Below, piece after piece: positions 1 through 64,000 of a stretch of DNA of 64,000 bases. The position numbers and the translations under genes are program-made. The notes beneath the pieces are model-generated. The model saw only the letters and a program-made list of their open reading frames with translations, did no database searches and was not told the DNA's origin. The DNA comes from Giesbergeria anulus (GTDB lineage Bacteria; Pseudomonadota; Gammaproteobacteria; Burkholderiales; Burkholderiaceae_C), in the NCBI RefSeq assembly GCF_900111115.1, contig NZ_FOGD01000007.1, positions 62,001 through 126,000 on the forward strand, in the 5' to 3' direction. Position 1 is the stretch's first letter, and each line of letters begins with the position of its first letter.

Positions 1-20
1 GCAAGGCATAAAAGCCTTGC
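1..20. terminator. Stem-loop at window edge
   Basis: Seven-base arms GCAAGGC and GCCTTGC enclose a 6-nt loop. No strong T-run follows on the + strand, and the sequence beyond the window is unknown. It may end transcription of the - strand pair of small genes beginning at 527, or of a gene outside the window. Confidence 0.4.
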
Positions 21-46
21 CCTTTCAAATCAAAGAGTCGTCAGTT

Positions 47-226
47 TTATTCCGACGATACTTTGCTCGACATGAGATTGGATTCCCAAGTCAACATGAG
101 GTCTTGTCCACCAGCGAACAAAGTGGTCAGCGCCCCCGGACTTTGCAATCCTGACAGCAAAAGTGCCATCCCAAGATCATTACGGGTTGTTCCGACTTCA
201 GCATTATTTTCTTCACTCTGACTCAT
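47..226 (-). CDS. Small hypothetical protein, 59 aa
   Basis: The start ATG (226-224) follows a strong Shine-Dalgarno AAGGAG on the - strand. The 59-residue product starts MSQSEENNAEVG and has an Ala/Leu/Gly-rich middle (LGMALLLSGLQSPGAL); I do not recognise the family. Its first 14 nt overlap the end of the upstream reading frame (213-527), the usual arrangement for translational coupling, so the two form a small operon. The upstream frame carries an internal stop, which could reduce coupled translation. Confidence 0.6.
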   Translation of the reverse strand: MSQSEENNAEVGTTRNDLGMALLLSGLQSPGALTTLFAGGQDLMLTWESNLMSSKVSSE

Positions 227-527
227 TATTTTCTCCTTCGACTTTCAAAAGTACCTCATATGCAAACACAGAGGCATCGGATGTTGAGTCACCCAGTTCG
301 TTCAGCAGCTTTTCGACTACCTCAACGAGTTTCGGAGACTACGCGATCAGACGAGCGTTAGCTTGTCCTAGCCCCATAGTCTCAGCAGTGTGGATGCAAT
401 GTCCATTTGCAGTGGTGATCTGTGCAACAGCCACACCACCAACGACAGGCCCAACGGCAACATCAATAGCTGATTCGCCGTAATTCCAGACAGCCCAAGG
501 GTCAGCCGTGAATTTCTTTTTAACCAT
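213..527 (-). pseudogene. Phage-type small protein interrupted by an in-frame TAG
   Basis: From ATG 527 (AAAGGA upstream) the frame runs 62 codons to TAG at 341-339, then stays open in the same frame for about 41 more codons to TGA at 215-213, which overlaps the next gene's start. Around the stop the protein reads QANARLIA-stop-SPKLVEVVEKLL. This matches the common phage signature N-A-R-L-I-A-A-A-P-E-L-L-E-A-L, so TAG sits inside a conserved motif. The simplest reading is a nonsense mutation (for example TCG to TAG). Amber suppression or sequencing error are alternatives. Translation stopping at TAG would give a 62-aa product. Confidence 0.55.
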
Positions 528-840
528 AAGTGGCATTCCTTTCGGTGCCCCAGCGAAGGGGGGTTGAGAAGGGATGGGCGCAAACGCCTTTCCTGTAGGC
601 TCACAAACAAGCGAACACACAGGAAAGACAGATTGACTTGGGAGTAGCAGTGGACGCGCAGCACACCCCAAGCGGGATGGCTTGCTTCTATTGACATTCC
701 GCAATTGCGGATAGCTGTATTGAACCAGAAAAAGTAGCAATTCCGCCGGTCGAAAGATGCTTCATTCATAGCACTTTTCGCGTCGTTTGAGTGCTTTACT
801 GCACAGAAGATACGGGGCATCGCAACCGGAAAAAATTTCA
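528..840 (+). promoter_or_regulatory. Intergenic region with possible promoter and palindrome
   Basis: No convincing gene is visible here. TTGACA at 691-696 could be a -35 box for the phosphatase gene at 841. A -10 is weak (TGTATT at 717-722, 20-nt spacing). Between them lies a perfect 12-bp palindrome, CCGCAATTGCGG (699-710), positioned like a repressor operator. Confidence 0.25.
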
Positions 841-1524
841 ATGGCATCACATCACCGCATCTTGGCAGCCGCCACAGTGGCCTTTACCGCGCTATCAGCA
901 AGCGCGCTTGCACAAGCTGGCTGTATCACGACAGGGTTCACTCCAACACTGCCCGCCCCGCCCGCAGACGACTGGGCGGATGCACAGCGATTGAAGTTGA
1001 TGCAGGAATTGCGAACGCCAGAGCGGGTTGCCGCGATCAGAGCAGAAGAATACGACCCGACACCCAAGTTTTGGGCTGCTGCCGGGTTGCAAGCGAAAGA
1101 TCACCCTGAGCTTGAACGCCAGATCACGGTGGCGCAAAAAGAAGCGGAAAAAATCACTTTGATTTTGAAAGATTTCTATGCCCGCAAACGTCCCAACACC
1201 GCTGATAGCAGCTTGAGCACCGTGGTATCCGTGCCCTGGCACGCATCGTACCCCAGCGGCCATGCAACGCAGTCCATGCTCACGGCGTTCGTACTAGGGG
1301 CCGCCGTACCCAGTGCAGCCCCAGCGCTCAAGCACCTAGCCATTGATGTGGCCCACGGACGCGAAATTGCTGGCCTGCACTACGCCAGCGACACGCAAGC
1401 TGGCTTTGAGCTGGCACGGCAAATCTGGGATGCCTTAGATGCAGCTTGCAAACCCAAAGCATTACCGAAATACCACATTGCAGAGTTTGAGCGCGACGCC
1501 TTGCCTCAAATTTTTCAACCTTGA
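841..1524 (+). CDS. PAP2-family acid phosphatase, exported
   Basis: This 227-aa protein belongs to the PAP2 / class A acid phosphatase superfamily, which hydrolyses phosphomonoesters through a phosphohistidine intermediate. The signature is complete: K-x6-RP (K110, R117-P118), PSGH (138-141) and R-x5-H-x3-D (R174, H180, D184). Residues 1-26 form a signal peptide ending ALAQA, so it should act in the periplasm. The ATG at 841 is chosen because the signal peptide starts there; an in-frame TTG at 787 would add 18 polar residues in front of it. It stands alone before the 1609 gene and looks like cargo. Confidence 0.85.
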   Translation: MASHHRILAAATVAFTALSASALAQAGCITTGFTPTLPAPPADDWADAQRLKLMQELRTPERVAAIRAEEYDPTPKFWAAAGLQAKDHPELERQITVAQKEAEKITLILKDFYARKRPNTADSSLSTVVSVPWHASYPSGHATQSMLTAFVLGAAVPSAAPALKHLAIDVAHGREIAGLHYASDTQAGFELARQIWDALDAACKPKALPKYHIAEFERDALPQIFQP

Positions 1525-1608
1525 ATGCTTGCGTGAAGAGCATTTGACTTCACTCCATCGTCAAGTAATCTTGATTTGTAGCCACTTTATTCACTGAAAG
1601 GAAACCTC

Positions 1609-2133
1609 ATGGCCGACAAAATTTTTCATCTGATTGAACAAGATGGCACCCGCCGCCTGATTCAGGCCCAAAACGAAGGTGCGGCGTTGTTGCACGCGCT
1701 TGGTGCGAAACTGAAAATCGAGGCAGCTAGTGCTGTAGATACCGTCAAACTGATCGGCGAAGGTATCTCGCTGGAAGTTGTCCCCAGCGAAACAGTTGCG
1801 CGCAAAATTTTTCAACTGACTGAAGAAAACGGCACCCTCCGCCTGATTCAGGCCAAAAATGAAAGCGTGGCGCTGCTGCACGCGATTGGCGCGAAACTGA
1901 AAATCGAGGAGGCCAGTGCTGTAGATACCGTGAAACTGATGGGCGAAGGTCTTTCGCTGGAAGTTGTCCCCAGCGAATCCGTCACGCCCCGCAAACGCCG
2001 TGGCAGCAAAACCGACGAGCAGGCATCTGCACAGGATCAAGGCCAAACACCCGCACCGGCACAGGACAACTTGCTCAACCCCGTGCCCGAAGAAGTTTCT
2101 CAGGCTTCTGGTGATTCGGAAAATCAACAATAA
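1609..2133 (+). CDS. Hypothetical protein with an internal tandem duplication
   Basis: The 174-aa product begins after AAGGAAACCTC. Residues about 3-61 and 67-125 are two near-identical copies of one module (KIFHLIEQDGTRRLIQA versus KIFQLTEENGTLRLIQA, then ALLHA-GAKLKIE and AVDTVKL-GEG-SLEVVPSE). A basic patch (TPRKRRGSK) and a low-complexity Gln/Ala/Pro/Glu tail follow. No family is recognised. The high nucleotide identity of the copies suggests a recent duplication. A strong terminator lies 33 nt downstream. Confidence 0.75.
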   Translation: MADKIFHLIEQDGTRRLIQAQNEGAALLHALGAKLKIEAASAVDTVKLIGEGISLEVVPSETVARKIFQLTEENGTLRLIQAKNESVALLHAIGAKLKIEEASAVDTVKLMGEGLSLEVVPSESVTPRKRRGSKTDEQASAQDQGQTPAPAQDNLLNPVPEEVSQASGDSENQQ

Positions 2134-2166
2134 ACACCACGACAACCCGCTTAGTAAATAAGCAAG

Positions 2167-2192
2167 GCCCGCAGCTAGGCGGGCTTTTTTTT
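2167..2192 (+). terminator. Rho-independent terminator
   Basis: GCCCGC, a 6-nt loop and GCGGGC are followed by eight T. This is a classic intrinsic terminator for the gene ending at 2133. Confidence 0.85.
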
Positions 2193-2200
2193 GAAAAAAT

Positions 2201-2947
2201 ATGGAAAACCCCACAGCAAACTTCAAACCCTGCATTGATTGGGAGATGGCGGAAGAACCCTTTGGCGAGGCCCACCAGCCCGAAGAATCTTCTCAGTCCG
2301 CTGACACCCAGCCTTTTGCGCCCCCTCTATTTACCAGTGTTGCCACGCGCAAGCTGCAAGAGCTTCTAGCCGAAGGCTACAAGATCACTGGCTACTCCGT
2401 AGAGCGGCAATCCGACGATCCCACAGCCGTGGAGCCTAAGCGCGGTTTCTGCACCGCTGGCGGCTTTGTCGGCTGGTGGCACCGGAATGCTGACACCGGC
2501 CAAATTTGGCCGGTCGTTGCTGAAGGTGATGGCACCGAAGATAAGCCCTCAGCTTATTCGGTAGGCAATTCGGCTGAAGACTACTTTTCTCCATCCACCG
2601 AACCCACCGCCGAACAAGCTGCTGCCAAGCGTCTACAGGCAAATCCTGAACTGGATCATGTTTTTGTTGGCGAAAATTTTTATCCAACGGCACATAAATT
2701 TGTGGATGGATCAGGAATCCTTGAAGATGCCAATGTGAACGCCTACGACAATATTGGCGAGGAAGGTCACGATTGGCTTTCCGAATTGATGCGCAACGAA
2801 GAAAAATGTAGTGAACTGGAAAAATTAGTAGGTGATTGGATTCAAACCCAAGAACCACCATTATTTTGCGAGTTGAAAAACATCAAAAAATTCACCCGCG
2901 CAGAATTGCTGAAATCTGGTCATTTCAAAAATGAACAAAGCAGCTAA
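2201..2947 (+). CDS. Hypothetical protein containing the 20-bp palindrome in frame
   Basis: This 248-aa acidic protein starts 9 nt after the terminator above. It contains a plausible small domain at about 43-110 (LFTSVATRKLQELLAEGYKI, then GGFVGWWHRN). The replicon-wide palindrome lies at 2494-2515 and is translated as T-G-Q-I-W-P-V near residue 100. The C-terminal third is charged. I do not recognise the family. The end overlaps the next start by 17 nt, suggesting an operon with 2931 and 3128. Whether the palindrome inserted into the gene or is tolerated by chance cannot be told here. Confidence 0.7.
   Translation: MENPTANFKPCIDWEMAEEPFGEAHQPEESSQSADTQPFAPPLFTSVATRKLQELLAEGYKITGYSVERQSDDPTAVEPKRGFCTAGGFVGWWHRNADTGQIWPVVAEGDGTEDKPSAYSVGNSAEDYFSPSTEPTAEQAAAKRLQANPELDHVFVGENFYPTAHKFVDGSGILEDANVNAYDNIGEEGHDWLSELMRNEEKCSELEKLVGDWIQTQEPPLFCELKNIKKFTRAELLKSGHFKNEQSS
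2494..2515. repeat. Dispersed palindrome, copy 1, inside a CDS
   Basis: The 20-bp core (2495-2514) is intact; the outer left base is C instead of the usual G. It is the only copy of 14 that lies in a coding region, where it keeps the frame open. Confidence 0.9.
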
Positions 2948-3143
2948 TAAGCCTGCTCTGTGTGCAGGTATTGATCCCAGAAATGGCGATCAATACCCCA
3001 TACCAGAATGCAGAGATTGCCTGCGGCACACATTGCCAATCAAATTTAGCAACGAGTGGATTGCGCCACCAGAATTCGACACAGATTGCCCGGAAAAATT
3101 ACCCAACAAAGCCAAGGAAGTCCAAAAATGCACAAGTACATGA
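2931..3143 (+). CDS. Small Cys-containing phage-type protein, 70 aa
   Basis: It overlaps the genes on both sides (17 nt upstream, 16 nt downstream), as in compact phage-like operons. The cysteines in LCAGIDPRNG and PECRDCLRHT resemble small phage proteins with a C-x2-C zinc site. No strong Shine-Dalgarno is visible, so translation may be coupled to the upstream gene. Confidence 0.55.
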   Translation: MNKAANKPALCAGIDPRNGDQYPIPECRDCLRHTLPIKFSNEWIAPPEFDTDCPEKLPNKAKEVQKCTST

Positions 3144-3559
3144 CCATTGCAATGCCCGACAAATCTATCTGGGCAGTGCCTGTGGAAATGATCGCGCGCC
3201 ACCGCGCCGAACACTACGCCAACGAATTCGGTGGTGACGTAGAAAAAAGCCTGAAAGAAGACACCGTTCCTATTTTCGAGTCGGATACAGACGAAATCAA
3301 AGATTGGGCCGTCAATAACATGAATTGGGCCGATTTCAACGGGCACCAGATAAAGATTAGTAGCCCTTCCCCAGTGGACTTTCAATCCGGGTGGGTTGAT
3401 GGTGAAAAAACCTTCATTGATGGAATCATCAATATTTCGGCAGAAAATCAAAATAAATTTGCGGAAGCAATTCTCGGAGAAGAAGGCAATTTTACTGGAC
3501 TTGCTTTGGCAGCAAGCCGCCACAAAGAGCGGAAACTTCAAAAAGAATCCGACTCTTAA
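3128..3559 (+). CDS. Hypothetical protein, 143 aa
   Basis: The ATG at 3128 is preferred because AAGGAAG lies seven bases upstream; a longer in-frame start at 3056 lacks this. The product is acidic, starts MHKYMTIAMPDKSIWAVPVE and contains DTDEIKDWAVNNMNWADF, resembling small beta-rich phage proteins. No function is assigned. It overlaps the preceding gene by 16 nt. Confidence 0.7.
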   Translation: MHKYMTIAMPDKSIWAVPVEMIARHRAEHYANEFGGDVEKSLKEDTVPIFESDTDEIKDWAVNNMNWADFNGHQIKISSPSPVDFQSGWVDGEKTFIDGIINISAENQNKFAEAILGEEGNFTGLALAASRHKERKLQKESDS

Positions 3560-3568
3560 CTTCAAGAA

Positions 3569-3638
3569 ATTGGGGCCAAGAATGCAAACTGCTGATTATT
3601 TTTCACGGATGATTCGCATCAATGAGCTTGGCCCCAAT
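3569..3638 (+). promoter_or_regulatory. 12-bp inverted repeat bracketing a start codon
   Basis: ATTGGGGCCAAG (3569-3580) and its exact complement CTTGGCCCCAAT (3627-3638) flank the ATG at 3582. In mRNA the left arm covers the ribosome-binding region, so the stem could hide the start. Confidence 0.5.
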
Positions 3639-4004
3639 ATGCCAAGTTCAGCAGGTGGCGATGCCATGTCCGTTTGGTTCTGCTCATCCTGCAAAAAAGA
3701 CTACGAGGCCCAGCGCGGAGCGGACGAGTGTTGCGGTTCTTTTAATTCGAGTCTCGAATACTTTTGCGTTGAATGCAATAAACAGCACGCATCAGAATCG
3801 GAAGCGAAAGAATGCTGCGCACGGGCCACTGCCCCCGCCGTCTGCCCCGTGTGCATGAGTCGTGCCGAATCACACGAAGATGCCATCGAATGCTGTCTGC
3901 ACACACACCCCGCATTAACGAAGGCAGGAATGAATCGAATTTTGGCTGGAGTTAAAAGTGGGAAATCTTGGTCGGAAGCGTTTTTCGCAATCGTGAACAA
4001 CTGA
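3582..4004 (+). CDS. Cys-rich protein with three CxxC-x12-CC modules
   Basis: This 140-aa protein contains three consecutive modules with identical spacing: C34-C37...C50-C51, C62-C65...C78-C79 and C88-C91...C104-C105. Each is C-x2-C-x12-C-C, rich in Glu/Ala between the cysteines. This implies three small metal-binding (probably zinc) knuckles. The C-terminus (MNRILAGVKSGKSWSEAFFAIV) is a possible helix pair. The role is unknown; binding to nucleic acid or protein is a guess. The start codon lies in the loop of a 12-bp inverted repeat. Confidence 0.75.
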   Translation: MQTADYFSRMIRINELGPNMPSSAGGDAMSVWFCSSCKKDYEAQRGADECCGSFNSSLEYFCVECNKQHASESEAKECCARATAPAVCPVCMSRAESHEDAIECCLHTHPALTKAGMNRILAGVKSGKSWSEAFFAIVNN

Positions 4005-4070
4005 AACTTGAATTTGCCTTTTTCCAAGGTAAATTTGTAGAGCCAAGAGCATTTTTCACAAGGAGATTTC

Positions 4071-4562
4071 ATGACCGAGCAATCTAATAAAGTCGAATCC
4101 ACCGATAGCGCACCAGAAGCCGCTCCAGCAAACAGCTTTTCTGCGCCTACCGCCAAAATTGTCAAAATCCTGAAAAAAAACATTTGGATCGAAGGCGACT
4201 TCTTAGGCGACAAGCACGTTGTTGTTCAGTACGAAGGGATGGAGCCGTTCACCTATGCGTCGTTCTACTATGACTACGCATACACCAGCAATGCGGGCAT
4301 CCGTGATCAAGCAAATGCACTAGCGGTTTCGCTGGGGGCCACAGAGCCAGTCCAACAGCGCAATCGTGAGTTTGGTTTCCCTGAAAAAGAAGAAGTTGAT
4401 CTGGCCTTGAGACTTCTGAAATCTGAATTGCAAAAAGACAAATTAGTCTCCATGCTGAAATTGGCTAAGAGCCACATTGAAGGCGGGCAAGGCCAGTCTG
4501 ATTTTTCCATTGAAAAACTCGACGATCTCTTGAAAGAAGTCGAAGAAGCCATGCGTAAATAA
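4071..4562 (+). CDS. Hypothetical protein, 163 aa
   Basis: AAGGAG with good spacing precedes the ATG. The N-terminal 30 residues are low complexity. Residues about 30-75 look like a small beta domain (IWIEGDFLGDKHVVVQYEG, then FTYASFYYDYAYT), and the C-terminal half is helical and charged. No family is recognised. The genes downstream are closely spaced and co-directional (4588, 4834, 5251). Confidence 0.75.
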   Translation: MTEQSNKVESTDSAPEAAPANSFSAPTAKIVKILKKNIWIEGDFLGDKHVVVQYEGMEPFTYASFYYDYAYTSNAGIRDQANALAVSLGATEPVQQRNREFGFPEKEEVDLALRLLKSELQKDKLVSMLKLAKSHIEGGQGQSDFSIEKLDDLLKEVEEAMRK

Positions 4563-4587
4563 ATCAGCAAAGCCACAAGGAAATCAG

Positions 4588-4821
4588 ATGTGTCATTGGG
4601 CTGATGTTCTTCGGAGTGGCAAAAAGGTTCGCTGTAAGTCGGTGGGTGAATTAGCAGATGCGCTGAATATCCAGTCAGAACAATTAAGCAGCGACCCGCC
4701 AAACACCCTGTTGGCAGATAAACACAATGCGCGTCTGCGCGAGCTTGGGGCCAGAATCGCAACGATTAACGAGGGCTGGCCGTTCCCTTATTACATCATC
4801 ACACCTCCAACCTACCAGTAA
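4588..4821 (+). CDS. Hypothetical protein, 77 aa
   Basis: AAGGAAATC precedes the ATG. The small protein contains SVGELADALNIQSEQL, a helix-turn-helix-like stretch, and ends hydrophobic/aromatic (WPFPYYIITPP). No family is recognised. It lies 26 nt after the previous gene and 12 nt before the next. Confidence 0.65.
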   Translation: MCHWADVLRSGKKVRCKSVGELADALNIQSEQLSSDPPNTLLADKHNARLRELGARIATINEGWPFPYYIITPPTYQ

Positions 4822-4833
4822 GCGTACAGTGTC

Positions 4834-5211
4834 ATGACCGCCATTAAAACCACCGTCGAAGCTGGAACAAGCCTTATCACACTCGACGGGCAGCAGAGGA
4901 ATTTTGTTGTCGTAGGTATCCCGAACACAAAGAAGATTTTGTGCTTTACCGGGATTTGTGAAAGTCCGTATTTAACGGAAAGCAATGAAGATGCCGAGCG
5001 CCTCGCCACCCTTTGGAATTTCGGCAAAGGCATTCTGACCCAAGAACTAAAGGGCCGCTCTCTGGCAGCAGAACGCATCAGCAGCGAAATCTATCGCACC
5101 GAACTTCAGCAAGAACTTGCCAATTTGCGAACTGCTTTAGCCAAGGAAAAAGAAGCCCACACAAAAACAAAACAAACACTGGCCTCCTTCCAATCCAAAG
5201 CCAAAGCCTAA
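4834..5211 (+). CDS. Hypothetical protein with C-terminal coiled coil, 125 aa
   Basis: The first 75 residues form a compact beta-rich region (RNFVVVGIPNTKKILCFTG). Residues about 85-125 are a charged helix typical of a coiled coil (ELQQELANLRTALAKEKEAH). It directly precedes rdgC in the same orientation. Function unknown. Confidence 0.65.
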   Translation: MTAIKTTVEAGTSLITLDGQQRNFVVVGIPNTKKILCFTGICESPYLTESNEDAERLATLWNFGKGILTQELKGRSLAAERISSEIYRTELQQELANLRTALAKEKEAHTKTKQTLASFQSKAKA

Positions 5212-5250
5212 ACCTATTTCTTCACCAAAACTTTCCACAGGAATAACACT

Positions 5251-6135
5251 ATGTTCAAGAATCTTATTATTTACCGTATCGCTGGACTGACTGTTGATGA
5301 TTTCCAACGCGCAGAACAATCCTTGAATGAAAGCGCCTTCACACCATGCAAGCCAACCGAAGAATCCTCTCACGGCTGGATTCCCCCGCGACGCGAAGAA
5401 AACGGGCCATTGATCGAATCCGTGGGTGGGCAATGGCTACTCCGGTTTAAGACCGAAACCAAGCTGCTACCCGCCAGCGTCATCGCGGAAAAGGTGAAGG
5501 AGAAGGCGGCCCTGATCGAGCAGGAAACAGGCCGCAAACCGGGCAAGCGCCTACGGGACGAAATCAAGGCCGAGGTCAAGTTGGACTTGCTACCCAAGGC
5601 ATTCACAAAGCAGAGCGAAGTGATGGCTTGGATCAACCCCAAAACGGATTTCTTGGTGATTGACACGAGCAGCCAAGGCAAGGCGGATGCGGTCACAACG
5701 GGGCTGGTTAAGGCCATCTCTGGGATTGCTCTATCGCTGCTGGACACCCAGACCAGCCCTGCGACTGCGATGGCGCAGTGGCTGTCCACGCAGGAGCCAC
5801 CTGCCGACTTCAGCATTGACCGCGAGTGCGAACTCAAGAGCGCCGACGCAGACAAGGCCGTGGTGCGCTACGCCCGTCACCCGTTGGACATTGCTGAAAT
5901 CAGCGCTCACATCGAGGAAGGAAAGATGCCCACCAAGCTGGCGATGACCTGGCGGGATCGTGTTTCCTTTGTCCTGACCGACACGCACCAGCTCAAAAAG
6001 ATCGACGTGCTTGATGTAGTCACCAACGACAAATCAGACACTGGATTCGATGCGGATGCCGCAATTATTACCGGAGAACTGGAAAGCCTAATTCCTTGCT
6101 TGATTGCCGCATTGGGTGGTGAACGCGCCGAGTAA
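5251..6135 (+). CDS. rdgC: Recombination-associated protein RdgC
   Basis: The 294-aa product matches RdgC in length and landmarks: start MFKNLIIYRI, the segment AFTPC...GWIPPR, KLLPASVI, LLPKAFT, then ELKS, THIEAGK-like AHIEEGKMPTKLAM and C-terminal ITGELESLIPCLIAALGGE. RdgC forms a ring-shaped dimer on duplex DNA and modulates RecA-mediated recombination. On mobile elements it may help protect or recombine element DNA during transfer. AGGAAT precedes the ATG. Confidence 0.93.
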   Translation: MFKNLIIYRIAGLTVDDFQRAEQSLNESAFTPCKPTEESSHGWIPPRREENGPLIESVGGQWLLRFKTETKLLPASVIAEKVKEKAALIEQETGRKPGKRLRDEIKAEVKLDLLPKAFTKQSEVMAWINPKTDFLVIDTSSQGKADAVTTGLVKAISGIALSLLDTQTSPATAMAQWLSTQEPPADFSIDRECELKSADADKAVVRYARHPLDIAEISAHIEEGKMPTKLAMTWRDRVSFVLTDTHQLKKIDVLDVVTNDKSDTGFDADAAIITGELESLIPCLIAALGGERAE

Positions 6136-6203
6136 TTCCAGAAAGAGTTTTTCACGCCTTCGCGCCAAGTCTTTGCTAATTGAACCTCTCCACACTTCCG
6201 AAA

Positions 6204-6872
6204 ATGCAAAATTCACCAGACAACACATCGCCCGCCACCCACACCGCTGGCCGCCTGAGCCTTCAAGATCGGACGGTTTATATGTGGGAACCTGTCGCAG
6301 AAGGGCGCAAAGGAGAACATGAAAATATGTGGATCGCAACCGTTCATGGCCGCCCTAGCGCCAGCGAAGCCGAACTGAATGCTAACGCTCATCGTCTTCA
6401 GGTGTGCTGGAATGCTTGCGAAGGTATCCCCACGGAGAAGATAGAAAATCATTCTATCGCTGAATATGTGGCTGGAGAAGCGTACATTAACGGCTTGAAC
6501 CTTGATGAAACTGGATTGAATTTTCACATAAAAGGTATTGCGTGCCAGATGCTGGCAGCATCTTTTGCCGGTCAGTTCAAGGAAACTGGTGCTGTCAATT
6601 ACCTTGAAATGCAAATGCACCATCCAGAAATGGGGCCGTTCTCTGTTATTCTCCAACGCAAAGAAGGCCAGACCCCTGCTGAAAAAGCCAATCAGTTAGC
6701 CAAAGAAATTGATCTACTCAAAAACAAGGTTCTTGGACTGAAGAATTTTCAGAAGGCTGTGAACGAGCTAAAGCAATACTTCACCAGTCACAACGGTGTT
6801 CCCGTGGACAAGGCCACCATTAAGGCGGAAGATTTTTGGCGCATTGCAGACAATGCACAAGCCGTCCTTTGA
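6204..6872 (+). CDS. Phage-type hypothetical protein, 222 aa
   Basis: A segment near residue 60 (NANAHRLQVCWNACEGIPTE) resembles a common phage signature (NA-R-I-x-C-V-N-A-C-x-G-I). The rest is unrecognised, with a charged helical C-terminus. The start is uncertain: an in-frame TTG lies at 6180, and neither it nor the ATG at 6204 has a clear ribosome-binding site. Confidence 0.65.
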   Translation: MQNSPDNTSPATHTAGRLSLQDRTVYMWEPVAEGRKGEHENMWIATVHGRPSASEAELNANAHRLQVCWNACEGIPTEKIENHSIAEYVAGEAYINGLNLDETGLNFHIKGIACQMLAASFAGQFKETGAVNYLEMQMHHPEMGPFSVILQRKEGQTPAEKANQLAKEIDLLKNKVLGLKNFQKAVNELKQYFTSHNGVPVDKATIKAEDFWRIADNAQAVL

Positions 6873-6901
6873 AACACCGAAAAATGAAGTGAAATTTCAA
6901 A

Positions 6902-7153
6902 ATGAAAAAACGATACTTGGAACCGGGCGAAAGCATCCATCTACACTTCTATGGTCGCGTTGGTAAAAGCGGAACATTGGTAGATGTGCAGGCCGATTTG
7001 ACGGAGATGGTGCAAGCCTGCGGAAATGACCACACTCAAAATAAACCTGACATGGGAATAGGCACTATCGTTCGTGGCAAATGGACGTCAGATGTTTTTG
7101 TGGAAGTCGAAACAGGCAAGTTGTGGCACAACGAAGATGATGGATGGTATTGA
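6902..7153 (+). CDS. Hypothetical protein, 83 aa
   Basis: A short beta-rich protein, MKKRYLEPGESIHLHFYG at the start and DGWY at the end. Its TGA overlaps the next ATG (TGATG at 7151-7155), so the following 42-aa gene is probably translationally coupled. No family recognised. Confidence 0.6.
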   Translation: MKKRYLEPGESIHLHFYGRVGKSGTLVDVQADLTEMVQACGNDHTQNKPDMGIGTIVRGKWTSDVFVEVETGKLWHNEDDGWY

Positions 7154-7281
7154 TGGCAAACAACGAAATCTTAACTGACGAAGAAATCGCCATTCTTGCC
7201 TATCGCAAGGCTTTTCCGTACAAGCAGCAGTCGGCGCAGGCTTGCATCAGGCCAGAGATCGAAAAGTCGATCCTAAAGTAG
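7153..7281 (+). CDS. Small hypothetical protein, 42 aa
   Basis: This short frame starts within the preceding stop (TGATG) and encodes MANNEILTDEEIAILAYRKAF and a basic tail. It is supported by the stop-start overlap and by a reasonable helical, charged composition only. No homologue is known to me. Confidence 0.5.
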   Translation: MANNEILTDEEIAILAYRKAFPYKQQSAQACIRPEIEKSILK

Positions 7282-7362
7282 ATTTTTCGCTCCCGGTTGA
7301 CAAATTTCCGCCGGTGACAATTCACCGAAGCGCGCTAAACATACCGGAAGCGGCGAAAAATC
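7281..7362 (+). promoter_or_regulatory. Candidate promoter/operator before the DUF2786 gene
   Basis: GATTTTTCGC (7281-7290) is exactly complementary to GCGAAAAATC (7353-7362), ten nt before the next gene. Between them is TTGACA (7297-7302, a consensus -35) and a near-repeat of CGGTTGACAAATT as CGGTGACAATT. The arrangement suggests a regulated promoter; the -10 (ATTCAC, 7320-7325) is weak. Confidence 0.35.
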
Positions 7363-7371
7363 TTCACTGAA

Positions 7372-8028
7372 ATGTCCACCACTGATGCTGAATTTTTCTC
7401 AGAAATCAAAAAGTGCCTTACCCTACGCGACAAGCCCGATCCGCAGGAAGCGGCAGTCGCAATGGGACGGGCACAAAAACTTACCTGCAAGCACGATGCC
7501 TGCACGCAGGAAATTGGCGAATCAATCATCGATAGCCAAACCATTACAAGCGATCAAGTAGCCAATTGGGAGCTTTCGCTTGTCTCGATGGTGAGCAAAG
7601 CATTTGGCTGCCAGATGCTTGTCAGAAAAGTTTTTTACTCAACCGAAGGCAGTAGCCAAACAACCGCAGGCCAGTTCATTTTTATCGGGCAACAGGCACA
7701 GCCCGAAATCGCAGCCTACACGGCAGAAGTGCTTGCGAAGAAGTGCAAGTTTACACAAGAAAATTGGATAGAGAAGAATTCAGAGTTTATCCGTTTGGCG
7801 GGAGGAAACCAGTCAACTATCAGCAGCATGAGCAATGCCTTTTCCGAGGGCTGGGTACGGGCAGTTGGGCGGCTTGTACGAGATTTATCGAATACGCCTG
7901 ACACTGAAAAGGCGATTGCAGCTACTGCCAGAAAGAGAATAGTAAAAGGAGCCACGGAATACATCGCACGACAAGTTACGAATGCTGATGACCTCAGAAA
8001 AAGAAAACTTGAAATTGGCTTGAGCTAA
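7372..8028 (+). CDS. DUF2786 domain protein, 218 aa
   Basis: Residues about 8-42 fit the DUF2786 signature (FFSEIKKCLTLRDKPDPQEA, then AVAMGRAQKLTCKH), a short helical motif found in plasmid and phage proteins. The remainder is typical of the C-terminal partner domain of such proteins, with helical SEGWVRAVGRLV and RKRIVKGATEYIARQV. The family's molecular role is not established. A possible regulated promoter lies just upstream. Confidence 0.75.
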   Translation: MSTTDAEFFSEIKKCLTLRDKPDPQEAAVAMGRAQKLTCKHDACTQEIGESIIDSQTITSDQVANWELSLVSMVSKAFGCQMLVRKVFYSTEGSSQTTAGQFIFIGQQAQPEIAAYTAEVLAKKCKFTQENWIEKNSEFIRLAGGNQSTISSMSNAFSEGWVRAVGRLVRDLSNTPDTEKAIAATARKRIVKGATEYIARQVTNADDLRKRKLEIGLS

Positions 8029-8057
8029 TCTAAGATCAAGTAAAAGTTTTAGATCGA

Positions 8058-8876
8058 ATGTCAGAATTAACAAAAAACCAATCAGCGGAAGGGCCAGTAA
8101 ATTGCACCGCCTCAGAACTCTCCACTTATTTGCAGGCGCTGGCGGAGGGGTATTTGCCGACCTTCTACTCGGACACCAGCCAATCTGCGCCGTCGAAATC
8201 AATGAGTATTGCCAGCAGGTCTTATCAGCGCGTCAGGCGGATGGTGTCCTTCCGTGGTTTCCCATCTTTGCAGATGTCACGAAATTCGATGGGCGACCTT
8301 GGAATGGAATCGCAGACATTGTGTGCGGCGGATTCCCGTGCCAAGACATTTCCAGCGGTGGAAATTCCAGTGGTGGAAAAGGGGCTGGGCTGGACGGGGA
8401 AAGAAGCGGACTTTGGCGAGAAATGGCACGGATTATCTCTGAAGTTCAACCCCGCTACGTCCTGGTGGAAAACTCACCACTGCTTGTTTCCAGAGGACTT
8501 GCCACAGTCCTCGCTGACCTTGCCTCAATGGGGTTTGATGCTCGGTGGGGAGTTGTGGGAGCCAGTGATGTTGGAGCGCCCCACGAACGCAAACGCATTT
8601 GGATTGTTGGATACAACACCCACAAAGGTTATGCCAGTGGAGCGGGAATTACCACCCGAACGAGTCACTGTCCAAGCCAACGGAAAGCCTCGCAAAATAA
8701 GCAAAAAGGGCAAGTCTGGCAGCATGAACTGGGCGCAGTCGATGTTGCACAAAGGGCTGATTCCTACGCCGGAGCTTTGCGAGTATTACATGGGATGGCC
8801 GATAGGCACAACCGCCTTGAGGCCCTTGGAAATGGGCAAGTTCCAAGAGTGGTTGCAGAGGCATGGTGGCGCATGA
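8058..8876 (+). CDS. Overprinted ORF sharing DNA with the methyltransferase gene
   Basis: This 272-aa frame covers almost the same bases as the methyltransferase at 8102-8887 in another frame. It has protein-like features of its own: an opening segment TASELSTYLQALAEGYLPTF, SFRGFPS, a Trp-rich WWKTHHCLFPED, and a C-terminus ALRPLEMGKFQEWLQRHGG preceded by YYMGWPIG. The last motifs resemble ones I recall beside or within Dcm-type methyltransferases. Two long, mutually overlapping frames with recognisable motifs suggest genuine dual coding, but only expression data can show that both are made. Confidence 0.5.
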   Translation: MSELTKNQSAEGPVNCTASELSTYLQALAEGYLPTFYSDTSQSAPSKSMSIASRSYQRVRRMVSFRGFPSLQMSRNSMGDLGMESQTLCAADSRAKTFPAVEIPVVEKGLGWTGKEADFGEKWHGLSLKFNPATSWWKTHHCLFPEDLPQSSLTLPQWGLMLGGELWEPVMLERPTNANAFGLLDTTPTKVMPVERELPPERVTVQANGKPRKISKKGKSGSMNWAQSMLHKGLIPTPELCEYYMGWPIGTTALRPLEMGKFQEWLQRHGGA

Positions 8877-8887
8877 CCACCCCCTGA
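8102..8887 (+). CDS. DNA cytosine-C5 methyltransferase, 261 aa
   Basis: It transfers methyl groups from S-adenosylmethionine to C5 of cytosine. Motif I is LFAGAGGG (9-16), motif IV GGFPCQ with nucleophile C80, motif VI VENS (122-125, usually ENV), motif VIII ERKRIW, and motif X ALGNGQVP near the C-terminus. The target recognition region is short. The start is TTG, supported by GGAAGG nine bases upstream and by lack of any ATG before motif I. No restriction endonuclease gene is adjacent, so it is probably an orphan enzyme that modifies the element against host restriction. It overlaps a second long frame for 775 bp. Confidence 0.9.
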   Translation: MHRLRTLHLFAGAGGGVFADLLLGHQPICAVEINEYCQQVLSARQADGVLPWFPIFADVTKFDGRPWNGIADIVCGGFPCQDISSGGNSSGGKGAGLDGERSGLWREMARIISEVQPRYVLVENSPLLVSRGLATVLADLASMGFDARWGVVGASDVGAPHERKRIWIVGYNTHKGYASGAGITTRTSHCPSQRKASQNKQKGQVWQHELGAVDVAQRADSYAGALRVLHGMADRHNRLEALGNGQVPRVVAEAWWRMTTP

Positions 8888-8901
8888 CCAGCAGCAGCGA
8901 C

Positions 8902-8923
8902 GACCGGCCAAATTTGGCCGGTC
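8902..8923. repeat. Dispersed palindrome, copy 2
   Basis: Perfect 22-bp palindrome 14 nt after the methyltransferase stop, preceded by the frequent AGCGAC context. Confidence 0.95.
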
Positions 8924-8971
8924 TAAAAATCCCGACCGCCCCCACCAACCACCAGTATCAGGATAGAAAAA

Positions 8972-9484
8972 ATGCACGCAGCCACTATCGCCCAAAGCCT
9001 CAAGGATCGCGGCTTTGCCATCAAGAGCGCCCAAGAAGGCACCGCCGAGGCGGATGGCATGGTTGCGCTATCAGAGCTTGTCCACGTCCAAGTTTCAACC
9101 TACGGGAGCAGTGTCAGCGTTGTAGCCCAAACTGCCAGCGACGAATCCCTCCAATTCTACCCAGCACGCGATGCCAGCGACATTGATGGCCTAGCCAGCG
9201 ATATTGGCAAAGCAATGGCTGGCACAACAGAAAAAGCACCCGCCGCCAGCAAATACGAAGAACTGGACGAGGCTATCAAAAACTATATCAAAAAAACCCC
9301 TGAAAAACATCCGGTTCATTCCCAAAACTTGCTAAACATAGCGGCATCCAATCTTGGACGCGATATGTACCGTGGCGATGACAAAGAATGGCGCTTGATT
9401 GACCGTCGATTACAGGTGCTAAAAAAAGCAGGGCAAATCAAATACTCGCGCAAACTTTCTCGCTGGACATTGGTTCCTGCATGA
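8972..9484 (+). CDS. Hypothetical protein with winged-helix-like C-terminal domain
   Basis: The 170-aa product has an N-terminal alpha/beta part (1-85) and a C-terminal domain (93-168). The latter is paralogous to the protein at 12294: both read KY-ELD-AIK, then LLNIAA, RG--KE--LI--R-Q-L--AGQ--YSR, RW-LV. The pattern of helices ending in a beta hairpin suggests a winged helix that may bind DNA. Function is not known. Confidence 0.7.
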   Translation: MHAATIAQSLKDRGFAIKSAQEGTAEADGMVALSELVHVQVSTYGSSVSVVAQTASDESLQFYPARDASDIDGLASDIGKAMAGTTEKAPAASKYEELDEAIKNYIKKTPEKHPVHSQNLLNIAASNLGRDMYRGDDKEWRLIDRRLQVLKKAGQIKYSRKLSRWTLVPA

Positions 9485-9519
9485 GCGCGAAATCTCTGCC
9501 ACTAACCTGAGTTACTGAA

Positions 9520-9705
9520 ATGCCTGATTTTGAGAGAGTCTTAGACAACTTGCGCGAGCAATGTAGCCCCACGCCGGAATCCCGTTCTTATGCGAAGGGA
9601 TACACGGAAGGAAAAACCAAGGCCCGCATTCAGATACTGCTTGTTTTGATTGCCGTCACGCTCATAGTAGCTATTTCTGAAATCGGTTTTTTAATGTCGT
9701 CGTAG
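9520..9705 (+). CDS. Small membrane protein, 61 aa
   Basis: A polar N-terminal half is followed by one hydrophobic helix (about 37-58: IQILLVLIAVTLIVAISEIG). It would be a single-pass inner-membrane protein. No strong ribosome-binding site is visible and no family is known. Confidence 0.5.
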   Translation: MPDFERVLDNLREQCSPTPESRSYAKGYTEGKTKARIQILLVLIAVTLIVAISEIGFLMSS

Positions 9706-9715
9706 GCTCAAGAAA

Positions 9716-9783
9716 TTGACCATCTTAAAACTTGCGCTATTATCACGCCAAGTTTCGGCAGGTAATAATTGTTCTGCCTTTTT
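9716..9783 (+). promoter_or_regulatory. Promoter plus possible attenuator
   Basis: TTGACC (9716-9721), a 17-nt spacer and ATTATC (9739-9744) form a good sigma70-type promoter. Downstream, GGCAG (9757-9761) pairs with CTGCC (9774-9778) followed by five T, a weak terminator lying between promoter and the gene at 9807. Confidence 0.45.
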
Positions 9784-9806
9784 GAAATTTTCGCCTTGGA
9801 GAGAAT

Positions 9807-10070
9807 ATGACGATTGATGTTATCGCGGTCAATATGTGTACGAACAAGGTTCGCTTGCTTGCTGAAAACAAGAGCGAGCGGAATGCGGAAAGTATTATTT
9901 TGATGGCTGTGCAGCGCCTTGGCTGTGATACAGAGTTTTTTGCAGATGCTCCAGCAGGAGCCTACAAGGACGGTGACACTTGGCGTGAGCTAGATAAGGA
10001 AACGTCTGAAAGCACTGACAGTCCAGATGACAGTCTTACCAATAAAAACTCCAATCTGAGTGTCGAATAA
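9807..10070 (+). CDS. Hypothetical acidic protein, 87 aa
   Basis: GGAGAG precedes the ATG, and the promoter at 9716 lies upstream. The first 60 residues look folded (RNAESIILMAVQRLGCDTEF, then GDTWRELD), followed by a Ser/Asp-rich acidic tail. It stops three nt before the next ATG, so these genes form an operon. No family recognised. Confidence 0.65.
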   Translation: MTIDVIAVNMCTNKVRLLAENKSERNAESIILMAVQRLGCDTEFFADAPAGAYKDGDTWRELDKETSESTDSPDDSLTNKNSNLSVE

Positions 10071-10073
10071 AGA

Positions 10074-10505
10074 ATGTTTACTGTTGGTCAAAGACTCTGG
10101 CTGGTGCCGAATAAGTATGTGGGCTATATGGGTGAGCCACGCGAGGTAGAAATCGAGAAAGTGGGGCGTGTGTGGCTCACAACCAAAAATGGGCAGTATC
10201 GCATTTCAGCCGAAACCCTCACGGTTGATGGTGGCCAATACTCATCACCGGGCCAGTGCTACTTGAGCAAAGAAGCATGGGAGGCGGAAGTACAGCTTCG
10301 GCGTGCGTGGGAGGCGTTGCGCGGTGAAATCAGCTCAGAGGGTAGTCCACCCAACAAACTGACCGTGGAGCGAATCAAAGAGGCGCGTGAACTGCTGTTC
10401 GGTGGGTGCGGTGCGTGCGGGGATGCGTGCAAGTCTCGCGGGTCGTGCCGCTTAGGCGATGAATCACCGCCGCCGCCTAACTGGGAGAGAGCATGGCGAA
10501 ATTGA
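10074..10505 (+). CDS. Phage-type hypothetical protein with Cys-rich C-terminus, 143 aa
   Basis: The N-terminal half (10-75) is beta-rich and resembles small phage proteins (VGRVWLTTKNGQYRISAETL). Near the C-terminus is GCGACGDACKSRGSC, closely similar to the end of the protein at 10900 (GCAACGDTCKSR), so the two share a small metal-binding tail. It overlaps the next gene by 13 nt. Confidence 0.65.
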   Translation: MFTVGQRLWLVPNKYVGYMGEPREVEIEKVGRVWLTTKNGQYRISAETLTVDGGQYSSPGQCYLSKEAWEAEVQLRRAWEALRGEISSEGSPPNKLTVERIKEARELLFGGCGACGDACKSRGSCRLGDESPPPPNWERAWRN

Positions 10506-10762
10506 AGGTATTTGGAGGGCTGGTGCAGATGGGTGCGCGCGGGCAGTGCCGTACCGTTGTTGCGGCCACCAGCCAAGCCAAGGCCGCAGGGGCGCTTGGT
10601 TGTAGCCTGCACGAGTTACGCGCGTGGTGGAGCGTAAGCGGGAACAAAGACGATCTTGCCGCCGCGCTGCCGAACCCTGGGCAGGTATTCATGGCGAGCA
10701 GCAGCATGGGCCGAGACTTTCGACCCGTGGTGCAAGTAGGTGGCGCGTGGGTTGATGCCTAG
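10493..10762 (+). CDS. Hypothetical protein, 89 aa
   Basis: GGGAGAGAG precedes the ATG. The sequence (GQCRTVVAATSQAKAAGALG, then CSLHELRAWWSVSGN) resembles small plasmid/phage proteins with a short helix-turn-helix-like centre. It is the last gene before palindrome copy 3. Confidence 0.65.
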   Translation: MAKLKVFGGLVQMGARGQCRTVVAATSQAKAAGALGCSLHELRAWWSVSGNKDDLAAALPNPGQVFMASSSMGRDFRPVVQVGGAWVDA

Positions 10763-10778
10763 CGCCCGAATCACCAGC

Positions 10779-10800
10779 GACCGGCCAAATTTGGCCGGTC
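10779..10800. repeat. Dispersed palindrome, copy 3
   Basis: Perfect 22-bp palindrome 16 nt after a stop codon, followed by TAATAAAAATCCCGATC, much like the flank of copy 2. Confidence 0.95.
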
Positions 10801-10899
10801 TAATAAAAATCCCGATCAACCCCAGACCACCAGCACCTGATTGAGCGGCCAGCCAAGCCACGCAAGTCCGCCTAGTGCGGGCCTTTATTTGGAGAGAAC

Positions 10900-11253
10900 A
10901 TGAGTTACACACCAACACCGGGGCCACTGCCGGGAGAACAGTGGCAGCCAAGCAATGGCGATGTCGGCTATAGCTTTCTATCAGACTGGTGCGGCAACTG
11001 TGCGCGCGATTCTGCAATGCGTGACGACTGCGCTGTCGAAGACTGCGACGACAACGAAAAATGCGAAATCATCGGTGCCTCCTTCCGTGGCGAGGCTGTG
11101 GAGTGGCGGCGTATGCCTGAAGGCGAAGTGAAGTGCATCGCCTTCGTACCAGCAGGGCAGCCAATTCCTGCCGCGCGCTGCACCAGCACCAGCGAACTTT
11201 TCAATATCGATGGATGCGCTGCGTGCGGGGATACGTGCAAGTCACGCACTTGA
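10900..11253 (+). CDS. Cys-rich phage-type protein, 117 aa
   Basis: TTGGAGAGAAC precedes the ATG. Cysteines are clustered (WCGNCARD, DDCAVEDC, then GCAACGDTC at the end), suggesting two metal sites. The central part (GEVKCIAFVPAGQPIPAARC) resembles small phage proteins. Role unknown. Confidence 0.65.
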   Translation: MSYTPTPGPLPGEQWQPSNGDVGYSFLSDWCGNCARDSAMRDDCAVEDCDDNEKCEIIGASFRGEAVEWRRMPEGEVKCIAFVPAGQPIPAARCTSTSELFNIDGCAACGDTCKSRT

Positions 11254-11291
11254 AACCACTGCCCAGAGAGGCTACCGAAGGATTCTGCAAA

Positions 11292-11448
11292 ATGACTGAA
11301 CAAAGCCCCCAATATCTAGCCCCTGCCTCTGCCAGCACCTACAGGCATCGACTCCCCATTCAATAGGAATGAGGCGGTGCGCCAGCCACTGACGGATGGG
11401 CGCAAGGAGCAGGCCACCATCGCCCCGCGTGAAACCAACAACAACTGA
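11292..11448 (+). pseudogene. Possible frameshifted small gene
   Basis: ATG at 11292 opens a 24-codon frame. From about 11345 another frame continues with coding-like sequence (GIDSPFNRNEAVRQPLTDGR) to TGA at 11448. A frameshift in a small phage-type gene would explain this; the evidence is composition only. Confidence 0.3.
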
Positions 11449-11492
11449 ATAGAAGTTCAGGCTCAGATAAATAATAGCCAAACTTTAAGATT

Positions 11493-11957
11493 ATGAAAGT
11501 CAAAGAAACATTAATTCAAGTTATCGCAAGAGTAGCAATCATTATAAGCGGCTTATTCTCTCCTGCCATTATAGCTTTCTCAATAGTGACTGGAAATGAA
11601 TGGCTGCGAAACACAACTGCAATTGTTGCTGCCACATTGATGTTTTTTTATTTTGTCTCGCTTACGCTTCAGTCTTCCACTCAAGGCACGGTGACAAACC
11701 AACCGAAAGAATCTATGGACACATCCACCATCAGTCAATGCCAATGCAGGCGGTGCCTACGGGACAGGAATGAAGGAACTACGCTGGGGCCACTATTTTT
11801 GCCAGCAGAAGCCACGCAGATGATTGTTTGCCCGGTGTGCGGAGACAAGCGCTGCATTCATGCCCACGACCACGAAGCGCCCTGCGCCAAGGCCGATTTG
11901 CATGGGCATAACTTATGGGTAGCGCACCATTTATCAAGACCCGACACCAGCAATTAA
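11493..11957 (+). CDS. Membrane-anchored protein with zinc-ribbon-like end, 154 aa
   Basis: Residues 9-32 and 38-58 are hydrophobic and likely span the membrane. The C-terminal half, from MDTSTISQCQCRRC, has paired cysteines (CPVCGDKRC) and His residues in a pattern common in stand-alone phage proteins. It therefore looks like a fusion of a membrane leader to a cytoplasmic zinc domain, or an internal start at residue 75 gives the usual short form. The N-terminus resembles the broken gene at 61156 (MK-KE-LI). Confidence 0.6.
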   Translation: MKVKETLIQVIARVAIIISGLFSPAIIAFSIVTGNEWLRNTTAIVAATLMFFYFVSLTLQSSTQGTVTNQPKESMDTSTISQCQCRRCLRDRNEGTTLGPLFLPAEATQMIVCPVCGDKRCIHAHDHEAPCAKADLHGHNLWVAHHLSRPDTSN

Positions 11958-11976
11958 ATTACCAAGGAAATTTATA

Positions 11977-12165
11977 ATGGAAATTGTGCCAATAACTATG
12001 GGTGAAGGCGATATGCACTGCGCCCCGAATTGCCCATACCTATTGACCGACCCTGATCGGATGTGCTTTGGCACTTGCAAACTCGATGGACGCGCCTTGG
12101 GATACTACGACTGGTATCTGGCCCATTGCAAAGGACAACTTGAAGAAGAACATGGGCAGGATTAA
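11977..12165 (+). CDS. Cys-rich small protein, 62 aa
   Basis: AAGGAAATTTATA precedes the ATG. Five cysteines (MHCAPNCPYL, RMCFGTCKL, AHCKG) suggest a small metal-binding fold. No family known. Confidence 0.6.
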   Translation: MEIVPITMGEGDMHCAPNCPYLLTDPDRMCFGTCKLDGRALGYYDWYLAHCKGQLEEEHGQD

Positions 12166-12182
12166 ATCCTAAAGTGCTAAAG

Positions 12183-12238
12183 AATTCCGTTATTAAATTT
12201 CACGGAATTGAACCTCGTGAAATCAATGACAATATAAT
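12183..12238 (+). promoter_or_regulatory. Inverted repeat and promoter-like sequence
   Basis: AATTCCGT (12183-12190) and ACGGAATT (12202-12209) form an 8-bp inverted repeat. TTGAAC (12208) and TATAAT (12233-12238), 19 nt apart, could be a promoter for the gene at 12294. Confidence 0.35.
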
Positions 12239-12293
12239 GTAAATGCCAGACAGGCGCTAAATACCATGCTTTTTTGTTCAGAATTAAAAGTTA

Positions 12294-12575
12294 ATGAAAT
12301 TTATGCCTACTGAAATCAAAATCAACAAATACAAAGAACTCGACGATGCTATCAAAGAGCACATTCGGCAAAACCTAGGAATTCACCCAATTTGGGTAAC
12401 GAAATTACTCAATATCGCGGCAATTGAGCTTGGGTTCGATTTTTACCGTGGAGGCAATAAGGAATGTAAGTTGATTGAGCAGCGAATTCAGGCGCTGCGG
12501 GAAGCGGGGCAGGTGATGTATTCACGACAATTTTTTCGATGGGAATTAGTATCCGAACAAAACAAGAACGCATAA
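12294..12575 (+). CDS. Stand-alone winged-helix-like domain, 93 aa
   Basis: The whole protein is homologous to residues 93-168 of the protein at 8972 (LLNIAA, FYRGGNKECKLIEQRIQALR, YSRQFFRWELV). It looks like the same domain without its N-terminal partner, possibly DNA binding. The start could also be the ATG three codons downstream. Confidence 0.65.
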   Translation: MKFMPTEIKINKYKELDDAIKEHIRQNLGIHPIWVTKLLNIAAIELGFDFYRGGNKECKLIEQRIQALREAGQVMYSRQFFRWELVSEQNKNA

Positions 12576-12585
12576 GGGAAAGCAA

Positions 12586-12786
12586 ATGGTAAAGAATGGA
12601 TTTGTTCTGGCCGTGAAAAGGGGAAATGGCTGGTTTTTTAAGAGCTTCCATGAGCGGAAAGAGTTTGCTGAAAATGCACTACACCGGACAATTGACACAG
12701 ATGCACTCCGCGTCTTTCCAGCGTTGGTGAGGTTTTCATTCAATGGCATGGTACAGAAATGGATTGAAGCCGCTAACCCCAGCTAG
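12586..12786 (+). CDS. Hypothetical protein, 66 aa
   Basis: AAGGGAAAGCAA precedes the ATG. Short, basic and aromatic (FVLAVKRGNGWFFKSFHERK). Unknown. It is the last + strand gene before the convergent - strand replication block. Confidence 0.6.
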   Translation: MVKNGFVLAVKRGNGWFFKSFHERKEFAENALHRTIDTDALRVFPALVRFSFNGMVQKWIEAANPS

Positions 12787-12807
12787 GTGAGGTGACAGTC
12801 CACCAAC

Positions 12808-12829
12808 GACCGGCCAAATTTGGCCGGTC
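12808..12829. repeat. Dispersed palindrome, copy 4
   Basis: Perfect 22-bp palindrome between convergent genes, 21 nt after the + strand stop and 2 nt before the - strand terminator. Confidence 0.95.
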
Positions 12830-12831
12830 AT

Positions 12832-12857
12832 AAAAAAACCCGCCACGATGGGCGGGT
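12832..12857 (-). terminator. Terminator of the primase gene
   Basis: ACCCGCC and GGCGGGT enclose a 6-nt loop. On the - strand the stem is followed by seven T (A-run 12832-12838), giving a strong terminator for the gene ending at 12880. Weaker T-tracts on the + side may make it bidirectional. Confidence 0.8.
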
Positions 12858-12879
12858 TTGGTTTTGGAGGGTTTGCATT

Positions 12880-13965
12880 TCAGGCAACAGCTACAGCAGC
12901 ATGGCTTTGGCGCTCAGGGATGACAAAGAACTCGTGCTTTCCGTCAATCCAGAGATCGTCAAAATCTACCCCGGCAACCGGAGGCATCCGCAGATCAACT
13001 GTCAAACCGTCCTTCTCGGCCCGCTCTTTCAGTATCAAAGCATAGTACAGACCCGGACGAAGCCCGGACTTCGGATTGGGATGGTCATTATCCCCAGCAA
13101 TAATGAGATGCTTAGTATCTTTTGGCCAAATGAATTTGGCCAAATTGTAGCAATTCAGTGCTGCATGGGTGGAATATTGATTTTCTGTAGCAGCAACCCA
13201 TGCAAGACCATTTTCAATCCCCTCTGCCACTATCGCGGTGCTGGACTTGCAGCGGTTCAACTTGACGGATTCACCTGCAATTTTATTCACCGTAGCAGTC
13301 ATCATTTTTTTGACTTGCTTAGGTGAAACAGGTGCTTTTTGCCCCGGCATCTTGGCAGACAAGTAGGTTCTGTGAATCGATACAGCTTTACTCGGATCGC
13401 CCCAATTCACTACATATCCAAGCATTGCTGGGTGTCGAGATGTTGCGCCCGTATCTTCATCCTTGTGGAATAAAGAAGGGTGAAATCTCAAAAACCGCGA
13501 TACCCATTCCGAATTTAACCCCGGTATTCTGGTTTCCAAATATGCTTGTGCCAAACTCCCTTGCAAATTTTTGCTGCCACGAGACACCGAAATCAAGTAG
13601 CTTCTTGCCTTCTCGATTTCTTCCGGTGTTTTTTCTGTTTCAGTAATAATTGGTGTTTTTCTTGTGTAGGAATTTGCAGGTGCGCCGTAAAGATGATCTC
13701 GAATCATCCGCACAGCATCCGCATCCGAGATACCATGCACCAGTGCAAGCAATCTCACCCCATCACCAGCACCACAGTTACAAATCCAGTCACCTCTCCC
13801 TTTTTTATTGATAAATCGAAAACGCGAATGACCAGCCCGCTCTATTGGGCAAGGGCCACGCTTTTTTGGATTAGCTATCAAAGCAGCATCTACTCCCAAG
13901 TGGGGCAAAAGATGAAGCCATTCTAAATTTCCGAAATCGATCTCCGGATATGCTTGTTCTTCCAT
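12880..13965 (-). CDS. Toprim-domain plasmid primase
   Basis: This 361-aa protein looks like a plasmid/phage primase. The N-terminus has a CHC2-like zinc region (C39-P, H46, then WICNCGAGDG at 60-69). The C-terminal half contains Toprim signatures: the acidic VAEGIENGLAW and HLIIAGDNDHP with its DxD-like pair. Such enzymes make RNA primers for replication or for the complementary strand after conjugative transfer. The ATG at 13965 follows AAAGGAAATT. The gene sits downstream of ssb in the same orientation, and a terminator closes it. Confidence 0.8.
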   Translation of the reverse strand: MEEQAYPEIDFGNLEWLHLLPHLGVDAALIANPKKRGPCPIERAGHSRFRFINKKGRGDWICNCGAGDGVRLLALVHGISDADAVRMIRDHLYGAPANSYTRKTPIITETEKTPEEIEKARSYLISVSRGSKNLQGSLAQAYLETRIPGLNSEWVSRFLRFHPSLFHKDEDTGATSRHPAMLGYVVNWGDPSKAVSIHRTYLSAKMPGQKAPVSPKQVKKMMTATVNKIAGESVKLNRCKSSTAIVAEGIENGLAWVAATENQYSTHAALNCYNLAKFIWPKDTKHLIIAGDNDHPNPKSGLRPGLYYALILKERAEKDGLTVDLRMPPVAGVDFDDLWIDGKHEFFVIPERQSHAAVAVA

Positions 13966-14078
13966 AATTTCCTTTCCCCAAAATAGGGTGTTGTAATAAT
14001 TACAACGCTTATCTATGGATTTCAGAAAATCCATAGACAAGCCCTGTTGGGCCTGTCTCCTTTATTAAAACCTATGGT

Positions 14079-14555
14079 TCAGAACGGAATATCATCATCA
14101 CCAAAATCTCGTTCAGTAAAGTGTTCATCTTGGTTTTGCGATGGTGCCGAGGAATGACGAGGTGCCGGAGCAGAATTGCCACTACCATATCCATCATTGC
14201 CACCATCAGTGCTGTCACTATTACCCCGGTTTCCCAGCATTTGCATAACGTCAGCGCGAATTTCAGTCACGTACTGTCTAACCCCATCTTTCTCCCAGCT
14301 TCGTGTGCGCAAAGAGCCTTCCACATAGATTTGAGAACCTTTGTGGAGGTACTTTCCTACAATGCCCGCCAAGCCACCACTGAACACAATACGGTGCCAT
14401 TCAGTTTGTTCTCTGGCATCGCCAGTTTGCTTATCCCTCCATTTGTCAGTGGTGGCAATGGTCACGTTAGCCACCTGACCACCACCTTGGAAAGTACGAA
14501 TCTCAGGGTCTTTTCCCAAATTGCCGACGATAATAACTTTGTTGATGGACGCCAT
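14079..14555 (-). CDS. ssb: Single-stranded DNA-binding protein
   Basis: The 158-aa product has the OB-fold of SSB at residues 1-110 ([40 protein letters not shown]), a Gly/Ser/Asn/Gln linker and the acidic tip DDDIPF that recruits partner proteins. SSB coats single-stranded DNA during replication and transfer. Plasmid copies support establishment in the recipient. GAAAGGAAATTTTT lies before the ATG. Confidence 0.97.
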
Positions 14556-14627
14556 AAAAATTTCCTTTCAGTAAAATGATTTTGCACCAGCGACAAGGGC
14601 TACTTATCACTGAATGCTTGCTAGTTT

Positions 14628-15479
14628 TTAGATGATTTCAACTTCGTAGCTGTTACGCACGCCGTTTTTCGTCACACCACCTAATTCTTTGGAAAAGGTT
14701 TCAACCCCTTTCTTCAGAACCACGTTATCCCCAACCGAGAACTTCCCAGCCAAGAACAATTTTTCAAGTTCAACACCACTGTATTGCACATCTGACCCAT
14801 CAGCAGTTTTCAAAACAACCGTAAAGGTGGTGTAAGCACCACGACCTTGCGGCCTGATAACTGCTTTATCAGCAAAAACAACTTTTCCTTTTGTGATTTT
14901 CACCACGCCCGGATCGTTATTCACTTGCTGGTTTTTGCTATTGATTTCCCATTTCTGGGGCGGTGTTACGCTAGAAAGAAAATCAGCTTCAGATGCCGAA
15001 TTTCCTTCTTTCATAACAGGCCCGGCATCAGTGGCGATACCGAGTTCACGCTTGGTAAACTCGATTGCACCTGCCATTGAGAAGTCCATTTTTTCTTTGT
15101 GTGCAATATCTGGTGTGTAGTCCCGAAGGGCAACACGCTCAAATAACTGCTCCGTGGTAGTTTCCCAAGAGTAGTTTGGGCGTGGTTTTGTCATGACACG
15201 CTCGACTCTATTGTTATAGATGCGAAGGTACACATGGCAATCACCAACGCGAATCATTTTGGTTAAACGAGCAATTTTAAACTCATGATCTACACCATGA
15301 GCTACTGCTTCGCCAGCATTCAGTGCGTCCTTAGAAATCTTTTCCTTCAGTTCGCTCAGGGTCATTTTTTCCTCAACAATCACCGAGGATTTTTCAGAGG
15401 AGAATTGAGCCATCACTTCAGTGAAAAAACTTTTGGTGATAATTCTTGCAACCGAAATTGCATTTTGTAAGCGTTCCAT
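14628..15479 (-). CDS. Hypothetical protein, 283 aa, possible KfrB-like end
   Basis: GAGGAAAAGT precedes the ATG at 15479. The N-terminal 150 residues are unrecognised. The last 80 (KGKVVFADKAVIRPQGRGAY, VQYSGVELEKLF, FSVGDNVVLKKG) resemble the KfrB-type domain of plasmid proteins, a small beta domain ending in a G-D-x-V-x-L turn. It lies directly upstream of ssb, so a role in DNA metabolism is possible, but this is inference. Confidence 0.6.
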   Translation of the reverse strand: MERLQNAISVARIITKSFFTEVMAQFSSEKSSVIVEEKMTLSELKEKISKDALNAGEAVAHGVDHEFKIARLTKMIRVGDCHVYLRIYNNRVERVMTKPRPNYSWETTTEQLFERVALRDYTPDIAHKEKMDFSMAGAIEFTKRELGIATDAGPVMKEGNSASEADFLSSVTPPQKWEINSKNQQVNNDPGVVKITKGKVVFADKAVIRPQGRGAYTTFTVVLKTADGSDVQYSGVELEKLFLAGKFSVGDNVVLKKGVETFSKELGGVTKNGVRNSYEVEII

Positions 15480-15567
15480 ACTTTTCCTCAAAAGAGAGTT
15501 GATAAAACCGCTTCCTCAATGCAGACGTAATCTGCACTCAGGAGGCAGCTTTTGCTACCTCTTTTTT

Positions 15568-15753
15568 TTACGCCTCAATAGAATCTGAATTCTCCGCAGC
15601 CTTTTTTCCTTGGAGGAAGCCAATGGCAATTCCAATAAAGAACACTGGAATGCCAAGAATCAGAATCATCAAGAATGCACCGAACATTTCCCCGAAGCTC
15701 TTTTTGGGAGCAGCTTGGACGTTAATGTGGCTTTGTTTTTGGAATTTATTCAT
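15568..15753 (-). CDS. Small membrane protein, 61 aa
   Basis: TAGGAGAAGAAA precedes the ATG. One strongly hydrophobic helix (about 22-48: MFGAFLMILILGIPVFFIGI) with a basic N-terminal side predicts a single-pass membrane protein. Function unknown. Confidence 0.65.
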   Translation of the reverse strand: MNKFQKQSHINVQAAPKKSFGEMFGAFLMILILGIPVFFIGIAIGFLQGKKAAENSDSIEA

Positions 15754-15769
15754 TTTCTTCTCCTAAGAG

Positions 15770-16174
15770 TTATTTAAGTTTGATGTAGCGACCGAGTTTG
15801 CGTGAAAATTCTTCCTCGCATTCCGGCATCCGGGTAGTTAGAACTTCGCACATAACGCGAATTTCATCGGAAAATTCCCTACTAATCATGCAGCGGATGT
15901 TTTCTGCGTCAGCATTGGATGCTTCACATGCCTTATCAAAAGACAAAGCTGCTGGCATTCCCAAGTCGTAAATCCACAGAAAATCCTCCCATGCAACCTT
16001 GCGGGCTGGGCTGATTTTTTCAGTGGATTTTTGAGTTTTCAATTTTTGAAGATTAACGCCTACCTGTGTGATAAGCTCACCTTCAAAAAAGATGTTTTCA
16101 ACGAGATTGTCCAGCTCCGCATCAGAAAGAACTGGCCTTTCTTCTTCGACTTCTGTTCCAAAAAGGTCTTGCAT
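15770..16174 (-). CDS. Hypothetical protein, 134 aa
   Basis: GGAAGGGACGTA precedes the ATG. It is acidic and mostly helical (AELDNLVENIFFEGELITQV, FDKACEASNADAENIRCMIS). No family recognised. It lies between the SbcC-like gene and the small membrane protein, all on the - strand. Confidence 0.65.
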   Translation of the reverse strand: MQDLFGTEVEEERPVLSDAELDNLVENIFFEGELITQVGVNLQKLKTQKSTEKISPARKVAWEDFLWIYDLGMPAALSFDKACEASNADAENIRCMISREFSDEIRVMCEVLTTRMPECEEEFSRKLGRYIKLK

Positions 16175-16267
16175 TACGTCCCTTCCGTATTAACGGCAAA
16201 AAAAGACGACCTTTCCCTGTACCACTTTTGAATGGCACTGGGAAAGGCATTGCTGCCTTCCATTTTT

Positions 16268-18700
16268 CTAGAGTATCGAAACGTCGATCACCGCATCACA
16301 CAAATTCAAAAGCTCAGGAGTTTGGGTAATGATGTATTCTCTCGAATAGCCACCACGTTCCACTACTGCTCTTTGCATTTCCATGTATTGCCGCTTGCGT
16401 TCCGGGTCTAATGCACCATCGCTTTCGTCCGAGAACAAGGTTTCATACTGAACATCAGCCGCTTGGGCGATATACAGTGCAATTCCACGCACCAGACATT
16501 CATTGATCCAGACTTTCTCACCACCAGACATATCATCCAGCAGCTTGATTTCACCTCGATGCGTGTCTTCGACCTGAATCAAAAGCGCTTCTTTGGTGAT
16601 GCCTGTCGCTGTTTGGGCTTGCGTTACCAGAGTGATCTGGAACCGCCCGCCGTAGCAGTCTTGCAGCAGCGTGTTGGTGATACCGGCAATTGCTGGGCCT
16701 GCATCATCAATCTGCATTGCCACAATGCCGTCAGTGCCAAGTGCCTTGGTCAGCAAAAGCCATTTTGAGATTTCTTCGCTGATCTGATTGACCCGCTCCT
16801 GTGCTTGCGCCAGTTGAAAATCAATGTCCTGCGCCCTACTCATTTTGGTTTGCGTATCCAACATGGCCTTGTTCAAACCTTGTAGCTGCGCCGCGATGGA
16901 TTGCTCCAAACGGTTAGCGTCATCAAGTGCTTGCTGCGCGGCCTGTGCATCGTTGCTGTTGCTGATCGCGGGCAAACTTGCTTTCGCAGCTTGCAAGCGG
17001 GCAACTTCACGTTGGCACTCTTGGTTCAGTTCTTCGCGTTCGGCAGTTTGACGTTGCTCTAGCTGGCTCAACTGTGCTGCGACTTGGGCTTGGGCTTGTT
17101 GGGCACCATCCAATTCACTTTGCGCCTGTTGGGCTTGCTGTTGCAATAGCGGTAGCTGCTCCACGGCGGCATCGACAAACGGCTGGCGGGCCAACGCGCT
17201 GTTGCAGGTGCTGATGGCTGCATCAATTTCCACCAAGGCTTGCTTGGCTTGTTTGATCTGGCCTTCGGCCTCTACCATTGTGGCGATTTCCTGCTCTCGA
17301 CTGGCTGTTTTCAAGAAGATGTCTTTGTACTGCGAGCGAGCGCGGGTGTACTTGACTTCATCAGCAGGTATTTTCTGGGCCGCATGATTGGATTCAGCGA
17401 GCAGCTTGCAGCATCCCGCCATTGCTGTACCGTGACATGGAACTTCACCGAGCAGCGAGGCCGTTGCTTTAGCTTTGTTCAACACATCAGCAATATGGCG
17501 ACCGTCAGTTTCAGCTTTGGCCAGCGCTTGCTTCAGACCCATCAGCTCCTCACGGATGCTGTTGAGCTTGAATACCGCAGGTTCATTCCGCTCAATGATG
17601 GCTACCTGTGCTTTGCGCTTATCGTCAAGCAGAACCAATTTTTCACGTTCGGCATTCAGTGCTGGGGCTTGGGCCACCAATGCGCCTTGGGTATCAATCT
17701 GCTTACGCAAATCGCTTGCCCGCTGGCGCGCAACATTGACCGCCGAAGCAGTCTGATGCACTTGGCTATCGAGCATCGCCTTTTCTTGCGAATGCCTGTG
17801 GGCCAATGCCTGCTGTTTGCTTTGCGCTGCCTCAGTCGCACCATCGAGCTGCTGCTGAACTTGCTGATGCTGTGCCAGGATGCCTTCTTGCTGCGCTACT
17901 TGCTGCTTGACCACCGAGAGATGTTCAAGTGCTTTGTCGCGTTGCTTGCTGGCCTTGTCCTGTTGATCGTACAGACGCTCTAGCTGGGCCTGCTGCTGCT
18001 GGTATTCCTGCTGTAGCTGCTCCAGATTGGGGCGATCTCGCAACAACCGAGCGATCACCTCTTGGGCGGCGTTCAGGTGCGGCTTGAGTTCTTTGGTCAC
18101 GGAGTTGGCCTTAGCTCCAAGAGCCACGGTTTGTTCCATGCCCAGCATTTGCCCCAGCAAGGTTTTTACCTCACCAGCGGTCATGCGGCCAATCGGTTGC
18201 TTTCCCTGTGCAGAAAACTGCGCTGTAAAAAACACTTCCGGCTTGCCCAAGATGGCCTCTACGCACTGGTCATAGTTTTCAGCTTTGCCATCGCTGGTCA
18301 GTCCGGTAGCTGGATCACTCCAAGGCTTGGCCTGACCATCGGCACCGACTACAAACAGGAAGCAATCCTGCTTGAAAGTTTTTGGTGTCTGGCGAAATGA
18401 GAACACGGTTCGATAGTCGATACCATCGTGCGACCACTCAAATTCCTTTCCAGAATCGCCCATGATGACCTGATCTTTGTAAGAAAAGGCAGACGGGACA
18501 GCCCTAGACGAACGCGAGGGCATGACACGGAACGGGTGCATGTTATCGATGATGGTGGACTTGCCAACACCATTGGGGCCAGCCAGCGCAACAATCTTGG
18601 CTTCCGGGTTAATCCCTGTGAAGTCAATTTCAACTTCAGATTTACCACGCCCAGATGCAATGCCCTTGAAGCCTTTTAATTTCAGTTTCTTAGGTTTCAT
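16268..18700 (-). CDS. SbcC/Rad50-like SMC-type ATPase, 810 aa
   Basis: Residues 40-49 carry Walker A (AGPNGVGKST). The long middle (about 215-690) is a Gln/Ala-rich coiled coil. The C-terminus has the ABC signature region LDDMSGGEKVWINE and Walker B-like LFSDESDGALD. This is the SbcC/Rad50 architecture, which with an SbcD/Mre11 nuclease opens hairpins and processes DNA ends. A Cys cluster at about 430 (PCHGTAMAGCC) sits at the coiled-coil centre, but is not the canonical CxxC zinc hook. AAAGGAG precedes ATG 18700. The partner nuclease gene is immediately upstream. Confidence 0.85.
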   Translation of the reverse strand: MKPKKLKLKGFKGIASGRGKSEVEIDFTGINPEAKIVALAGPNGVGKSTIIDNMHPFRVMPSRSSRAVPSAFSYKDQVIMGDSGKEFEWSHDGIDYRTVFSFRQTPKTFKQDCFLFVVGADGQAKPWSDPATGLTSDGKAENYDQCVEAILGKPEVFFTAQFSAQGKQPIGRMTAGEVKTLLGQMLGMEQTVALGAKANSVTKELKPHLNAAQEVIARLLRDRPNLEQLQQEYQQQQAQLERLYDQQDKASKQRDKALEHLSVVKQQVAQQEGILAQHQQVQQQLDGATEAAQSKQQALAHRHSQEKAMLDSQVHQTASAVNVARQRASDLRKQIDTQGALVAQAPALNAEREKLVLLDDKRKAQVAIIERNEPAVFKLNSIREELMGLKQALAKAETDGRHIADVLNKAKATASLLGEVPCHGTAMAGCCKLLAESNHAAQKIPADEVKYTRARSQYKDIFLKTASREQEIATMVEAEGQIKQAKQALVEIDAAISTCNSALARQPFVDAAVEQLPLLQQQAQQAQSELDGAQQAQAQVAAQLSQLEQRQTAEREELNQECQREVARLQAAKASLPAISNSNDAQAAQQALDDANRLEQSIAAQLQGLNKAMLDTQTKMSRAQDIDFQLAQAQERVNQISEEISKWLLLTKALGTDGIVAMQIDDAGPAIAGITNTLLQDCYGGRFQITLVTQAQTATGITKEALLIQVEDTHRGEIKLLDDMSGGEKVWINECLVRGIALYIAQAADVQYETLFSDESDGALDPERKRQYMEMQRAVVERGGYSREYIITQTPELLNLCDAVIDVSIL

Positions 18701-18818
18701 GAAAACTCCTTTCCCCATAAAGGGTGTTAAAAAGGAGTAGCCGACAGGCTTTCGTGTGACACATTCTCGAATGTGAAATCACAGGGAAGCCCGCCGAAGC
18801 GGGTTTCGTTATTGAGGA

Positions 18819-20123
18819 TTAGAAAAGTTCTACGATCAGTTCTTCGCCTGTTTCTGCATTTTCAGCAGAGACAGGTTCGGCTTCTGGAGGCTTACTTTGT
18901 TTTTCCAATTGATCCAATACAGTTTTTGTAATGGCAGCAGGATCGTTGTTCAACAAAATGCTCAAACGCTGCTGTAATTCATGCACGTTCAGCGTATTGG
19001 TAGCGGCACACCACAGCGCCATCTTTTCTTCCAAGCTGGCAGTGGAAATGCCCGCTGCCCGCTGACGCTGCACGATCAAGGTTTTGCCCTCAATCTGCAC
19101 GTCTTTGACACCAGCTTCTTCCAAGACAGCGCGCAGAGCAGCACGATCTACCTTTTGCCGACTTTCCTCATCGACCTCATAGCGCAGGCGCACATCAGCA
19201 CCTTTGAGGCCCGCCGATAGCTCACGCAATTTTTCAAGGTCAGGCACACCATCGAACACCAAGTCCACCGTGCGGCGGGCGGGTGTTGGGCATTTTTCGA
19301 TTTCAGCGCCTTCGGCATCCAGCGACCAGAGCAGCCAGTGCTTTTCCCCAAGCTCACCGTGGTGGAAGCGCCCAATGGAACCCGGATAGGCCACCACTTG
19401 ACGATGACCACTGCCGGTATCCACCCAGTCTTGTTGCTTGTGGATATGCCCAAGGGCAACACCAGAGGCATCAGAGGCGAATAGCGCCCCAAGATCGAGT
19501 TCGTGATCCGTTCCAGACATGGGGACACCATGCTCGGAGACGCTGTTGAACACCGTGCCGTGACTCAGCACCATCGAAGGGATGCCTTTGCTGCGCAGCG
19601 CTACGTTCACTGGTGCCCAAGACTCCAGCAATCGGGCAATGATGGCCCGCGCTTGAGTATGAACCGCACCATCAGCAACCTGACCGGACAAGGCAGCCAA
19701 GGCCGCTTTGTTCAAGGTAGGCAGCGCATGGAAAACCAGTTTGTAGTCACCACCGCTTCGCATTTTTTCAATCGCGGAACCGTCCGACAGCAAGCCAAAG
19801 GAGGCCACGCCATCAGCAACCGTGATCGGGTATTTCGATCCGACCATTGCCAGCATCCGCAAGAAGCCCGGAGGCTCATGGCTGAAAGTGCCTTGCAACA
19901 TCAACACCGGGCAGTGATCCGCCAAGCGCTGAACTTGCTGGGCCAGCGCACGAACGACAGGCTGGTGTGCATCTAGTGCATGGTCAGTGCTATCGCCAGT
20001 GATGACCGCGCATTGAACGCCACTGGCAATCGCATCGGAGACTGCGGCATCAAAGCACCGATCTGCTTCTTCTAGGTTTTTAGGCCCATAGTGCAAATCT
20101 GAAAAATGTGCAACTTTAATCAT
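18819..20123 (-). CDS. SbcD/Mre11-like metallophosphoesterase, 434 aa
   Basis: The N-terminus contains phosphoesterase motifs: FSDLHYG (DxH), GDSTDH (GDxxD variant) and GHIHKQ (GHxHxx). The usual GNHD is replaced by LQGTFSHEP, so one metal ligand set differs from textbook SbcD. The ATG at 20123 (MIKVAHFSDLH) is chosen because AAGGAAAGGA precedes it and the first motif follows at once; a longer frame to 20309 adds an unrelated leader. It presumably works with the SbcC-like protein downstream as a DNA-end nuclease. Confidence 0.85.
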   Translation of the reverse strand: MIKVAHFSDLHYGPKNLEEADRCFDAAVSDAIASGVQCAVITGDSTDHALDAHQPVVRALAQQVQRLADHCPVLMLQGTFSHEPPGFLRMLAMVGSKYPITVADGVASFGLLSDGSAIEKMRSGGDYKLVFHALPTLNKAALAALSGQVADGAVHTQARAIIARLLESWAPVNVALRSKGIPSMVLSHGTVFNSVSEHGVPMSGTDHELDLGALFASDASGVALGHIHKQQDWVDTGSGHRQVVAYPGSIGRFHHGELGEKHWLLWSLDAEGAEIEKCPTPARRTVDLVFDGVPDLEKLRELSAGLKGADVRLRYEVDEESRQKVDRAALRAVLEEAGVKDVQIEGKTLIVQRQRAAGISTASLEEKMALWCAATNTLNVHELQQRLSILLNNDPAAITKTVLDQLEKQSKPPEAEPVSAENAETGEELIVELF

Positions 20124-20253
20124 GATTCCTTTCCTTCCCAAATTTTGGGCATTAATGAAAGGTATTACGCATAAAAACCAATGCGAAATATCTTTCGCGG
20201 AATCTGGGATTCGCAAATTCTTGATTTTTCCGTAGATAACGGCTTGGATTGAA

Positions 20254-20940
20254 ATGATGCCACCAATTTCCGACCTTTTTGGTATCGAATGTTTAGCGAA
20301 TTCGCTCATCTTTCACGCTGCGCCAGATCGAATTGCGGGAAACAATGTTTCGGTGCATACACCTCCGATACAAACCATTTCCATCGACGACAGTTTGCTG
20401 ACCGCCACCAGCGATGACGGTGACAGCGACTTGGTTGCCCTCAAAAACGATCATCGAATCGAAAACTTACGAGCAAGGCAACGTGCATACGTTGACGCGA
20501 CGTTTGAAGCCTCACCCATTGCGCGGGTGATACGCAGAGACTGGAACATCCTCAGTGTCAAGCTCTACATCAACGCTTTGTCGCACTCTTACAGGCAGCA
20601 GATTGAGGCCGACATGACGGAGTTCGCAACGCAGGTGCATGAGACTGCTACGGACATTCGCCTGATGCCCTTCGGTCACTTGGAACGCTCTTGGCTACGC
20701 CCGCGCAGTATGAAGATTCAGGTTGTACACCCGATCACCGGCATGTGGCTGCGCTCCATGCGGACGCTGGACGAGATTTATGCCATCCTCATTTGTGCAG
20801 AGAAGACAGGACTTATATCTGCCCGCAAGCGCCAAGCTATTATGTTGCCGTGCCACCTGTCTTATCTGGCATTCAAATGCACAGCAATGAAAATTCAACT
20901 CAAAACGAGTGACGAATTACTCACGGCAGAAAACTTGTGA
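20254..20940 (+). CDS. AcaB/DUF1845-like regulator candidate, 228 aa
   Basis: Residues about 105-215 (MTEFATQVHETATDIRLMPF, MKIQVVHPITGMWLRSMRTL, DEIYAILICAEKTGLISARK) follow the pattern I associate with DUF1845 (AcaB / PFL_4669) proteins of conjugative elements, where AcaB activates the FlhDC-like master regulator. Here an FlhDC-like pair lies at 31.0-32.0 kb, which fits. The assignment is from remembered patterns and is tentative. It diverges from the SbcD-like gene across a 130-nt intergenic region. Confidence 0.5.
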   Translation: MMPPISDLFGIECLANSLIFHAAPDRIAGNNVSVHTPPIQTISIDDSLLTATSDDGDSDLVALKNDHRIENLRARQRAYVDATFEASPIARVIRRDWNILSVKLYINALSHSYRQQIEADMTEFATQVHETATDIRLMPFGHLERSWLRPRSMKIQVVHPITGMWLRSMRTLDEIYAILICAEKTGLISARKRQAIMLPCHLSYLAFKCTAMKIQLKTSDELLTAENL

Positions 20941-21039
20941 AGAATCCCCTTGGCTCAATCGAAATCAGCAACTTGCTGGAGGGAAAATGGCAGCCGCAGA
21001 CTTCATCTTGGTCTAACCGGGCCTCAGCGTTCTGCAAAC

Positions 21040-21061
21040 GACCGGCCAAATTTGGCCGGTC
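21040..21061. repeat. Dispersed palindrome, copy 5
   Basis: Perfect 22-bp palindrome followed by seven T on the + strand, so this copy could act as an intrinsic terminator for the gene ending at 20940. Confidence 0.95.
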
Positions 21062-21113
21062 TTTTTTTGACTTTCGTGCGCCAATGGTTAGCCTGAACGC
21101 AGACTCCAAAAAA

Positions 21114-21623
21114 ATGAACGCTACTACCCCACCCCACCGCGCCAACCAGATAGAGTGGCAAATCTGGGCCGACGAACTGCGTCACGCCCCTCAGCAAGCT
21201 GTGAGCGACTTGCTACGAGGTGCGGCCTGCATCAGCCCTTTTGAGCGCGCTGCTCCGCACGAGTTTTTGTTGGCTATCCTGCCCCGCAGCAGCCGCTCAG
21301 TATCACGCGCCCTGCTGGGAGAACCTACTCCCACGCCACCAGAACCCGATCCGACTGCGGATTTACCATCCTGCTTGGATGCAGGCTTGCACGCTTGGTT
21401 GCTGGCCCAACGCCAAGCGCCCTTGCCCCCCGCACACAAATTGGGAGCCTATGCCGCCCAAGTGTGCGAAGCCTTGCAATGGCCGCTTTATTTCACATTG
21501 CCCCAAACCCGAACAGCGCTCAACGCCGACCAAGAACGCTGGCTGCCGTGGCTGCAATCACTGGTGATCACCCCCTGCCGCGCCCCAGAGCGTGACTACT
21601 TGCAGCTACTCACTTTTATATAA
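21114..21623 (+). CDS. Hypothetical protein, 169 aa, intact paralogue of a broken gene
   Basis: The core QIWADELRHAPQQAVSDLLR...HEFLLAIL closely matches the frameshifted gene at 63212 (WTEELCCTSQQAVADLLRGA...TEFLLAV). The family is unknown. A long low-complexity Pro/Thr/Ala stretch follows at about 75-105. The start is uncertain; ATG 21084 is an in-frame alternative and neither has a clear Shine-Dalgarno. Upstream the frame runs open through palindrome copy 5, which is unlikely to be translated. Confidence 0.6.
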   Translation: MNATTPPHRANQIEWQIWADELRHAPQQAVSDLLRGAACISPFERAAPHEFLLAILPRSSRSVSRALLGEPTPTPPEPDPTADLPSCLDAGLHAWLLAQRQAPLPPAHKLGAYAAQVCEALQWPLYFTLPQTRTALNADQERWLPWLQSLVITPCRAPERDYLQLLTFI

Positions 21624-21641
21624 CTTAGGTACTGTTGAATA

Positions 21642-21932
21642 ATGAAATTGACCGACACAATGCGCACCGATCCCATAAGCCTTGCTGCTGCCAAGAAACT
21701 CGGCGGCGTGCCTGATGGATTTTCCTTTTTCAGGCTTGAATGGCTGGGAGCCAAACCTGAAGACTGGAAGGTGATGAAATGCTCAGGCGCAGTTTTCAGA
21801 GAAGCGAAGTCTGGGCCACGCAAAGGCCAGCAGTGCATCTTGGTCAAAGGAACCGAGCGCACCGCTTTTGTGACCAGTGCAGAAATAAATGCCGAAGCCG
21901 CCGCGATTGCACCGCCGATTACTACGACTTAA
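21642..21932 (+). CDS. Hypothetical protein, 96 aa
   Basis: The middle (VMKCSGAVFREAKSGPRKGQ, QCILVKGTERTAFVT) is a plausible small beta domain common among plasmid/phage small proteins. No recognised family. It lies 18 nt after the preceding gene. Confidence 0.6.
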   Translation: MKLTDTMRTDPISLAAAKKLGGVPDGFSFFRLEWLGAKPEDWKVMKCSGAVFREAKSGPRKGQQCILVKGTERTAFVTSAEINAEAAAIAPPITTT

Positions 21933-21968
21933 CCAAGAATCACAGAGAAAATATTCTCTCGCAAACAA

Positions 21969-22232
21969 ATGAAGCGCGAAAAAAATAATCCGCGAAGATG
22001 GATTAACTATCAAGACCACCCCAATGTCCACCGCATTGTTTTGACGCGACTCCAGAATGGCGTTACGCTTGACCAAGCGCACGAGATTTTTATGCGGTTT
22101 TTTGTAAGAAACCAGTCCGCTCCCGCTGTAGCCACTGAAATGAGAATCGACTATAAAACCACCTGCGATATTTTATACGGAGTAGTTTGGCCCCAAGCCT
22201 ACAAACAATGGTCTAGCGACCCATTCAATTAG
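21969..22232 (+). CDS. Hypothetical basic protein, 87 aa
   Basis: Basic N-terminus (MKREKNNPRRW), then a helical part with SAPAVATEMRIDYKTTCDIL, reminiscent of a helix-turn-helix. DNA binding is possible but unproven. Confidence 0.55.
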   Translation: MKREKNNPRRWINYQDHPNVHRIVLTRLQNGVTLDQAHEIFMRFFVRNQSAPAVATEMRIDYKTTCDILYGVVWPQAYKQWSSDPFN

Positions 22233-22262
22233 ATTTTCAGCGCGCAGAAAGACTCAGAAACA

Positions 22263-22481
22263 ATGGCGAAATTTCTAACCGGAATAGCATTTGGCTTTTT
22301 GCTGTCATCTTTATTTGCACCGTTTGATACTATGAAAAGCCCCAGCCATAAAACCGCTAATTGCGAAACAGCAGGCTTTTTTACCGGGAAGAAATGGCAA
22401 TGCACGCCAGAAGAAAAGGCCGAGCTTACACTAAAGCAAGACGAAAATAATATGGCAATTTTGAAATGTCAGGGGAATTAA
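22263..22481 (+). CDS. Small exported or membrane-anchored protein, 72 aa
   Basis: The N-terminal 20 residues (FLTGIAFGFLLSSLFAPF) form a signal peptide or anchor. The rest is polar with three Cys (NCETAGFF, WQCTPEE, LKCQGN). Its stop directly abuts the next ATG. Confidence 0.6.
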   Translation: MAKFLTGIAFGFLLSSLFAPFDTMKSPSHKTANCETAGFFTGKKWQCTPEEKAELTLKQDENNMAILKCQGN

Positions 22482-22661
22482 ATGACACAGCAAGAAGCAG
22501 ACGAAGCACAAAATTGGCGAGGGATGGATGGATCAACAGCATATCAGTTGATTGAGCGTCACGCGAATAATTGGGATGAAATCGGCTTGATGATGAACGC
22601 ATGGCTGCGTGCAAACCGTACCGTAAACCCAGATTGCGCCACCCAACCCACCCCAAACTAA
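22482..22661 (+). CDS. Small hypothetical protein, 59 aa
   Basis: The ATG immediately follows the previous TAA, with AGGGG just upstream, so it is translationally coupled. The product (MTQQEADEAQNWRGMDGSTA, then WDEIGLMMNAWL) is helical and acidic. No homologue known to me. Confidence 0.6.
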   Translation: MTQQEADEAQNWRGMDGSTAYQLIERHANNWDEIGLMMNAWLRANRTVNPDCATQPTPN

Positions 22662-22677
22662 TCTCAGGAGCGAAATC

Positions 22678-23103
22678 ATGATTCGATTTGAAGGCCACAA
22701 AGCAGCGAACGGCACCGAAATCGTGCTTCGTTTGTTCAATACACGAAAGGCGGCAAGCATTGCTGGTGGCCCCAAATGCGCGGTCATTGGTATCGGCCCC
22801 GGATTCGCATATCTTGGTGAATACGGTGCCTATTTCGACGAAGATGGCGAAATTCCATACTGGTGGGCGCTGGACGATTCTTTGCGAACGCACGACGAGG
22901 AACCTGATGCCACGCACTTTCGACCTGGTGATTGGTGGACTGCGCCACGGGGTACCCGCTATCGCGTCACCAAAGATGTGCGGCACGTCCACTCCGAAAG
23001 GCAGGTGGCCTTGCAGCCAGCGGGCAAAGGCCCAAAAAAGTGGGTGCAGTGGAGCGCCATCAAGCGCGGGTGGCATCGGGAAGCATGGGGCGGGCAGCCG
23101 TAA
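22678..23103 (+). CDS. Hypothetical Trp-rich protein, 141 aa
   Basis: CAGGAGCGAAATC precedes the ATG. Trp and Gly are abundant (EIPYWWALDD, RPGDWWTAPRG, KKWVQWSAIKRGW). This looks like a compact beta protein. No family recognised. Palindrome copy 6 follows 24 nt after the stop. Confidence 0.65.
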   Translation: MIRFEGHKAANGTEIVLRLFNTRKAASIAGGPKCAVIGIGPGFAYLGEYGAYFDEDGEIPYWWALDDSLRTHDEEPDATHFRPGDWWTAPRGTRYRVTKDVRHVHSERQVALQPAGKGPKKWVQWSAIKRGWHREAWGGQP

Positions 23104-23127
23104 GCGCCCATTTCCAGCTCAAGGCGC

Positions 23128-23149
23128 GACCGGCCAAATTTGGCCGGTC
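23128..23149. repeat. Dispersed palindrome, copy 6
   Basis: Perfect 22-bp palindrome between two co-directional + strand genes. Confidence 0.95.
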
Positions 23150-23201
23150 TTGATTTCCATGCAACGCCCAATTTTTACGGGCTGATTTTTAAGGAAAAAG
23201 A

Positions 23202-23498
23202 ATGGCAGATATTCTTGAGCAATTGCAGCAACGGATTCTTGTGGAGCATGGCGGCCCGAAAGGTATGCAGTTCGGCTGGAATCTAACGGAGGGCGACAGC
23301 CTCATACACCGCGAGGCTGCACTTGAAATTGAACGGCTTCGCAAAATGGTTGACCGACTGCTTACGCATTGCGAGGACGGCGAATGCGCGACATGCGGCG
23401 CAATCGTGTGTAAACACGGGGACGTAATGCACTTTCATCACGACGGGTGCCCATCGTGCTCAACTGACCAGACTGAGCCGATTTTTCAATCAGCTTGA
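23202..23498 (+). CDS. Small zinc-ribbon-like protein, 98 aa
   Basis: AAGGAAAAAGA precedes the ATG. The N-terminal half is helical; the C-terminal half has CEDGECATCG, CKHGD, HFHHDGCPSC, a probable zinc-binding fold. Similar small proteins are common in phage early regions. Function unknown. Confidence 0.65.
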   Translation: MADILEQLQQRILVEHGGPKGMQFGWNLTEGDSLIHREAALEIERLRKMVDRLLTHCEDGECATCGAIVCKHGDVMHFHHDGCPSCSTDQTEPIFQSA

Positions 23499-23529
23499 CT
23501 ACTAGGTTGCACCACAAGGAGAAAATCCC

Positions 23530-23814
23530 ATGCCCTGCTACACCATGTACGACAAAGATCGAAACCGGGTAGGCCACATTTGTGGCAACTTGGGGCCGCA
23601 TTGTTCCGACTGCGGAGACACGGGCGACAACCTATGCGATTACCCAGTTGGTGACGGCAAGACCTGTGACCGCTCAATTTGCGAATACCACTCCAACGAG
23701 GTTGCTTCAAACATGCACTACTGCGACCAGCACTATGCTGAGTGGCGACCATTCCGCGACTCTGGTGGTGTGAGGGCAGCGCTTGAGAAAGTAGTGCTGC
23801 TTCGTGGGGAATAG
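23530..23814 (+). CDS. Phage-type zinc-finger protein, 94 aa
   Basis: AAGGAGAAAATCCC precedes the ATG. The pattern HICGNLGPHCSDCGD, LCDYPVGDGKTCDRSIC, YCDQHYAEW is a known phage/plasmid small zinc protein with about eight Cys and three His that probably bind two metals. Function is not established. Confidence 0.75.
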   Translation: MPCYTMYDKDRNRVGHICGNLGPHCSDCGDTGDNLCDYPVGDGKTCDRSICEYHSNEVASNMHYCDQHYAEWRPFRDSGGVRAALEKVVLLRGE

Positions 23815-23860
23815 AACCTGAAAGAGGATAATAATGGAACAGCAGCCATAGACACTGAGA

Positions 23861-24067
23861 ATGAAAAACCAAAAAAGGTTAAATAAAACACAAGCGGACT
23901 GGGTAGATATGTGCAAGCAAACAATTGGTGATCCTATTGGTCTTGACAAATTTATCAGCGGCGAATCAACTGATTTTTATAATGATGTTATTTTGAAAAC
24001 TTGTCGGTGGTGGGAAATGCACTCAAGCGACATACTACACAAACTGCAAGATTTTCCATCTAACTAG
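23861..24067 (+). CDS. Hypothetical protein, 68 aa
   Basis: Short, helical (MKNQKRLNKTQADWVDMCKQ). No clear ribosome-binding site and no known family; composition and fit in the gene run are the only support. Confidence 0.45.
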   Translation: MKNQKRLNKTQADWVDMCKQTIGDPIGLDKFISGESTDFYNDVILKTCRWWEMHSSDILHKLQDFPSN

Positions 24068-24153
24068 CTAACACCCGAATTCACGGGCGACGTGCCATCC
24101 CTGTAACAACGGGTTGGGCGACTGGTGAACAAAGGTGCGACCAGAGGACAGAT

Positions 24154-24522
24154 ATGGAGCAAAAACCACAACTGATGAACGTGAGCAGCATGATCGGAGC
24201 CACCGAGCGCGCCCAGCAGCGCGTGCAGGCGTGGATTGACCATGCCACCAAGGTGCAAGCTGATGCAGGGAAGTCCGAACGGCTCGCGCGGCTGGAATGC
24301 AAAGCGTGCTTCTACGCCAGCCGCATAGGCGGTGCAGCGATGACATATCGCCCGTGCATGTGCTGCGGCAGTCGTGAGCTTTACAGCAGTACGGCGACGG
24401 ACGTACTGTGTGCGCCGTGCGCCACCGCTGGCGACCTGTGCAAACGATGCGGCGGCGACCGCGAAATCCGCGCCCAGCGTAAGGGATGGCCTGCGGCGTA
24501 CAGCGAGACGCCCAACGCCTGA
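24154..24522 (+). CDS. Phage-type zinc-binding protein, 122 aa
   Basis: AGAGGAC precedes the ATG. Residues 50-105 hold several metal-ligand pairs (CKACFYASRIGGAAMT, CMCCGS, LCAPC, LCKRCGG), a pattern seen in phage/plasmid small proteins. It is the last gene of the + strand run before the convergent transfer genes. Confidence 0.7.
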   Translation: MEQKPQLMNVSSMIGATERAQQRVQAWIDHATKVQADAGKSERLARLECKACFYASRIGGAAMTYRPCMCCGSRELYSSTATDVLCAPCATAGDLCKRCGGDREIRAQRKGWPAAYSETPNA

Positions 24523-24552
24523 ATTCAGGGGCGGCTGGAGGCTATCCCATTC

Positions 24553-24574
24553 GACCGGCCAAATTTGGCCGGTC
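24553..24574. repeat. Dispersed palindrome, copy 7
   Basis: Perfect 22-bp palindrome between convergent genes, 30 nt after the + strand stop and 24 nt from the end of the DUF4400 gene. Confidence 0.95.
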
Positions 24575-24598
24575 TGTCTGGATCGAAGCAAACGGAGC

Positions 24599-25225
24599 CT
24601 AGCTTCCGGTCTGGAGGTTTGCCGCCGTCACCCAGAGGGCCATTGCGATAACCCCTACCGCCCCGTACAGCACCGGCATACTGATGGTGTAGGGCAGCAG
24701 CGGCAGCAGGACGAACACGCCAACCACCATCACCAAAGAATGCCCTGCGCCCCAAAAAAACACTGGGTTATGCGATTCAAAAACATCGACCTTCTTTGCG
24801 CGTACTACCAAGCCATCGACCAAGGCAGGCGCGGCGACAGCAAGGGCCAGTGCAAGAAATGTGGGCCACAGCCCCGCCAATCGCCAGACCGCACGATAAA
24901 CCATGTGCCACAGGTTTTCATGGTATTTGACCGTAGCAGCAGCAGTGCGCTTGATGCCGCTTGGGTCATCCAGATGAGCCGATGATGTGAAAAGTTTTTT
25001 TGAAAATTTCACTGCATCAGAAAACACCACAGTAAAAACATGATCCGCCCTTTCATTTATCTTTTGAATATCTTGCCCTAACTCTTTCATGAGCGCTATT
25101 TCTGCTGATGGAATCCGCATTTCCTCTCGACTCACAAATGCAGGCACCAATAAAAATATGGCAAATGGGAGTACCCAAATCCAGAATAATCCGTGGCGGA
25201 CAAATTGATTTTTTACTTCGATCAT
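24599..25225 (-). CDS. DUF4400 conjugation membrane protein, 208 aa
   Basis: Four hydrophobic segments (about 13-31, 117-136, 154-176, 182-200) and basic loops fit DUF4400 (TraJ-type) proteins, which follow traD in SXT/IncC-like transfer modules. It overlaps the coupling protein gene by 4 nt, so the two are co-translated. It probably sits in the inner membrane beside the coupling protein; its exact role is not known. Confidence 0.75.
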   Translation of the reverse strand: MIEVKNQFVRHGLFWIWVLPFAIFLLVPAFVSREEMRIPSAEIALMKELGQDIQKINERADHVFTVVFSDAVKFSKKLFTSSAHLDDPSGIKRTAAATVKYHENLWHMVYRAVWRLAGLWPTFLALALAVAAPALVDGLVVRAKKVDVFESHNPVFFWGAGHSLVMVVGVFVLLPLLPYTISMPVLYGAVGVIAMALWVTAANLQTGS

Positions 25226-28047
25226 GGCGCTTCCCGTTTCGCTTCAATAAATTCCAAGGCTCCTTTATAAATTCCCCGACCAGCAAGGAAAGCAAAGAAG
25301 TGCAGTGGTGGCAAACGCATTAAAAGTGCAGCCGATACCAAGGCTGTTTTTTCCGCTTTCAGTGAACGTGACGTGTTGCTTCTAAATTCGGTAAATGCTT
25401 CGCTGGAGCCAGCGCCAGAGCTATAAGAAACTTCAAGCTGTCTTGTTTGCACTTCACCAAAAAGATCAGAAACATATTTGGCAGTTTCTGCGCTGCGAAT
25501 CCGCAGACTCAAAATGTTGTTCAGGTTCGCTAAAACTTGCTCACACTTATCTTTGCTACCTAAGCGCACCGTCAAATCTGCAATCGACTGCATAGCCAAA
25601 AACGCTTTGATGCCAGCACCACCACCCTTATTCAAAATCTGGATAAGCTGGTCATTTGCGACTTCAGCCACCTCATCGACAAACAAATAAGCATCTGTCG
25701 GTTCCGAGAAGTTATAAATTGCACCCAAGGTACTACTCAAATCCGCCAGCAAAATAGAACCAATGGCTGAGGCAATAATCTTGTTTGATAGCGAATCCAA
25801 GCCGATGTAGAGAACCGCTTTTTCATCGACCACGCGACGCATATCGTAAATGGGGCGGGTATCACTCAAATCCTGTGGATCAGGCGAAAGCAGATCGCCA
25901 ATTTCATCTGAACCCAGCATTTCCAAGATAGGCTCCAACACCTGCACCATCTTGCTGTAATGCTCCTTGGAATGCTTCACCATCGAAATAATTCCTTCGA
26001 TAGTATCGTCCGTGTCACCTTCTTGCAGGTATTTGGCAATACACCAATCAAGGCGCGTCAGCGGGGCATTGTTTTTTCCACCACCGCCACCAGAAGACCC
26101 AGAAGGCATATTTTTCAAATCCCGATCCCACTCAGGCCCATGCTTTGCAGCAAAGTGGATAGTGAGAATTTTTTCTGCCAAGCCTTCGACGCCCATTTGG
26201 ACATAGCGCTTGGTGTTGCGAATGGTGGGCCTTTCGCCCGCAGCGATCAGCGCACGATGGACGCGAAATAGCGTTTTCCATGCGAACGCAGCAAAGCTCC
26301 CATCCGCATCAACCAATTGCCCAATCCGAGTGGCAGGCTCGCTTTTCCCGTTCCAGTTTTGCAGTGGTTGCAAACGGATAGATTTTTCTGGCTGTGCCGG
26401 ATCAAAGTAGAGAAATTTGCGACCCGTCAGGCGACATTGCAGCTTGAGCATCGACACCCAATCAATGTCTTTCTTCGGGTCAATCACAATCAGCGCCGAA
26501 CCCATGTCAACAATTTGCGCGGTAATCAGCTCGTACAGCCGTGTGTTGTGGGTCACGACATAGCCGTCTGTGATGTAGAGATGCTGCGGGTGGTCAATCA
26601 AAATGCACTGCGCTTCTTTCAGACCGCATTCCTCAATGCGCTCGATGGCAACAGCTAATTCTTTGCCACCTGGCCTGTATTCGGCGGGCGCTATTGCTTG
26701 CTTTTCTTCGCTGTAGAAAAGTTTTTTGGGATTGGGAAATCTGATCGATAGCGTGTAATAGGCTTTGCTTTGCCCACCATCCTGATCTTGCGCGGGGATC
26801 ACTCGCTCTTTCATGATTGAGAAACCACCCAAGGAGCAGATGATTTCAGCAACATCCATCGCCAAGATTTTGTTGGTAGTGCTGTAATAAACAGCGCCTG
26901 TTTCAACAACCTTGCCATCGTTATCGAACAAGCCCCGCAGAATTTCAAAGCGATCTTCTATTGACGAATCCTTGTATTCTTGAGGAATGCACTTTTCCCA
27001 ACTTTCAACTTCAGCGCTATTAAAGCCATCACTTAGCATACAACCGAAGATGTAGGGGTCGATAGGGGTAGTGACTTTCTTCTTGTAAACAGGTTTGGGC
27101 AGCCGAATGTGAAAGCTGCTCAAGCCGTCTTTCATCGACTCGATAATCTTCTCAGTCGTCAGCACTTGGAGCTTGTCAGACTCTTTTTTCAGCAAGCCGA
27201 CCTGATATTGCAAAGGTACTTTTCGCTCAATAACTTCCCACAGATGGTTCCCGCAGGCTTCAACTTGCCGCCCGTCTTCTAGCGTGATGCGGTAAATTTT
27301 CAATTTACCTTGGGGGAAAATTCTTAGCACTTTGGAACGCCCACCATCCGGGGTGCTCACCAGCATTCCCGCTCTAACATTCCCCATCCGCATCCAGCCA
27401 GTAGGCGTATGTACTTTCGAGTCGAGCGGCTGGGCCTTGCCAGCGCGCGTGGTTCCGGTAATCAGGGTGTGACCGGGAAGTGAGGTGAAAGGGATGCCTA
27501 TATCTTTTTCCTCGGCAATTCCAACACCATGAATCCACGGCGCACCAATATCTGAATCACGCACCGGCTTGCTGTTTTTAGGCAAGATTCCATCCAGCAC
27601 CGCTGCTTTGATGTTGTCAGATCGCGTACGTTTATTTTTTGGGACTTGCTCCAGCCGCTCTATTTCATCGCGAACAAACTCAGGTAAATCTGGCAACTCA
27701 TCCACATTCCGATTCAAAATTTGCGTGGAAATTTCAGCGTGCTTTTGTGACCAGATAAAGCCACGGCCCAGCGATAACAGACCTCGCTTTCGCTGCAAAC
27801 GTGAACGACTCATCAACAGCGGCAGAGTAATCGTCCTCATGCGCGACAGTGACAGCGCCAATCGGAACTCCCACAGCTTTTTGAGTTGTTGCGCGCGAAA
27901 AGCCGCCATCACCAAGGTGCCCAGCATCATTAGCCACCACCACGGCGGCTGCATGACCACCAGCACTACCGAGCCAACAAGCCAGCCGATAGACGCATAG
28001 CCCTCGTAGCCGCGACGAAATAAATCCTCGTATGACCTAGTACCCAC
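25222..28047 (-). CDS. traD: TraD-like type IV coupling protein with an intein in its P-loop
   Basis: The extein is a VirD4/TraD-type ATPase that brings relaxase-DNA to the conjugation channel. N-terminal membrane helices lie at about 22-50, Walker A is GTTRAGK-T, Walker B is ALIVIDPKKD, and a later block YLFVDEVAEVANDQLIQIL is typical of TraD. Residues 205-501 of the 941-aa precursor are an intein (see separate entry). Splicing would give a 644-aa protein, the usual size, with GTTRAGKT restored. The GTG start at 28047 has GGGAG six bases upstream. Order TraI-like, traD, DUF4400 matches SXT/IncC elements. Without splicing the ATPase could not work. Confidence 0.92.
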   Translation of the reverse strand: MGTRSYEDLFRRGYEGYASIGWLVGSVVLVVMQPPWWWLMMLGTLVMAAFRAQQLKKLWEFRLALSLSRMRTITLPLLMSRSRLQRKRGLLSLGRGFIWSQKHAEISTQILNRNVDELPDLPEFVRDEIERLEQVPKNKRTRSDNIKAAVLDGILPKNSKPVRDSDIGAPWIHGVGIAEEKDIGIPFTSLPGHTLITGTTRAGKAQPLDSKVHTPTGWMRMGNVRAGMLVSTPDGGRSKVLRIFPQGKLKIYRITLEDGRQVEACGNHLWEVIERKVPLQYQVGLLKKESDKLQVLTTEKIIESMKDGLSSFHIRLPKPVYKKKVTTPIDPYIFGCMLSDGFNSAEVESWEKCIPQEYKDSSIEDRFEILRGLFDNDGKVVETGAVYYSTTNKILAMDVAEIICSLGGFSIMKERVIPAQDQDGGQSKAYYTLSIRFPNPKKLFYSEEKQAIAPAEYRPGGKELAVAIERIEECGLKEAQCILIDHPQHLYITDGYVVTHNTRLYELITAQIVDMGSALIVIDPKKDIDWVSMLKLQCRLTGRKFLYFDPAQPEKSIRLQPLQNWNGKSEPATRIGQLVDADGSFAAFAWKTLFRVHRALIAAGERPTIRNTKRYVQMGVEGLAEKILTIHFAAKHGPEWDRDLKNMPSGSSGGGGGKNNAPLTRLDWCIAKYLQEGDTDDTIEGIISMVKHSKEHYSKMVQVLEPILEMLGSDEIGDLLSPDPQDLSDTRPIYDMRRVVDEKAVLYIGLDSLSNKIIASAIGSILLADLSSTLGAIYNFSEPTDAYLFVDEVAEVANDQLIQILNKGGGAGIKAFLAMQSIADLTVRLGSKDKCEQVLANLNNILSLRIRSAETAKYVSDLFGEVQTRQLEVSYSSGAGSSEAFTEFRSNTSRSLKAEKTALVSAALLMRLPPLHFFAFLAGRGIYKGALEFIEAKREAP
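26545..27435 (-). other. Intein, 297 aa, with shortened LAGLIDADG endonuclease
   Basis: The insert begins A-Q-P-L-D-S-K-V-H-T-P-T-G-W (typical intein block A, here with Ala at position 1 instead of Cys/Ser) and ends YITDGYVVTHN, followed by extein Thr. A block B-like segment is VEACGNHLWEV. LAGLIDADG-type motifs are DPYIFGCMLSDG and LRGLFDNDG, but they are only about 30 residues apart, whereas about 100 separate them in full-size enzymes. The endonuclease therefore looks internally deleted and probably inactive. Ala1 inteins use a variant splicing route. Confidence 0.9.
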
Positions 28048-28065
28048 AAGACTCTCCCAAAAACA

Positions 28066-28087
28066 GACCGGCCAAATTTGGCCGGTC
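28066..28087. repeat. Dispersed palindrome, copy 8
   Basis: Perfect 22-bp palindrome between the TraI-like gene and traD, 29 nt after the former's stop and 18 nt before the latter's start. Confidence 0.95.
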
Positions 28088-28116
28088 GAACAAACAACAC
28101 CAGCCCAGCCTCAACC

Positions 28117-29388
28117 CTAGTTCTTGGAGGCTTTCGCGTGCTGATAGATGGCCCCCAACTTGGCATTGCAGATGGCACCGCCATCGGCCTGCCTTTCCAG
28201 CACACACTTGGCTTCATAAAGCGCCATGTAGTTAGCCGCTGGAAGCGAAGCGAACCCCAACGCCTTGCGTCCAATGTGCAAATTGCCGTTCTCCAGCACC
28301 TTGACATCGAGATTCGGAGCAAACGCCAAGGCCCGAACCCACTCCACCACCTTGATCGGGATGCCCTCAATGTCTGGGGCCGCAACCGCAGGCTGCTGTG
28401 GTGCCTGTGGCTGGACAGGCGCGGCAGGGGGCGGCGGCGAAGCATTGGCGCTGGCCTGACTAGCAAGCGGAGGGGATACGGGGGCAGCCGCCTTCGGAAG
28501 CGTTGCCGGTGCGGCTGCTGTAGTTGGCGCGGCACTGGAACCAGCCGCAGCAGTGGCTTGAGAACTAGGTGCCGGTGTCGAAGCTGCTGGGGCTGGCGGC
28601 ACAGGCGCGGTAGCGTGCGCTGTATATAGCTCAGGGCGCAGTGGATCGTGAACAGGCCCATTGTCTGAAGCGACCGGAATATCCGCCATCACACTGGTGG
28701 CCTTGTCCCCAATCACTTTGGATTCTTGATCACGCAAGAATTCCAAAACCCGTGATAGCGACATACGCACCACTTTAGCGAGTGGACTTTCCGTGCCGCT
28801 CATAACCATTGCGGGGTTGATGGCCGCACCCAACTGATTCAAAAGGGCAGGCGACAGATGGCTGAATTGACCGGGGTAAAAAAATGTCTGCACATAAATC
28901 AATCCCGATTGCTGTGGCAATGCCGGTTCATTGCACCATTTAGCACTGAACTTGGTATCTAACTCCCCCAGCGGAAAACGCCCAGCAAAACTGTGGCGCT
29001 GTCCATCGCCCAGAGTAACTTCCACGGCCCCCGCGCACATCAGGTAAGCGCTGGCCAGTGTGGCGCAATAAGCGCACCAGCGATAAAGCGGATCATCGCG
29101 TTGCCGTTCTTGGGCGGTGGCCTTGGGAGCAAAGATCACCGCATCGCACGAGCGCACCGCCAATAGCCCCGCTTGCAATCCAAATTGCAGCGCACCACCG
29201 GGGTGGCTGCAAACAGTCGGCGCAAGCGGTAAATCTTGGACACACATTGCCAAGCGATCCGCCATCGGAACGTACTGTTTTAGGAAAAAATCACGCGGGA
29301 TTGCACAGGCGGTCAGTAGGTCAGAGAAATGGCCTCGACCAATCAGCTCTGCGAACAAAATTTGTGGAGTTTTCGTTTTTGAGTGCAT
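28117..29388 (-). CDS. TraI_2-like (MOBH relaxase-like) protein with degenerate metal site
   Basis: The position upstream of traD and a segment near residue 60 (VCSHPGGALQFGLQAGLLAV) suggest the TraI_2 domain of MOBH relaxases, normally H-H-x-GGL-x-H-S-L-E-V-A. Here the second His is Phe and the later H-D of the HD motif is absent (LASAYLM). A Pro/Ala-rich linker occupies about 245-345, and a C-terminal domain (VVEWVRALAF, LGAIYQHAK) resembles the TraI C-terminal module. The length (423 aa) is short for MOBH relaxases. It may be a non-catalytic relative. The ATG at 29388 is chosen; GTG 29403 is also possible. Confidence 0.6.
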   Translation of the reverse strand: MHSKTKTPQILFAELIGRGHFSDLLTACAIPRDFFLKQYVPMADRLAMCVQDLPLAPTVCSHPGGALQFGLQAGLLAVRSCDAVIFAPKATAQERQRDDPLYRWCAYCATLASAYLMCAGAVEVTLGDGQRHSFAGRFPLGELDTKFSAKWCNEPALPQQSGLIYVQTFFYPGQFSHLSPALLNQLGAAINPAMVMSGTESPLAKVVRMSLSRVLEFLRDQESKVIGDKATSVMADIPVASDNGPVHDPLRPELYTAHATAPVPPAPAASTPAPSSQATAAAGSSAAPTTAAAPATLPKAAAPVSPPLASQASANASPPPPAAPVQPQAPQQPAVAAPDIEGIPIKVVEWVRALAFAPNLDVKVLENGNLHIGRKALGFASLPAANYMALYEAKCVLERQADGGAICNAKLGAIYQHAKASKN

Positions 29389-29538
29389 CCGCACAGGTTG
29401 CACTTCCTAGAGGCGGCTTCCTGAGCGAAAGATTGCTGCAATCGTGAATTTTTCAAAACTTGACTGGGGTGCTTCTTCGGTCATGCTTGAAAAGTTCGTC
29501 TATTTCTGTTTTTTTTGTCACTTCAACGCTGTCAATCA

Positions 29539-29869
29539 CCCCACCCTGAGGGATGGGGCTTGAAGCCGAAAGGATTCAAGCCGGGTTGACCAGGGAAAGC
29601 GGTAGCCAACCCGCTACGTGAGTAACAGGTCGTTCAGACGCACCAGCAAATGCTTCCTCAGTTTGCTGCTCTGCAAGGTTTAGATCATGTTGGGCAAAGG
29701 TAAAGGCCCGAAGGTTTAGACCGCAGCCTGCAAAGGCTGGAGCCGGTTATGCACATTCCCGAAGGGAGACACGCCGCAAGGCGTGCGTCACTAGGCCCTT
29801 ACAGGCAGAGCCGAAAGGCCCAGCGGAGGTGAAAAGCCTCGCACTGATTATTTTTTAACCGGGCTATTA
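29539..29869 (+). ncRNA. Structured RNA resembling HEARO / omega RNA
   Basis: About 330 nt with no open frame but dense pairing: CCCCA/TGGGG (29539-29543/29554-29558), GGCTTGAA/TTCAAGCC (29557-29564/29575-29582) with a GAAA-containing loop, GGGTTG/CAACCC (29583/29607), CAGCAAA/TTTGCTG (29644/29662), CAGCCT-gcaa-AGGCTG (29724-29739) and ACGCC-gcaa-GGCGT (29771-29784). The order, GNRA-type loops and the CGTTCAGACGCACC segment recall HEARO RNAs, which are omega RNAs guiding the IscB nuclease. In such loci the guide lies immediately 5' of the scaffold, here around 29520-29538. No iscB gene follows. Identity is from memory and needs a covariance-model search. Confidence 0.55.
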
Positions 29870-29955
29870 AATGGACGTGAGCAGGTAACGGCCCAAGGCA
29901 AGGAATGCTATGCGTTCCGCGCTCTACCTCCCCGGCATGAATGCCGAGGTTTCAC
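29539..29955 (+). mobile_element. Possible IscB-less IS605/HEARO-type element
   Basis: The structured RNA plus a terminal-type hairpin CCTC-CC-CGGCAT-GA-ATGCCG-AGG (29927-29949) resemble the ends of IS200/IS605-superfamily elements that carry iscB. ATGA, reported as a favoured flank of HEARO elements, occurs at 29967. No transposase or nuclease is present, so it would be non-autonomous. The right end supplies AAGGA (29900-29904) and the ATG (29910) now used by the downstream gene. Confidence 0.4.
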
Positions 29956-30989
29956 GCGCAAATCTGATGAACTACTCCCCTGCCATTTTGCAAGCATTCC
30001 AAAAGCCCGCCATGATTGATATGTTCGCTGTCTTGGAAGACGAGGGGCAGGATCGCCAGCAGCTCATCATGCAGCACGCGATGGCGGTGATTCAGCATTA
30101 CCAGACCCTGAACATCTCTGCGATGCAAATGTGCGTCCATCTTTACCTTTGCCGCGAGGAATTCAAGGCCAGTGGTGAAACAGGATGGGAACAGTTTTGC
30201 ACTACGAATTTCGAGTCGTATGGTTTGAGCCAAAGCAACATTCGACATTCAATCCGTGCGGGACGCTCTTTGCTTTCAATGATTCAGCGAATCGAAAGCA
30301 CAGGCGAAAAGATGCCGGATTTGCGCCTACTCAGCCGCAGTGCCTTGCTCGTTTTGGCAGATGCGCCGCCAGATCTTCAAGACCGCATGGTCGTCGAGAT
30401 GGCATCAACCAAAGCCAAAGCGGCAGAGGATGAAACTCAAAACAAAGGCCCGACAGCGGAAGAACTGCGCCGCAGGCTGGGAGAACTGGAAACTGAAGTC
30501 AAAGAGCAAAAGCAGCAAATTGATTCCAAAGACAATGCCCTGCGCCGCATGAATCAGGCCATCGATGCGCGTGAAACCGAACTCTCAGCAGAAAAAGAGA
30601 AGTTCAAGCGGCTTATGCAAAAGCAGACCACGCCTGCAGAGCATGTGGTTTACAAACTCCCTGATGGCATCAAAAATCAGATGGACACGAAAGAACGCTT
30701 AGAGGATGAGATCGCTTATCGCCTACGCGAAATCGCTAGATTGGAAGAAGATGCCCAGCGCCTGAAAACCGAAAAGGCTCAGTACGAAGCCGAGATGGCG
30801 GCTAAACGACAAGTCAAGGATGTATTAGAGTCACTGAATGAAGACATTCAAGCCATGATGACCAAATACACTGACGCCTTAATGCAAAAACTATCTAGCA
30901 CAGACCCTGAATATGCTACCCCACTCCTAGTTTCAGCCGCCCAGCGCCTGCGGATTTTGGCAAATCAACTCTCCCCCTCTCTGGTTTAA
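29910..30989 (+). CDS. Coiled-coil protein, 359 aa, possible DNA-binding N-terminus
   Basis: Residues about 75-120 (WEQFCTTNFESYGLSQSNIR, HSIRAGRSL) look like a helix-turn-helix followed by a basic patch. Residues about 175-330 are a long charged coiled coil. This recalls plasmid proteins such as KfrA in outline, but no family is assigned. The ATG at 29910 has AAGGA five bases upstream. The first about 18 residues are encoded by the terminal hairpin of the putative mobile element, so the original start may have been ATG 29967 (MNYSPAILQAF). Confidence 0.65.
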   Translation: MRSALYLPGMNAEVSRANLMNYSPAILQAFQKPAMIDMFAVLEDEGQDRQQLIMQHAMAVIQHYQTLNISAMQMCVHLYLCREEFKASGETGWEQFCTTNFESYGLSQSNIRHSIRAGRSLLSMIQRIESTGEKMPDLRLLSRSALLVLADAPPDLQDRMVVEMASTKAKAAEDETQNKGPTAEELRRRLGELETEVKEQKQQIDSKDNALRRMNQAIDARETELSAEKEKFKRLMQKQTTPAEHVVYKLPDGIKNQMDTKERLEDEIAYRLREIARLEEDAQRLKTEKAQYEAEMAAKRQVKDVLESLNEDIQAMMTKYTDALMQKLSSTDPEYATPLLVSAAQRLRILANQLSPSLV

Positions 30990-31018
30990 GCAAGAACGTA
31001 GTTTTTATTTGAAACAAA

Positions 31019-31420
31019 ATGTCAAAAAGTAACGATACGGAAAAGAAAAATCTGGCTGAAACTGCGGTGCGTCCGCCCGACATTAACCGGGTTTGCGGCC
31101 CCGCGATGCAAGAGGCCATCGAAGAAGTCAATAAAGCATTTATGAAACTATGTTTGACTGCTGCACGCTTGGGGGATTCGGAGCCTCTGGCACCGGCACT
31201 GCTGGGGGTGAACCGCGAAGTGCTTGACGAACTAGCCAACACCGGGCGGGCGGGGATGCTGATGGCACAAGCCTATGGCCTTCCGCTGGTCGAATGCCGT
31301 TTCAAAGATGCCTCGGTCTTGCGACAAGTGATCGATTCAGGACTGGGTTCAGCGGAAGCGGTTGCTGCCATCACCAAAGCTATGCCACTCGATGTTATTA
31401 CAAAAGGGAGCAGGCGTTGA
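31019..31420 (+). CDS. FlhD-like transcriptional regulator subunit
   Basis: The 133-aa protein aligns by eye with FlhD: a helical N-terminal dimer part (VNKAFMKLCLTAARLGDSEP), then LLGVNREVLDELANTG and LVECRFKDASVLRQVI, compare FlhD ...RLGINEEMATTLAALT... and ...CHFRFDSHQTITQL. It is followed directly by an FlhC-like gene, as in flhDC. In SXT and IncC elements the pair (SetDC/AcaDC) forms a D4C2-type activator of transfer genes, and that role is inferred here. Confidence 0.8.
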   Translation: MSKSNDTEKKNLAETAVRPPDINRVCGPAMQEAIEEVNKAFMKLCLTAARLGDSEPLAPALLGVNREVLDELANTGRAGMLMAQAYGLPLVECRFKDASVLRQVIDSGLGSAEAVAAITKAMPLDVITKGSRR

Positions 31421-31980
31421 CGATCAATACACCTTCAGCCGATGGAATCCAGTCTTGGGTTCTACTGATGGTCAAAATGCAAGCAAGGGCCTGTGTGATC
31501 AGCCGTATCACGGGCATCTCACTGGCTGATGCGCGCAAGATATGGCACGCCCAGAACAAGCGCAGTTCTCCATCGGGTCAACAGCCCAACGACTTGAGCT
31601 GGTTTCTCAAAACAACAGTGCGGCGCTACCACTCGGCGCTTCTCTTGAGTCTGTACGCGCAGGCCAAATTGAAGCTACCCGACTACGCTGCGTTTGCACA
31701 CGCTTACTACCACTACGCTCGAATCACATCAGGCGACCCTCAGCGGCACTATGATGAAGCTACTGATCCAGCATTCCGACCCACAGAGAATGACTACGCG
31801 ATTCCGTTCAGTCGGGCGCACTACCTCATCACGTCCTACACGGACGAAGTGGGTCTGATCGGGAATCGGAAATGCCCGTTGCAACTGCGCCGCTGCAAGT
31901 GCTGCGATGGCGTTTACCTCGCTGACGAGTCGGAAGTGGAACGCGCCTGCACACTCTGCGCCAACAAAAAAACGCGATAG
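31417..31980 (+). CDS. FlhC-like transcriptional activator
   Basis: This 187-aa protein matches FlhC in length and pattern, including the zinc site C160-x2-C163 and C178-x2-C181 and the segment RAHYLITSYTDEVGLIGNRK before it. The TTG start overlaps the FlhD-like stop by 4 nt (CGTTGACG), with GGGAGC upstream, so it is translationally coupled. With its partner it probably forms the master activator of conjugation, as SetDC/AcaDC do. A strong terminator closes the operon. Confidence 0.88.
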   Translation: MTINTPSADGIQSWVLLMVKMQARACVISRITGISLADARKIWHAQNKRSSPSGQQPNDLSWFLKTTVRRYHSALLLSLYAQAKLKLPDYAAFAHAYYHYARITSGDPQRHYDEATDPAFRPTENDYAIPFSRAHYLITSYTDEVGLIGNRKCPLQLRRCKCCDGVYLADESEVERACTLCANKKTR

Positions 31981-32016
31981 CCTATCAGGCTAGCGCAGAC
32001 AAACTTGCACCAAACG

Positions 32017-32046
32017 AAGCCACCTTAGTTGCACGGTGGCTTTTTT
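32017..32046 (+). terminator. Terminator after the flhDC-like operon
   Basis: AAGCCACC and GGTGGCTT with a 10-nt loop and a run of T at 32041-32046. Confidence 0.85.
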
Positions 32047-32114
32047 GCTAATTTGCATCCTCGCTTCTTTGCAGTAGGATAGTAAACACGAATTAACATT
32101 GAGAGGAATTTCTA

Positions 32115-32330
32115 ATGCAAACCCCTAAGCTAAACGAAGCCATCAGTCACTTGGAAAAGGCATCCGCAGCGCTTTTAGAAGTTGCCATGACATGCAAGGC
32201 CGATGAGCCGATGCTGACTCTTTTGCTAACCCCCATTATCGAGGTTATCGGGCCACTGGCAGCACGCATCCAACTCATCGAAGAAGCAGCAGAGTCCACA
32301 GAAAAACCCACGCCAATCGTTAGTCACTAA
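32115..32330 (+). CDS. Hypothetical helical protein, 71 aa
   Basis: GAGAGGAATTTCTA precedes the ATG. The product is mostly helical and amphipathic (NEAISHLEKASAALLEVAMT, LLTPIIEVIGPLAARIQLIE). Function unknown. Palindrome copy 9 follows the stop by 17 nt. Confidence 0.6.
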   Translation: MQTPKLNEAISHLEKASAALLEVAMTCKADEPMLTLLLTPIIEVIGPLAARIQLIEEAAESTEKPTPIVSH

Positions 32331-32347
32331 CACCAATCCCCCCGACA

Positions 32348-32369
32348 GACCGGCCAAATTTGGCCGGTT
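32348..32369. repeat. Dispersed palindrome, copy 9
   Basis: The 20-bp core is intact; the last outer base is T. It runs into eight or more T, so it resembles an intrinsic terminator on the + strand. Confidence 0.93.
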
Positions 32370-32472
32370 TTTTTTCGCCCATTTGCAGCGAAAAAACTCA
32401 CTATCACACTATCAATCGAAATTGACTATCCGATAAAGAATGATGAAATAGTCTCATCACAAGGAGATTTCG

Positions 32473-32871
32473 ATGCCTCATAAAACCATCACAGCACCCA
32501 TCCTGCGACCGCGACTCGCATACCCTGCGCTTATGCCTATGGGATTGGAAATTGCGATTCCGCGCGCGAACACTTTTTTCGCCACAAGCGCCGATGTGGA
32601 ATTAAGCGAATCCGGCAACTTCCTTTTGGCGGGTAAATGGCCTACGCATCTGGATGCAATTGGTAATTTATGTCCGAGTGAGTTTTCAATTGTTGCGAAT
32701 AGTGACGGCGTTATTGCCGGTATCGAAGTAAAAGGCGCAGGCAAATCAGACTGGATTGACGTTGATTTGCTGGACAGGCGCACCCTCTCTGTCCTTTTGA
32801 ACGCATGGACTGACGAGCAGATCGCTAAATCTTCTCCGGGTTTATTTGAAGGGCAATCGGAAAATTCTTGA
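32473..32871 (+). CDS. Hypothetical protein, 132 aa, first of a tandem paralogous pair
   Basis: AAGGAGATTTCG precedes the ATG. It shares its whole domain with the next gene (LEIAI-RAN-FF, GKWP--LD, EF-IV-N--G-I, R-L--LL-AW--EQI--SS). Fold and function are unknown. Confidence 0.7.
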   Translation: MPHKTITAPILRPRLAYPALMPMGLEIAIPRANTFFATSADVELSESGNFLLAGKWPTHLDAIGNLCPSEFSIVANSDGVIAGIEVKGAGKSDWIDVDLLDRRTLSVLLNAWTDEQIAKSSPGLFEGQSENS

Positions 32872-32888
32872 AGAAACGAAGGATTTTT

Positions 32889-33485
32889 ATGCACGCAGAA
32901 TCAGCCATTCCAAAGCGCCCGCAACTCCACTGCGCTAATTCAGGCACTACCCTATTCGCCGATTTAGAAATTGCAATTCACCGCGCCAATGCCTTTTTTC
33001 AAAATGGCGCTAATGTTGGATTGAACAATGCAGGGGGTTTCTTTTTAACCGGCAAATGGCCCAGCAGCCTCGACAAGTTAAGCAAGCACGGTGCAACTGA
33101 ATTTGCAATTGTTGTCAATCAAAACGGGGCCATCGGGGAGATTCAAGAAAAAGACACGGATCATTTTTCTCGAATTCATATTCACCCTTTGAATCAACGC
33201 AGTCTTACCACTTTGCTGATGGCTTGGGTAAACGAGCAAATCAAACAGTCTTCACGCAGTTCACTGGAATTGCCTTGCCCAATGCCTTGGGACTTTGATC
33301 CTACCTTTGCTATTACTGTTCAAAATGGACACTGTATCGGCCTTTCTATTTTGGAAAACATCAAGAATTTGCCAAATGGGGTTCACGTTCTTTACGTGGC
33401 TAAAAACCACAATAACCCAAAAACCGAAAAATCTTCTCTCACTACTCTGGAGGAATTACCACACCCCACAAAAACCACCCAGTAA
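32889..33485 (+). CDS. Hypothetical protein, 198 aa, second of the pair
   Basis: GAAGGATTTTT precedes ATG 32889, which is preferred over an in-frame TTG at 32868. The N-terminal 120 residues are paralogous to the preceding gene; an added C-terminal part (PWDFDPTFAITVQNGHCIGL, then HVLYVAKNHNNP) is unique. The pair arose by tandem duplication. Confidence 0.7.
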   Translation: MHAESAIPKRPQLHCANSGTTLFADLEIAIHRANAFFQNGANVGLNNAGGFFLTGKWPSSLDKLSKHGATEFAIVVNQNGAIGEIQEKDTDHFSRIHIHPLNQRSLTTLLMAWVNEQIKQSSRSSLELPCPMPWDFDPTFAITVQNGHCIGLSILENIKNLPNGVHVLYVAKNHNNPKTEKSSLTTLEELPHPTKTTQ

Positions 33486-33530
33486 AAAAACTGGCCTTAT
33501 CACCCACTAATTGAAACGAAAAAAAACATC

Positions 33531-33728
33531 ATGAGCACCAAAGCTGAAACCCTCATTCAATCCATCCAAGACTTTTTTGGCAATCCCAACCAAACCCGCG
33601 AAGAAACCATCAGCGGTCTTGAGCGGGCCAAGAACCACATCGATCTGCTCTTGGACACACTGGTGGAGGATGAAGATGGCGAAGGCGCTGCTACACCCAA
33701 AAACGGAGGCGCAGACACCAGCCAGTAG
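33531..33728 (+). CDS. Hypothetical acidic protein, 65 aa
   Basis: A helical N-terminal part (AETLIQSIQDFFGNPNQTRE, ISGLERAKNHIDLLLDTLVE) and an acidic Gly-rich tail. No family recognised. The Shine-Dalgarno is weak. A terminator follows. Confidence 0.55.
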   Translation: MSTKAETLIQSIQDFFGNPNQTREETISGLERAKNHIDLLLDTLVEDEDGEGAATPKNGGADTSQ

Positions 33729-33765
33729 CCGTAAGGCCATCCCCAGCCGCTAGGACGGCAACACC

Positions 33766-33803
33766 AAAAGCCCAAGTACAGCAGTAAGCTGGCTTGGGCT
33801 TTT
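33766..33803. terminator. Bidirectional terminator upstream of parA
   Basis: AAAAGCCCAAG and CTTGGGCTTTT (11-bp arms) enclose a 16-nt loop; A- and T-runs at both ends allow termination on both strands. Confidence 0.8.
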
Positions 33804-34009
33804 CACCCTCAATCCACCCAATCAGAAGCTCTATTCGGCACGAATAATTTTTTAAATCAATGAGTTAGGAACTTTGATCCGGCTATAGGATTCAAGATTG
33901 ATGTTCCACAAGAATGCGTTTACCGAAGGTGAAAATTCTAATTTTTCTTTTTCCTGCTATATTTTCCACAAAACTGATAGAATTCCGCAACCAAATACAA
34001 GGGGAAGAA

Positions 34010-35098
34010 ATGCGCGGAACAATTCGTCAGAAGCAGGCTGTCGATTTTTGCAGATGGTCTGGATCACTCGTCACATTCAAAGCACTTTTTTCACCGGGCG
34101 AACTGTCTGTCAGTGGCGAGGGCCAGCATCGGGTCTATAGGGCAGCCGACATTCGTAAGGCTAGACTCGCACTCATGGATGTCCATGTTGAGCCTCGACG
34201 GGCTAACACATTGCCACCCATCATCTACGTCAGAATGGCTAAAGGGGGCGTGGGAAAAACCACCGTTGCTGGGAATGTGTCGGCCTGCCTAGCAATGCAG
34301 GGCTACAAAGTGCTGATGATCGATACAGACCCTCAAGCATCTTTGACTAGCCTTTTCGGTATTGACTGGGCTACCGAAGAAATTCTCCACATAGGAAAAC
34401 TTCTACAGGCCCACTATGAGAACAAAAATCCTCTGGATAACGAAACCTTAGAGAAGGCAATCCGCCCTATTTATCCAGACGGGATGCTTGATCTAATCGC
34501 GTCTGACATTACGCTCACCAACCTAGATAGCTGGCTTATCAGTGCGGTTAGGCAGCGGGAAAAGCTGGTGCAGAGATTCTTTGATGCCCATGTGAATCTC
34601 TTGAGCAGATACGATGTTATTGTGATCGATGGCGCTCCTAGCACCAGCCAGCTTTCTTTCTCGCTGATGTATGCAGCACGAAACTTACTGGCTGTTGTCG
34701 GTTTGGATGGACAGTCCGTAAAAGCAATGGAAGTTATGGCCTCCAACATCCAAGAGATGAGCGAGGAATTTCCAGAGGTAGAGTTTGATTTCAGGATCAT
34801 CGCAAACAATTTCGTTTCCAATATATCTACCTGCACGGATTCTTTAGAAGCCCTACGCAAGGCTTATCCAGATAAAGTCGATCCAAATATCATCCCACGC
34901 GCGGCCAGCTTCATGCGACAAGTTTCGCTTGAAGATGACGACATGAGTGCTCCTGTTATTGAAAAGGAACCCAACAGTGTCGCTGCGCGGGCGATGGTTG
35001 ATTTATCACAATCACTTATTGGAGCTTATGGAATCCAGTTGGCTGGACTTTTGCCACTTGTTTTGCCGCGCTCCAGAGGCCCGAAAAAGAAAACCTAA
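34010..35098 (+). CDS. parA: ParA-family partition ATPase
   Basis: The 362-aa protein carries a deviant Walker A (K78-GGVGKTT), a Walker A' region VLMIDTDPQ and Walker B-like VIVIDGAPS. About 70 N-terminal residues (RQKQAVDFCRWSGSLVTFKA) form an additional domain, probably DNA-binding, as in type Ib ParA proteins that repress their own operon. ParA moves plasmid copies apart along the nucleoid. AAGGGGAAGAA precedes ATG 34010; parB follows after 18 nt. Confidence 0.93.
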   Translation: MRGTIRQKQAVDFCRWSGSLVTFKALFSPGELSVSGEGQHRVYRAADIRKARLALMDVHVEPRRANTLPPIIYVRMAKGGVGKTTVAGNVSACLAMQGYKVLMIDTDPQASLTSLFGIDWATEEILHIGKLLQAHYENKNPLDNETLEKAIRPIYPDGMLDLIASDITLTNLDSWLISAVRQREKLVQRFFDAHVNLLSRYDVIVIDGAPSTSQLSFSLMYAARNLLAVVGLDGQSVKAMEVMASNIQEMSEEFPEVEFDFRIIANNFVSNISTCTDSLEALRKAYPDKVDPNIIPRAASFMRQVSLEDDDMSAPVIEKEPNSVAARAMVDLSQSLIGAYGIQLAGLLPLVLPRSRGPKKKT

Positions 35099-35116
35099 GT
35101 TTTTGGAGTTTTTGCA

Positions 35117-36028
35117 ATGAACATAGCCAATAATCGACAAATCATCAAAAGATCGGGTCTAGTCACAAGACAGGATTCTGATGTAGCAGCGGCAAATTTA
35201 CCCAGAATAGGTGATGGAAATACAGGGGGGAAACCTTTCTTGGTGCCTATTGCACTGATTCACGAAAGCCCTTATCAGTCCTACCCGATAAATCCAAAAA
35301 AGGTTGAAGATTTAGCTGAAAACTTAAAAAAGAATCCGCTGTCTTCTCCTATCGTTTTAAGAAGAAAAAGCGATGGGGAACTAGAGATTATTGCTGGTCG
35401 GCACAGGCTAGCTGCATATCGTCTACTGAATCGTCTTGAGATCGAAGCCACGCTGCGGAGTTTAGATGATGATGAAGCCGAACGTCTGGTTTTTTATGAC
35501 AATTTACTTGGCCCAGAACTCACCGACTTTCAGAAATACTTGGGGTTCGCCCAGCGAAAAAAATCAAAAGGGTTAAGTCAAGAAAAGCTGGCAGAAGAAG
35601 CAGGCGTTAGTCAGGGAACGGTGTCCCGCATTATGTCATTTGACGGACTGCCAGAATCGGTGATGGCTGAGTTAGCCCGTGTGCCTAGTGCAATCGGTAT
35701 GAACAGCGCGTCAGAATTTGTTGCGCTGGCTAAGACTAACGAGGCACTAGCCATCCAGGCCATTCAAGCTATCGCAGCAGGTAGCATGAATCAAAAATCG
35801 GCTATCGAGTGGATGAAGAATGGAGGCAAGGAAAAAGAAAAAGCTGCGCGAAATGGCATCAATTCCGTAATCAAAAGCGGAAAGAGAAATTACGCGAAGA
35901 TGGCTCTTTCCCTCAACAGAATGACAATCGTTTTTTCAGACGACAAAAGTGCGATGGACAACTGGACGAAGATAGAAGAAATGCTGAAAGAAACTTCCGA
36001 ACAGGCGAAGAAGCAACACACCGACTGA
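35117..36028 (+). CDS. parB: ParB-family partition protein
   Basis: The 303-aa product has a ParB/Spo0J N-terminal nuclease-like domain with the box GRHRLAAYRLL (about 94-104), a helix-turn-helix at about 155-177 (SQEKLAEEAGVSQGTVSRIM) and a basic C-terminal part. It should bind a centromere-like parS site and form the partition complex with ParA. No parS was identified with confidence. TTGGAG precedes the ATG. Confidence 0.93.
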   Translation: MNIANNRQIIKRSGLVTRQDSDVAAANLPRIGDGNTGGKPFLVPIALIHESPYQSYPINPKKVEDLAENLKKNPLSSPIVLRRKSDGELEIIAGRHRLAAYRLLNRLEIEATLRSLDDDEAERLVFYDNLLGPELTDFQKYLGFAQRKKSKGLSQEKLAEEAGVSQGTVSRIMSFDGLPESVMAELARVPSAIGMNSASEFVALAKTNEALAIQAIQAIAAGSMNQKSAIEWMKNGGKEKEKAARNGINSVIKSGKRNYAKMALSLNRMTIVFSDDKSAMDNWTKIEEMLKETSEQAKKQHTD

Positions 36029-36272
36029 AGTTCGGCGGCGCGGCATGGCTGCGGAGGCTCCACGCGCACATCTCACGATGCAACAGACCCATCCAATTTT
36101 CGGCAGCCGCTTTTACCACAAATTTCCACCAATTCTGAAGCAAATGCTTCACCTTGACCCTGCTGCATTTGCGCTGCGAATTGCATCGCAGCCCAGCACA
36201 ATCCTCCCCAGATCAGCAAGGAGACATCGCCACACCACCTGAAGCCAGCGTCACCGCACCCCGCCAACGAAA

Positions 36273-36300
36273 AAAGCCACTTCCGGGAAGAAGTGGCTTT
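36273..36300. terminator. Bidirectional terminator after parAB
   Basis: AAAGCCACTT and AAGTGGCTTT with an 8-nt loop and flanking A/T runs. The remaining 36029-36426 stretch holds no supported gene. Confidence 0.75.
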
Positions 36301-36371
36301 CATCGGGTTGCCCATGCTGCCCCTCAAGAACAAGTCCTAGAAGAAAAACAGCGCTAATAAGATTGCGCCGA

Positions 36372-36424
36372 TTTTAGGGCTTTTTTGGGGCAGTTGGCAA
36401 CACGGGGATTTTTTCGCCCTAAAA
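36372..36424 (+). promoter_or_regulatory. Inverted repeat at the putative rep start
   Basis: TTTTAGGGC (36372-36380) and GCCCTAAAA (36416-36424) are exact complements; the right arm ends two bases before the ATG at 36427. It could be an autoregulatory operator or mRNA hairpin. Confidence 0.4.
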
Positions 36425-36426
36425 AA

Positions 36427-38040
36427 ATGACTGCCACTCTCGCATCCAATGAATTTGCGCTGCCCGCACCCTACCCGCCGAGCATTGCCCGTGCGGCAGA
36501 CCGTGCCACCGATTGCCGCATACCACCCATCAACGCCTTAAAGCCCTACGCACGCCTGCTGCTACAAGCCTTGGTTCGCAGCATCCAAACGAAGGACATT
36601 ACCAATTCCGTTCGCATCAGCAACGAATGCTTCGCGCAGACGCTGCATGTGAGCGTGAACAAAATTTGCAAAATCAAGAAAGAACTCGAAAGCAAAGAAT
36701 GGATTGTTCGCACCCAAGTGCAGTCGCGCAGACTGGGAATGCAAGTCAGCGACATTTGCTTGACCCCTTGGGCCTTGCGGACACTCGGACTTGTCAGTGG
36801 CCGTGTTAAAGACCATCCGGCAATGCCCATTCCCAGCGAAGATCAAATCGCTATTCGCGCTGCCGTGGTGCAGGAGCCAGCACCGCCCCAGCACATCGAG
36901 ATCAAAACAGGCGGCGACCAGCCCGCTCCCGCCACCAGCGATGCCACCGTGGCGGCAACCAAGTCCGATCCACAGGCGGCTTACTACGCCAACAACCAAG
37001 TGCCTGATGACCTCATGCCACTGCGACATTTGGGGTTGCGAGCATCTGCGATCCGCAAGCTCATGGGCATGGCAAGCAAAGCGGGGTTGATGCTGGGCCA
37101 CATCGTTGAATTGGCAGAGGATTCGATTGCCAAGGCCAAAAATCCTTACGCTTACACCGTCAAGTTACTCAGCAGCAATATCGACTGGCAAGGCCGACTA
37201 GCAGCCAAACGCAAGAGGGAAGCGCAGCAGCAAGAGGATACGGCACAGGAGCAGCAAACCGAAGACGATGCCAGCACAGTGCGCCAAGCCTTAGCCAAGA
37301 CGGGCCTGTTGTCCAGCGAAAAGCGCCTCTATGTTTGGCAATGGGACAGTAGCAGCGCCGTACTGAAGCGTACCAATATCGAAAATTTCGTGTGCGATCC
37401 GCTACTGGCGAAATGGGCTGTGGCACTGGACACTCACGCTATCGCACAGGCCATCCGCGATGGATCGATTTTCGCGGTAACGAAGGAGCAATTGGAGCAA
37501 TGGCAAACGGCACCATCGGATGATGCAAGCGCAGAACCCTTGGTGTTCACAACACCGCCAACCCCGCCCGCCTCACCAACACCGGCAAGCAAAGCAGGTG
37601 TGCAACCTCCAATGCAGCCAGCAAAGCGTACCCACCCTTGGCATGGCACACCCGTAGCGGCAGACATGGACGCGCTGTTTGCAGCAGCGAGCGCATCGCC
37701 AGAGCGATGGCTGTGCAACCCAGCGAAGAAAGTTTGGCTTTTCCGGGCGGACAACGACTTGATACGCATGGCGAAGTTGCAAGAAGTGCAGAGCAAAGAA
37801 GCACACAAAGTTGAATGGCGGGCAGTGCCCACTGCCGACATTACCAAGGTAGCCCAGCTCCTGCAAGAAGGCCAGCTTATCCCTGTCGATAAGGTCACTG
37901 TGCAAAGCTGGGAACCATCCCAGCCGCAGCGAGAAACGGCAGCGCCAGAGATAGCGGGGGCACTGCCTCCCCCTACCCGGCAATCGGGCTGGCAGGGATT
38001 GGGATTGGACAACGGGCTAGGGTGCTTCTTCCCGACATAG
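36427..38040 (+). CDS. Winged-helix protein, possible replication initiator, 537 aa
   Basis: The N-terminal 110 residues (PYARLLLQALVRSIQTKDIT, then ECFAQTLHVSVNKICKIKKE, W-I-V-R-T) read as a winged helix like those of plasmid replication proteins. A second helical block lies at about 195-265. The C-terminal half contains two repeated segments (RLYVWQWDSSS... and KVWLFRADNDL...) separated by a Pro-rich linker (about 375-400). Location after parAB, next to a repeat cluster, fits an initiator. That function is inferred. An in-frame TTG at 36385 would lengthen it. Confidence 0.6.
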   Translation: MTATLASNEFALPAPYPPSIARAADRATDCRIPPINALKPYARLLLQALVRSIQTKDITNSVRISNECFAQTLHVSVNKICKIKKELESKEWIVRTQVQSRRLGMQVSDICLTPWALRTLGLVSGRVKDHPAMPIPSEDQIAIRAAVVQEPAPPQHIEIKTGGDQPAPATSDATVAATKSDPQAAYYANNQVPDDLMPLRHLGLRASAIRKLMGMASKAGLMLGHIVELAEDSIAKAKNPYAYTVKLLSSNIDWQGRLAAKRKREAQQQEDTAQEQQTEDDASTVRQALAKTGLLSSEKRLYVWQWDSSSAVLKRTNIENFVCDPLLAKWAVALDTHAIAQAIRDGSIFAVTKEQLEQWQTAPSDDASAEPLVFTTPPTPPASPTPASKAGVQPPMQPAKRTHPWHGTPVAADMDALFAAASASPERWLCNPAKKVWLFRADNDLIRMAKLQEVQSKEAHKVEWRAVPTADITKVAQLLQEGQLIPVDKVTVQSWEPSQPQRETAAPEIAGALPPPTRQSGWQGLGLDNGLGCFFPT

Positions 38041-38055
38041 CACCGAGAAAACTAC

Positions 38056-38355
38056 GACCGGCCAAATTTGGCCGGTCAGCAAAAAAACGGACTGACCCGC
38101 ACCAAGGGTAAAAACAGGATCGGACGAAACAGCCGAGGTTTTTCTGTGCCCGCCTGTTGCGTTCACCAGTCCAAATTTGGGCCGCCAAAAGGTTACTCAG
38201 CCTAAAAGTACGACCGGCCAAATTTGGCCGGTCAAAGAAAAGCGAACCGAGCCGCATCAAGGATAAAAACGGCGTCAGCGAGAGTAGATGCCTCAACTTT
38301 GGGGCATCCCAAATTTTCTCAATCCCAAAGTACGACCGGCCAAATTTGGCCGGTC
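38056..38355. repeat. Cluster of three palindromes (copies 10-12) in diverged tandem units
   Basis: Perfect 22-bp palindromes at 38056-38077, 38212-38233 and 38334-38355. The sequence after each (A-rich, then a form of CGCA-CAAGG-TAAAAAC) is similar, so 120-156 bp units have been duplicated. A decayed palindrome is visible near 38168-38186. The 38041-38718 stretch has no supported gene; the cluster may be a cis-acting site such as an origin or centromere, but there is no direct proof. Confidence 0.85.
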
Positions 38356-38525
38356 GGGGGAAAACCGGCGTTCCCAAGACCCAGTACCAGTGCTAGCCGT
38401 GTTTTGCGGAGTGCAAAGCCCGATTCCGCGCTCCATAAGCCCGGTTGTAGCGCGTACAGGCTCCATAAGACCCCGGCTCAGACCGCCCATGCCCACGGCA
38501 CCAGCCCCTCAAAAAACTTCATATA

Positions 38526-38563
38526 GCGTTCACACAAAACAATGAACGCTGCGTTCACACAAA
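38526..38563. repeat. Direct and inverted half-sites near the island edge
   Basis: GCGTTCACACAAA occurs at 38526-38538 and again at 38551-38563, with an inverted TGAACGC between them (38543-38549). The site lies just outside the integrase gene and could be recombinase binding sites. Confidence 0.45.
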
Positions 38564-38718
38564 GAAAAAACGCCCTAATAACTATCTCAGTCTTTCAGAG
38601 AACAGTCCCCAAGGGGAAGAACAGGCTTCGCGGTTTGCTTCAATGAAGCATGGAATCCAATCCAGAACACCCGTCCTGCAAACCACGAACAGCCCGACAA
38701 GCTGCTGTGGCACAGCCA

Positions 38719-40470
38719 CTAGCTAAACGCCTTGCCCAACTCATCCATGCGACGCTGGATGGGCGCACGACCGTAGATGTTGATGGTTGTTTGGATACTG
38801 GAATGACCCATCTGCGCCTGAATCACGTCCAGCGGCACGCCCTTGGCAATGGCCCGCGTACCAAAGGTGTGGCGTAGCCAATGCGTAGATGCTTGGGCCA
38901 GCTTCAGGCGTTCCTTTTCTGGCAGGGCTGTTGCGGCTATGGCCTTGGATAACCAGCCACGCACATGCTCATACAGGGCTTGGTAGCCAACGCTACTCAT
39001 TGGATCAAGGGTGCTGGCCAACACGGGGGCTTGCGCCGGTGCCGAGGCTATATCGTCGCCCAGCCCCCGTGCGTGCAGGTAGTCGTGCAGGGCCAGCAGG
39101 GCAGAGGGCGGAATGGCCGCAATGCGGTTCTTAGCCCCCTTGCCATGCACTTGCAGCATCCAGCCTTCCTGCTCATGGTGCAAATCTCCCAGCTTGGCTG
39201 CCAGCAGTTCGGCGCTGCGCAGGCCCACCGTGCTGGTGAACAGCAAGATGAAACGGATACGGGCGCGTGAGGCCGAGGGTACTTGCTGCTCGATGTAGGC
39301 CAGAATCTGCTCCATTGCCGCTGCGCTCAAGGCTTTGCTATCCAGCAGGTGTTGCTCCTTATCGTCACCCAGCTTTTGATTGACCAACACCCAAGGATTA
39401 GCGCTCAGGTAACAGGCCGATTGCAGCCACGCGAATAGGCTGGCAACGATGGTGATGGCTTGCTGGCGGCTGCGCAAACTCAAGGGGCCGCGAAACGGTG
39501 CCCAACCCACGCCCCCAGGTTGCGCCCGAACTCTGGAAATCCAATCGGCAGGAATGTTGGCCAAGAAGGCCATGTAGGCGTTGCAGTCCTCCACATTGAC
39601 CGATGAAAGTACCTTACGAGATTTTTCTGCTTGCAGCCACAGCAGCAAGCGTTGTGCTTCACGCCGGTAGAGTTTGGCAGTGGCATCCGAGCCGCAGCGG
39701 GCAGCGATCCAGCTTTCTATGGCTTGCAGGTCATTGTCGGAGTTGAGCAGGCCCACGGCAGCGGGGTCGTTGATGGCTAAGGCCGTCACTGTGCTGGCAG
39801 CTTGCAGCCGAAACAGCCTTTGGGCCTGAACCGGCAAATCGGGCAGCAGGTTGCGCAGGTGGGCGGCGATGCGCTGTGCCTTGGTCTGGCCGATACCGGG
39901 CATGGTAGAGAACCAGCGGCCCCCACGCCCAATGAGTTGGTGCAACTCCCCAAGGGTGTTAAGTCCAGCCCCCAGCAGGCGCTGTGCCGTGATTTCATCG
40001 AACCAGCCTGTGACCAGATCATGGTGCAGGGGTTTCTCTGCGGCCAGCCCTTCTAGGCTGCGCAGCAGGGCTAATTGTCGCTGCCGCAGACGGGCACGGC
40101 GTTGCTGGCGTGGATCAGCAGGATAGGCGTCCTCGTACATCTGGAGGACTTCGGTCTCACTCCAGCCGTCCAAGCCTTGCTCCAACATGAAATCTTCCAG
40201 AGTTGGAGCGGCACCAGCGGGGGTCAAAGTAATGCGCAGGCCGATCAAACGCCAGTCGCCCATACCGGCATGGCGGCGGGCCACGGTGCGGACGGCATCC
40301 ACGGTCTGCTGATGCGCGGTGGTGGCTTGGTGGCCGTGGTCAATGCCAAGGTAGCGGCGAGCGCTATCGAGCACCGGCAGACCTTCGGCCACGGCCCGTA
40401 GGTGAGCGAAGTGGTGCAGGCCAAGGCGGCGAACGAAGCGCGTGGGCTGGGTGCTGGCAAGTAGAGGCAT
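38719..40470 (-). CDS. Tyrosine recombinase (integrase), 583 aa
   Basis: The C-terminal domain has the catalytic set: R in GLRSAELLA, H-x-x-R in STHWLRHTFGTRA, H in MGHSSIQTT and Tyr in INIYGRAP. Residues 250-380 form a core-binding SAM-like domain, and the N-terminal 240 residues carry an additional helical domain with a helix-hairpin-helix-like MPGIGQTKAQRI. This large integrase type is common in Burkholderiales genomic islands. It probably moved the 38.5-54.4 kb island. AAAGGATGTGCT precedes the ATG. Confidence 0.93.
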   Translation of the reverse strand: MPLLASTQPTRFVRRLGLHHFAHLRAVAEGLPVLDSARRYLGIDHGHQATTAHQQTVDAVRTVARRHAGMGDWRLIGLRITLTPAGAAPTLEDFMLEQGLDGWSETEVLQMYEDAYPADPRQQRRARLRQRQLALLRSLEGLAAEKPLHHDLVTGWFDEITAQRLLGAGLNTLGELHQLIGRGGRWFSTMPGIGQTKAQRIAAHLRNLLPDLPVQAQRLFRLQAASTVTALAINDPAAVGLLNSDNDLQAIESWIAARCGSDATAKLYRREAQRLLLWLQAEKSRKVLSSVNVEDCNAYMAFLANIPADWISRVRAQPGGVGWAPFRGPLSLRSRQQAITIVASLFAWLQSACYLSANPWVLVNQKLGDDKEQHLLDSKALSAAAMEQILAYIEQQVPSASRARIRFILLFTSTVGLRSAELLAAKLGDLHHEQEGWMLQVHGKGAKNRIAAIPPSALLALHDYLHARGLGDDIASAPAQAPVLASTLDPMSSVGYQALYEHVRGWLSKAIAATALPEKERLKLAQASTHWLRHTFGTRAIAKGVPLDVIQAQMGHSSIQTTINIYGRAPIQRRMDELGKAFS

Positions 40471-41160
40471 AGCACATCCTTTTCAGCAGTGGGGTGCAAA
40501 TGATTGATCGAAAAAGCAATCTTTCGATTCTCCACGGGGCACCCACTTTTGACCAGCCTTTTTTGCCATAAGATTATGTGATTTATCTTAGGGCTATGAT
40601 TGAAAAAAAGATGGCCTAGACCACCAATCCCGCTCACACAACTAAATTTGATACTACTTTTCAACTAAATTTGATGCTATCGCCCAGCTCTCATGAGCGC
40701 AAATGAGCAGACCGGTACATCAAACTCCTCACACTACTCCGGCCCGCCAGCCAATGGAACTATCGAGCAAGTCGAGGTCTTTATAGACTTGCCCAATGCT
40801 CAGGCTTTGTTCTCGAACCATGACACACCAGTACCGTGCTTGCCAATGCAACTACCGCAGCAGGGGGCTCACCCCGCCTTCGTCGAATACGGCTGTAGTA
40901 CTAAACAAACATAGCACCATTTGCTAGTGTTTCGCCGAACTCGTCAAAGCCCCGGCTACGGTGCAGCGTGCGCAGCGACCCTTTTTCAGAGCCAGCTCCC
41001 TCGCGGTAGGCAGTGCCTCGAGAGGTGAGTGCCGTCCCACAACTGTCATGGTCAATATCGTATAATTTTTTCGGCACCTTATCGGTGGTGAGATCAGCAA
41101 AGGCAGAGGTTCTATCGCGGGCACAGTCTTGATTTGAGGCACATGGGGAGGGATTGAAGA
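40471..41160. other. Gene-poor stretch with direct repeats
   Basis: Aside from a transposase fragment (40729-40821) I see no supported gene. AACTAAATTTGAT is directly repeated at 40640 and 40663. The rest looks like degraded insertion-sequence and intergenic material. Confidence 0.5.
40729..40821 (-). pseudogene. Fragment of an IS3-type transposase OrfA
   Basis: The 30-aa frame MVREQSLSIGQVYKDLDLLD... resembles the N-terminal helix-turn-helix of IS3-family OrfA proteins, then loses similarity and stops. It is a remnant only. Confidence 0.35.
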
Positions 41161-42123
41161 ATGGGTGAGAGCAAGCGACGAAAAGAATCAGATCCGAGTT
41201 ATGGAACTCGGCCTAAAGGTGGGCGAGGCATAATGCTTCTTCCGGATCTTGTTGAAGAGAAGAATTCCAGTCCAAAGGTAACTGCAAAGGGGATAGAAGG
41301 CCCAGTAATAGCCATTCCCTCGATGTGGCGCCCAGAGCAATTGAGATTTGGATTGTGCTTTTGGGATCGCATTGCTTGGCCATCCATAAGCGTCTTGCCT
41401 AGCCATGGCAGCACTGACATGGATTTTCTGGAAAGTGAAGGAGTGCTGGTTCGGCCAGAAGCTAGTTTGGTGCCAAACCTAACATCGCCAGGAAGAGGTT
41501 TTGCCGATACTTATTTCAGGGCATATCAAGACTTGGAGAACAAGGAACCTGGTCGGTGGTGTTTGTCTGCATCCGCCGAGCACGACCTTAGGTCATTTCT
41601 AGGAGACCATATAGCGCCTGATAGAGGCATTACTGTATCCTTGCACCATGCCGTACCTATCCCAACACGCAATGTGGCGCTGCAGGATCTACTGGAATTC
41701 AAGCAAAAAAGGAATTCAGAACTGGAAGCACTGCGAAAGGAGCTTGACAGCTACAAACAACTGATTACCAGCGCCACAGATCGCGCAGAGGTCTTTGCGA
41801 CACAGCGAGATCGTATTGATGCCGCATGCGTGGACTTACTACGTGTGAGCCGTGAGCAGAGAATGCCTATCCATATCTCTGATATGTCATTGGAAATTGA
41901 TTTCAAAGGATCTGCCGCTTTAGCTGTAGCCGCCGCCGCCAGTGTCTTTTCCGACCACCTCAATCTTCCTGGGGTGGAGAAGTTTTTAGCCTCCGCGGGC
42001 ATGATCGCTTTTTCGAGCATAAAGTTTAAAGCCGGATTTGGGATAGGAGACAACAAAGCGAAACTACGGCAATCTCCCTTCCGCTATGTCCACTATCTGC
42101 ATAAAGAGCTAGATTGGCTCTGA
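41161..42123 (+). CDS. DUF6236-like hypothetical protein, 320 aa
   Basis: GGGAGGGATTGAAGA precedes the ATG. It starts MGESKRRKESDPSYG; residues 50-160 look folded (FGLCFWDRIAWPSISVL), with a helix-rich centre at about 175-215 (LEALRKELDSYKQLITSATD) and a hydrophobic Ala-rich stretch at 257-270. It resembles proteins annotated DUF6236 that are scattered in genomic islands. Function unknown; a defence-island setting is suggestive only. Confidence 0.6.
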   Translation: MGESKRRKESDPSYGTRPKGGRGIMLLPDLVEEKNSSPKVTAKGIEGPVIAIPSMWRPEQLRFGLCFWDRIAWPSISVLPSHGSTDMDFLESEGVLVRPEASLVPNLTSPGRGFADTYFRAYQDLENKEPGRWCLSASAEHDLRSFLGDHIAPDRGITVSLHHAVPIPTRNVALQDLLEFKQKRNSELEALRKELDSYKQLITSATDRAEVFATQRDRIDAACVDLLRVSREQRMPIHISDMSLEIDFKGSAALAVAAAASVFSDHLNLPGVEKFLASAGMIAFSSIKFKAGFGIGDNKAKLRQSPFRYVHYLHKELDWL

Positions 42124-42397
42124 AGCGATCAGAAGCACAATCACTTGACGAGAGATTAGCCGCCTGCCTCACTATCGTTGATAGGTATGTTTCGCTTTAG
42201 AGCGGCTAACCCAACCAAAAAAAAAGTAGGTTTTCGGCAGGGACTAGGCATAAAAATCAGACAGCACACCTAGTACGGCAAAGCAAAAAAAACGAACTAT
42301 CAATGGTCATGTTAGCCCATGGAATGGACGCCCCTCCTTTACTAGGGCACAGTGAGCGCTCTGTCACAGCTGTGGCGCAGCCCTCATTCACCACTGC

Positions 42398-43477
42398 TTG
42401 TTCAGCGTGCAGCGCCATATCCGGGGCAAGTGGGTCTGTCGCGCCTGCGAAACCATAGAACAAGCCCCCATCCCGGCGCACATCATTGACAAGGGCCTAG
42501 CCAGCACCGGGCTGCTGGCACAGGTGTTGGTGGCCAAGTACGCTGACCATGTGCCGCTGCATCGCCAACAGAGCATCTTTGCGCGCAGTGGAGTCGAACT
42601 GGCCCGCTCAACCTTAGCCCAATGGGTGGGCAGCTGCGGCGTGCAGTTGCAGCCCTTGGTCGATGCGCTTAAACAAGAACTGCTGCAAACTTCAGTGCTG
42701 CACGCCGATGAAACACCGGTGCAAATGCTCAACCCCGGTCAGGGCAAGACGCAACGCGCCTACCTGTGGGCCTACAGCAGCAATGTGCTGGGCGAGCTGC
42801 GCGCCGTGGTCTATGACTTCTGCCACTCACGTGCTGGACAGCATTCGTGTAACTTTCTGCAGGGCTGGTCGGGTGCGCTAGTATGCGACGACTATGTGGG
42901 CTACAAACAAATCTTTACGGGCTCCAAGGTGACAGAGCTGGGCTGCATGGCCTATGCACGGCGCAAATTTTTTGGCCTGCATGCAGCCAACAAAAGCCTG
43001 ATTGCTGGCTTTGCACTGGAGCAAATCGGCAAACTCTACGATATTGAACGCCAAGCCCAAGGGCTCAATGCCAAGCAACGCCTGGCACTGCGGCAACAAT
43101 ACTCACGCCCTATCTTGGAAGCGCTGCAGCAATGGATACAGCGCCAACGTCAACAGATACCCGACAGCTCGGCCACTGCCAAGGCCTTGGATTACAGCCT
43201 GCGCCGCTGGGCGGCATTGACGTGCTTTGCCGACAACGGCCACTGGCCTATCGACAACAACTGGGCGGAGAACCAGATGCGCCCGATTGCGCTGGGGCGT
43301 AAGAACTGGCTGTTTGCCGGTTCGCTGCGGGCATGCCAGCGGGCTGCAACCATCATGAGCTTAATTCAATCGGCCCGGCTCAACGGCCATGACCCTTACG
43401 CGTACTTGCGTGATGTCATGACACGCCTGCCCACGACCAAGCAGAGGGATATCGCCAGCCTATTACCCCACCACTGA
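42398..43477 (+). pseudogene. IS66-family transposase TnpC, 3' portion
   Basis: This frame encodes the IS66 TnpC catalytic region: HADETPVQML (first catalytic Asp), LVCDDYVGYK, and WPIDNNWAENQMRPIALGRK with the catalytic Glu, ending LLPHH. The N-terminal about 150 residues of a normal TnpC are missing; immediately upstream a compressed zinc-finger remnant (CHSCGAAL) is visible before a stop. It lies on the opposite strand to tnpA/tnpB of the adjacent IS66. Confidence 0.85.
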
Positions 43478-43527
43478 CAGCCCAGTGAATTTGCTACTAA
43501 CCCCTGAATTCGGACTCGGTCAAGGTT

Positions 43528-43547
43528 GGGGTTAGCTGGACACTTAC
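43528..43547. repeat. IS66 terminal inverted repeat
   Basis: GGGGTTAGCTGGACACTTAC is the right end of the + strand IS66 piece; read inward it starts GTAAGTGTCCAGCT and matches the end at 44601-44612 (GTAAGCGTCCAT). It abuts the truncated tnpC at 43548. Confidence 0.7.
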
Positions 43548-43803
43548 CCTGTAAGTCTGCGTCAATGCTTTCTTCGAGCTCGCGTTGTTCTTCGCCACTG
43601 CGGTGGTGGCGCTCACTTTGCAGGGCAAACTTCAACCGCTTGAGCAGCGCCATCTCATGCGTGAGACGCTCGATGAGTTGCTGCATCTGGCCCATCTGCT
43701 GCGACATCGTCACTACCAGCTCACGCAGCTGTGGTGCATCGAGCAACTCCAGATGGGCAGGCGTGTGCAGTCTCACGGTCATATTGGCGGGCAGTATAGC
43801 CAC
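43548..43803 (-). pseudogene. IS66 TnpC, 5' portion
   Basis: About 85 residues of the TnpC N-terminus remain (LRELVVTMSQQMGQMQQLIE, RLTHEMALLKRLKFALQSER), ending at the junction in DADLQ. The frame then reads into the other IS66 end. Confidence 0.75.
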
Positions 43804-43816
43804 GGCCAGCGTCTAT

Positions 43817-44152
43817 TTACACCAGCCGTATGGCACCACCCGGCTCCACACGCTGCCAAGGCAAACCCAATACCAGGGCCTCCAATTGTGGATGGCTAAG
43901 TGGTACCTGTGACCCTGCCTGCACATCTGCACAGACAAAGCGGCCTCGGTGCAAACGCCGCGCCGCCAACCACAGACCGATACCGTCATGCACCAGCACT
44001 TTGAGTCGTGTGTGGCTGCGGTTGGTAAAGACGTACGCATGGTGGGGCTGCGCCGCGCCAAAGACCGCCACCACCCGCGCCAGAGGGCTGTCGATACCTG
44101 AGCGCATATCCAAAGGCTGTGTCGCCAGCCATATTGCCTGCACCGGTATCAT
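43817..44152 (-). CDS. tnpB: IS66-family accessory protein TnpB
   Basis: The 111-aa product matches IS66 Orf2: IWLATQPLDMRSGIDSPLA, AYVFTNRSHTRLKVLVHDGI, GLWLAARRLHRGRF. Its ATG overlaps the tnpA stop by 4 nt (ATGA). TnpB is required for transposition in many IS66 elements; its activity is not known in detail. Intact here but stranded in a broken element. Confidence 0.88.
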   Translation of the reverse strand: MIPVQAIWLATQPLDMRSGIDSPLARVVAVFGAAQPHHAYVFTNRSHTRLKVLVHDGIGLWLAARRLHRGRFVCADVQAGSQVPLSHPQLEALVLGLPWQRVEPGGAIRLV

Positions 44153-44532
44153 GCTAGCAGCGCACGCAGCCAAGTCGCACACTCGGATGCCGCAGCCACC
44201 GGCCAGCGCAACTTGAGCACCGTCTTGCCCTGGTGCAGTTCGACCTCAATGTGTGACGAGGCCGCTGTGGTGGGGTCAGGGCTCTGTGCTGGCAGTGGCA
44301 GTGGTAAGGCGACAAAGTCCGTGCTACTGATGCGCTGTGCCGCCAGCGTGAGAGGGCTTTCTCGACGCCACTTGTGCACCAAGTTGGCATTCACTCCGCA
44401 GGCATGGGCAATGGCAGCCACCGATGCACCGGGCCGCTGGCATTCGGCCACGACCTGGGCCTTGAAGGTAGTGCTGTGACGTCGGCGTTGGATGGCCGGC
44501 GTGACAGGTGAGGTGAGAGAGTAAGTTTGCAT
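44149..44532 (-). CDS. tnpA: IS66-family TnpA (OrfA)
   Basis: The 127-aa protein contains a helix-turn-helix typical of IS66 TnpA (STTFKAQVVAECQRPGASVA, AIAHACGVNANLVHKWRRES). It likely binds the element ends. A perfect-arm inverted repeat (GGTGTCCAC / GTGGACACC, 44534-44560) just upstream may be its promoter/operator. Confidence 0.85.
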   Translation of the reverse strand: MQTYSLTSPVTPAIQRRRHSTTFKAQVVAECQRPGASVAAIAHACGVNANLVHKWRRESPLTLAAQRISSTDFVALPLPLPAQSPDPTTAASSHIEVELHQGKTVLKLRWPVAAASECATWLRALLA

Positions 44533-44600
44533 AGGTGTCCACTTGAAAATAGGTGGACACCATCGTCTCTTACCTCACACCAAAACGACAGATGACTTGG

Positions 44601-44612
44601 ATGGACGCTTAC
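44601..44612. repeat. IS66 left terminal repeat
   Basis: On the - strand it reads GTAAGCGTCCAT, related to the GTAAGTGTCCAG end at 43547. Its TAA provides the stop codon of the truncated gene at 44609. Confidence 0.65.
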
Positions 44613-44956
44613 AGTTCAGCAGCGATGACCGAGACCAGACGCGGGTTGAGCGCTCGAGCGCTAGCCAGAAAGAGAGCAACAGCGCTAGGTTGTCGACAGG
44701 CCTCCTTGACCCACCTCTGGAACTCACGGCTATCACGCTCCTCCGCCATCAGCTGTTCGACGCAGATAAGTACTACGACCGATCCGAAGACCTGCGCGAC
44801 TGACTTGATTGAAGTCTCGTCGTGAAGACCTAGAACGGCAGCTACGAGCTGGGCCTCGGTCTGCAATTCAAGGCCAGCCTGCTGGATGTCGGTGGCTCTT
44901 GCTTGCGTTCGGCGCCAGAACTCTGGTCTCTCTGTAAGATCTGGCCGAATGGCCAA
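44609..44956 (-). pseudogene. Gene fragment truncated by IS66
   Basis: A 115-codon frame (AGLELQTEAQLVAAVLGLHD, VVVLICVEQLMAEERDSREF) whose stop TAA lies in the IS66 terminal repeat, so the 3' end was removed by the insertion. Upstream the frame stays open another about 28 codons without a good start, so the 5' end is also doubtful. Family not recognised. It runs divergently from the conflict-system operon. Confidence 0.45.
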
Positions 44957-45167
44957 AATTGGACGAAACCAATTTGTCTCCGCTTTCAGATTCTGGGCGA
45001 GAAGGTTAGCGTCTGTGTACTGAGAGGTCGTCTAGCCATGGTGGCTGAAGCATAACGCTTGGTGACCCACCAGAACAAGTTGTGTTAGCCACTCTTAGTG
45101 TGGTGCGCCAGTGTTACAGTGCGTTAGCATTAAAGATTGCAAAGAAAAAAGTCAAGAAAGATTGTCG

Positions 45168-46460
45168 ATGTTGCAAGAATTTTTGATGAGGTTCCTCGAG
45201 ATCGGGGCAATTAACCTCAACGGCGATGACTCCAAACTGGAGAAGTTGCGCTCCACCGCCAAGGATCTGTCTGCTGAGCTAAGAACAGTGCCATCTAAGA
45301 CGCTCAGCTTCACGATGGTGGCCGCTGATCCATCGGTTCCGGCGGCTGATCCTGTCATAGAGGAAGCCATGGCGGCGCTTCGCCAGCGCTGGGAGACCGT
45401 AGCCAATGCGTTCTCGGGACGCCCGGTGAACGTTTTACGAGCCGTGCTGCTGGATGCAATTGTCCAGGCGGCACGCGAGGACGACGCTATCGCGGTCGCC
45501 TTCGTGAGCACGGCGCGCAATGCGTTGGCTCACGCTGAGACGGCCGACGAAGCTCCAATTTGGCACGATGCTGTATGCGAAATCGAGACCAAGGTCGATG
45601 CGCGTGCAGAGGCCGAGTGGGCAACCCCGGATATGATCTCTGTTAAGCCACTGCAGTACAAGGCACCGGACTTCACGATTGAAGAACAAGCAATTCCTGT
45701 TGTCGACCGAGTCGCACTGAAGACCAAGCTCCAAATACCATACCCCTCCCACCACCAAAACAACCCGCAAGGGTGGGTTCAAGAGTTCTCTGATCGGGTC
45801 AGTGCTGCCATAGGCGATGTAATCGACGAGTTCGCGAAGGGAATAGTTCCAGCGCCAATCGATTTCTCCACACCTTCATCCAATCTAGCAAAGGCTGTAA
45901 GCGCACACGTGGATAAGGCTCTGGCTAGTTTTAGCGGTGCTACAGCTGGCCTGCAGCGCCGCACCAATCTGCTGTGGTGGAAAGAAGCACTATATTCACC
46001 AAGCGCCCATCAGAGCTATCTTGAGATGCCCGTTTTTCAAGCTTCCGCGTTGATGGCGCTTGATCTTCATGAGCAAGTGCCAACGTTTTCGCCTGCAAGC
46101 GTTTCGGCGTTTCTGAAGGAAGCAATTCGCTGCTTGCCCACAGAGTCAGGGGGCGAAGGCAATGGTCGGCGCAACATCGCTGCGCTGGTTCGTGAGGCCA
46201 AAACGGCTGTATTCATGCAACCGTTCCGCGCCTTGGCTGGGCAGTACACGCCTGTGCCGGTTGGGCGCGGTCCTCTAATCTCCCTGATTGGGCATGGTCA
46301 CGATTTCGTGGCTACTGAACCTACATCCCTGCGAGCCCTAAGTGGGGTAGATGAATCGGCGATGATGACCCCTGATGAATGGGGAACCTTTTTGTTCCGT
46401 GAGCTTCAGGCTGCACGCGCTACGAGCGCCAACTCTGGTGCGCGAGCCAAGAAGAGGTAG
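45168..46460 (+). CDS. GTPase-associated system all-helical protein (GASH-like), 430 aa
   Basis: The start MLQEFLMRFLEIGAINLNGDD and predicted all-helical composition match the GASH proteins of GTPase-associated conflict systems described in comparative-genomics work. Its place as first gene of a tight operon with two GTPases, a GAP1-like protein and a caspase-like protease supports this. The GASH role is unknown; scaffold or sensor is inferred. ATG 45168 is chosen over GTG 45111 because family proteins start near this point; the Shine-Dalgarno (AGAAAG) is weak. The next gene starts 7 nt downstream. Confidence 0.75.
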   Translation: MLQEFLMRFLEIGAINLNGDDSKLEKLRSTAKDLSAELRTVPSKTLSFTMVAADPSVPAADPVIEEAMAALRQRWETVANAFSGRPVNVLRAVLLDAIVQAAREDDAIAVAFVSTARNALAHAETADEAPIWHDAVCEIETKVDARAEAEWATPDMISVKPLQYKAPDFTIEEQAIPVVDRVALKTKLQIPYPSHHQNNPQGWVQEFSDRVSAAIGDVIDEFAKGIVPAPIDFSTPSSNLAKAVSAHVDKALASFSGATAGLQRRTNLLWWKEALYSPSAHQSYLEMPVFQASALMALDLHEQVPTFSPASVSAFLKEAIRCLPTESGGEGNGRRNIAALVREAKTAVFMQPFRALAGQYTPVPVGRGPLISLIGHGHDFVATEPTSLRALSGVDESAMMTPDEWGTFLFRELQAARATSANSGARAKKR

Positions 46461-46467
46461 ATTGGCT

Positions 46468-47421
46468 ATGGACAAATGTCCTCACCCTGATTGTTTCGCT
46501 GATGACAACACCACCTGCACCCTTGGCCACCTTGAGCGGCGCCTGTGTCCAGAATGGAAGTGCATCGCTAATCCAACGAGTGACTCCAATTTTTCCTCCG
46601 ACAAAATGCTCCTGCCGTGGAGTGGCCTGGCGATGGGAGAGTCAGACCTTAATTTCGTCAGCGGACGAGTCAAACCCATAACCGTCGGCATCGTAGGGCC
46701 GGAAAGTGCTGGCAAGACGACCATTCTTGGCTCGTTCTATCTCCTGCTTGGGCGAGGCACCCTGACGACCGAAGACCACGCGTTCAGCAATTCATACACG
46801 CTGACAGGCTGGGAAGCGGTAGCGGCTTCCATGCGATGGAAGCCGGGCCCACTGCCACCTTGCTTTCCGCCACACACACCAAGCGGCAAAGCTCGCGCGC
46901 CAGGCATGTTGCACCTCGCATTTCGCCGCAAGGACGGGACACTGCGCGATCTGTTGTTTGCCGATGCGCCGGGCGAATGGTTCAGGAAATGGGCCATCAA
47001 CCAAGAAGCACCGGACGCAGAAGGCGCCCGCTGGATCGCTCGGTACGCTGACGTGACGCTTCTGATCGCTGACCGACAAGCGCTTTCTGGCTCAAAGATG
47101 GGAACGGCTCGGAACGACTTCCAGATCTTAGCGCAGCGTGCCATCGCCGAAGCCAGCGGTCGCCCTTTGGCATTGGTTTGGACAAAGGGCGACGTCGAAG
47201 TAGCTTCAGCCATGGAAACACAAATTCGAAGAGCTGTCGCGTCCATGTCGCCCCCCATCCCGGAGTTCACCGTAAGTGTGGCTTCGCGTAAAGAGGCGGA
47301 TACCACAGATGGCTTTCGAAGACTGTTCGATTGGATCGTCACAACCAAGCGCCATGGCGTGGAATTGCCCACGATGCAGACGGCTGGACAAGATCCCCTT
47401 TTCCGTTTCGGCAGAAGATAG
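46468..47421 (+). CDS. TRAFAC-type GTPase with N-terminal zinc motif, 317 aa
   Basis: The N-terminus has C4-P-H-P-D-C9...C17...C27, a zinc-ribbon-like cluster. The GTPase domain has G1 GPESAGKTT (77-85), G3 DAPG in LFADAPGEW and G4 TKGD in LVWTKGDVE. This fits the double-GTPase component of GTPase-associated systems. It is the second gene of the operon and ends 3 nt before the next GTPase. Probably a GTP-dependent switch that signals to GAP1 and the protease. Confidence 0.8.
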   Translation: MDKCPHPDCFADDNTTCTLGHLERRLCPEWKCIANPTSDSNFSSDKMLLPWSGLAMGESDLNFVSGRVKPITVGIVGPESAGKTTILGSFYLLLGRGTLTTEDHAFSNSYTLTGWEAVAASMRWKPGPLPPCFPPHTPSGKARAPGMLHLAFRRKDGTLRDLLFADAPGEWFRKWAINQEAPDAEGARWIARYADVTLLIADRQALSGSKMGTARNDFQILAQRAIAEASGRPLALVWTKGDVEVASAMETQIRRAVASMSPPIPEFTVSVASRKEADTTDGFRRLFDWIVTTKRHGVELPTMQTAGQDPLFRFGRR

Positions 47422-47424
47422 CCC

Positions 47425-48261
47425 ATGACTGAGCAACACACCATCCTGCTGATCGGCGAGTCCAACGTTGGCAAAACCCACTATGGAGCCCAGTTCCTCA
47501 AGCGGCTCATGGCTAAGGCATGTGCTCTGAAGATGCACGGCGCACCAACCAACCTGGAAGCATTTACCACTGCACTCGGCTGTCTGACCGAAGGCATGTC
47601 GACTGACCACACACCGGCCAGCAGCTACGTGGAGAGCGTCTGGCCGATTCAAGACGACTCGGGTCGCTTGGCTGAGTTGGTCTGGCCGGACTACGGCGGC
47701 GAACAGGTTCGAAATCTGGTGACTGACCGCCGTATTCCCGCAGCTTGGCGCGAACGCGTTTTGAATGCCACGGATTGGGTTGTCCTCATCCGACTGCACT
47801 CGCTGCGATCTGAGGAAGATCTGTTCTCGCGACCGCTGCAATCCTTCGCTACCTCTAAAACCCAGAGCGAGCCCGCAGCATTCGAGCCATCAGACCAAGC
47901 TCGGATGATTGAACTCTTCCAGATGCTGCTCTATCTGGCACAGACCTCCCTGGAAAGCCCGCTTAGCAAGCCGCGTTTGACTATCCTGCTCAGCTGCTGG
48001 GATGAGATTCAAACAACCGAATTGCCCCCGGATCTGCTGGCGGCTCGGTTGCCAATGTTGTGGTCGTTCGTGCGTAGCAACTGGATTTCGCCAAGCGTCA
48101 TCGGTCTTTCTGCTTTGGAAAAGGCTCTGAGTAAGACCGTGCCTGATGTGGACTACGCGATGCGAGGCCCAGAAGACTTCGGCTACGTGATCCTGCCCAA
48201 CGGAGAACGAAGCAACGACATCACGCTGCCCATTCAGCAGTTGATGACTGGGGCCGCTTGA
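47425..48261 (+). CDS. Second GTPase of the conflict system, 278 aa
   Basis: G1 is GESNVGKT (11-18), G3 is PDYGG in LVWPDYGGEQV, and SCWDE near residue 190 stands at the G4 position, lacking the usual N/TKxD. The pairing of two different GTPases side by side is characteristic of GTPase-associated systems. They may form a heterodimer; that is inference. GAP1 starts one base after its stop. Confidence 0.8.
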   Translation: MTEQHTILLIGESNVGKTHYGAQFLKRLMAKACALKMHGAPTNLEAFTTALGCLTEGMSTDHTPASSYVESVWPIQDDSGRLAELVWPDYGGEQVRNLVTDRRIPAAWRERVLNATDWVVLIRLHSLRSEEDLFSRPLQSFATSKTQSEPAAFEPSDQARMIELFQMLLYLAQTSLESPLSKPRLTILLSCWDEIQTTELPPDLLAARLPMLWSFVRSNWISPSVIGLSALEKALSKTVPDVDYAMRGPEDFGYVILPNGERSNDITLPIQQLMTGAA

Positions 48262-48262
48262 G

Positions 48263-50749
48263 ATGCGTGTCGAACAAGCGGTGTATGGTGAGGTCGAGGG
48301 CCGAGGACACGGCCTAAGAAGTTCGAGCACTACGTCGTCGTTCGCCGCAAGTATTGCTCCCCAGCTGGATCTTCCGGACGGAGTGCCACTAGGTGTCCAG
48401 ACATGGTCGCCTTTCGTTCGTGGCTTCCCTTGTGACGGTTACTACGTTTTGGCTCGAACGTTCCTAGACTCGGGCTCATCGCGTGGGGGTATGGTGCTGA
48501 CTCACGCCCTGATCGTCAATTTGGAAGGGATCTGTCAAGTCGAAGACCTGACCGTATTGTTTACACAATTGGCAGCTTCAGCAAAGGCCATTCCCGCCAG
48601 GCTATCCACCCTAGAAATCGAAACTTCTCCAGGGACTGCCGAGCTACCGATTGACCTGATTGGTGCGGCCAATGCCCTAGCTGACCAGCAGGGGCCAGCG
48701 ATTCGGCTGAGCGTGGCTGGGTTTGAAAGCTTGGTGACTGCGCTTTGGCGCAACCTGTGGCCTTCCATGCGAAAAGCATTCGCTTTCCGACTGAGCTTTG
48801 GTCCCCAAGACCTTGAGGCCCAGCCTGGGTTGGCGATTGTTTGCACCCCCGAACAGCTTCGGGCGCGCTGGGCCAAGTATCGCGTTGTTAATCAAGACGA
48901 TCAAGGTGCACAGTCCCCGTCTGCTGCAGTGCTGTGTGGTCAGCAGAGTGCAAAGCCCTTTCTGGACTTGGCTAGGGAGCTTGGCCTCGAGGCCACTATC
49001 ATCAAGGATCTGAAAAAACTCGAAAGACTGCATCGCCTCGTCACAAGTGTTGATGACTTTGACGATCTACTCAAAGCCATACGCTTGGTGGACGGCTTTT
49101 CCAATCGGGCCGAGCTTGGCGCAGAGTTAAAGGATCGACTCATTCAGCGCATCGCAGCTCAGGTTCCGGCGGCCAGTTGCAGGCAGCTCATGCCGATGCG
49201 AAATCTGGATCTTCCGAGCTTTGCAAGCACGAAACCACTTTGGTCAGCTGTTGAGCATCGAGTCAGCAAACTCGACTTCGCCCAGGCAGAGGATACAGAC
49301 CTCGTTGCGCTATTGGAAGCGTCTGCCGATAGTAACCTTGCTCTCCCTGCGTGGCGCACTGCGGTCATGGGTGGGTTGTCCACGGCTGGGCATCAAAAAG
49401 AATCTGGTCTCTGGAGGGCCATCTGGCGATGGTCCGAGCTAAGTCGTGCTGCTTTCTCCGCCATCGTGGCAGTTCTGCCACCTGGCGTAGGAACTGAACA
49501 ACTCTTGGTACAAGCCGCCCCCAGAAAACTCGATACTGCAAAGGTAGTTGCAGTTCCTTCGCTTTTGTTAAAAAAGGGATGGCTGACGGCTCACGGTGCA
49601 GCCCTGGCTGCAATGATGTTTCCCCGCGAAGCAGTAGAGCAACAGCTTAAAATGGACAGGCAACTGAACCACACCGCTGGGCTGTGGGCAGCACTTCGGC
49701 ACGCTACCCCGGACGACATGTTGACGGTGACGCTGGATCTGAAGGATCAACGTCTGGTGGAGATGTGCGGTGATCTGGCGGTTACTCATCCACAGATGCT
49801 GTCTGGCATCCGCTGTACAGACCTCACTGAACAAAAAGTGTGGGCCTACGCCATCGGAAAGAACAACTCGTTGTGGAATGCGCCTAGCAACCCGATGGAA
49901 ACTCGAAACAGCGTACTCGCTCATCTCGGAAAAGGATCAGGCGCTTTTGCTGGCCTTGTTGAAGCACTTGCTCGGACGCCACTCGCCGATTTGACTGAAA
50001 TTCCAGATCGAGCGCGACTTTGGTCGCATCTGCCTGCTTCGCACTGCGACTCGTACTTGCGCGCAACTGCCAGTGGATGGCTGACTGCCGCAGTCAACAG
50101 CAGCGCTGTGAACACACCAGAGCCAGAGCTTGAACACGCAGTGCTGGAGAGCTCCGCTCTCCAGTCAGCACTTCAAGAGTCGTCAACTCCGCTGAGGACG
50201 CGTCTAGCCATCGTGAGCAGCCTACCATTATTCGATGAGGCGGTGTTTGTCGGCTTTTTGATGCACCTACTGCGGCAGAGTCGATCGTTGTCTGACGCTG
50301 ATGCCGTTCAACTAGGAACGCTTGTGGCGAGTCGGCGCTGGGAATCCGCGATCCAGTGCCTCTGCGACCAACTCGCTAACCGCCGCTACGACCTAGTGCC
50401 CGCCCTGCAGCAATGCGCAAGTTTTCTGAGTATCTACCAACGATGGAAGCTTGAAATCTCAAAGCCAAGCACTGAGGAGAAATGGCGAGCTTTCGAAGAA
50501 ACTGCATGTGAGCTATACCCTAACGGCCCGGACTACGATCAGCTCTGGTCTCGAGCCGGGGGTAAAAACTCTGATCTTCCCGGAGCGTTGCAGAACGGCG
50601 CGACTCGTTGGCACTCCGCGATGAGGTTGCTTCGCTATGGCAGCCGTCCGCCTGTGCGTGACCTACTGCGTGTGATGTGTAACGACTACAGCGGTAACGA
50701 GAAGCTACGCCTTTTTTCGAGAGACACCGACATCGTCGGATGGCGCTGA
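48263..50749 (+). CDS. GAP1-like protein with C-terminal effector-associated domain, 828 aa
   Basis: The N-terminal 200 residues (VEQAVYGEVEGRGHGLRSSS, GYYVLARTFLDSG, GGMVLTHALIV) match the GAP1-N domain of GTPase-associated systems. A long helical middle follows. Residues about 746-815 (ELYPNGPDYDQLWSRAGG, TRWHSAMRLLRYG, VRDLLRVMCNDYSGN) are an EAD1-type domain, nearly the same as the C-terminus of the adjacent caspase-like protein. This gives a direct path for homotypic recruitment of the protease. The gene is translationally close to the upstream GTPase. Confidence 0.82.
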   Translation: MRVEQAVYGEVEGRGHGLRSSSTTSSFAASIAPQLDLPDGVPLGVQTWSPFVRGFPCDGYYVLARTFLDSGSSRGGMVLTHALIVNLEGICQVEDLTVLFTQLAASAKAIPARLSTLEIETSPGTAELPIDLIGAANALADQQGPAIRLSVAGFESLVTALWRNLWPSMRKAFAFRLSFGPQDLEAQPGLAIVCTPEQLRARWAKYRVVNQDDQGAQSPSAAVLCGQQSAKPFLDLARELGLEATIIKDLKKLERLHRLVTSVDDFDDLLKAIRLVDGFSNRAELGAELKDRLIQRIAAQVPAASCRQLMPMRNLDLPSFASTKPLWSAVEHRVSKLDFAQAEDTDLVALLEASADSNLALPAWRTAVMGGLSTAGHQKESGLWRAIWRWSELSRAAFSAIVAVLPPGVGTEQLLVQAAPRKLDTAKVVAVPSLLLKKGWLTAHGAALAAMMFPREAVEQQLKMDRQLNHTAGLWAALRHATPDDMLTVTLDLKDQRLVEMCGDLAVTHPQMLSGIRCTDLTEQKVWAYAIGKNNSLWNAPSNPMETRNSVLAHLGKGSGAFAGLVEALARTPLADLTEIPDRARLWSHLPASHCDSYLRATASGWLTAAVNSSAVNTPEPELEHAVLESSALQSALQESSTPLRTRLAIVSSLPLFDEAVFVGFLMHLLRQSRSLSDADAVQLGTLVASRRWESAIQCLCDQLANRRYDLVPALQQCASFLSIYQRWKLEISKPSTEEKWRAFEETACELYPNGPDYDQLWSRAGGKNSDLPGALQNGATRWHSAMRLLRYGSRPPVRDLLRVMCNDYSGNEKLRLFSRDTDIVGWR

Positions 50750-50774
50750 TGACCAATCGATAACCTATTGACCC

Positions 50775-51881
50775 ATGAATCCCCCTCGCTATCCACAAGG
50801 CCACGCACTGCTCATCGGTGTGGCGAACTATCAGCAAGTCACGAACTTGCCAGCAGCCATCTTGAACGATGCTCAAGATGTTGCTGCCACCCTGACATCG
50901 CCTAGCTACTGCGGCTATGAATCCAAGAACGTGGTTACGCTGCTGGACAGTGAAGCCACGCGCGCCGCAGTTCTGAATAGCCTCGCTGAGTTGGCTACTC
51001 GCGCTGGCACTGATGACACCGCCTGCGTTTTCTTCTCTGGCCACGGCGCAGTCGTCGGCCCGCATGGCGCTGAAGACAGCGTTTTGGTAACGGTAGATAC
51101 CAACCTAGCCGACATAGAGAAAACGTCCATCAGCTCTGATGAGTTCGCCCAAGCACTCTCTCAGATCAAAGCCAAGCGCGTTCTGGTTTTCATCGATGCT
51201 TGCCACGCTGGCGGTGCGGCGATCTCGAAGACATTGACGGATGGCAAAGGCCACGAGTTTAAGTCGGGCTATTCGTCGAATACTTTTGCCAAACTGGCTA
51301 CTGGCAGCGGCCGTGCACTGATGGCGTCATGCCGTGCCAGCGAGGTTTCTACAGTTTTTTCACGAGCACGAAACAGCGTATTCACCACGGCACTACTTGC
51401 CGGTCTTAAAGGTGCTGCAGACAAGTCTAATAGCGGCTTCATAAAGCTTTTCGACTTGTTCAACTACGTCGCTGAAGAAGTCCCGAAACAGATCCCCGAC
51501 GGCCAACATCCAATCTTCAAAGCAGACAATCTTGAAGGGAATTTCGCAATCGCCTTGAGCCAAGGTGGCAAGAAGTCCGCTGCTAGCAGTTTGATCGAGT
51601 CATCAGCATCACCGGAAGATCTATGGGTAACTCTTGAGTTGGCGCTCATTGAGCTGTACCCGTTTGGTCCGCGAGACCAGGAGATTTGGAGCCGGGCCGG
51701 CGGCGATTTGTCTCGCCTCGAGTTTCATTCAACTGGTCGGGCAGCCTGGCATTCTGCACTTCGGAAACTCAAGCAGGGTGGCGGTGGACGCTCCATTAAT
51801 TTCCTAACCCTTCTCAGAATAGCACTTGAGGACTTTTCTAATCATCCAACGTTGGCAGCAATGAACAGCCCCGGGAATTGA
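50775..51881 (+). CDS. Caspase-like (C14) protease with effector-associated domain, 368 aa
   Basis: The fold starts HALLIGVANYQQ; the catalytic His is in SGHG (H90) and Cys in IDACHAGG (C143), both intact. After a linker, residues about 282-358 form an EAD1-type domain matching the GAP1 end (LYPFGPRDQEIWSRAGGDLS, WHSALRKLKQGG). By analogy with other bacterial caspase-like effectors, activation would cleave host proteins and stop growth of an infected cell. The activation route through EAD1 contact with GAP1 is inferred from sequence. Confidence 0.9.
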   Translation: MNPPRYPQGHALLIGVANYQQVTNLPAAILNDAQDVAATLTSPSYCGYESKNVVTLLDSEATRAAVLNSLAELATRAGTDDTACVFFSGHGAVVGPHGAEDSVLVTVDTNLADIEKTSISSDEFAQALSQIKAKRVLVFIDACHAGGAAISKTLTDGKGHEFKSGYSSNTFAKLATGSGRALMASCRASEVSTVFSRARNSVFTTALLAGLKGAADKSNSGFIKLFDLFNYVAEEVPKQIPDGQHPIFKADNLEGNFAIALSQGGKKSAASSLIESSASPEDLWVTLELALIELYPFGPRDQEIWSRAGGDLSRLEFHSTGRAAWHSALRKLKQGGGGRSINFLTLLRIALEDFSNHPTLAAMNSPGN

Positions 51882-51911
51882 AGAGGCACCAACGTCTGAG
51901 AAGATGGAGCC

Positions 51912-52154
51912 ATGTCAAAGTCAAAAAAGTTCTCACAAAAAGTGCGCGAACATACAGTTCGCATGGTGCAGGAGCACCGAGCAGATTACCCATCCCTGTG
52001 GGCCACCATTCAATCGATTGCACTCAAGATTGGCTGTGTGCCGAACACCCTGCACGAGTGGGTCAAGAAGGCAGATGTCAATAGCGGACAGCGCTCCGGT
52101 ATCATCACGTCTGATACCCATCACATTAATGACCACCATTTGACGTATGCGTGA
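51912..52154 (+). pseudogene. Truncated IS3-family transposase OrfA
   Basis: [20 protein letters not shown]...[20 protein letters not shown]...[10 protein letters not shown] is the N-terminal two thirds of an IS3-family OrfA. After NSGQRSG the similarity ends and unrelated residues lead to a stop. orfB is absent. Confidence 0.8.
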
Positions 52155-52181
52155 AAAACACGCTGTACAAGAAAGTACACC

Positions 52182-53462
52182 ATGAAAGTCACGCGCCTAG
52201 AGTTATGGAACTTCCGAGGCATTAAGCACCTTACCGTGGACTTCACCCAGCGCACCACCGTTTTTGTGGGCGTGAACGGTGTGGGTAAATCCACCGTGCT
52301 GGATGCGTTAGCGATTGCACTTTCGCAGCTGACCTGCCGATTGCATGAAAGATCCCAAGCACCACGCATGATTGACCTCGACGATATTCGCTTGGGCGCT
52401 GAGTCTGCACAGATTGCAATTACCGTAGCAATCAACAGTGAATCGGTCAGATGGGTGGTTGCCCGCAGCATCAAAGACCCTAAGGAGCAGCCTGGATCAC
52501 AGAGAGATCTGACACAACTGGAGGCGTTCTGCGCGCCCCTGCTTGCCGCCTATGAAGACGAAAAACTAGACGGCCTGCCACTAGCGGTTTATTACGACGT
52601 TCACCGTGCTGTTTTGGATGTGCCCTTGCGAGTGCGCGAAAAACTTGAGCACTCCGCTAGCGAGGTTTACCAAGATGCACTGGATCATGGCGGTGCAGAT
52701 TTCAAGCGATTTTTCATCTGGTTTCGCGATTTTGAAGATATAGAAAACGAGCTACGGCTTGACGAACCAGATTTCAGGTATCAAGGGCTAGAAGCGACAC
52801 GCCAAGCGGTTCAAACCTTTGCAGGGTTTGAAAACTTGCGCATTCGCCGCAAACCCACCATGCGAATGACTGTCACTAAAGCTGAAAAAGAACTCAACGT
52901 TTTGCAGCTGTCAGACGGTGAACGCAACATGCTGGCGTTGGTAGGTGACATTGCCCGCCGCTTGAGCGTGCTGAATTTCTACAGCCTTAATAAATTAAAT
53001 GAAGGTGCTGGCGTGGTGCTGATCGACGAAATCGACTTGCACCTCCACCCCCGCTGGCAGCGGGAAGTGGTAGCCAAGCTAGAAGCCACATTCCCGCATT
53101 GCCAGTTCATTGTGTCCACGCACTCGCCGCAGGTGGTGGGGGAATTGCGCCCAGAGTCCGTGATGATTCTGCGCGATGGTGTGCTGACCCAAGCACCCCG
53201 CTCACTCGGCCTGAGCAGCAGTGAAGTGCTGGAAGAGTTGATGGAAGGTACCTCACGCAATCATATTTTCCAGAAGAAAATCCGCGAAGTGGAACGTGCA
53301 TTGGAAGATGAACAATATGCCCAAGCCCGTGAAATGCTCGAGACTCTCCGTGCTAATTTTGGAGAATTACCCGAAGTTTTAAGACTCGGTGAATCACTGG
53401 AATGGTTTGATCCAGTGAATAGCATTCAAAAATTTCCTGCTGATCCTGGAGAGCGTACGTGA
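52182..53462 (+). CDS. ptuA: PtuA-like AAA ATPase of a Septu-type defence pair
   Basis: The 426-aa protein has Walker A GVNGVGKST (30-38), signature LSDGERNMLAL, Walker B VVLIDEIDLHLHP and the H-loop FIVSTHSPQV: an OLD/SMC-like ATPase. The last about 60 residues are helical. It overlaps an HNH nuclease gene by 4 nt (GTGA). This ATPase-HNH pair is the Septu (PtuAB) organisation, also found as the effector of some retrons, but no reverse transcriptase or msr-msd is seen here. Two small hairpins (52149-52163, 52164-52178) precede the ATG. Confidence 0.85.
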   Translation: MKVTRLELWNFRGIKHLTVDFTQRTTVFVGVNGVGKSTVLDALAIALSQLTCRLHERSQAPRMIDLDDIRLGAESAQIAITVAINSESVRWVVARSIKDPKEQPGSQRDLTQLEAFCAPLLAAYEDEKLDGLPLAVYYDVHRAVLDVPLRVREKLEHSASEVYQDALDHGGADFKRFFIWFRDFEDIENELRLDEPDFRYQGLEATRQAVQTFAGFENLRIRRKPTMRMTVTKAEKELNVLQLSDGERNMLALVGDIARRLSVLNFYSLNKLNEGAGVVLIDEIDLHLHPRWQREVVAKLEATFPHCQFIVSTHSPQVVGELRPESVMILRDGVLTQAPRSLGLSSSEVLEELMEGTSRNHIFQKKIREVERALEDEQYAQAREMLETLRANFGELPEVLRLGESLEWFDPVNSIQKFPADPGERT

Positions 53463-54142
53463 AAACTATCACCAAAAGCGCAGAATGCCCTGCCTTGCGT
53501 GAATGGAAACGCGAGAATTCTAATTCTCCACAAAATATCCACTATAACTATTTGGGTGCGCCACAGCGTGGCCCCATGCTGGATGCGATGGTGCGCGAGC
53601 AAGGCGGCATTTGTGCCTACACGATGCAATCGATTCGCTGCGTCGATACTGTTTGGCAAGCGCATATTGAACATATTTTTCCCAGGTCACTCCACCCTGC
53701 TCAATCCGTGGACTGGGGCAACATGGTGGCCTGCATTCCCAAGCCTAACGAACATGCCGACTACGGCGCCAAACTGAAGGATGCATACGACCCCGCCACC
53801 AGCCCTTTTGTCAACCCGACCCGCAACGTTGCCAGCCATTTCCGTTTCCATGAAAACGGGGAATTGCAAGGGCTGACCTCGGAGGGCGAAGCAACAGTGA
53901 GCCCTCAGGTCTTACACCTGAACCACCCTCATCTCTTGAACGATAGGAAAGGCAAGATCAAAGGGGCCTTGGATCGAAAACCATCGGCTGTGCAAGCCCG
54001 CCAGCGCGCCCAACAACTGCGCGAGCGAGACACCCGTGGCATGTTTGAGCCGTACTGCGAAGCCCTAGCTCAGGTGCTGGAAGCCTATGCCACCCGGCTT
54101 GAAAACAAAGCCCAGCGCATGGCAGGAGTCCGACGCCCCTGA
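53459..54142 (+). CDS. ptuB: PtuB-like HNH endonuclease
   Basis: GTG start overlapping the ptuA stop. The 227-aa protein has the HNH core QAHIEHIFPRSLHP (67-80), then DWGNMVACIP with the central Asn at 88, preceded by ICAYTMQSI. This is the family annotated as retron/Septu HNH endonuclease. With PtuA it should form a complex that cuts nucleic acid upon phage infection. Confidence 0.87.
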   Translation: MKTITKSAECPALREWKRENSNSPQNIHYNYLGAPQRGPMLDAMVREQGGICAYTMQSIRCVDTVWQAHIEHIFPRSLHPAQSVDWGNMVACIPKPNEHADYGAKLKDAYDPATSPFVNPTRNVASHFRFHENGELQGLTSEGEATVSPQVLHLNHPHLLNDRKGKIKGALDRKPSAVQARQRAQQLRERDTRGMFEPYCEALAQVLEAYATRLENKAQRMAGVRRP

Positions 54143-54159
54143 GGGTACCCAAGAGGAGT

Positions 54160-54303
54160 ATGACTCATGGCCACCACGAGCTGGAGGTTGATCTTTTCGC
54201 CTGTGGTGGCGGCGCCAGCACTGGCATCGAGCAGGGGGCGTCTCAGAAAACGTACATGAACACCCGCTGCTTGCCACGGTCTCAATTCATGACAGCAACT
54301 TGA
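54160..54303 (+). pseudogene. 5' stub of a cytosine methyltransferase-like gene
   Basis: AAGAGGAGT precedes the ATG. The product opens HELEVDLFACGGGASTGIEQ, the AdoMet-binding motif I of a phage-type cytosine methyltransferase, then diverges after about 28 residues (ASQKTYMNTRCL) and stops. The break probably marks a junction at the right side of the island. Confidence 0.6.
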
Positions 54304-54367
54304 AGGTAAAGATTGCACCCGTACATTCGGACTTCTAGTGTGGCGATGCCACTGTCCCTGATGGGAT

Positions 54368-54640
54368 TTGCTGGCTGGCACCTTAATCGGAAAAAAGCAC
54401 TCGGGGTGCATCGTTTCCTGCGGGCTTTGCCAACTGGCCTTTTACAACATCCCAACCCAAGGCGGAGTAACACGCGAAGAAGCGTTGCGCGAGTTCGCCC
54501 GCCGCAATACCCCATCAGGCAGCAATCGCGTCAAGTTCAACGAAGCCGAGTTTGAGCGCATGAAAAATCGTGTCGAAGGCGTGTGCTACCAAGGCGAATA
54601 TTGTGCCGAACCAGCCGACAAAAGTCGAGCTACCAAGTAA
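54368..54640 (+). CDS. Hypothetical Cys-containing protein, 90 aa, possibly 5' truncated
   Basis: The frame (IVSCGLCQLAFYNIPTQGGV, EALREFARRNTPSGSNRVKF) looks coding, with a C-x2-C and a later C-x4-C pair. Only a TTG start is available and there is no ribosome-binding site, so the 5' end may have been lost at the island junction near 54.3 kb. Confidence 0.45.
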   Translation: MLAGTLIGKKHSGCIVSCGLCQLAFYNIPTQGGVTREEALREFARRNTPSGSNRVKFNEAEFERMKNRVEGVCYQGEYCAEPADKSRATK

Positions 54641-54689
54641 GACAACCGCCCTCCGGGGCGCTTGCGACATCCCAGTCACCAGTAGCGAC

Positions 54690-54711
54690 GACCGGCCAAA
54701 TTTGGCCGGTG
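54690..54711. repeat. Dispersed palindrome, copy 13
   Basis: Core intact, last outer base G. It is the first copy after a 16.3-kb gap and lies between convergent genes. Confidence 0.93.
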
Positions 54712-54721
54712 CCCACAAGGC

Positions 54722-55465
54722 TCAAGCGGTGGCCCAGCGAGGCCCAGAATCTTTGCCACCAGCCTTCTTGCGCGTCGAAATTTCTGCCTGCACATCCCGC
54801 CAGCGACCCGCCTTCGATTCCCAATCGCGCCGAGCGCGCAGGTACTCCAGCGCAGCAGGGACGTTTTTTAGCACATAGCCCGCGAGTTCTTCGCTGGGTT
54901 CGCCTACCTGCGGTGGGAGTGCCTCATCCCACCCATCGAAGACAGGCCACGGCACTAGCAAATGTCCACCACTGTTGTGCTGCACCCGTACCCAGCCAGA
55001 ACCATCTTGGAGTAGGATGTACCAGTTGGAAGACAATGGTTTTTGCCAAGGCCAAGGAGATTCCGCTACAGTCACTGTCGATGGCGACCGCTGCACGGCC
55101 AACGGCACCGCTGGAGGTGGTGGCAGTACGCGACTTTGCTCATCCTGTTGCTGTTGAACTTTCTGCTCTTGTGCAAATCGAGCAATTAGGGCCGCCGTGT
55201 TCTGCAAAAGCAATTCCCGTTCGTCAGCGGTGAGCATCTTTCCGTCACCACCGTGACCAAAATTAGCAGTCCCAAGCGGTTCTTTGCCTTGATATTTCTT
55301 AGCAAAACAAGTTGATCCAAGAATTGATATTTTTCCGCCATCTTCAACGACGTGAATTCTCCGATAAACGTAATGTTTGCATCCGGGATAACCACATTTG
55401 ACCTGTTCTTTCTTCGATTCAAAACAAACCACGGCCAGTAATTTTGCCGAATTTTCTTGAGTCAT
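54722..55465 (-). CDS. Hypothetical protein with Cys motif and Pro-rich linker, 247 aa
   Basis: AAAGGATTTTT precedes ATG 55465; a longer frame to 55495 lacks one. Residues about 20-55 (CGYPGCKHYVYRRI, GSTCFAKKY) form a probable zinc site. A helical segment, a Gln/Pro-rich linker (100-130) and a C-terminal domain with SSNWYILLQDGSGWVRVQHN follow. Family unknown. It diverges from the 55483 gene with only 17 nt between starts. Confidence 0.65.
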   Translation of the reverse strand: MTQENSAKLLAVVCFESKKEQVKCGYPGCKHYVYRRIHVVEDGGKISILGSTCFAKKYQGKEPLGTANFGHGGDGKMLTADERELLLQNTAALIARFAQEQKVQQQQDEQSRVLPPPPAVPLAVQRSPSTVTVAESPWPWQKPLSSNWYILLQDGSGWVRVQHNSGGHLLVPWPVFDGWDEALPPQVGEPSEELAGYVLKNVPAALEYLRARRDWESKAGRWRDVQAEISTRKKAGGKDSGPRWATA

Positions 55466-55482
55466 AAAAATCCTTTCTCCAA

Positions 55483-56070
55483 ATGTCAACCACAAACCCT
55501 AAAATTACTACACCACTAAGCCACTTCGAGAAGCGATTGTCGCTGATTGCGCGATTCATTTCGAGAGAAGGCCATGCCAACATCCCGCTGGAGCAAAAAG
55601 AAGATGGTCAGCCCATAGGCTACTGGTGCAGCAACTGGCGCTTTCGCATTGAGACCGATTTCGACACTATTCCCACTGAGCAGATTGCAGCGCTGCGCCG
55701 GGCTGGCGTGTTTAATGATGGCGTTCCTTGCCAGAAAGTCGTGCCACCAGCACCCGCGTTGCAGCCGCCATTGGCACCCACACCAAAACCCGCCCTGACG
55801 CCTGCGCCAAAATCTGCACCACGAGCAGTCAGCGTGCAAGTGCCTCAAGCAAGGCCCAAGCTACTACAGGTGCCACGCGCAAAGCAAGCCGCAGAAGATC
55901 ATGCCTTTCGCATTCCGACCGAATGGATGCAGCCTTCCCAGCCGCAGACGACGCAGCCAGAAGTTTGGCTTCTCCCAGTGGGCAGCTTGCGCCAAACCAA
56001 CCACAGCTCTAGCGCATCACCAGCCAAGATAGCGAAGAAGCGCCGCTGGCACGAATCGTCTGTCCGATAG
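55483..56070 (+). CDS. Hypothetical protein with helicase-associated-like start, 195 aa
   Basis: Residues about 12-75 (LIARFISREGHANIPLEQKE, GYWCSNWRFRIETDF) resemble the small helicase-associated domain (F-x-x-x-x-G-H-x-x-V/I-P, then G-x-W). The rest is a Pro/Ala/Lys-rich low-complexity tail. Function unknown. Confidence 0.55.
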   Translation: MSTTNPKITTPLSHFEKRLSLIARFISREGHANIPLEQKEDGQPIGYWCSNWRFRIETDFDTIPTEQIAALRRAGVFNDGVPCQKVVPPAPALQPPLAPTPKPALTPAPKSAPRAVSVQVPQARPKLLQVPRAKQAAEDHAFRIPTEWMQPSQPQTTQPEVWLLPVGSLRQTNHSSSASPAKIAKKRRWHESSVR

Positions 56071-56071
56071 C

Positions 56072-56093
56072 GACCGGCCCAACTGGGCCGCTC
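56072..56093. repeat. Degenerate palindrome copy
   Basis: GACCGGCCC-AAC-TGGGCCGCTC departs from the consensus but keeps pairing (CGGCCCA/TGGGCCG) through changes on both arms. It lies 1 nt after the stop at 56070, the usual position. Confidence 0.55.
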
Positions 56094-56252
56094 CGCCAAA
56101 AGCCTTGGTGCTGGCTGACGAGGCTACCGTGCAAAAAAATCAAAAATAAGTACAACATTCATAGCCAAACCAGATGCATCAGCGTGGTGAAATAAATGAC
56201 TGGAATACGCAAGCAGCCAACCATTTGCCGAAACCCAAGGACTACAAGCTAG

Positions 56253-56318
56253 GTTGTTAGCCACGTTGTTGGCCAAGTAATTGTGCAAAAAATTCCCAAA
56301 ATTGGTAACATTTGGTAA
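56253..56318 (+). promoter_or_regulatory. Two pairs of direct repeats upstream of 56376
   Basis: GTTGTTAGCCA (56253) and GTTGTTGGCCA (56265) repeat at 12-bp spacing; TTGGTAA repeats at 56302 and 56312 (10 bp). Such phased repeats suggest a regulator binding region. No other content is seen in 56100-56370. Confidence 0.3.
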
Positions 56319-56375
56319 GAAATTGACGAGATTTCTGTGCTGCAATAGTTCATTCTCACGCCCATAGGCACTTTG

Positions 56376-56732
56376 ATGCAGCCCAATCCCCCGCAAACTG
56401 TCCCCCTCCCTTCAGCCGAAGATATTTTGAAGTCCGGCGAAACATCGCGCTGGCTCAAAAATGCACTCAGCAAGGCGCTGGATCGTGACCCACTGGACGC
56501 CCTAACGGACGCAGAGTTTCTACTCGGAGTGCTGGACAAAACCCCCGAAGCCCTCCCGCTTCCATGTGCAAAAGATGTTCTGGCAGCCCCAGCAGGCTAC
56601 TCGTACTGGCTGGTGGACAGGCTCAAGGAAGGCAGCAGGCGCGACCATCTTGATCTGGTCATGGATGTTCAGATACTGATTGGTGTGTTGCAACACCGAA
56701 TCGAAAAAGTTTTGCATCCGCAAATTCACTAA
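56376..56732 (+). CDS. Hypothetical protein with two repeats of a 45-aa motif, 118 aa
   Basis: Two similar blocks: LPSAEDILKSGETSRWLKNA...DALTDAEFLLGVLDKT and LPCAKDVLAAPAGYSYWLVD...DLVMDVQILIGVLQHR. Each is predicted helical with a W-L near the middle. Family unknown. ATG 56376 is used; 56373 is a TTG. Confidence 0.65.
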   Translation: MQPNPPQTVPLPSAEDILKSGETSRWLKNALSKALDRDPLDALTDAEFLLGVLDKTPEALPLPCAKDVLAAPAGYSYWLVDRLKEGSRRDHLDLVMDVQILIGVLQHRIEKVLHPQIH

Positions 56733-56810
56733 ATTGGTTTGCGTGAAATATATCAAAAACGCACGACCTTTCAAATTTGAAAATCTGGAAAAATAAGTCA
56801 TCCTTGGGGT

Positions 56811-58355
56811 ATGTCGTACCTCCAAGAACTTTCTTTCTCATCGCAGCCGCAAAACACAGCTCGTCGAGGTGTGCGCTCCAAGGTTTTTCAACCTGATTTT
56901 TCAACACCAGAGCCACAGCAAAATCTTACTGCGCAGCAAATCGCGTTGGCCTATACGCCTATCAGTGGGCTTGTTCGTGCTAATGCCTATGCAGGTGCTG
57001 GAAAAACAGCCACCCTGACTGTGCTGGCGGCCAACAACCCAAACAAGCGTTGCGTTTATCTGGCCTACAACAAATCGGCCCAGCAAGATGCAGCAGCCCG
57101 GTTTGGGCGCAATACACGCTGCACCACAGTGCATGGCCTAGCGTTTGCATCTTGTGGCCGAAAATACGATCACAAATTGGGCAAAATCCGCGCCATCGAC
57201 ATTATTCGTCAAATGGGATTGTCGTGGGATTGGGGGTTTGCTAGTGCAATCATCGACACCATCGCCGCTTGGTGTGTGAGCGACTGGGACGATTTCCCAA
57301 CAATGGCTTGCACGATCAATGGCCCGATGTACGGCAATCCCCGCGATCTGATCGAAGTTGCTGATGTAGCCAAGCTCGTGTGGGCGCGCATGTGTAACGA
57401 AAACGATCCCATGCCCATGTCGCACGATGGCTACCTAAAGCTCCACCAACTGAGCAAACCGCGAATCAATTGCGATCTACTCATGCTGGACGAAGCCCAA
57501 GACACAAACCCAGTAACTTGGGCCATTGTGCGCAGCCAAACTTGCCCGATTGTGATTGTGGGCGACCGCTATCAGTCCATCTACAAGTTCCGGGGGGCCA
57601 TTAACGCAATGGATGCCGTCACCCCCGACCAAGAGTTTCCCTTGACGCAGAGCTTTCGGTTTGGCGAGCGTGTTGCCCGGATTGCATCCGAGTTACTTTG
57701 CGCCTATTACGATGAGACGGTTCCAGTCGAAGGCTTGGGGCCAGATACCTTGATTGCACCGCCGCCACCGGGGGCATCACACGCCGTTCTGGCCCGCACC
57801 AACGCCATCATTTTCCACCATGCAGCGCAATGCTTGCGCAGCGGTAGCAAGCTGGGGTTTGTTGGTGGCGTCAACGCCTATGGGTTCGAGAAGCTGTTAG
57901 ACGCGTACAACCTGTCTGTTAATCGGCACGATATGGTTCGTGACAGCTTCATCCGCGATTTCGACAAGTTTAGCGACTTTGAGAAATACGCTACTGACAG
58001 CGGCGATATGGAAGCCAAGCGACAAGTCGAAATCGTTAAAACTTATGGAGCAAGCCTACAGACCATTATTCCGGAAATTCAACTATCCGCACAAACTGAC
58101 CTTTCCAAAGCAGAAGTTGTTTTGGCAACGGCCCACCGTTCCAAAGGCATGACGGTGGATCATGTTGTTTTGGCAGAAGATTTTCCGGCGATTGTTTGCG
58201 ACGAGGGAATGCTGTTTGATGAAGAAAATTTAGATAGGCAAGAAGTGAATCTACTCTATGTTGCCCTAACGAGAGCAAGAAAAACAATAAAAATCAATCA
58301 GACAACGCAGGATTTTGTTTTTGCGTGTGGGGCGTCTAGTGTGCTAAAGAAGTAG
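56811..58355 (+). CDS. UvrD/FBH1-like superfamily 1 DNA helicase, 514 aa
   Basis: SF1 motifs are in order: I AYAGAGKTATL (59-69), Ia LAYNKSAQQDA, II LLMLDEAQDTNP, III IVIVGDRYQSIYKFRGA, IV-like LTQSFRFG, V ATAHRSKGMTVDHVVL and VI LYVALTRARK. The compact size and the order of segments resemble FBH1-type UvrD helicases. It would unwind duplex DNA 3' to 5' in replication or repair. No strong Shine-Dalgarno is visible. Confidence 0.9.
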   Translation: MSYLQELSFSSQPQNTARRGVRSKVFQPDFSTPEPQQNLTAQQIALAYTPISGLVRANAYAGAGKTATLTVLAANNPNKRCVYLAYNKSAQQDAAARFGRNTRCTTVHGLAFASCGRKYDHKLGKIRAIDIIRQMGLSWDWGFASAIIDTIAAWCVSDWDDFPTMACTINGPMYGNPRDLIEVADVAKLVWARMCNENDPMPMSHDGYLKLHQLSKPRINCDLLMLDEAQDTNPVTWAIVRSQTCPIVIVGDRYQSIYKFRGAINAMDAVTPDQEFPLTQSFRFGERVARIASELLCAYYDETVPVEGLGPDTLIAPPPPGASHAVLARTNAIIFHHAAQCLRSGSKLGFVGGVNAYGFEKLLDAYNLSVNRHDMVRDSFIRDFDKFSDFEKYATDSGDMEAKRQVEIVKTYGASLQTIIPEIQLSAQTDLSKAEVVLATAHRSKGMTVDHVVLAEDFPAIVCDEGMLFDEENLDRQEVNLLYVALTRARKTIKINQTTQDFVFACGASSVLKK

Positions 58356-58365
58356 AGAAGAAAAA

Positions 58366-59070
58366 TTGCAGTCGAATACAGAAGTATCCAAGCTGCTCCA
58401 ACTTGCAGACCGCTACTGCATCGCCACCGGGGGCAGTGAGCAGGCCCGTGCCCAGTGGCGCATTGACATCGAGCAGACACCTCCCCATCTCTACCAAGGC
58501 TTGCGTGCCCATTTCCAGAAAGAGATGCCTGCGCCCGCGCCAGCCAAGCTATCAGCACCACCAAAGCAGGTGCCAGCCACTGCTGCGCTTGCTTGGCCTA
58601 AAGCTGATAAAGCCGATCAGGCTCATTTTTGGGGTTGTACCGAATGTCGCACCGGCAACAAGTGCGCCGAAGGTCAGCGCCTCAACGACTTATACATGGA
58701 AGTAGCCTTGCGCGAAGGCCGCCTCGTTGCCACCCGTTGCGCACCCAAAAAAACGACTGTCCATTGGTCTGTTCATGCAGCTTGGCGACAGGCAGATCGG
58801 GACTATGAAGCCCACCGCGCACAATGCCCAACATGCAAGGCCACCGCCCGTGGTCACAGCGCTCGTTGCGACGAAGGGACGCGCTTGTATGCTATTTATG
58901 AGCAAGGGTCGGAAAAGAAAAGGTTAATGTCGCAAAATTTTTTATCTAAGCAAAATTCAATTTCGGAAAATAATTATAAACATGGAGTTTTTCATGAAAA
59001 AGAAAACAATCATTGCACTTTTATCACTATGTGCATTAATAACGCAAGTGGCAGCGGAGCAAAAAAGTGA
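58366..59070 (+). CDS. Hypothetical Cys-rich protein, 234 aa
   Basis: TTG start 10 nt after the helicase stop, with AGAGAAG upstream. Two similar Cys/His segments (FWGCTECRTGNKCAEGQRLN and RAQCPTCKATARGHSARCDE) suggest two metal sites, each followed by a helix with (R)L(N/Y)(D/A)(L/I)Y. The last about 30 residues overlap the start of the next gene. Function unknown. Confidence 0.6.
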   Translation: MQSNTEVSKLLQLADRYCIATGGSEQARAQWRIDIEQTPPHLYQGLRAHFQKEMPAPAPAKLSAPPKQVPATAALAWPKADKADQAHFWGCTECRTGNKCAEGQRLNDLYMEVALREGRLVATRCAPKKTTVHWSVHAAWRQADRDYEAHRAQCPTCKATARGHSARCDEGTRLYAIYEQGSEKKRLMSQNFLSKQNSISENNYKHGVFHEKENNHCTFITMCINNASGSGAKK

Positions 59071-60055
59071 TTATTCTCCTCTAATTAAGCAAGGCTACTC
59101 TAATTATAGGGAGGCATATAATCCAAATGCCAAGGTTGTTTACGAAAGTGGCGATGCGCTGCTAACGACATCCCATGCCGATCTTTCACTAGAAAGAGTG
59201 AAATTTTTTGTTCCTCCCGGAACTAAGCGTTTCACGGTAAGTTTCTTAACCTACTTGAGTTCGCAAGAGTCTAAAGCCACTGGTCGATTTCGGGATGTAC
59301 CTACTAAAACAGCATCTGATGTTCAATCCGCGACGATGATTCGGAATACATCAAACACATTAGAAAGATTGGTGGCTGGAGAAGAATTGCCGTTTTACTC
59401 TCCGGGTGGAAGTGGTAATCTGGGAATTTCAGAACCTTACCAATTTGACACTTTTCAGGTAAATTCAGGAGGGTATATTTATTTGCATATACTTTCCGTT
59501 CCGGGGGGAATGGTGAAGACACTGCAAACCAGAATGGTTGTAGATGAAGTCTGCTATCGTAGTTGGTATGCGAATGCTAAATGGGATGCCCAAGGTAATC
59601 CAGACGAAAATGCCACCCACACCTGTGCAGGCAGCACAGGTGGTGGCAGCAGTGGTGGTGGAAACCAAGTCACCACGGCAGAGATTTCAGGGAAATCGGA
59701 AACTGTAGATGCCAATGGGAATTTGGTTATGAATTTCACGCTCAAGCGCCCTGCAAGCGAAACCAAAAGTACAAATCGAACCAGCTTCTGGATCGCAGCT
59801 TATGTGCCCGCAGGATTTCTACCCGAAGAAGCGTGGTTTTTCTTAACCCAAAGTGGGTGGTCGCAGTTGCTTTCGACAAATCCTTATGCGGTGGCTTATC
59901 GGAAATCGGAAACGCCCGTTGCGGAAAAAGTCTTCACTGTCTCTACGGGCCTGCCTGTAGCCGAGATGCGAAACTTTAATGCCAAATTGCACTTCGGGTA
60001 CATGGGTAGCGATGGCGGATTCAAAGATATGGGGATGATTTGGTCTAGCAATTGA
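58994..60055 (+). CDS. Secreted two-domain hypothetical protein, 353 aa
   Basis: ATG 58994 follows GGAGTTTTTC and starts a clear signal peptide (MKKKTIIALLSLCALITQVA, cleavage near AAE). The mature protein has a beta-rich domain (about 25-195), a Gly/Ser linker (STGGGSSGGGN) and a second beta domain (about 215-353, FWIAAYVPAGFLPEEAWFFL). It should be periplasmic or surface exposed. The layout recalls adhesin- or pilus-associated proteins, but no family is recognised. Confidence 0.75.
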   Translation: MKKKTIIALLSLCALITQVAAEQKSDYSPLIKQGYSNYREAYNPNAKVVYESGDALLTTSHADLSLERVKFFVPPGTKRFTVSFLTYLSSQESKATGRFRDVPTKTASDVQSATMIRNTSNTLERLVAGEELPFYSPGGSGNLGISEPYQFDTFQVNSGGYIYLHILSVPGGMVKTLQTRMVVDEVCYRSWYANAKWDAQGNPDENATHTCAGSTGGGSSGGGNQVTTAEISGKSETVDANGNLVMNFTLKRPASETKSTNRTSFWIAAYVPAGFLPEEAWFFLTQSGWSQLLSTNPYAVAYRKSETPVAEKVFTVSTGLPVAEMRNFNAKLHFGYMGSDGGFKDMGMIWSSN

Positions 60056-60144
60056 TGGTGCGTCTACCGTGAGGCTTTGGATGCACTAGCCGCACTCGCA
60101 TAGTCCACCATGCCCCAACCAAGGCAGGTGCGCTCCTCCAGAAC

Positions 60145-60166
60145 AACCGGCCAAATTTGGCCGGTC
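60145..60166. repeat. Dispersed palindrome, copy 14
   Basis: Core intact, first outer base A. Followed by eight T after C, so terminator-like, 89 nt after the secreted protein's stop. The remaining 60167-60338 stretch shows no gene. Confidence 0.93.
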
Positions 60167-60338
60167 TTTTTTTTGCCGCGATGATCCCAAGGCCACAGCC
60201 CCTTGCAGGCAATGGCCTCCTGGTCACAATGACGTGAGCCTTCAAACTTGCATTGGGCATTTTGGAGCTTAGGATTGGGCTGTAGCTATCGCATTGCATT
60301 GCCAGACAACACAGGCAGAACCCCAAGGACACCCATCC

Positions 60339-60767
60339 ATGCCAAATTCCAAAGCGCGTATCACCGAAATCCGGCCAGCAGGCCCCGATCATCAAGTTCT
60401 GACCGTCGAAGGCAGCAAAAGCTCCAGCTATCGGCGCGAACCATGCCCTGATTGCCCTTGGTGCAAAGATTCGACTGGCATTTTTCCCGCAGAAGCATTC
60501 CGGCATTCGGCCTGCACGGCCTTTGATCTGAGCCGCAACATTTTTTCCTGCCACCAGTCTGGATCGAAGAAACCAGCCATTTGCGCGGGATTTTTGCTCA
60601 ACGGTGCTGCAAACAATTTGAGCGTGCGGCTGAAACTGCATAAAGGAGAGATCGCTGACGATGTGGTCGATGGTGGCCGCGAGTTGCACGAAAGTTATCG
60701 GGCAATGGCGATTGCCAACGGTGTGCCCGAGAATGATCCAGCACTGGCTCGTTGCCGGGATGCGTAA
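60339..60767 (+). CDS. DUF6283-like protein, 142 aa
   Basis: The segment CPDCPWCKDSTGIFPAEAFR, then FSCHQSGSKKPAICAGF, is the DUF6283 pattern known from phage and plasmid proteins, with Cys/His ligands for a metal. Role unknown. AAGGA lies nine bases upstream of ATG 60339. The next gene's ATG follows its stop directly. Confidence 0.75.
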   Translation: MPNSKARITEIRPAGPDHQVLTVEGSKSSSYRREPCPDCPWCKDSTGIFPAEAFRHSACTAFDLSRNIFSCHQSGSKKPAICAGFLLNGAANNLSVRLKLHKGEIADDVVDGGRELHESYRAMAIANGVPENDPALARCRDA

Positions 60768-61151
60768 ATGCTAGACCACCAGAAATTGGCCGATTGGCTG
60801 ACCCCGCTCGATCAGCTTGCTTTGGAATGCGACGGGTTGACGCGAGTAGTGTCTGCCTTGCTCACACGCGAAGGAATCGGGCATCAGGCGCACCAAGGGA
60901 TGTTGCAGACCTCGCAAGGCCGTATTCTGCATTGCTGGGTTGAGCTGCCTGACGGGGCCATCTGCGACCTTCGTGCGAGGATGTGGCTTGGCGATGATGC
61001 GCCGCACGGCATCTTTCATCCAGACGAGAGCACTCACTACGAGAGTTGGGGGCAGCTAAAAAAAATTGAAATCAAAAACTCAAGAATTTTTCAATTTATT
61101 TTCGGTATCGACCTGAAATCTTATCCATTACTTGTTTGTTCAAAAAGGTAA
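60768..61151 (+). CDS. Conserved phage/plasmid hypothetical protein, 127 aa
   Basis: The core HCWVELPDGAICDLRARMWL...HGIFHPDE is a conserved motif of small proteins in phage and conjugative elements; the H...D pattern in a beta context recalls a papain-like or transglutaminase-like fold, which is conjecture. The start ATG abuts the previous TAA. Confidence 0.65.
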   Translation: MLDHQKLADWLTPLDQLALECDGLTRVVSALLTREGIGHQAHQGMLQTSQGRILHCWVELPDGAICDLRARMWLGDDAPHGIFHPDESTHYESWGQLKKIEIKNSRIFQFIFGIDLKSYPLLVCSKR

Positions 61152-61155
61152 AATT

Positions 61156-61395
61156 ATGAAAATCAAAGAAGCACTAATAAAAAATCTCGCAAAATCGGTG
61201 TCTATTGTCGGATTTTTTGCATTTTCCTTTCTTTTTACCCCTTTTCTTTCTCAAAATAAACAATTGCTGTGACAGATTGGATTCTGGACTTTTGCGGCAA
61301 CCGGATTTGCAACATCGATAATGAATTCTTCTTCAAATTGCATATCTTTTTTAAGTTATTCTGACTTTCCTAATAATTACTCACGAATTCCATAA
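61156..61395 (+). pseudogene. Small membrane protein gene with an in-frame TGA
   Basis: The frame MKIKEALIKNLAKSVSIVGF...SQNKQLL stops at TGA (61270-61272) but continues QIGFWTFAATGFATSIM to TAA at 61395. The second part matches KKIGFWSSVAIGVGTSI in the intact paralogue at 61809, so the TGA replaces a coding position. The first part also resembles 11493. Confidence 0.6.
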
Positions 61396-61499
61396 GATGA
61401 AAGAAATCAAGCGAAATCTCGTTGCTGGAGTGGAGATCGAAAAATAATACTTTTGTGGTAATATATTAGAGAGTGTTAAATGAGAAAACTGGAGGTTTT

Positions 61500-61775
61500 A
61501 TGAGTGCAAAAAAAGCAGCAATGGCGTTGCTGAATAATGATGTAGAATTGGCCGCTTTTGCCAAAAGTCTTGAGGCTCCTTCATGGGAAAACAGCAAAGA
61601 AGTTATCGAATATCTACAAGAGAACGTCATGAATACTTGGACGCTTACCCTAGTTGCTGACGCCACAGGATTTACTGAAGAACAAATCATTGCTGCACTA
61701 TTGCATACTGATCAACTCAAGGTCGGCTCCACTTGCATATGCAAAGGAATCGCTAAAGAAATGTTTAATGCCTAA
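61500..61775 (+). CDS. Hypothetical protein, 91 aa
   Basis: CTGGAGGTTTT precedes ATG 61500, and TAATAT at 61459-61464 could be a -10 box. Helical protein (SAKKAAMALLNNDVELAAFA) ending with two Cys (STCICKG). No family. Confidence 0.65.
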   Translation: MSAKKAAMALLNNDVELAAFAKSLEAPSWENSKEVIEYLQENVMNTWTLTLVADATGFTEEQIIAALLHTDQLKVGSTCICKGIAKEMFNA

Positions 61776-61808
61776 AAATTAAAAATTAAAAAGTAATCAA
61801 GGAAGATC

Positions 61809-62261
61809 ATGTTAAACAAGCAAAATCCATTTCAAATTCTGGCAAAAGCAGTGATAATCGTAGGGGTAGTTGCACTTGTTTTTCTTTTACCTCCATTTTT
61901 TATCGAGAACAGCGATTGGTTGAAAAAAATTGGATTCTGGAGTTCTGTGGCAATTGGTGTTGGTACATCCATCCTTTTTCCTTGGGTTTGGCTCACAAGA
62001 AAGCAAATCACACTTGCGGAAGCCGAAAAAAGCAAAAAACTCGCAAGACTGCGTAAATCCATGTATTTCACAGCCGTCCTTGTTTTTGTTCTTCACTGCA
62101 ATATCTTGACATCCATTTGTTCCAACTTTGGGCAGCTTGGCTCTCTTGGTCGCTACGAAAATTTTGCGGCCTATGGAATGATTGTGTCCGCCGCTATGCA
62201 ATTTGCTTCTTTGGCTATGGATGCTCTTAAATCTTGGTTCTTTAATGGTGATGAGATTTGA
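61809..62261 (+). CDS. Multi-pass membrane protein, 150 aa
   Basis: Hydrophobic segments at about 9-29, 41-62, 82-100 and 115-140 suggest four membrane spans. The N-terminal half is the intact version of the broken gene at 61156. AAGGAAGATC precedes the ATG. Function unknown. Confidence 0.7.
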   Translation: MLNKQNPFQILAKAVIIVGVVALVFLLPPFFIENSDWLKKIGFWSSVAIGVGTSILFPWVWLTRKQITLAEAEKSKKLARLRKSMYFTAVLVFVLHCNILTSICSNFGQLGSLGRYENFAAYGMIVSAAMQFASLAMDALKSWFFNGDEI

Positions 62262-62308
62262 CTTTGCAGATGATTTGCTAAAATAAAGCAACCTCCCGAA
62301 GGAAAATT

Positions 62309-62536
62309 ATGCCCCGATTCCGCAAACCACCGAAGTACGATATTGCCAATTCGATCCAAGTCTGGGTCGAAGATCGGAAACTGTACGCTTTTCCCGATAG
62401 CCAATTGGTCGTCCAAGAAGTTTGCGGACGTGCGGGAAAAACAGTTTGTCGGCCTGTAACCATCAAGCAAATTGAGGCGCAGGCACTTTCTCGTGCAGCA
62501 GAAAAAGTAGGGGTAGAACAAAATTCTCATCCCTGA
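62309..62536 (+). CDS. Hypothetical protein, 75 aa
   Basis: GAAGGAAAATT precedes the ATG. Start MPRFRKPPKYDIANSIQVWV; basic and compact. No family recognised. It ends 1 nt before the next start. Confidence 0.6.
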   Translation: MPRFRKPPKYDIANSIQVWVEDRKLYAFPDSQLVVQEVCGRAGKTVCRPVTIKQIEAQALSRAAEKVGVEQNSHP

Positions 62537-62537
62537 A

Positions 62538-62801
62538 ATGTTATTCATCAGCGAAGCAATCCAAGTCGATGCAGCCCAAGCTACAGTCTGGGTACACGCG
62601 CCAGACGGCAGCACCGTAGGCCGGTTTTCCAAGCGCTTTGGCATGGACGTTCACACCACCGTGACGGCCCAAATGGCGGGTGCGTCCCAGTGCCTCAATT
62701 GCACTCACGAGCCAGCGGGTGCGCGGGAATGGCACCTGTTCTGCGATCTCATCTGGCAGCACTACCAGATCGATGTGCCAAGAAGCTTACTTCAGTTCTG
62801 A
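62538..62801 (+). CDS. Conserved phage-type hypothetical protein, 87 aa
   Basis: The motif VGRFSKRFGMDVHTTVTAQM...CLNCTH is common in small phage/plasmid proteins (typically G-I-D-V-H-x-T and C-x2-C-T-H). Probably metal binding; function not known. Coupled to the preceding gene. Confidence 0.7.
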   Translation: MLFISEAIQVDAAQATVWVHAPDGSTVGRFSKRFGMDVHTTVTAQMAGASQCLNCTHEPAGAREWHLFCDLIWQHYQIDVPRSLLQF

Positions 62802-62879
62802 GCCAGCGGAAACGGCTTAGATAAAGTTGCGGATAAAAAAACGATTGATCCGCACACTAAACCTCCAACTTTTACCAAA

Positions 62880-63209
62880 ATGATCGAAGACTACCTCAAT
62901 ACCAACAATGCAAAATCACTGATTTTTCCAGAAATAGGTTTTCTAGGAACAATTGCATTGGGAAGCATCCGTATTGGTATAGATGCAACTCTATTCATAA
63001 TATACGGCTCCATGAAAGTTGCAGTCGTATTTTTTGTTACAGCCCTATTCGTGGAGAAGATACTGAAATTCGCAGAAATCAGAGGTAACAAAAAAACTAA
63101 CTATTGGCTGGAAAAAGCAGTGGATACTAAGGATAAGGTCGGGTGCATTGTCTTGTGGCTTTTGGCCCATTGTTTGATTATTGCGATGTTGCGCACAGTG
63201 AGCCAGTAA
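62880..63209 (+). CDS. Membrane protein, 109 aa
   Basis: Hydrophobic segments at about 15-40, 44-62 and 88-105 suggest three membrane spans; a charged loop with ILKFAEIRGNKK lies between. No family recognised. Confidence 0.6.
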   Translation: MIEDYLNTNNAKSLIFPEIGFLGTIALGSIRIGIDATLFIIYGSMKVAVVFFVTALFVEKILKFAEIRGNKKTNYWLEKAVDTKDKVGCIVLWLLAHCLIIAMLRTVSQ

Positions 63210-63211
63210 AG

Positions 63212-63449
63212 ATGTTGCCGCAAGAATTACCCGACAAGCCAAAAGTTATGAACTGGAAAACTTGGACAGAGGAACTGTGCTGCACTTCGCAACAGGCCGT
63301 GGCTGATTTACTGCGGGGAGCGGCCCGCATTCACCTCTACGAGCGACTACCGCCGCACGGAATTCCTGTTGGCCGTGCAGCCTCTTGATGGCCGCCTAGT
63401 GGCCCGCCGCATCTTGTTGAGTGAACAATTGAAGTACCCCGCGATTTGA
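63212..63449 (+). pseudogene. Frameshifted paralogue of the gene at 21114
   Basis: NWKTWTEELCCTSQQAVADL...YERLPPH matches the 21114 protein, then the frame ends at 63388. In another frame from about 63351 the match resumes with TEFLLAVQPLDGRLVARRIL to TGA 63449. A single indel near 63350 explains the break. Confidence 0.65.
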
Positions 63450-63473
63450 TCCAATTTGACGGAGTTTTGGAAA

Positions 63474-63953
63474 ATGGATAAAGCGATACCCTCATCGACA
63501 ACGGCATCTCAACTGGTAGACGCCTTGCGAATAGTTGCATCAGCGGCATTCACTGTTTTGAAGTGGGTCGCATGGCTAGTTTCTATTGCCGCTTTCGCAT
63601 TTCTAGTGTTTCATATCGCCCGCAGTCTTGGGGACTACCTTGTGGCGCTAGATAAAATTACCGTGATAGCAATAATTCCAGGCTTCTGCTTTTTCTCATG
63701 GACGATGACGTTATCCTGCATAAAGATGCCTCCAGAAAATAAGTTCTTGTTTTTTCTGAAGTTTTTCTCGATTGCATTTCCATCGCTCATATTTTTAGCT
63801 GGACTATTTATTACTCTCCCCGTACCCAATGGCAAAGATTACATCGTTCTTCTGCCATTGATCAGTGTGATGAATTTATCGATTCAGTTGGTTGTATTGT
63901 ATTTATTGAGGGTGTACGGTAACAAATACTTTGAAAGTTCGACAAAGGATTGA
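63474..63953 (+). CDS. Multi-pass membrane protein, 159 aa
   Basis: ATG 63474 with GGAG upstream; TTG 63456 is an alternative. Four hydrophobic segments (about 28-52, 62-80, 92-112, 122-145) predict an inner-membrane protein. No family recognised. Confidence 0.65.
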   Translation: MDKAIPSSTTASQLVDALRIVASAAFTVLKWVAWLVSIAAFAFLVFHIARSLGDYLVALDKITVIAIIPGFCFFSWTMTLSCIKMPPENKFLFFLKFFSIAFPSLIFLAGLFITLPVPNGKDYIVLLPLISVMNLSIQLVVLYLLRVYGNKYFESSTKD

Positions 63954-63982
63954 AGCTATAATAAAATTTATACAGATCAAGT

Positions 63983-63999
63983 CCTCAATAATCTTGAGG
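63983..63999 (+). terminator. Stem-loop at window end
   Basis: CCTCAA and TTGAGG around a 5-nt loop, 30 nt after the last gene; the downstream T-run, if any, is outside the window. Confidence 0.4.
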
Positions 64000-64000
64000 G

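Follow-up and report, generated by a model that had tools for sequence, protein, structure and literature searches.

The window analysed here, a stretch of 64,000 nucleotides from Giesbergeria anulus, carries a group of five genes on the + strand at positions 45168-51881, separated by gaps of 7, 3, 1 and 25 nt. The first gene (45168..46460) encodes a helical GASH protein of 430 aa (PF19994, E 2.3e-105), for which an alternative in-frame GTG start at 45111 would yield a longer product. It is followed by the genes for two GTPases, namely, DO-GTPase2 (46468..47421; 317 aa; PF19993, E 6.6e-69), which has an N-terminal Cys-rich, zinc-ribbon-like stretch, and DO-GTPase1 (47425..48261; 278 aa; PF19975, E 7.5e-81), and by the gene for an 828-aa GAP1 scaffold (48263..50749) that comprises GAP1-N1 (PF20012, E 1.9e-27), a helical solenoid and a C-terminal EAD1 (PF19955, E 1.5e-10). 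The last gene (50775..51881) encodes a caspase-like cysteine protease of the C14 family (368 aa; PF00656, E 6e-24), which also ends in an EAD1 (PF19955, E 2.2e-6). The bit scores exceed the curated Pfam cut-offs (GASH, 353.5 versus 27; DO-GTPase2, 232.5 versus 27; DO-GTPase1, 271.8 versus 27; GAP1-N1, 96 versus 27; Peptidase_C14, 85.5 versus 21.4), and these five domain assignments are not due to chance. The first-pass annotation had described a tight operon with an 828-aa GAP1-like protein and had filed it among the predicted GTPase-associated conflict systems. The ORF coordinates agree with this description, all five genes are intact, and the filing is borne out by Pfam and by the available sections of Kaur et al. 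(2020; PMC7159879). GASH, GAP1-N, the GTPases and the caspase each match a named family and none falls into a housekeeping family, which rules out a housekeeping GTPase or protease. A promoter scan yielded 0 hits versus 2.7 expected and is uninformative, and Rfam has no match in positions 38000-58000. The window copy is complete, compact (6.7 kb) and apparently intact, and would lend itself to cloning in a single step.

Several features of the individual proteins had been read from the letters in the first-pass annotation. The GASH protein, which it called all-helical, is helical in the AF2 model (mean pLDDT 88.6) except for a few two-residue strand bits, and a fold search against the PDB gave no match at E<=0.001. 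The G1 and G3 motifs that it reported in both GTPases are present: DO-GTPase2 carries GPESAGKT, DAPGE and TKGD, and DO-GTPase1 carries GESNVGKT, DYGGE and SCWD, so that both have the Walker B glutamate (in DAPGE and DYGGE) found in GTPases of GAP1-N1 systems. Five Cys precede the P-loop of the window DO-GTPase2, and at least four do so in 85/85 GTPase2 ORFs, some of which have upstream extensions; no zinc-ribbon Pfam match was obtained for the DO-GTPase2. The GAP1 model is confident (mean pLDDT 91.7), and its fold search returned 589 matches at E<=10, none of them at E<=0.001, with the best 50 of the 589 being largely solenoid proteins. Sequence-profile searches for solved relatives found none that were convincing (best E 0.13 and 0.21). 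In the model, the succession of strands and helices across GAP1 residues 1-102 may resemble that of longin or roadblock GTPase platforms. The protease has both intact motifs noted earlier, SGHG (H90) and DACHAG (C143), and the catalytic H and C are kept in 56/56 caspase loci.

The same five genes occur in one order and on one strand in 51 of the 56 caspase loci, in line with the conserved neighbourhood expected of such a system. Among the five exceptions, L032, L062 and L065 are without one GTPase label in the ORF picking used, and L011 and L027 have split genes. When 995 flanking ORFs with a minimum length of 90 aa were compared all against all, no general family emerged, and a co-encoded substrate or sixth gene was rejected. 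The two largest flanking families are found in six loci each and look by eye transposase-like and resolvase-like, and in four loci (L040, L042, L045 and L058) members of a further family sit 184-329 nt upstream in the same orientation. On the GTPase tree, the caspase label is stable and class is not. The conservation of gene order, the lack of a general sixth gene and the stability of the caspase label on this tree are new observations. Scans of viral_contigs found no relative, and no close DNA relatives were found in plasmids and E. coli.

The first-pass annotation mentioned neither the EAD1s on GAP1 and the caspase nor the Septu-like genes directly downstream of the operon. The EAD1 of GAP1 (aa 737-821; 50471..50725, + strand) scores 41.8 bits and that of the caspase (aa 286-363; 51630..51863, + strand) 28.5 bits, versus a Pfam cut-off of 24.2. 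Effectors of these systems are coupled by fusion, by an EAD1 pair or by GAAD, and the window operon has the pair, which, judging from the domains, is probably the physical link between GAP1 and the caspase and tells most about the mechanism. The domain is present on 77/78 GAP1s from loci in which a separate effector carries EAD1 and is absent from all six GAP1s fused directly to an effector (five phosphorylase and one CHAT); likewise, it is found on GAP1 in 0/3 phosphoesterase-type systems, of which only L013 has GAAD by Pfam, the other two being grouped by similarity. Because it accompanies separate EAD1 effectors and is absent from effector-fused and phosphoesterase-type GAP1s, the EAD1 appears to be a replaceable tether.

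Cognate EAD1s are not each other's closest relatives, the nearest neighbour being the partner in only 3/154 cases, and their identity is 37.7% versus 36.7% for shuffled pairs (p 0.002, with relatedness uncontrolled). In the caspase type, the two sides form separate lineages, with 2 side changes for 56 pairs, and concerted evolution of the pairs finds no support. The best attempt at one clean side split of all 154 EAD1s puts 22 on the wrong side. Both sides share a core (LYP, GP, WxRAGG, G and W), and two positions after WxRAGG are oppositely charged between the GAP1 and caspase sides of the caspase lineage. In the window, WSRAGG is followed by K768 and D771 in GAP1 and by D311 and R314 in the caspase. 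Across 26 representatives with <50% GAP1 identity, position 30 has opposite charges in 18 pairs and the same charge in 2, and position 33 has opposite charges in 15 pairs and the same charge in none, the remaining pairs being uncharged on at least one side. The absence of EAD1 from fused GAP1s, the distinct lineages and the opposite charges are likewise added by the present analysis.

We tentatively propose that the caspase-lineage EAD1s may form a polarised plug and socket rather than a symmetric homotypic adaptor. Positions +1 and +4 after WxRAGG would be K/R and D in the GAP1-side form but D and R in the caspase-side form, and both forms could have arisen early in the lineage and been passed on together in at least three phyla. 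Such polarity would make recruitment directional, comparable in logic to the CARD pairs of animal apoptosomes, whose partners carry opposite charges. Alternatively, the EAD1s might build a plain mixed homopolymer without preference, in which the GAP1 and caspase domains are interchangeable. Several features agree with this: the core is common to both sides, and the charges could be intramolecular, because each domain by itself also has residues of opposite charge at i and i+3; furthermore, the pattern is not general, as among 21 non-caspase pairs position 30 has opposite charges in 7 and the same charge in 9, and co-evolution of cognate pairs beyond the core is weak (partial correlations 0.10-0.19). 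Where one EAD1 side departs from the charge pattern, no matching change is visible on the partner side. Against it stand the separate lineages and the opposite charges at positions 30 and 33 among the divergent representatives, and we consider the homopolymer unlikely. It would deny only the polarised pair and is compatible with recruitment of the caspase by GAP1. The EAD1 analysis narrows the general notion of like-with-like effector recruitment to a testable claim on two named residue positions. If the polarised pair is real, bacteria would arm caspases by charge-polarised adaptors, a logic otherwise tied to animal cell death.

For the operon as a whole, the explanation that we favour and regard as reasonably probable is a GTP switch leading to EAD1 recruitment and caspase activation. 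GASH, the two DO-GTPases and GAP1 would constitute a constant sensing and switching core, in which the nucleotide state of the GTPase pair would alter GAP1. The terminal EAD1 of GAP1 would then capture that of the caspase, and the H90/C143 proteases brought together in this way would be activated by proximity and cut cellular or invader proteins, stopping the infected cell; the order of switch and recruitment in this scheme is a guess. The course suggested in the first-pass annotation, from infection sensing through protease activation to abortive infection, would fit both what was predicted in 2020 and the mobile-element and Septu-like surroundings. A different role for the caspase, as a signalling protease rather than the killer, which would be recruited by EAD1 to cut a partner (GAP1 or GASH, or else an effector whose gene lies outside the operon), is suggested by the processing step that Kaur et al. 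(2020; PMC7159879) propose, in the sections available, for the deployment of some DO-GTPase systems, and by the caspase-nuclease (Canu) systems, in which, as far as the available text goes, a caspase activates a nuclease (PMC12799240). However, no general pro-effector gene lies beside the caspase, which itself, located 3' of GAP1 and carrying an EAD1, fills the slot of the phosphorylase and trypsin effectors of related loci, and we regard the signalling role as quite improbable.

Directly downstream of the operon, also on the + strand, lie the genes for a Septu PtuA-like ATPase (52182..53462; PADLOC PtuA, E 3.9e-135) and a PtuB-like HNH protein (53459..54142; PADLOC PtuB, E 1.8e-38), an adjacent system that scores below the NCBIfam cut-offs for PtuA of retron Ec78 (280.6 versus 500) and PtuB (58.8 versus 150). 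The window also encodes a conjugation coupling protein and, by eye, ParA/ParB-like genes. GTPase2 relatives occur in 19 plasmid records, 15 of them called conjugative, with 8/19 covering at least 80% of the query, and a phosphorylase-type copy adjoins an integrase in a Leptospira phage record, for whose name only unrelated papers were found among the matches listed. This setting raises the possibility that the operon serves a mobile element, by keeping out competing plasmids or phages or by addiction, rather than host anti-phage immunity, possibly through the same molecular mechanism. Nevertheless, caspase-type loci also reside on long contigs, such as L023 (1.39 Mb), and the phosphorylase-type L092 is on a record titled chromosome; moreover, immune systems often ride mobile elements, and we find service to the element doubtful. 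Most likely, the operon acts in immunity against mobile elements by recruiting and activating a protease under the control of a GTP switch. The Septu-like pair and the relatives on conjugative-called plasmids and in the phage record were counted in favour of the GTP-switch explanation. Counted against it were PADLOC, which has a generic match for the caspase and none for the four core proteins, and the statement, in the available part of Kaur et al. (2020; PMC7159879), that this subtype has no association with multicellular habit.

Among known systems, Canu likewise has a caspase-family protease within a multi-gene locus, as far as its available description goes (PMC12799240), but the window caspase has no Ig-like Pfam match, the five genes include no nuclease, there is no general sixth gene, and a GTPase core is present; we therefore rejected this assignment. 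The EACC1-associated caspases (NF047832) have a related caspase domain, but the window protein scores 114.8 bits versus a curated cut-off of 140, bears a C-terminal EAD1, and there is no EACC1 match among the five proteins; this assignment was rejected as well. Within the same genome, a second GAP1-N1 system, L013, shares GASH, DO-GTPase2, DO-GTPase1 and GAP1-N1 but has a calcineurin-like phosphoesterase bearing GAAD as effector, and no EAD1 was found. No experimental study of the family was named among the matches listed from the open-access literature. Kaur et al. (2020, eLife; PMC7159879), in the sections available, predicted GAP1-N1 GTPase-centric conflict systems computationally, caspase effectors included, and their role in conflict, immunity and cell death is a prediction of that work. 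The content described there is identical to that of the window operon: GAP1-N1, GASH, two DO-GTPases, one with an N-terminal Cys motif, a caspase, and EAD1 on GAP1 and effector. The one difference concerns the reported tendency, which is not a definition, of EADs of adjacent genes to be closest relatives, as against the 3/154 seen here. By its domains, the window operon thus belongs to a known family, the GAP1-N1 GTPase-centric conflict systems, and has a caspase as its effector.

The first-pass annotation had described a compact plus-strand operon at window 45168–51881 with intergenic gaps of 7, 3, 1 and 25 nt, encoding an all-helical protein, two GTPases, a GAP1-like protein and a caspase-like protease. 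An ORF check of the window confirmed the five genes and their spacing, and Pfam bore out the domain identities, with GASH, DO-GTPase2, DO-GTPase1, GAP1-N1 and caspase each scoring above the curated cut-off. Absent from that annotation was a C-terminal EAD1 adaptor domain, also above its curated cut-off, on both GAP1 (aa 737–821) and the caspase (aa 286–363). The caspase is the sole protein of the five recognized by PADLOC and NCBIfam (E ≤ 0.01), and it scores below the cut-off of the NCBIfam EACC1-type caspase model. As set out in the computational description by Kaur et al. (2020; PMC7159879), a GAP1-N1 system consists of GAP1, GASH and a pair of DO-GTPases, of which one carries a zinc ribbon; effectors, caspases among them, are coupled by fusion to GAP1, by EAD1 or by GAAD. 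Judged from its sequence, the operon has the features of such systems that were testable, the N-terminal zinc ribbon being putative (a Cys-rich stretch). In searches of an open paper library, we found no experimental study of GAP1-N1 systems.

For comparison, genome contigs were scanned with a GTPase2 alignment, and the best 80 of 99 loci were combined with five plasmid loci, three further genome loci (one from the same Giesbergeria anulus genome) and the window, yielding a set of 89 loci that is biased towards relatives of the query. Loci were labelled with purpose-built profiles, and effectors were assigned by Pfam on representatives and by similarity for the remainder. The effector is a caspase-EAD1 in 56 loci, a phosphorylase-EAD1 in 18, a phosphorylase fused to GAP1 in five and a GAAD-type phosphoesterase in three. 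Phosphoesterase-EAD1, TIR/SEFIR-EAD1, trypsin-EAD1, STAND-like-EAD1 and CHAT fused to GAP1 occur once each, and one locus is unassigned; L009, in which a caspase annotated in the record was lost in ORF picking, is counted apart from the 56. At L083 (2173–8640, +), the effector place, upstream of GASH, is taken by an AAA/STAND-like protein of 2155 aa; its EAD1 was picked up by the purpose-built profile and falls below the cut-off in Pfam. In L084 (4981–7773, +), a caspase-like CHAT domain is fused directly to the GAP1-N1 protein, with no EAD1 detected, and in L062 (15304–17709, +) a second caspase-domain protein of 801 aa directly follows the usual one.

The order GASH-GTPase2-GTPase1-GAP1-caspase on a single strand is found in 51 of the 56 caspase loci, with 203 of 204 intergenic gaps ≤60 nt (the longest is 870 nt); of the remaining five, three lack one GTPase label in the ORF picking and two contain split genes. 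The caspase lies 3′ of GAP1 in 56/56 loci, compared with 11 of the other EAD1 effectors in 3′ and 11 in 5′ position. All 56 caspases retain the protease H and C (H90 and C143 in the window protein), and the P-loop is present in 85/85 GTPase2 and 83/85 GTPase1 proteins. Because simple patterns missed some GTPases (G3 in 3/85 GTPase2 and 14/85 GTPase1; G4 in 23/85 and 28/85, respectively), we do not claim G3 or G4 conservation for all loci. Four loci (L040, L042, L045 and L058) share a same-strand ORF family 184–329 nt upstream of GASH. The system on an Enterobacter kobei IncHI2A plasmid (L011 11363–14560, +), with a GTPase1 frame devoid of a P-loop and GAP1 in two pieces, looks decayed.

EAD1 on GAP1 is accompanied by a separate EAD1 effector in 77 of the 89 loci, and nine loci have neither (three of the phosphoesterase-GAAD type and six direct fusions). 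GAP1 is the sole carrier of EAD1 in two loci, L009 and L085 (GASH at the contig edge), and the effector is the sole carrier in one, L086, where GAP1 reads in two ORFs. EAD1 is absent from direct fusions, and the two are therefore mutually exclusive within this set, which fits EAD1 being a stand-in for a covalent GAP1-effector link.

On a tree of 154 EAD1 domains (82 columns; poor support on 74 of the 149 inner branches), the side, GAP1 or effector, requires only two changes for the 56 caspase-type pairs versus four for the 21 other pairs. A second tree contains a clade with support 0.835 that comprises 55 GAP1-side and zero effector-side domains. Its own partner is the nearest neighbour of an EAD1 in just 3/154 cases; cognate identity is 37.7% versus 36.7% for shuffled pairs (p 0.002, not controlled for relatedness), and identity within a side is 46% for GAP1 and 54% for the caspase. 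Opposite majority charges between sides were found at two of the 85 alignment columns scanned, positions 30 and 33, which lie 1 and 4 residues after WxRAGG, a motif common to both sides. Position 30 is K/R in 79% of GAP1-side and D/E in 96% of caspase-side domains, and position 33 is D/E in 86% and K/R in 75%, respectively, as exemplified by the window pair (GAP1 K768/D771, caspase D311/R314). By pair, charges are opposite in 42/56 and the same in 2/56 at position 30, and opposite in 38/56 and the same in 0/56 at position 33. Such a contrast might arise without polarized EAD1 pairing, given that the loci share common descent, that opposite charges also occur within each single domain and that non-caspase pairs depart from the pattern (position 30 opposite in 7/21, same in 9/21). 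The contrast was recovered by alignment-free anchoring on WxRAGG (opposite in 41 and 37 of 55 pairs, one pair being unanchored) and among 26 representatives with <50% GAP1 identity (18 opposite and two same at position 30; 15 and zero at position 33).

The high-confidence GAP1 prediction (mean pLDDT 91.7, pTM 0.66) combines an N-terminal domain of mixed secondary structure with an extended helical solenoid and the helices of EAD1; its PDB matches are weak, mainly to solenoid proteins, with none at E ≤ 0.001. GASH is predicted to be helical, and its fold search likewise gave no match at E ≤ 0.001. The best reading of the domain content and conserved order is a mobile immune module in which the GTP state of the GTPases would act as the switch, GAP1 EAD1 would bind caspase EAD1 and thereby recruit the caspase-like protease, and proximity would activate it, with cleavage of a presumed substrate leading to a putative immune outcome.

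Directly 3′ of the operon, PADLOC identified a Septu-like PtuA/PtuB pair (52182–54142, +), separated from it by a short transposase-like remnant (51912–52154; HTH_Tnp_1 match below its cut-off). Upstream are a fragmentary IS66 transposase and a tyrosine integrase, along with further IS66 pieces and ParA/ParB-like genes recognized by eye in translations. The IS66 pieces at 42398–44532 (one by Pfam, the rest by eye) have conflicting orientations, suggesting a rearranged element. A TraD/TraG-like conjugation coupling protein (25225–28047, −) contains an in-frame interrupting stretch with a LAGLIDADG domain, by eye seemingly within the P-loop; the stretch is probably the intein of a conjugation ATPase. 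Given these IS66, integrase, ParA/ParB-like and coupling-protein neighbours, the window looks plasmid- or ICE-like.

GAP1-N1 systems are sparse across genomes: GASH was found in 3/60 genomes and GAP1-N1 in 3/369 genomes of the class, the Giesbergeria anulus genome included in both. This genome carries a second GAP1-N1 system (L013 5336–11705, −, contig C21), whose effector is a calcineurin-like phosphoesterase with GAAD and in which no EAD1 was found. GASH occurs in eight plasmid records, five of them called conjugative, and GTPase2 relatives in 19 (15 called conjugative), only eight of which reach ≥80% query coverage. A Leptospira phage record (KF114878.1; L106 3790–11241) contains a complete GASH/DO-GTPase2/DO-GTPase1/GAP1-EAD1/phosphorylase operon with an adjoining integrase; Pfam lists no EAD1 on this phosphorylase, and its C-terminus matched the window caspase EAD1.

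On the GTPase2 tree, the caspase label requires two changes in 85 rows, whereas bacterial class requires at least 14 among 49 classified caspase loci; the phylum is labelled for 50 caspase loci, which belong to Pseudomonadota (44), Actinomycetota (five) and Deinococcota (one). The five-gene unit therefore seems to spread broadly in one piece and to hold on to its effector, unlike the general view that effectors change rapidly. Overall, the operon is a sound example of a known predicted family, the new and testable part being the adaptor detail.
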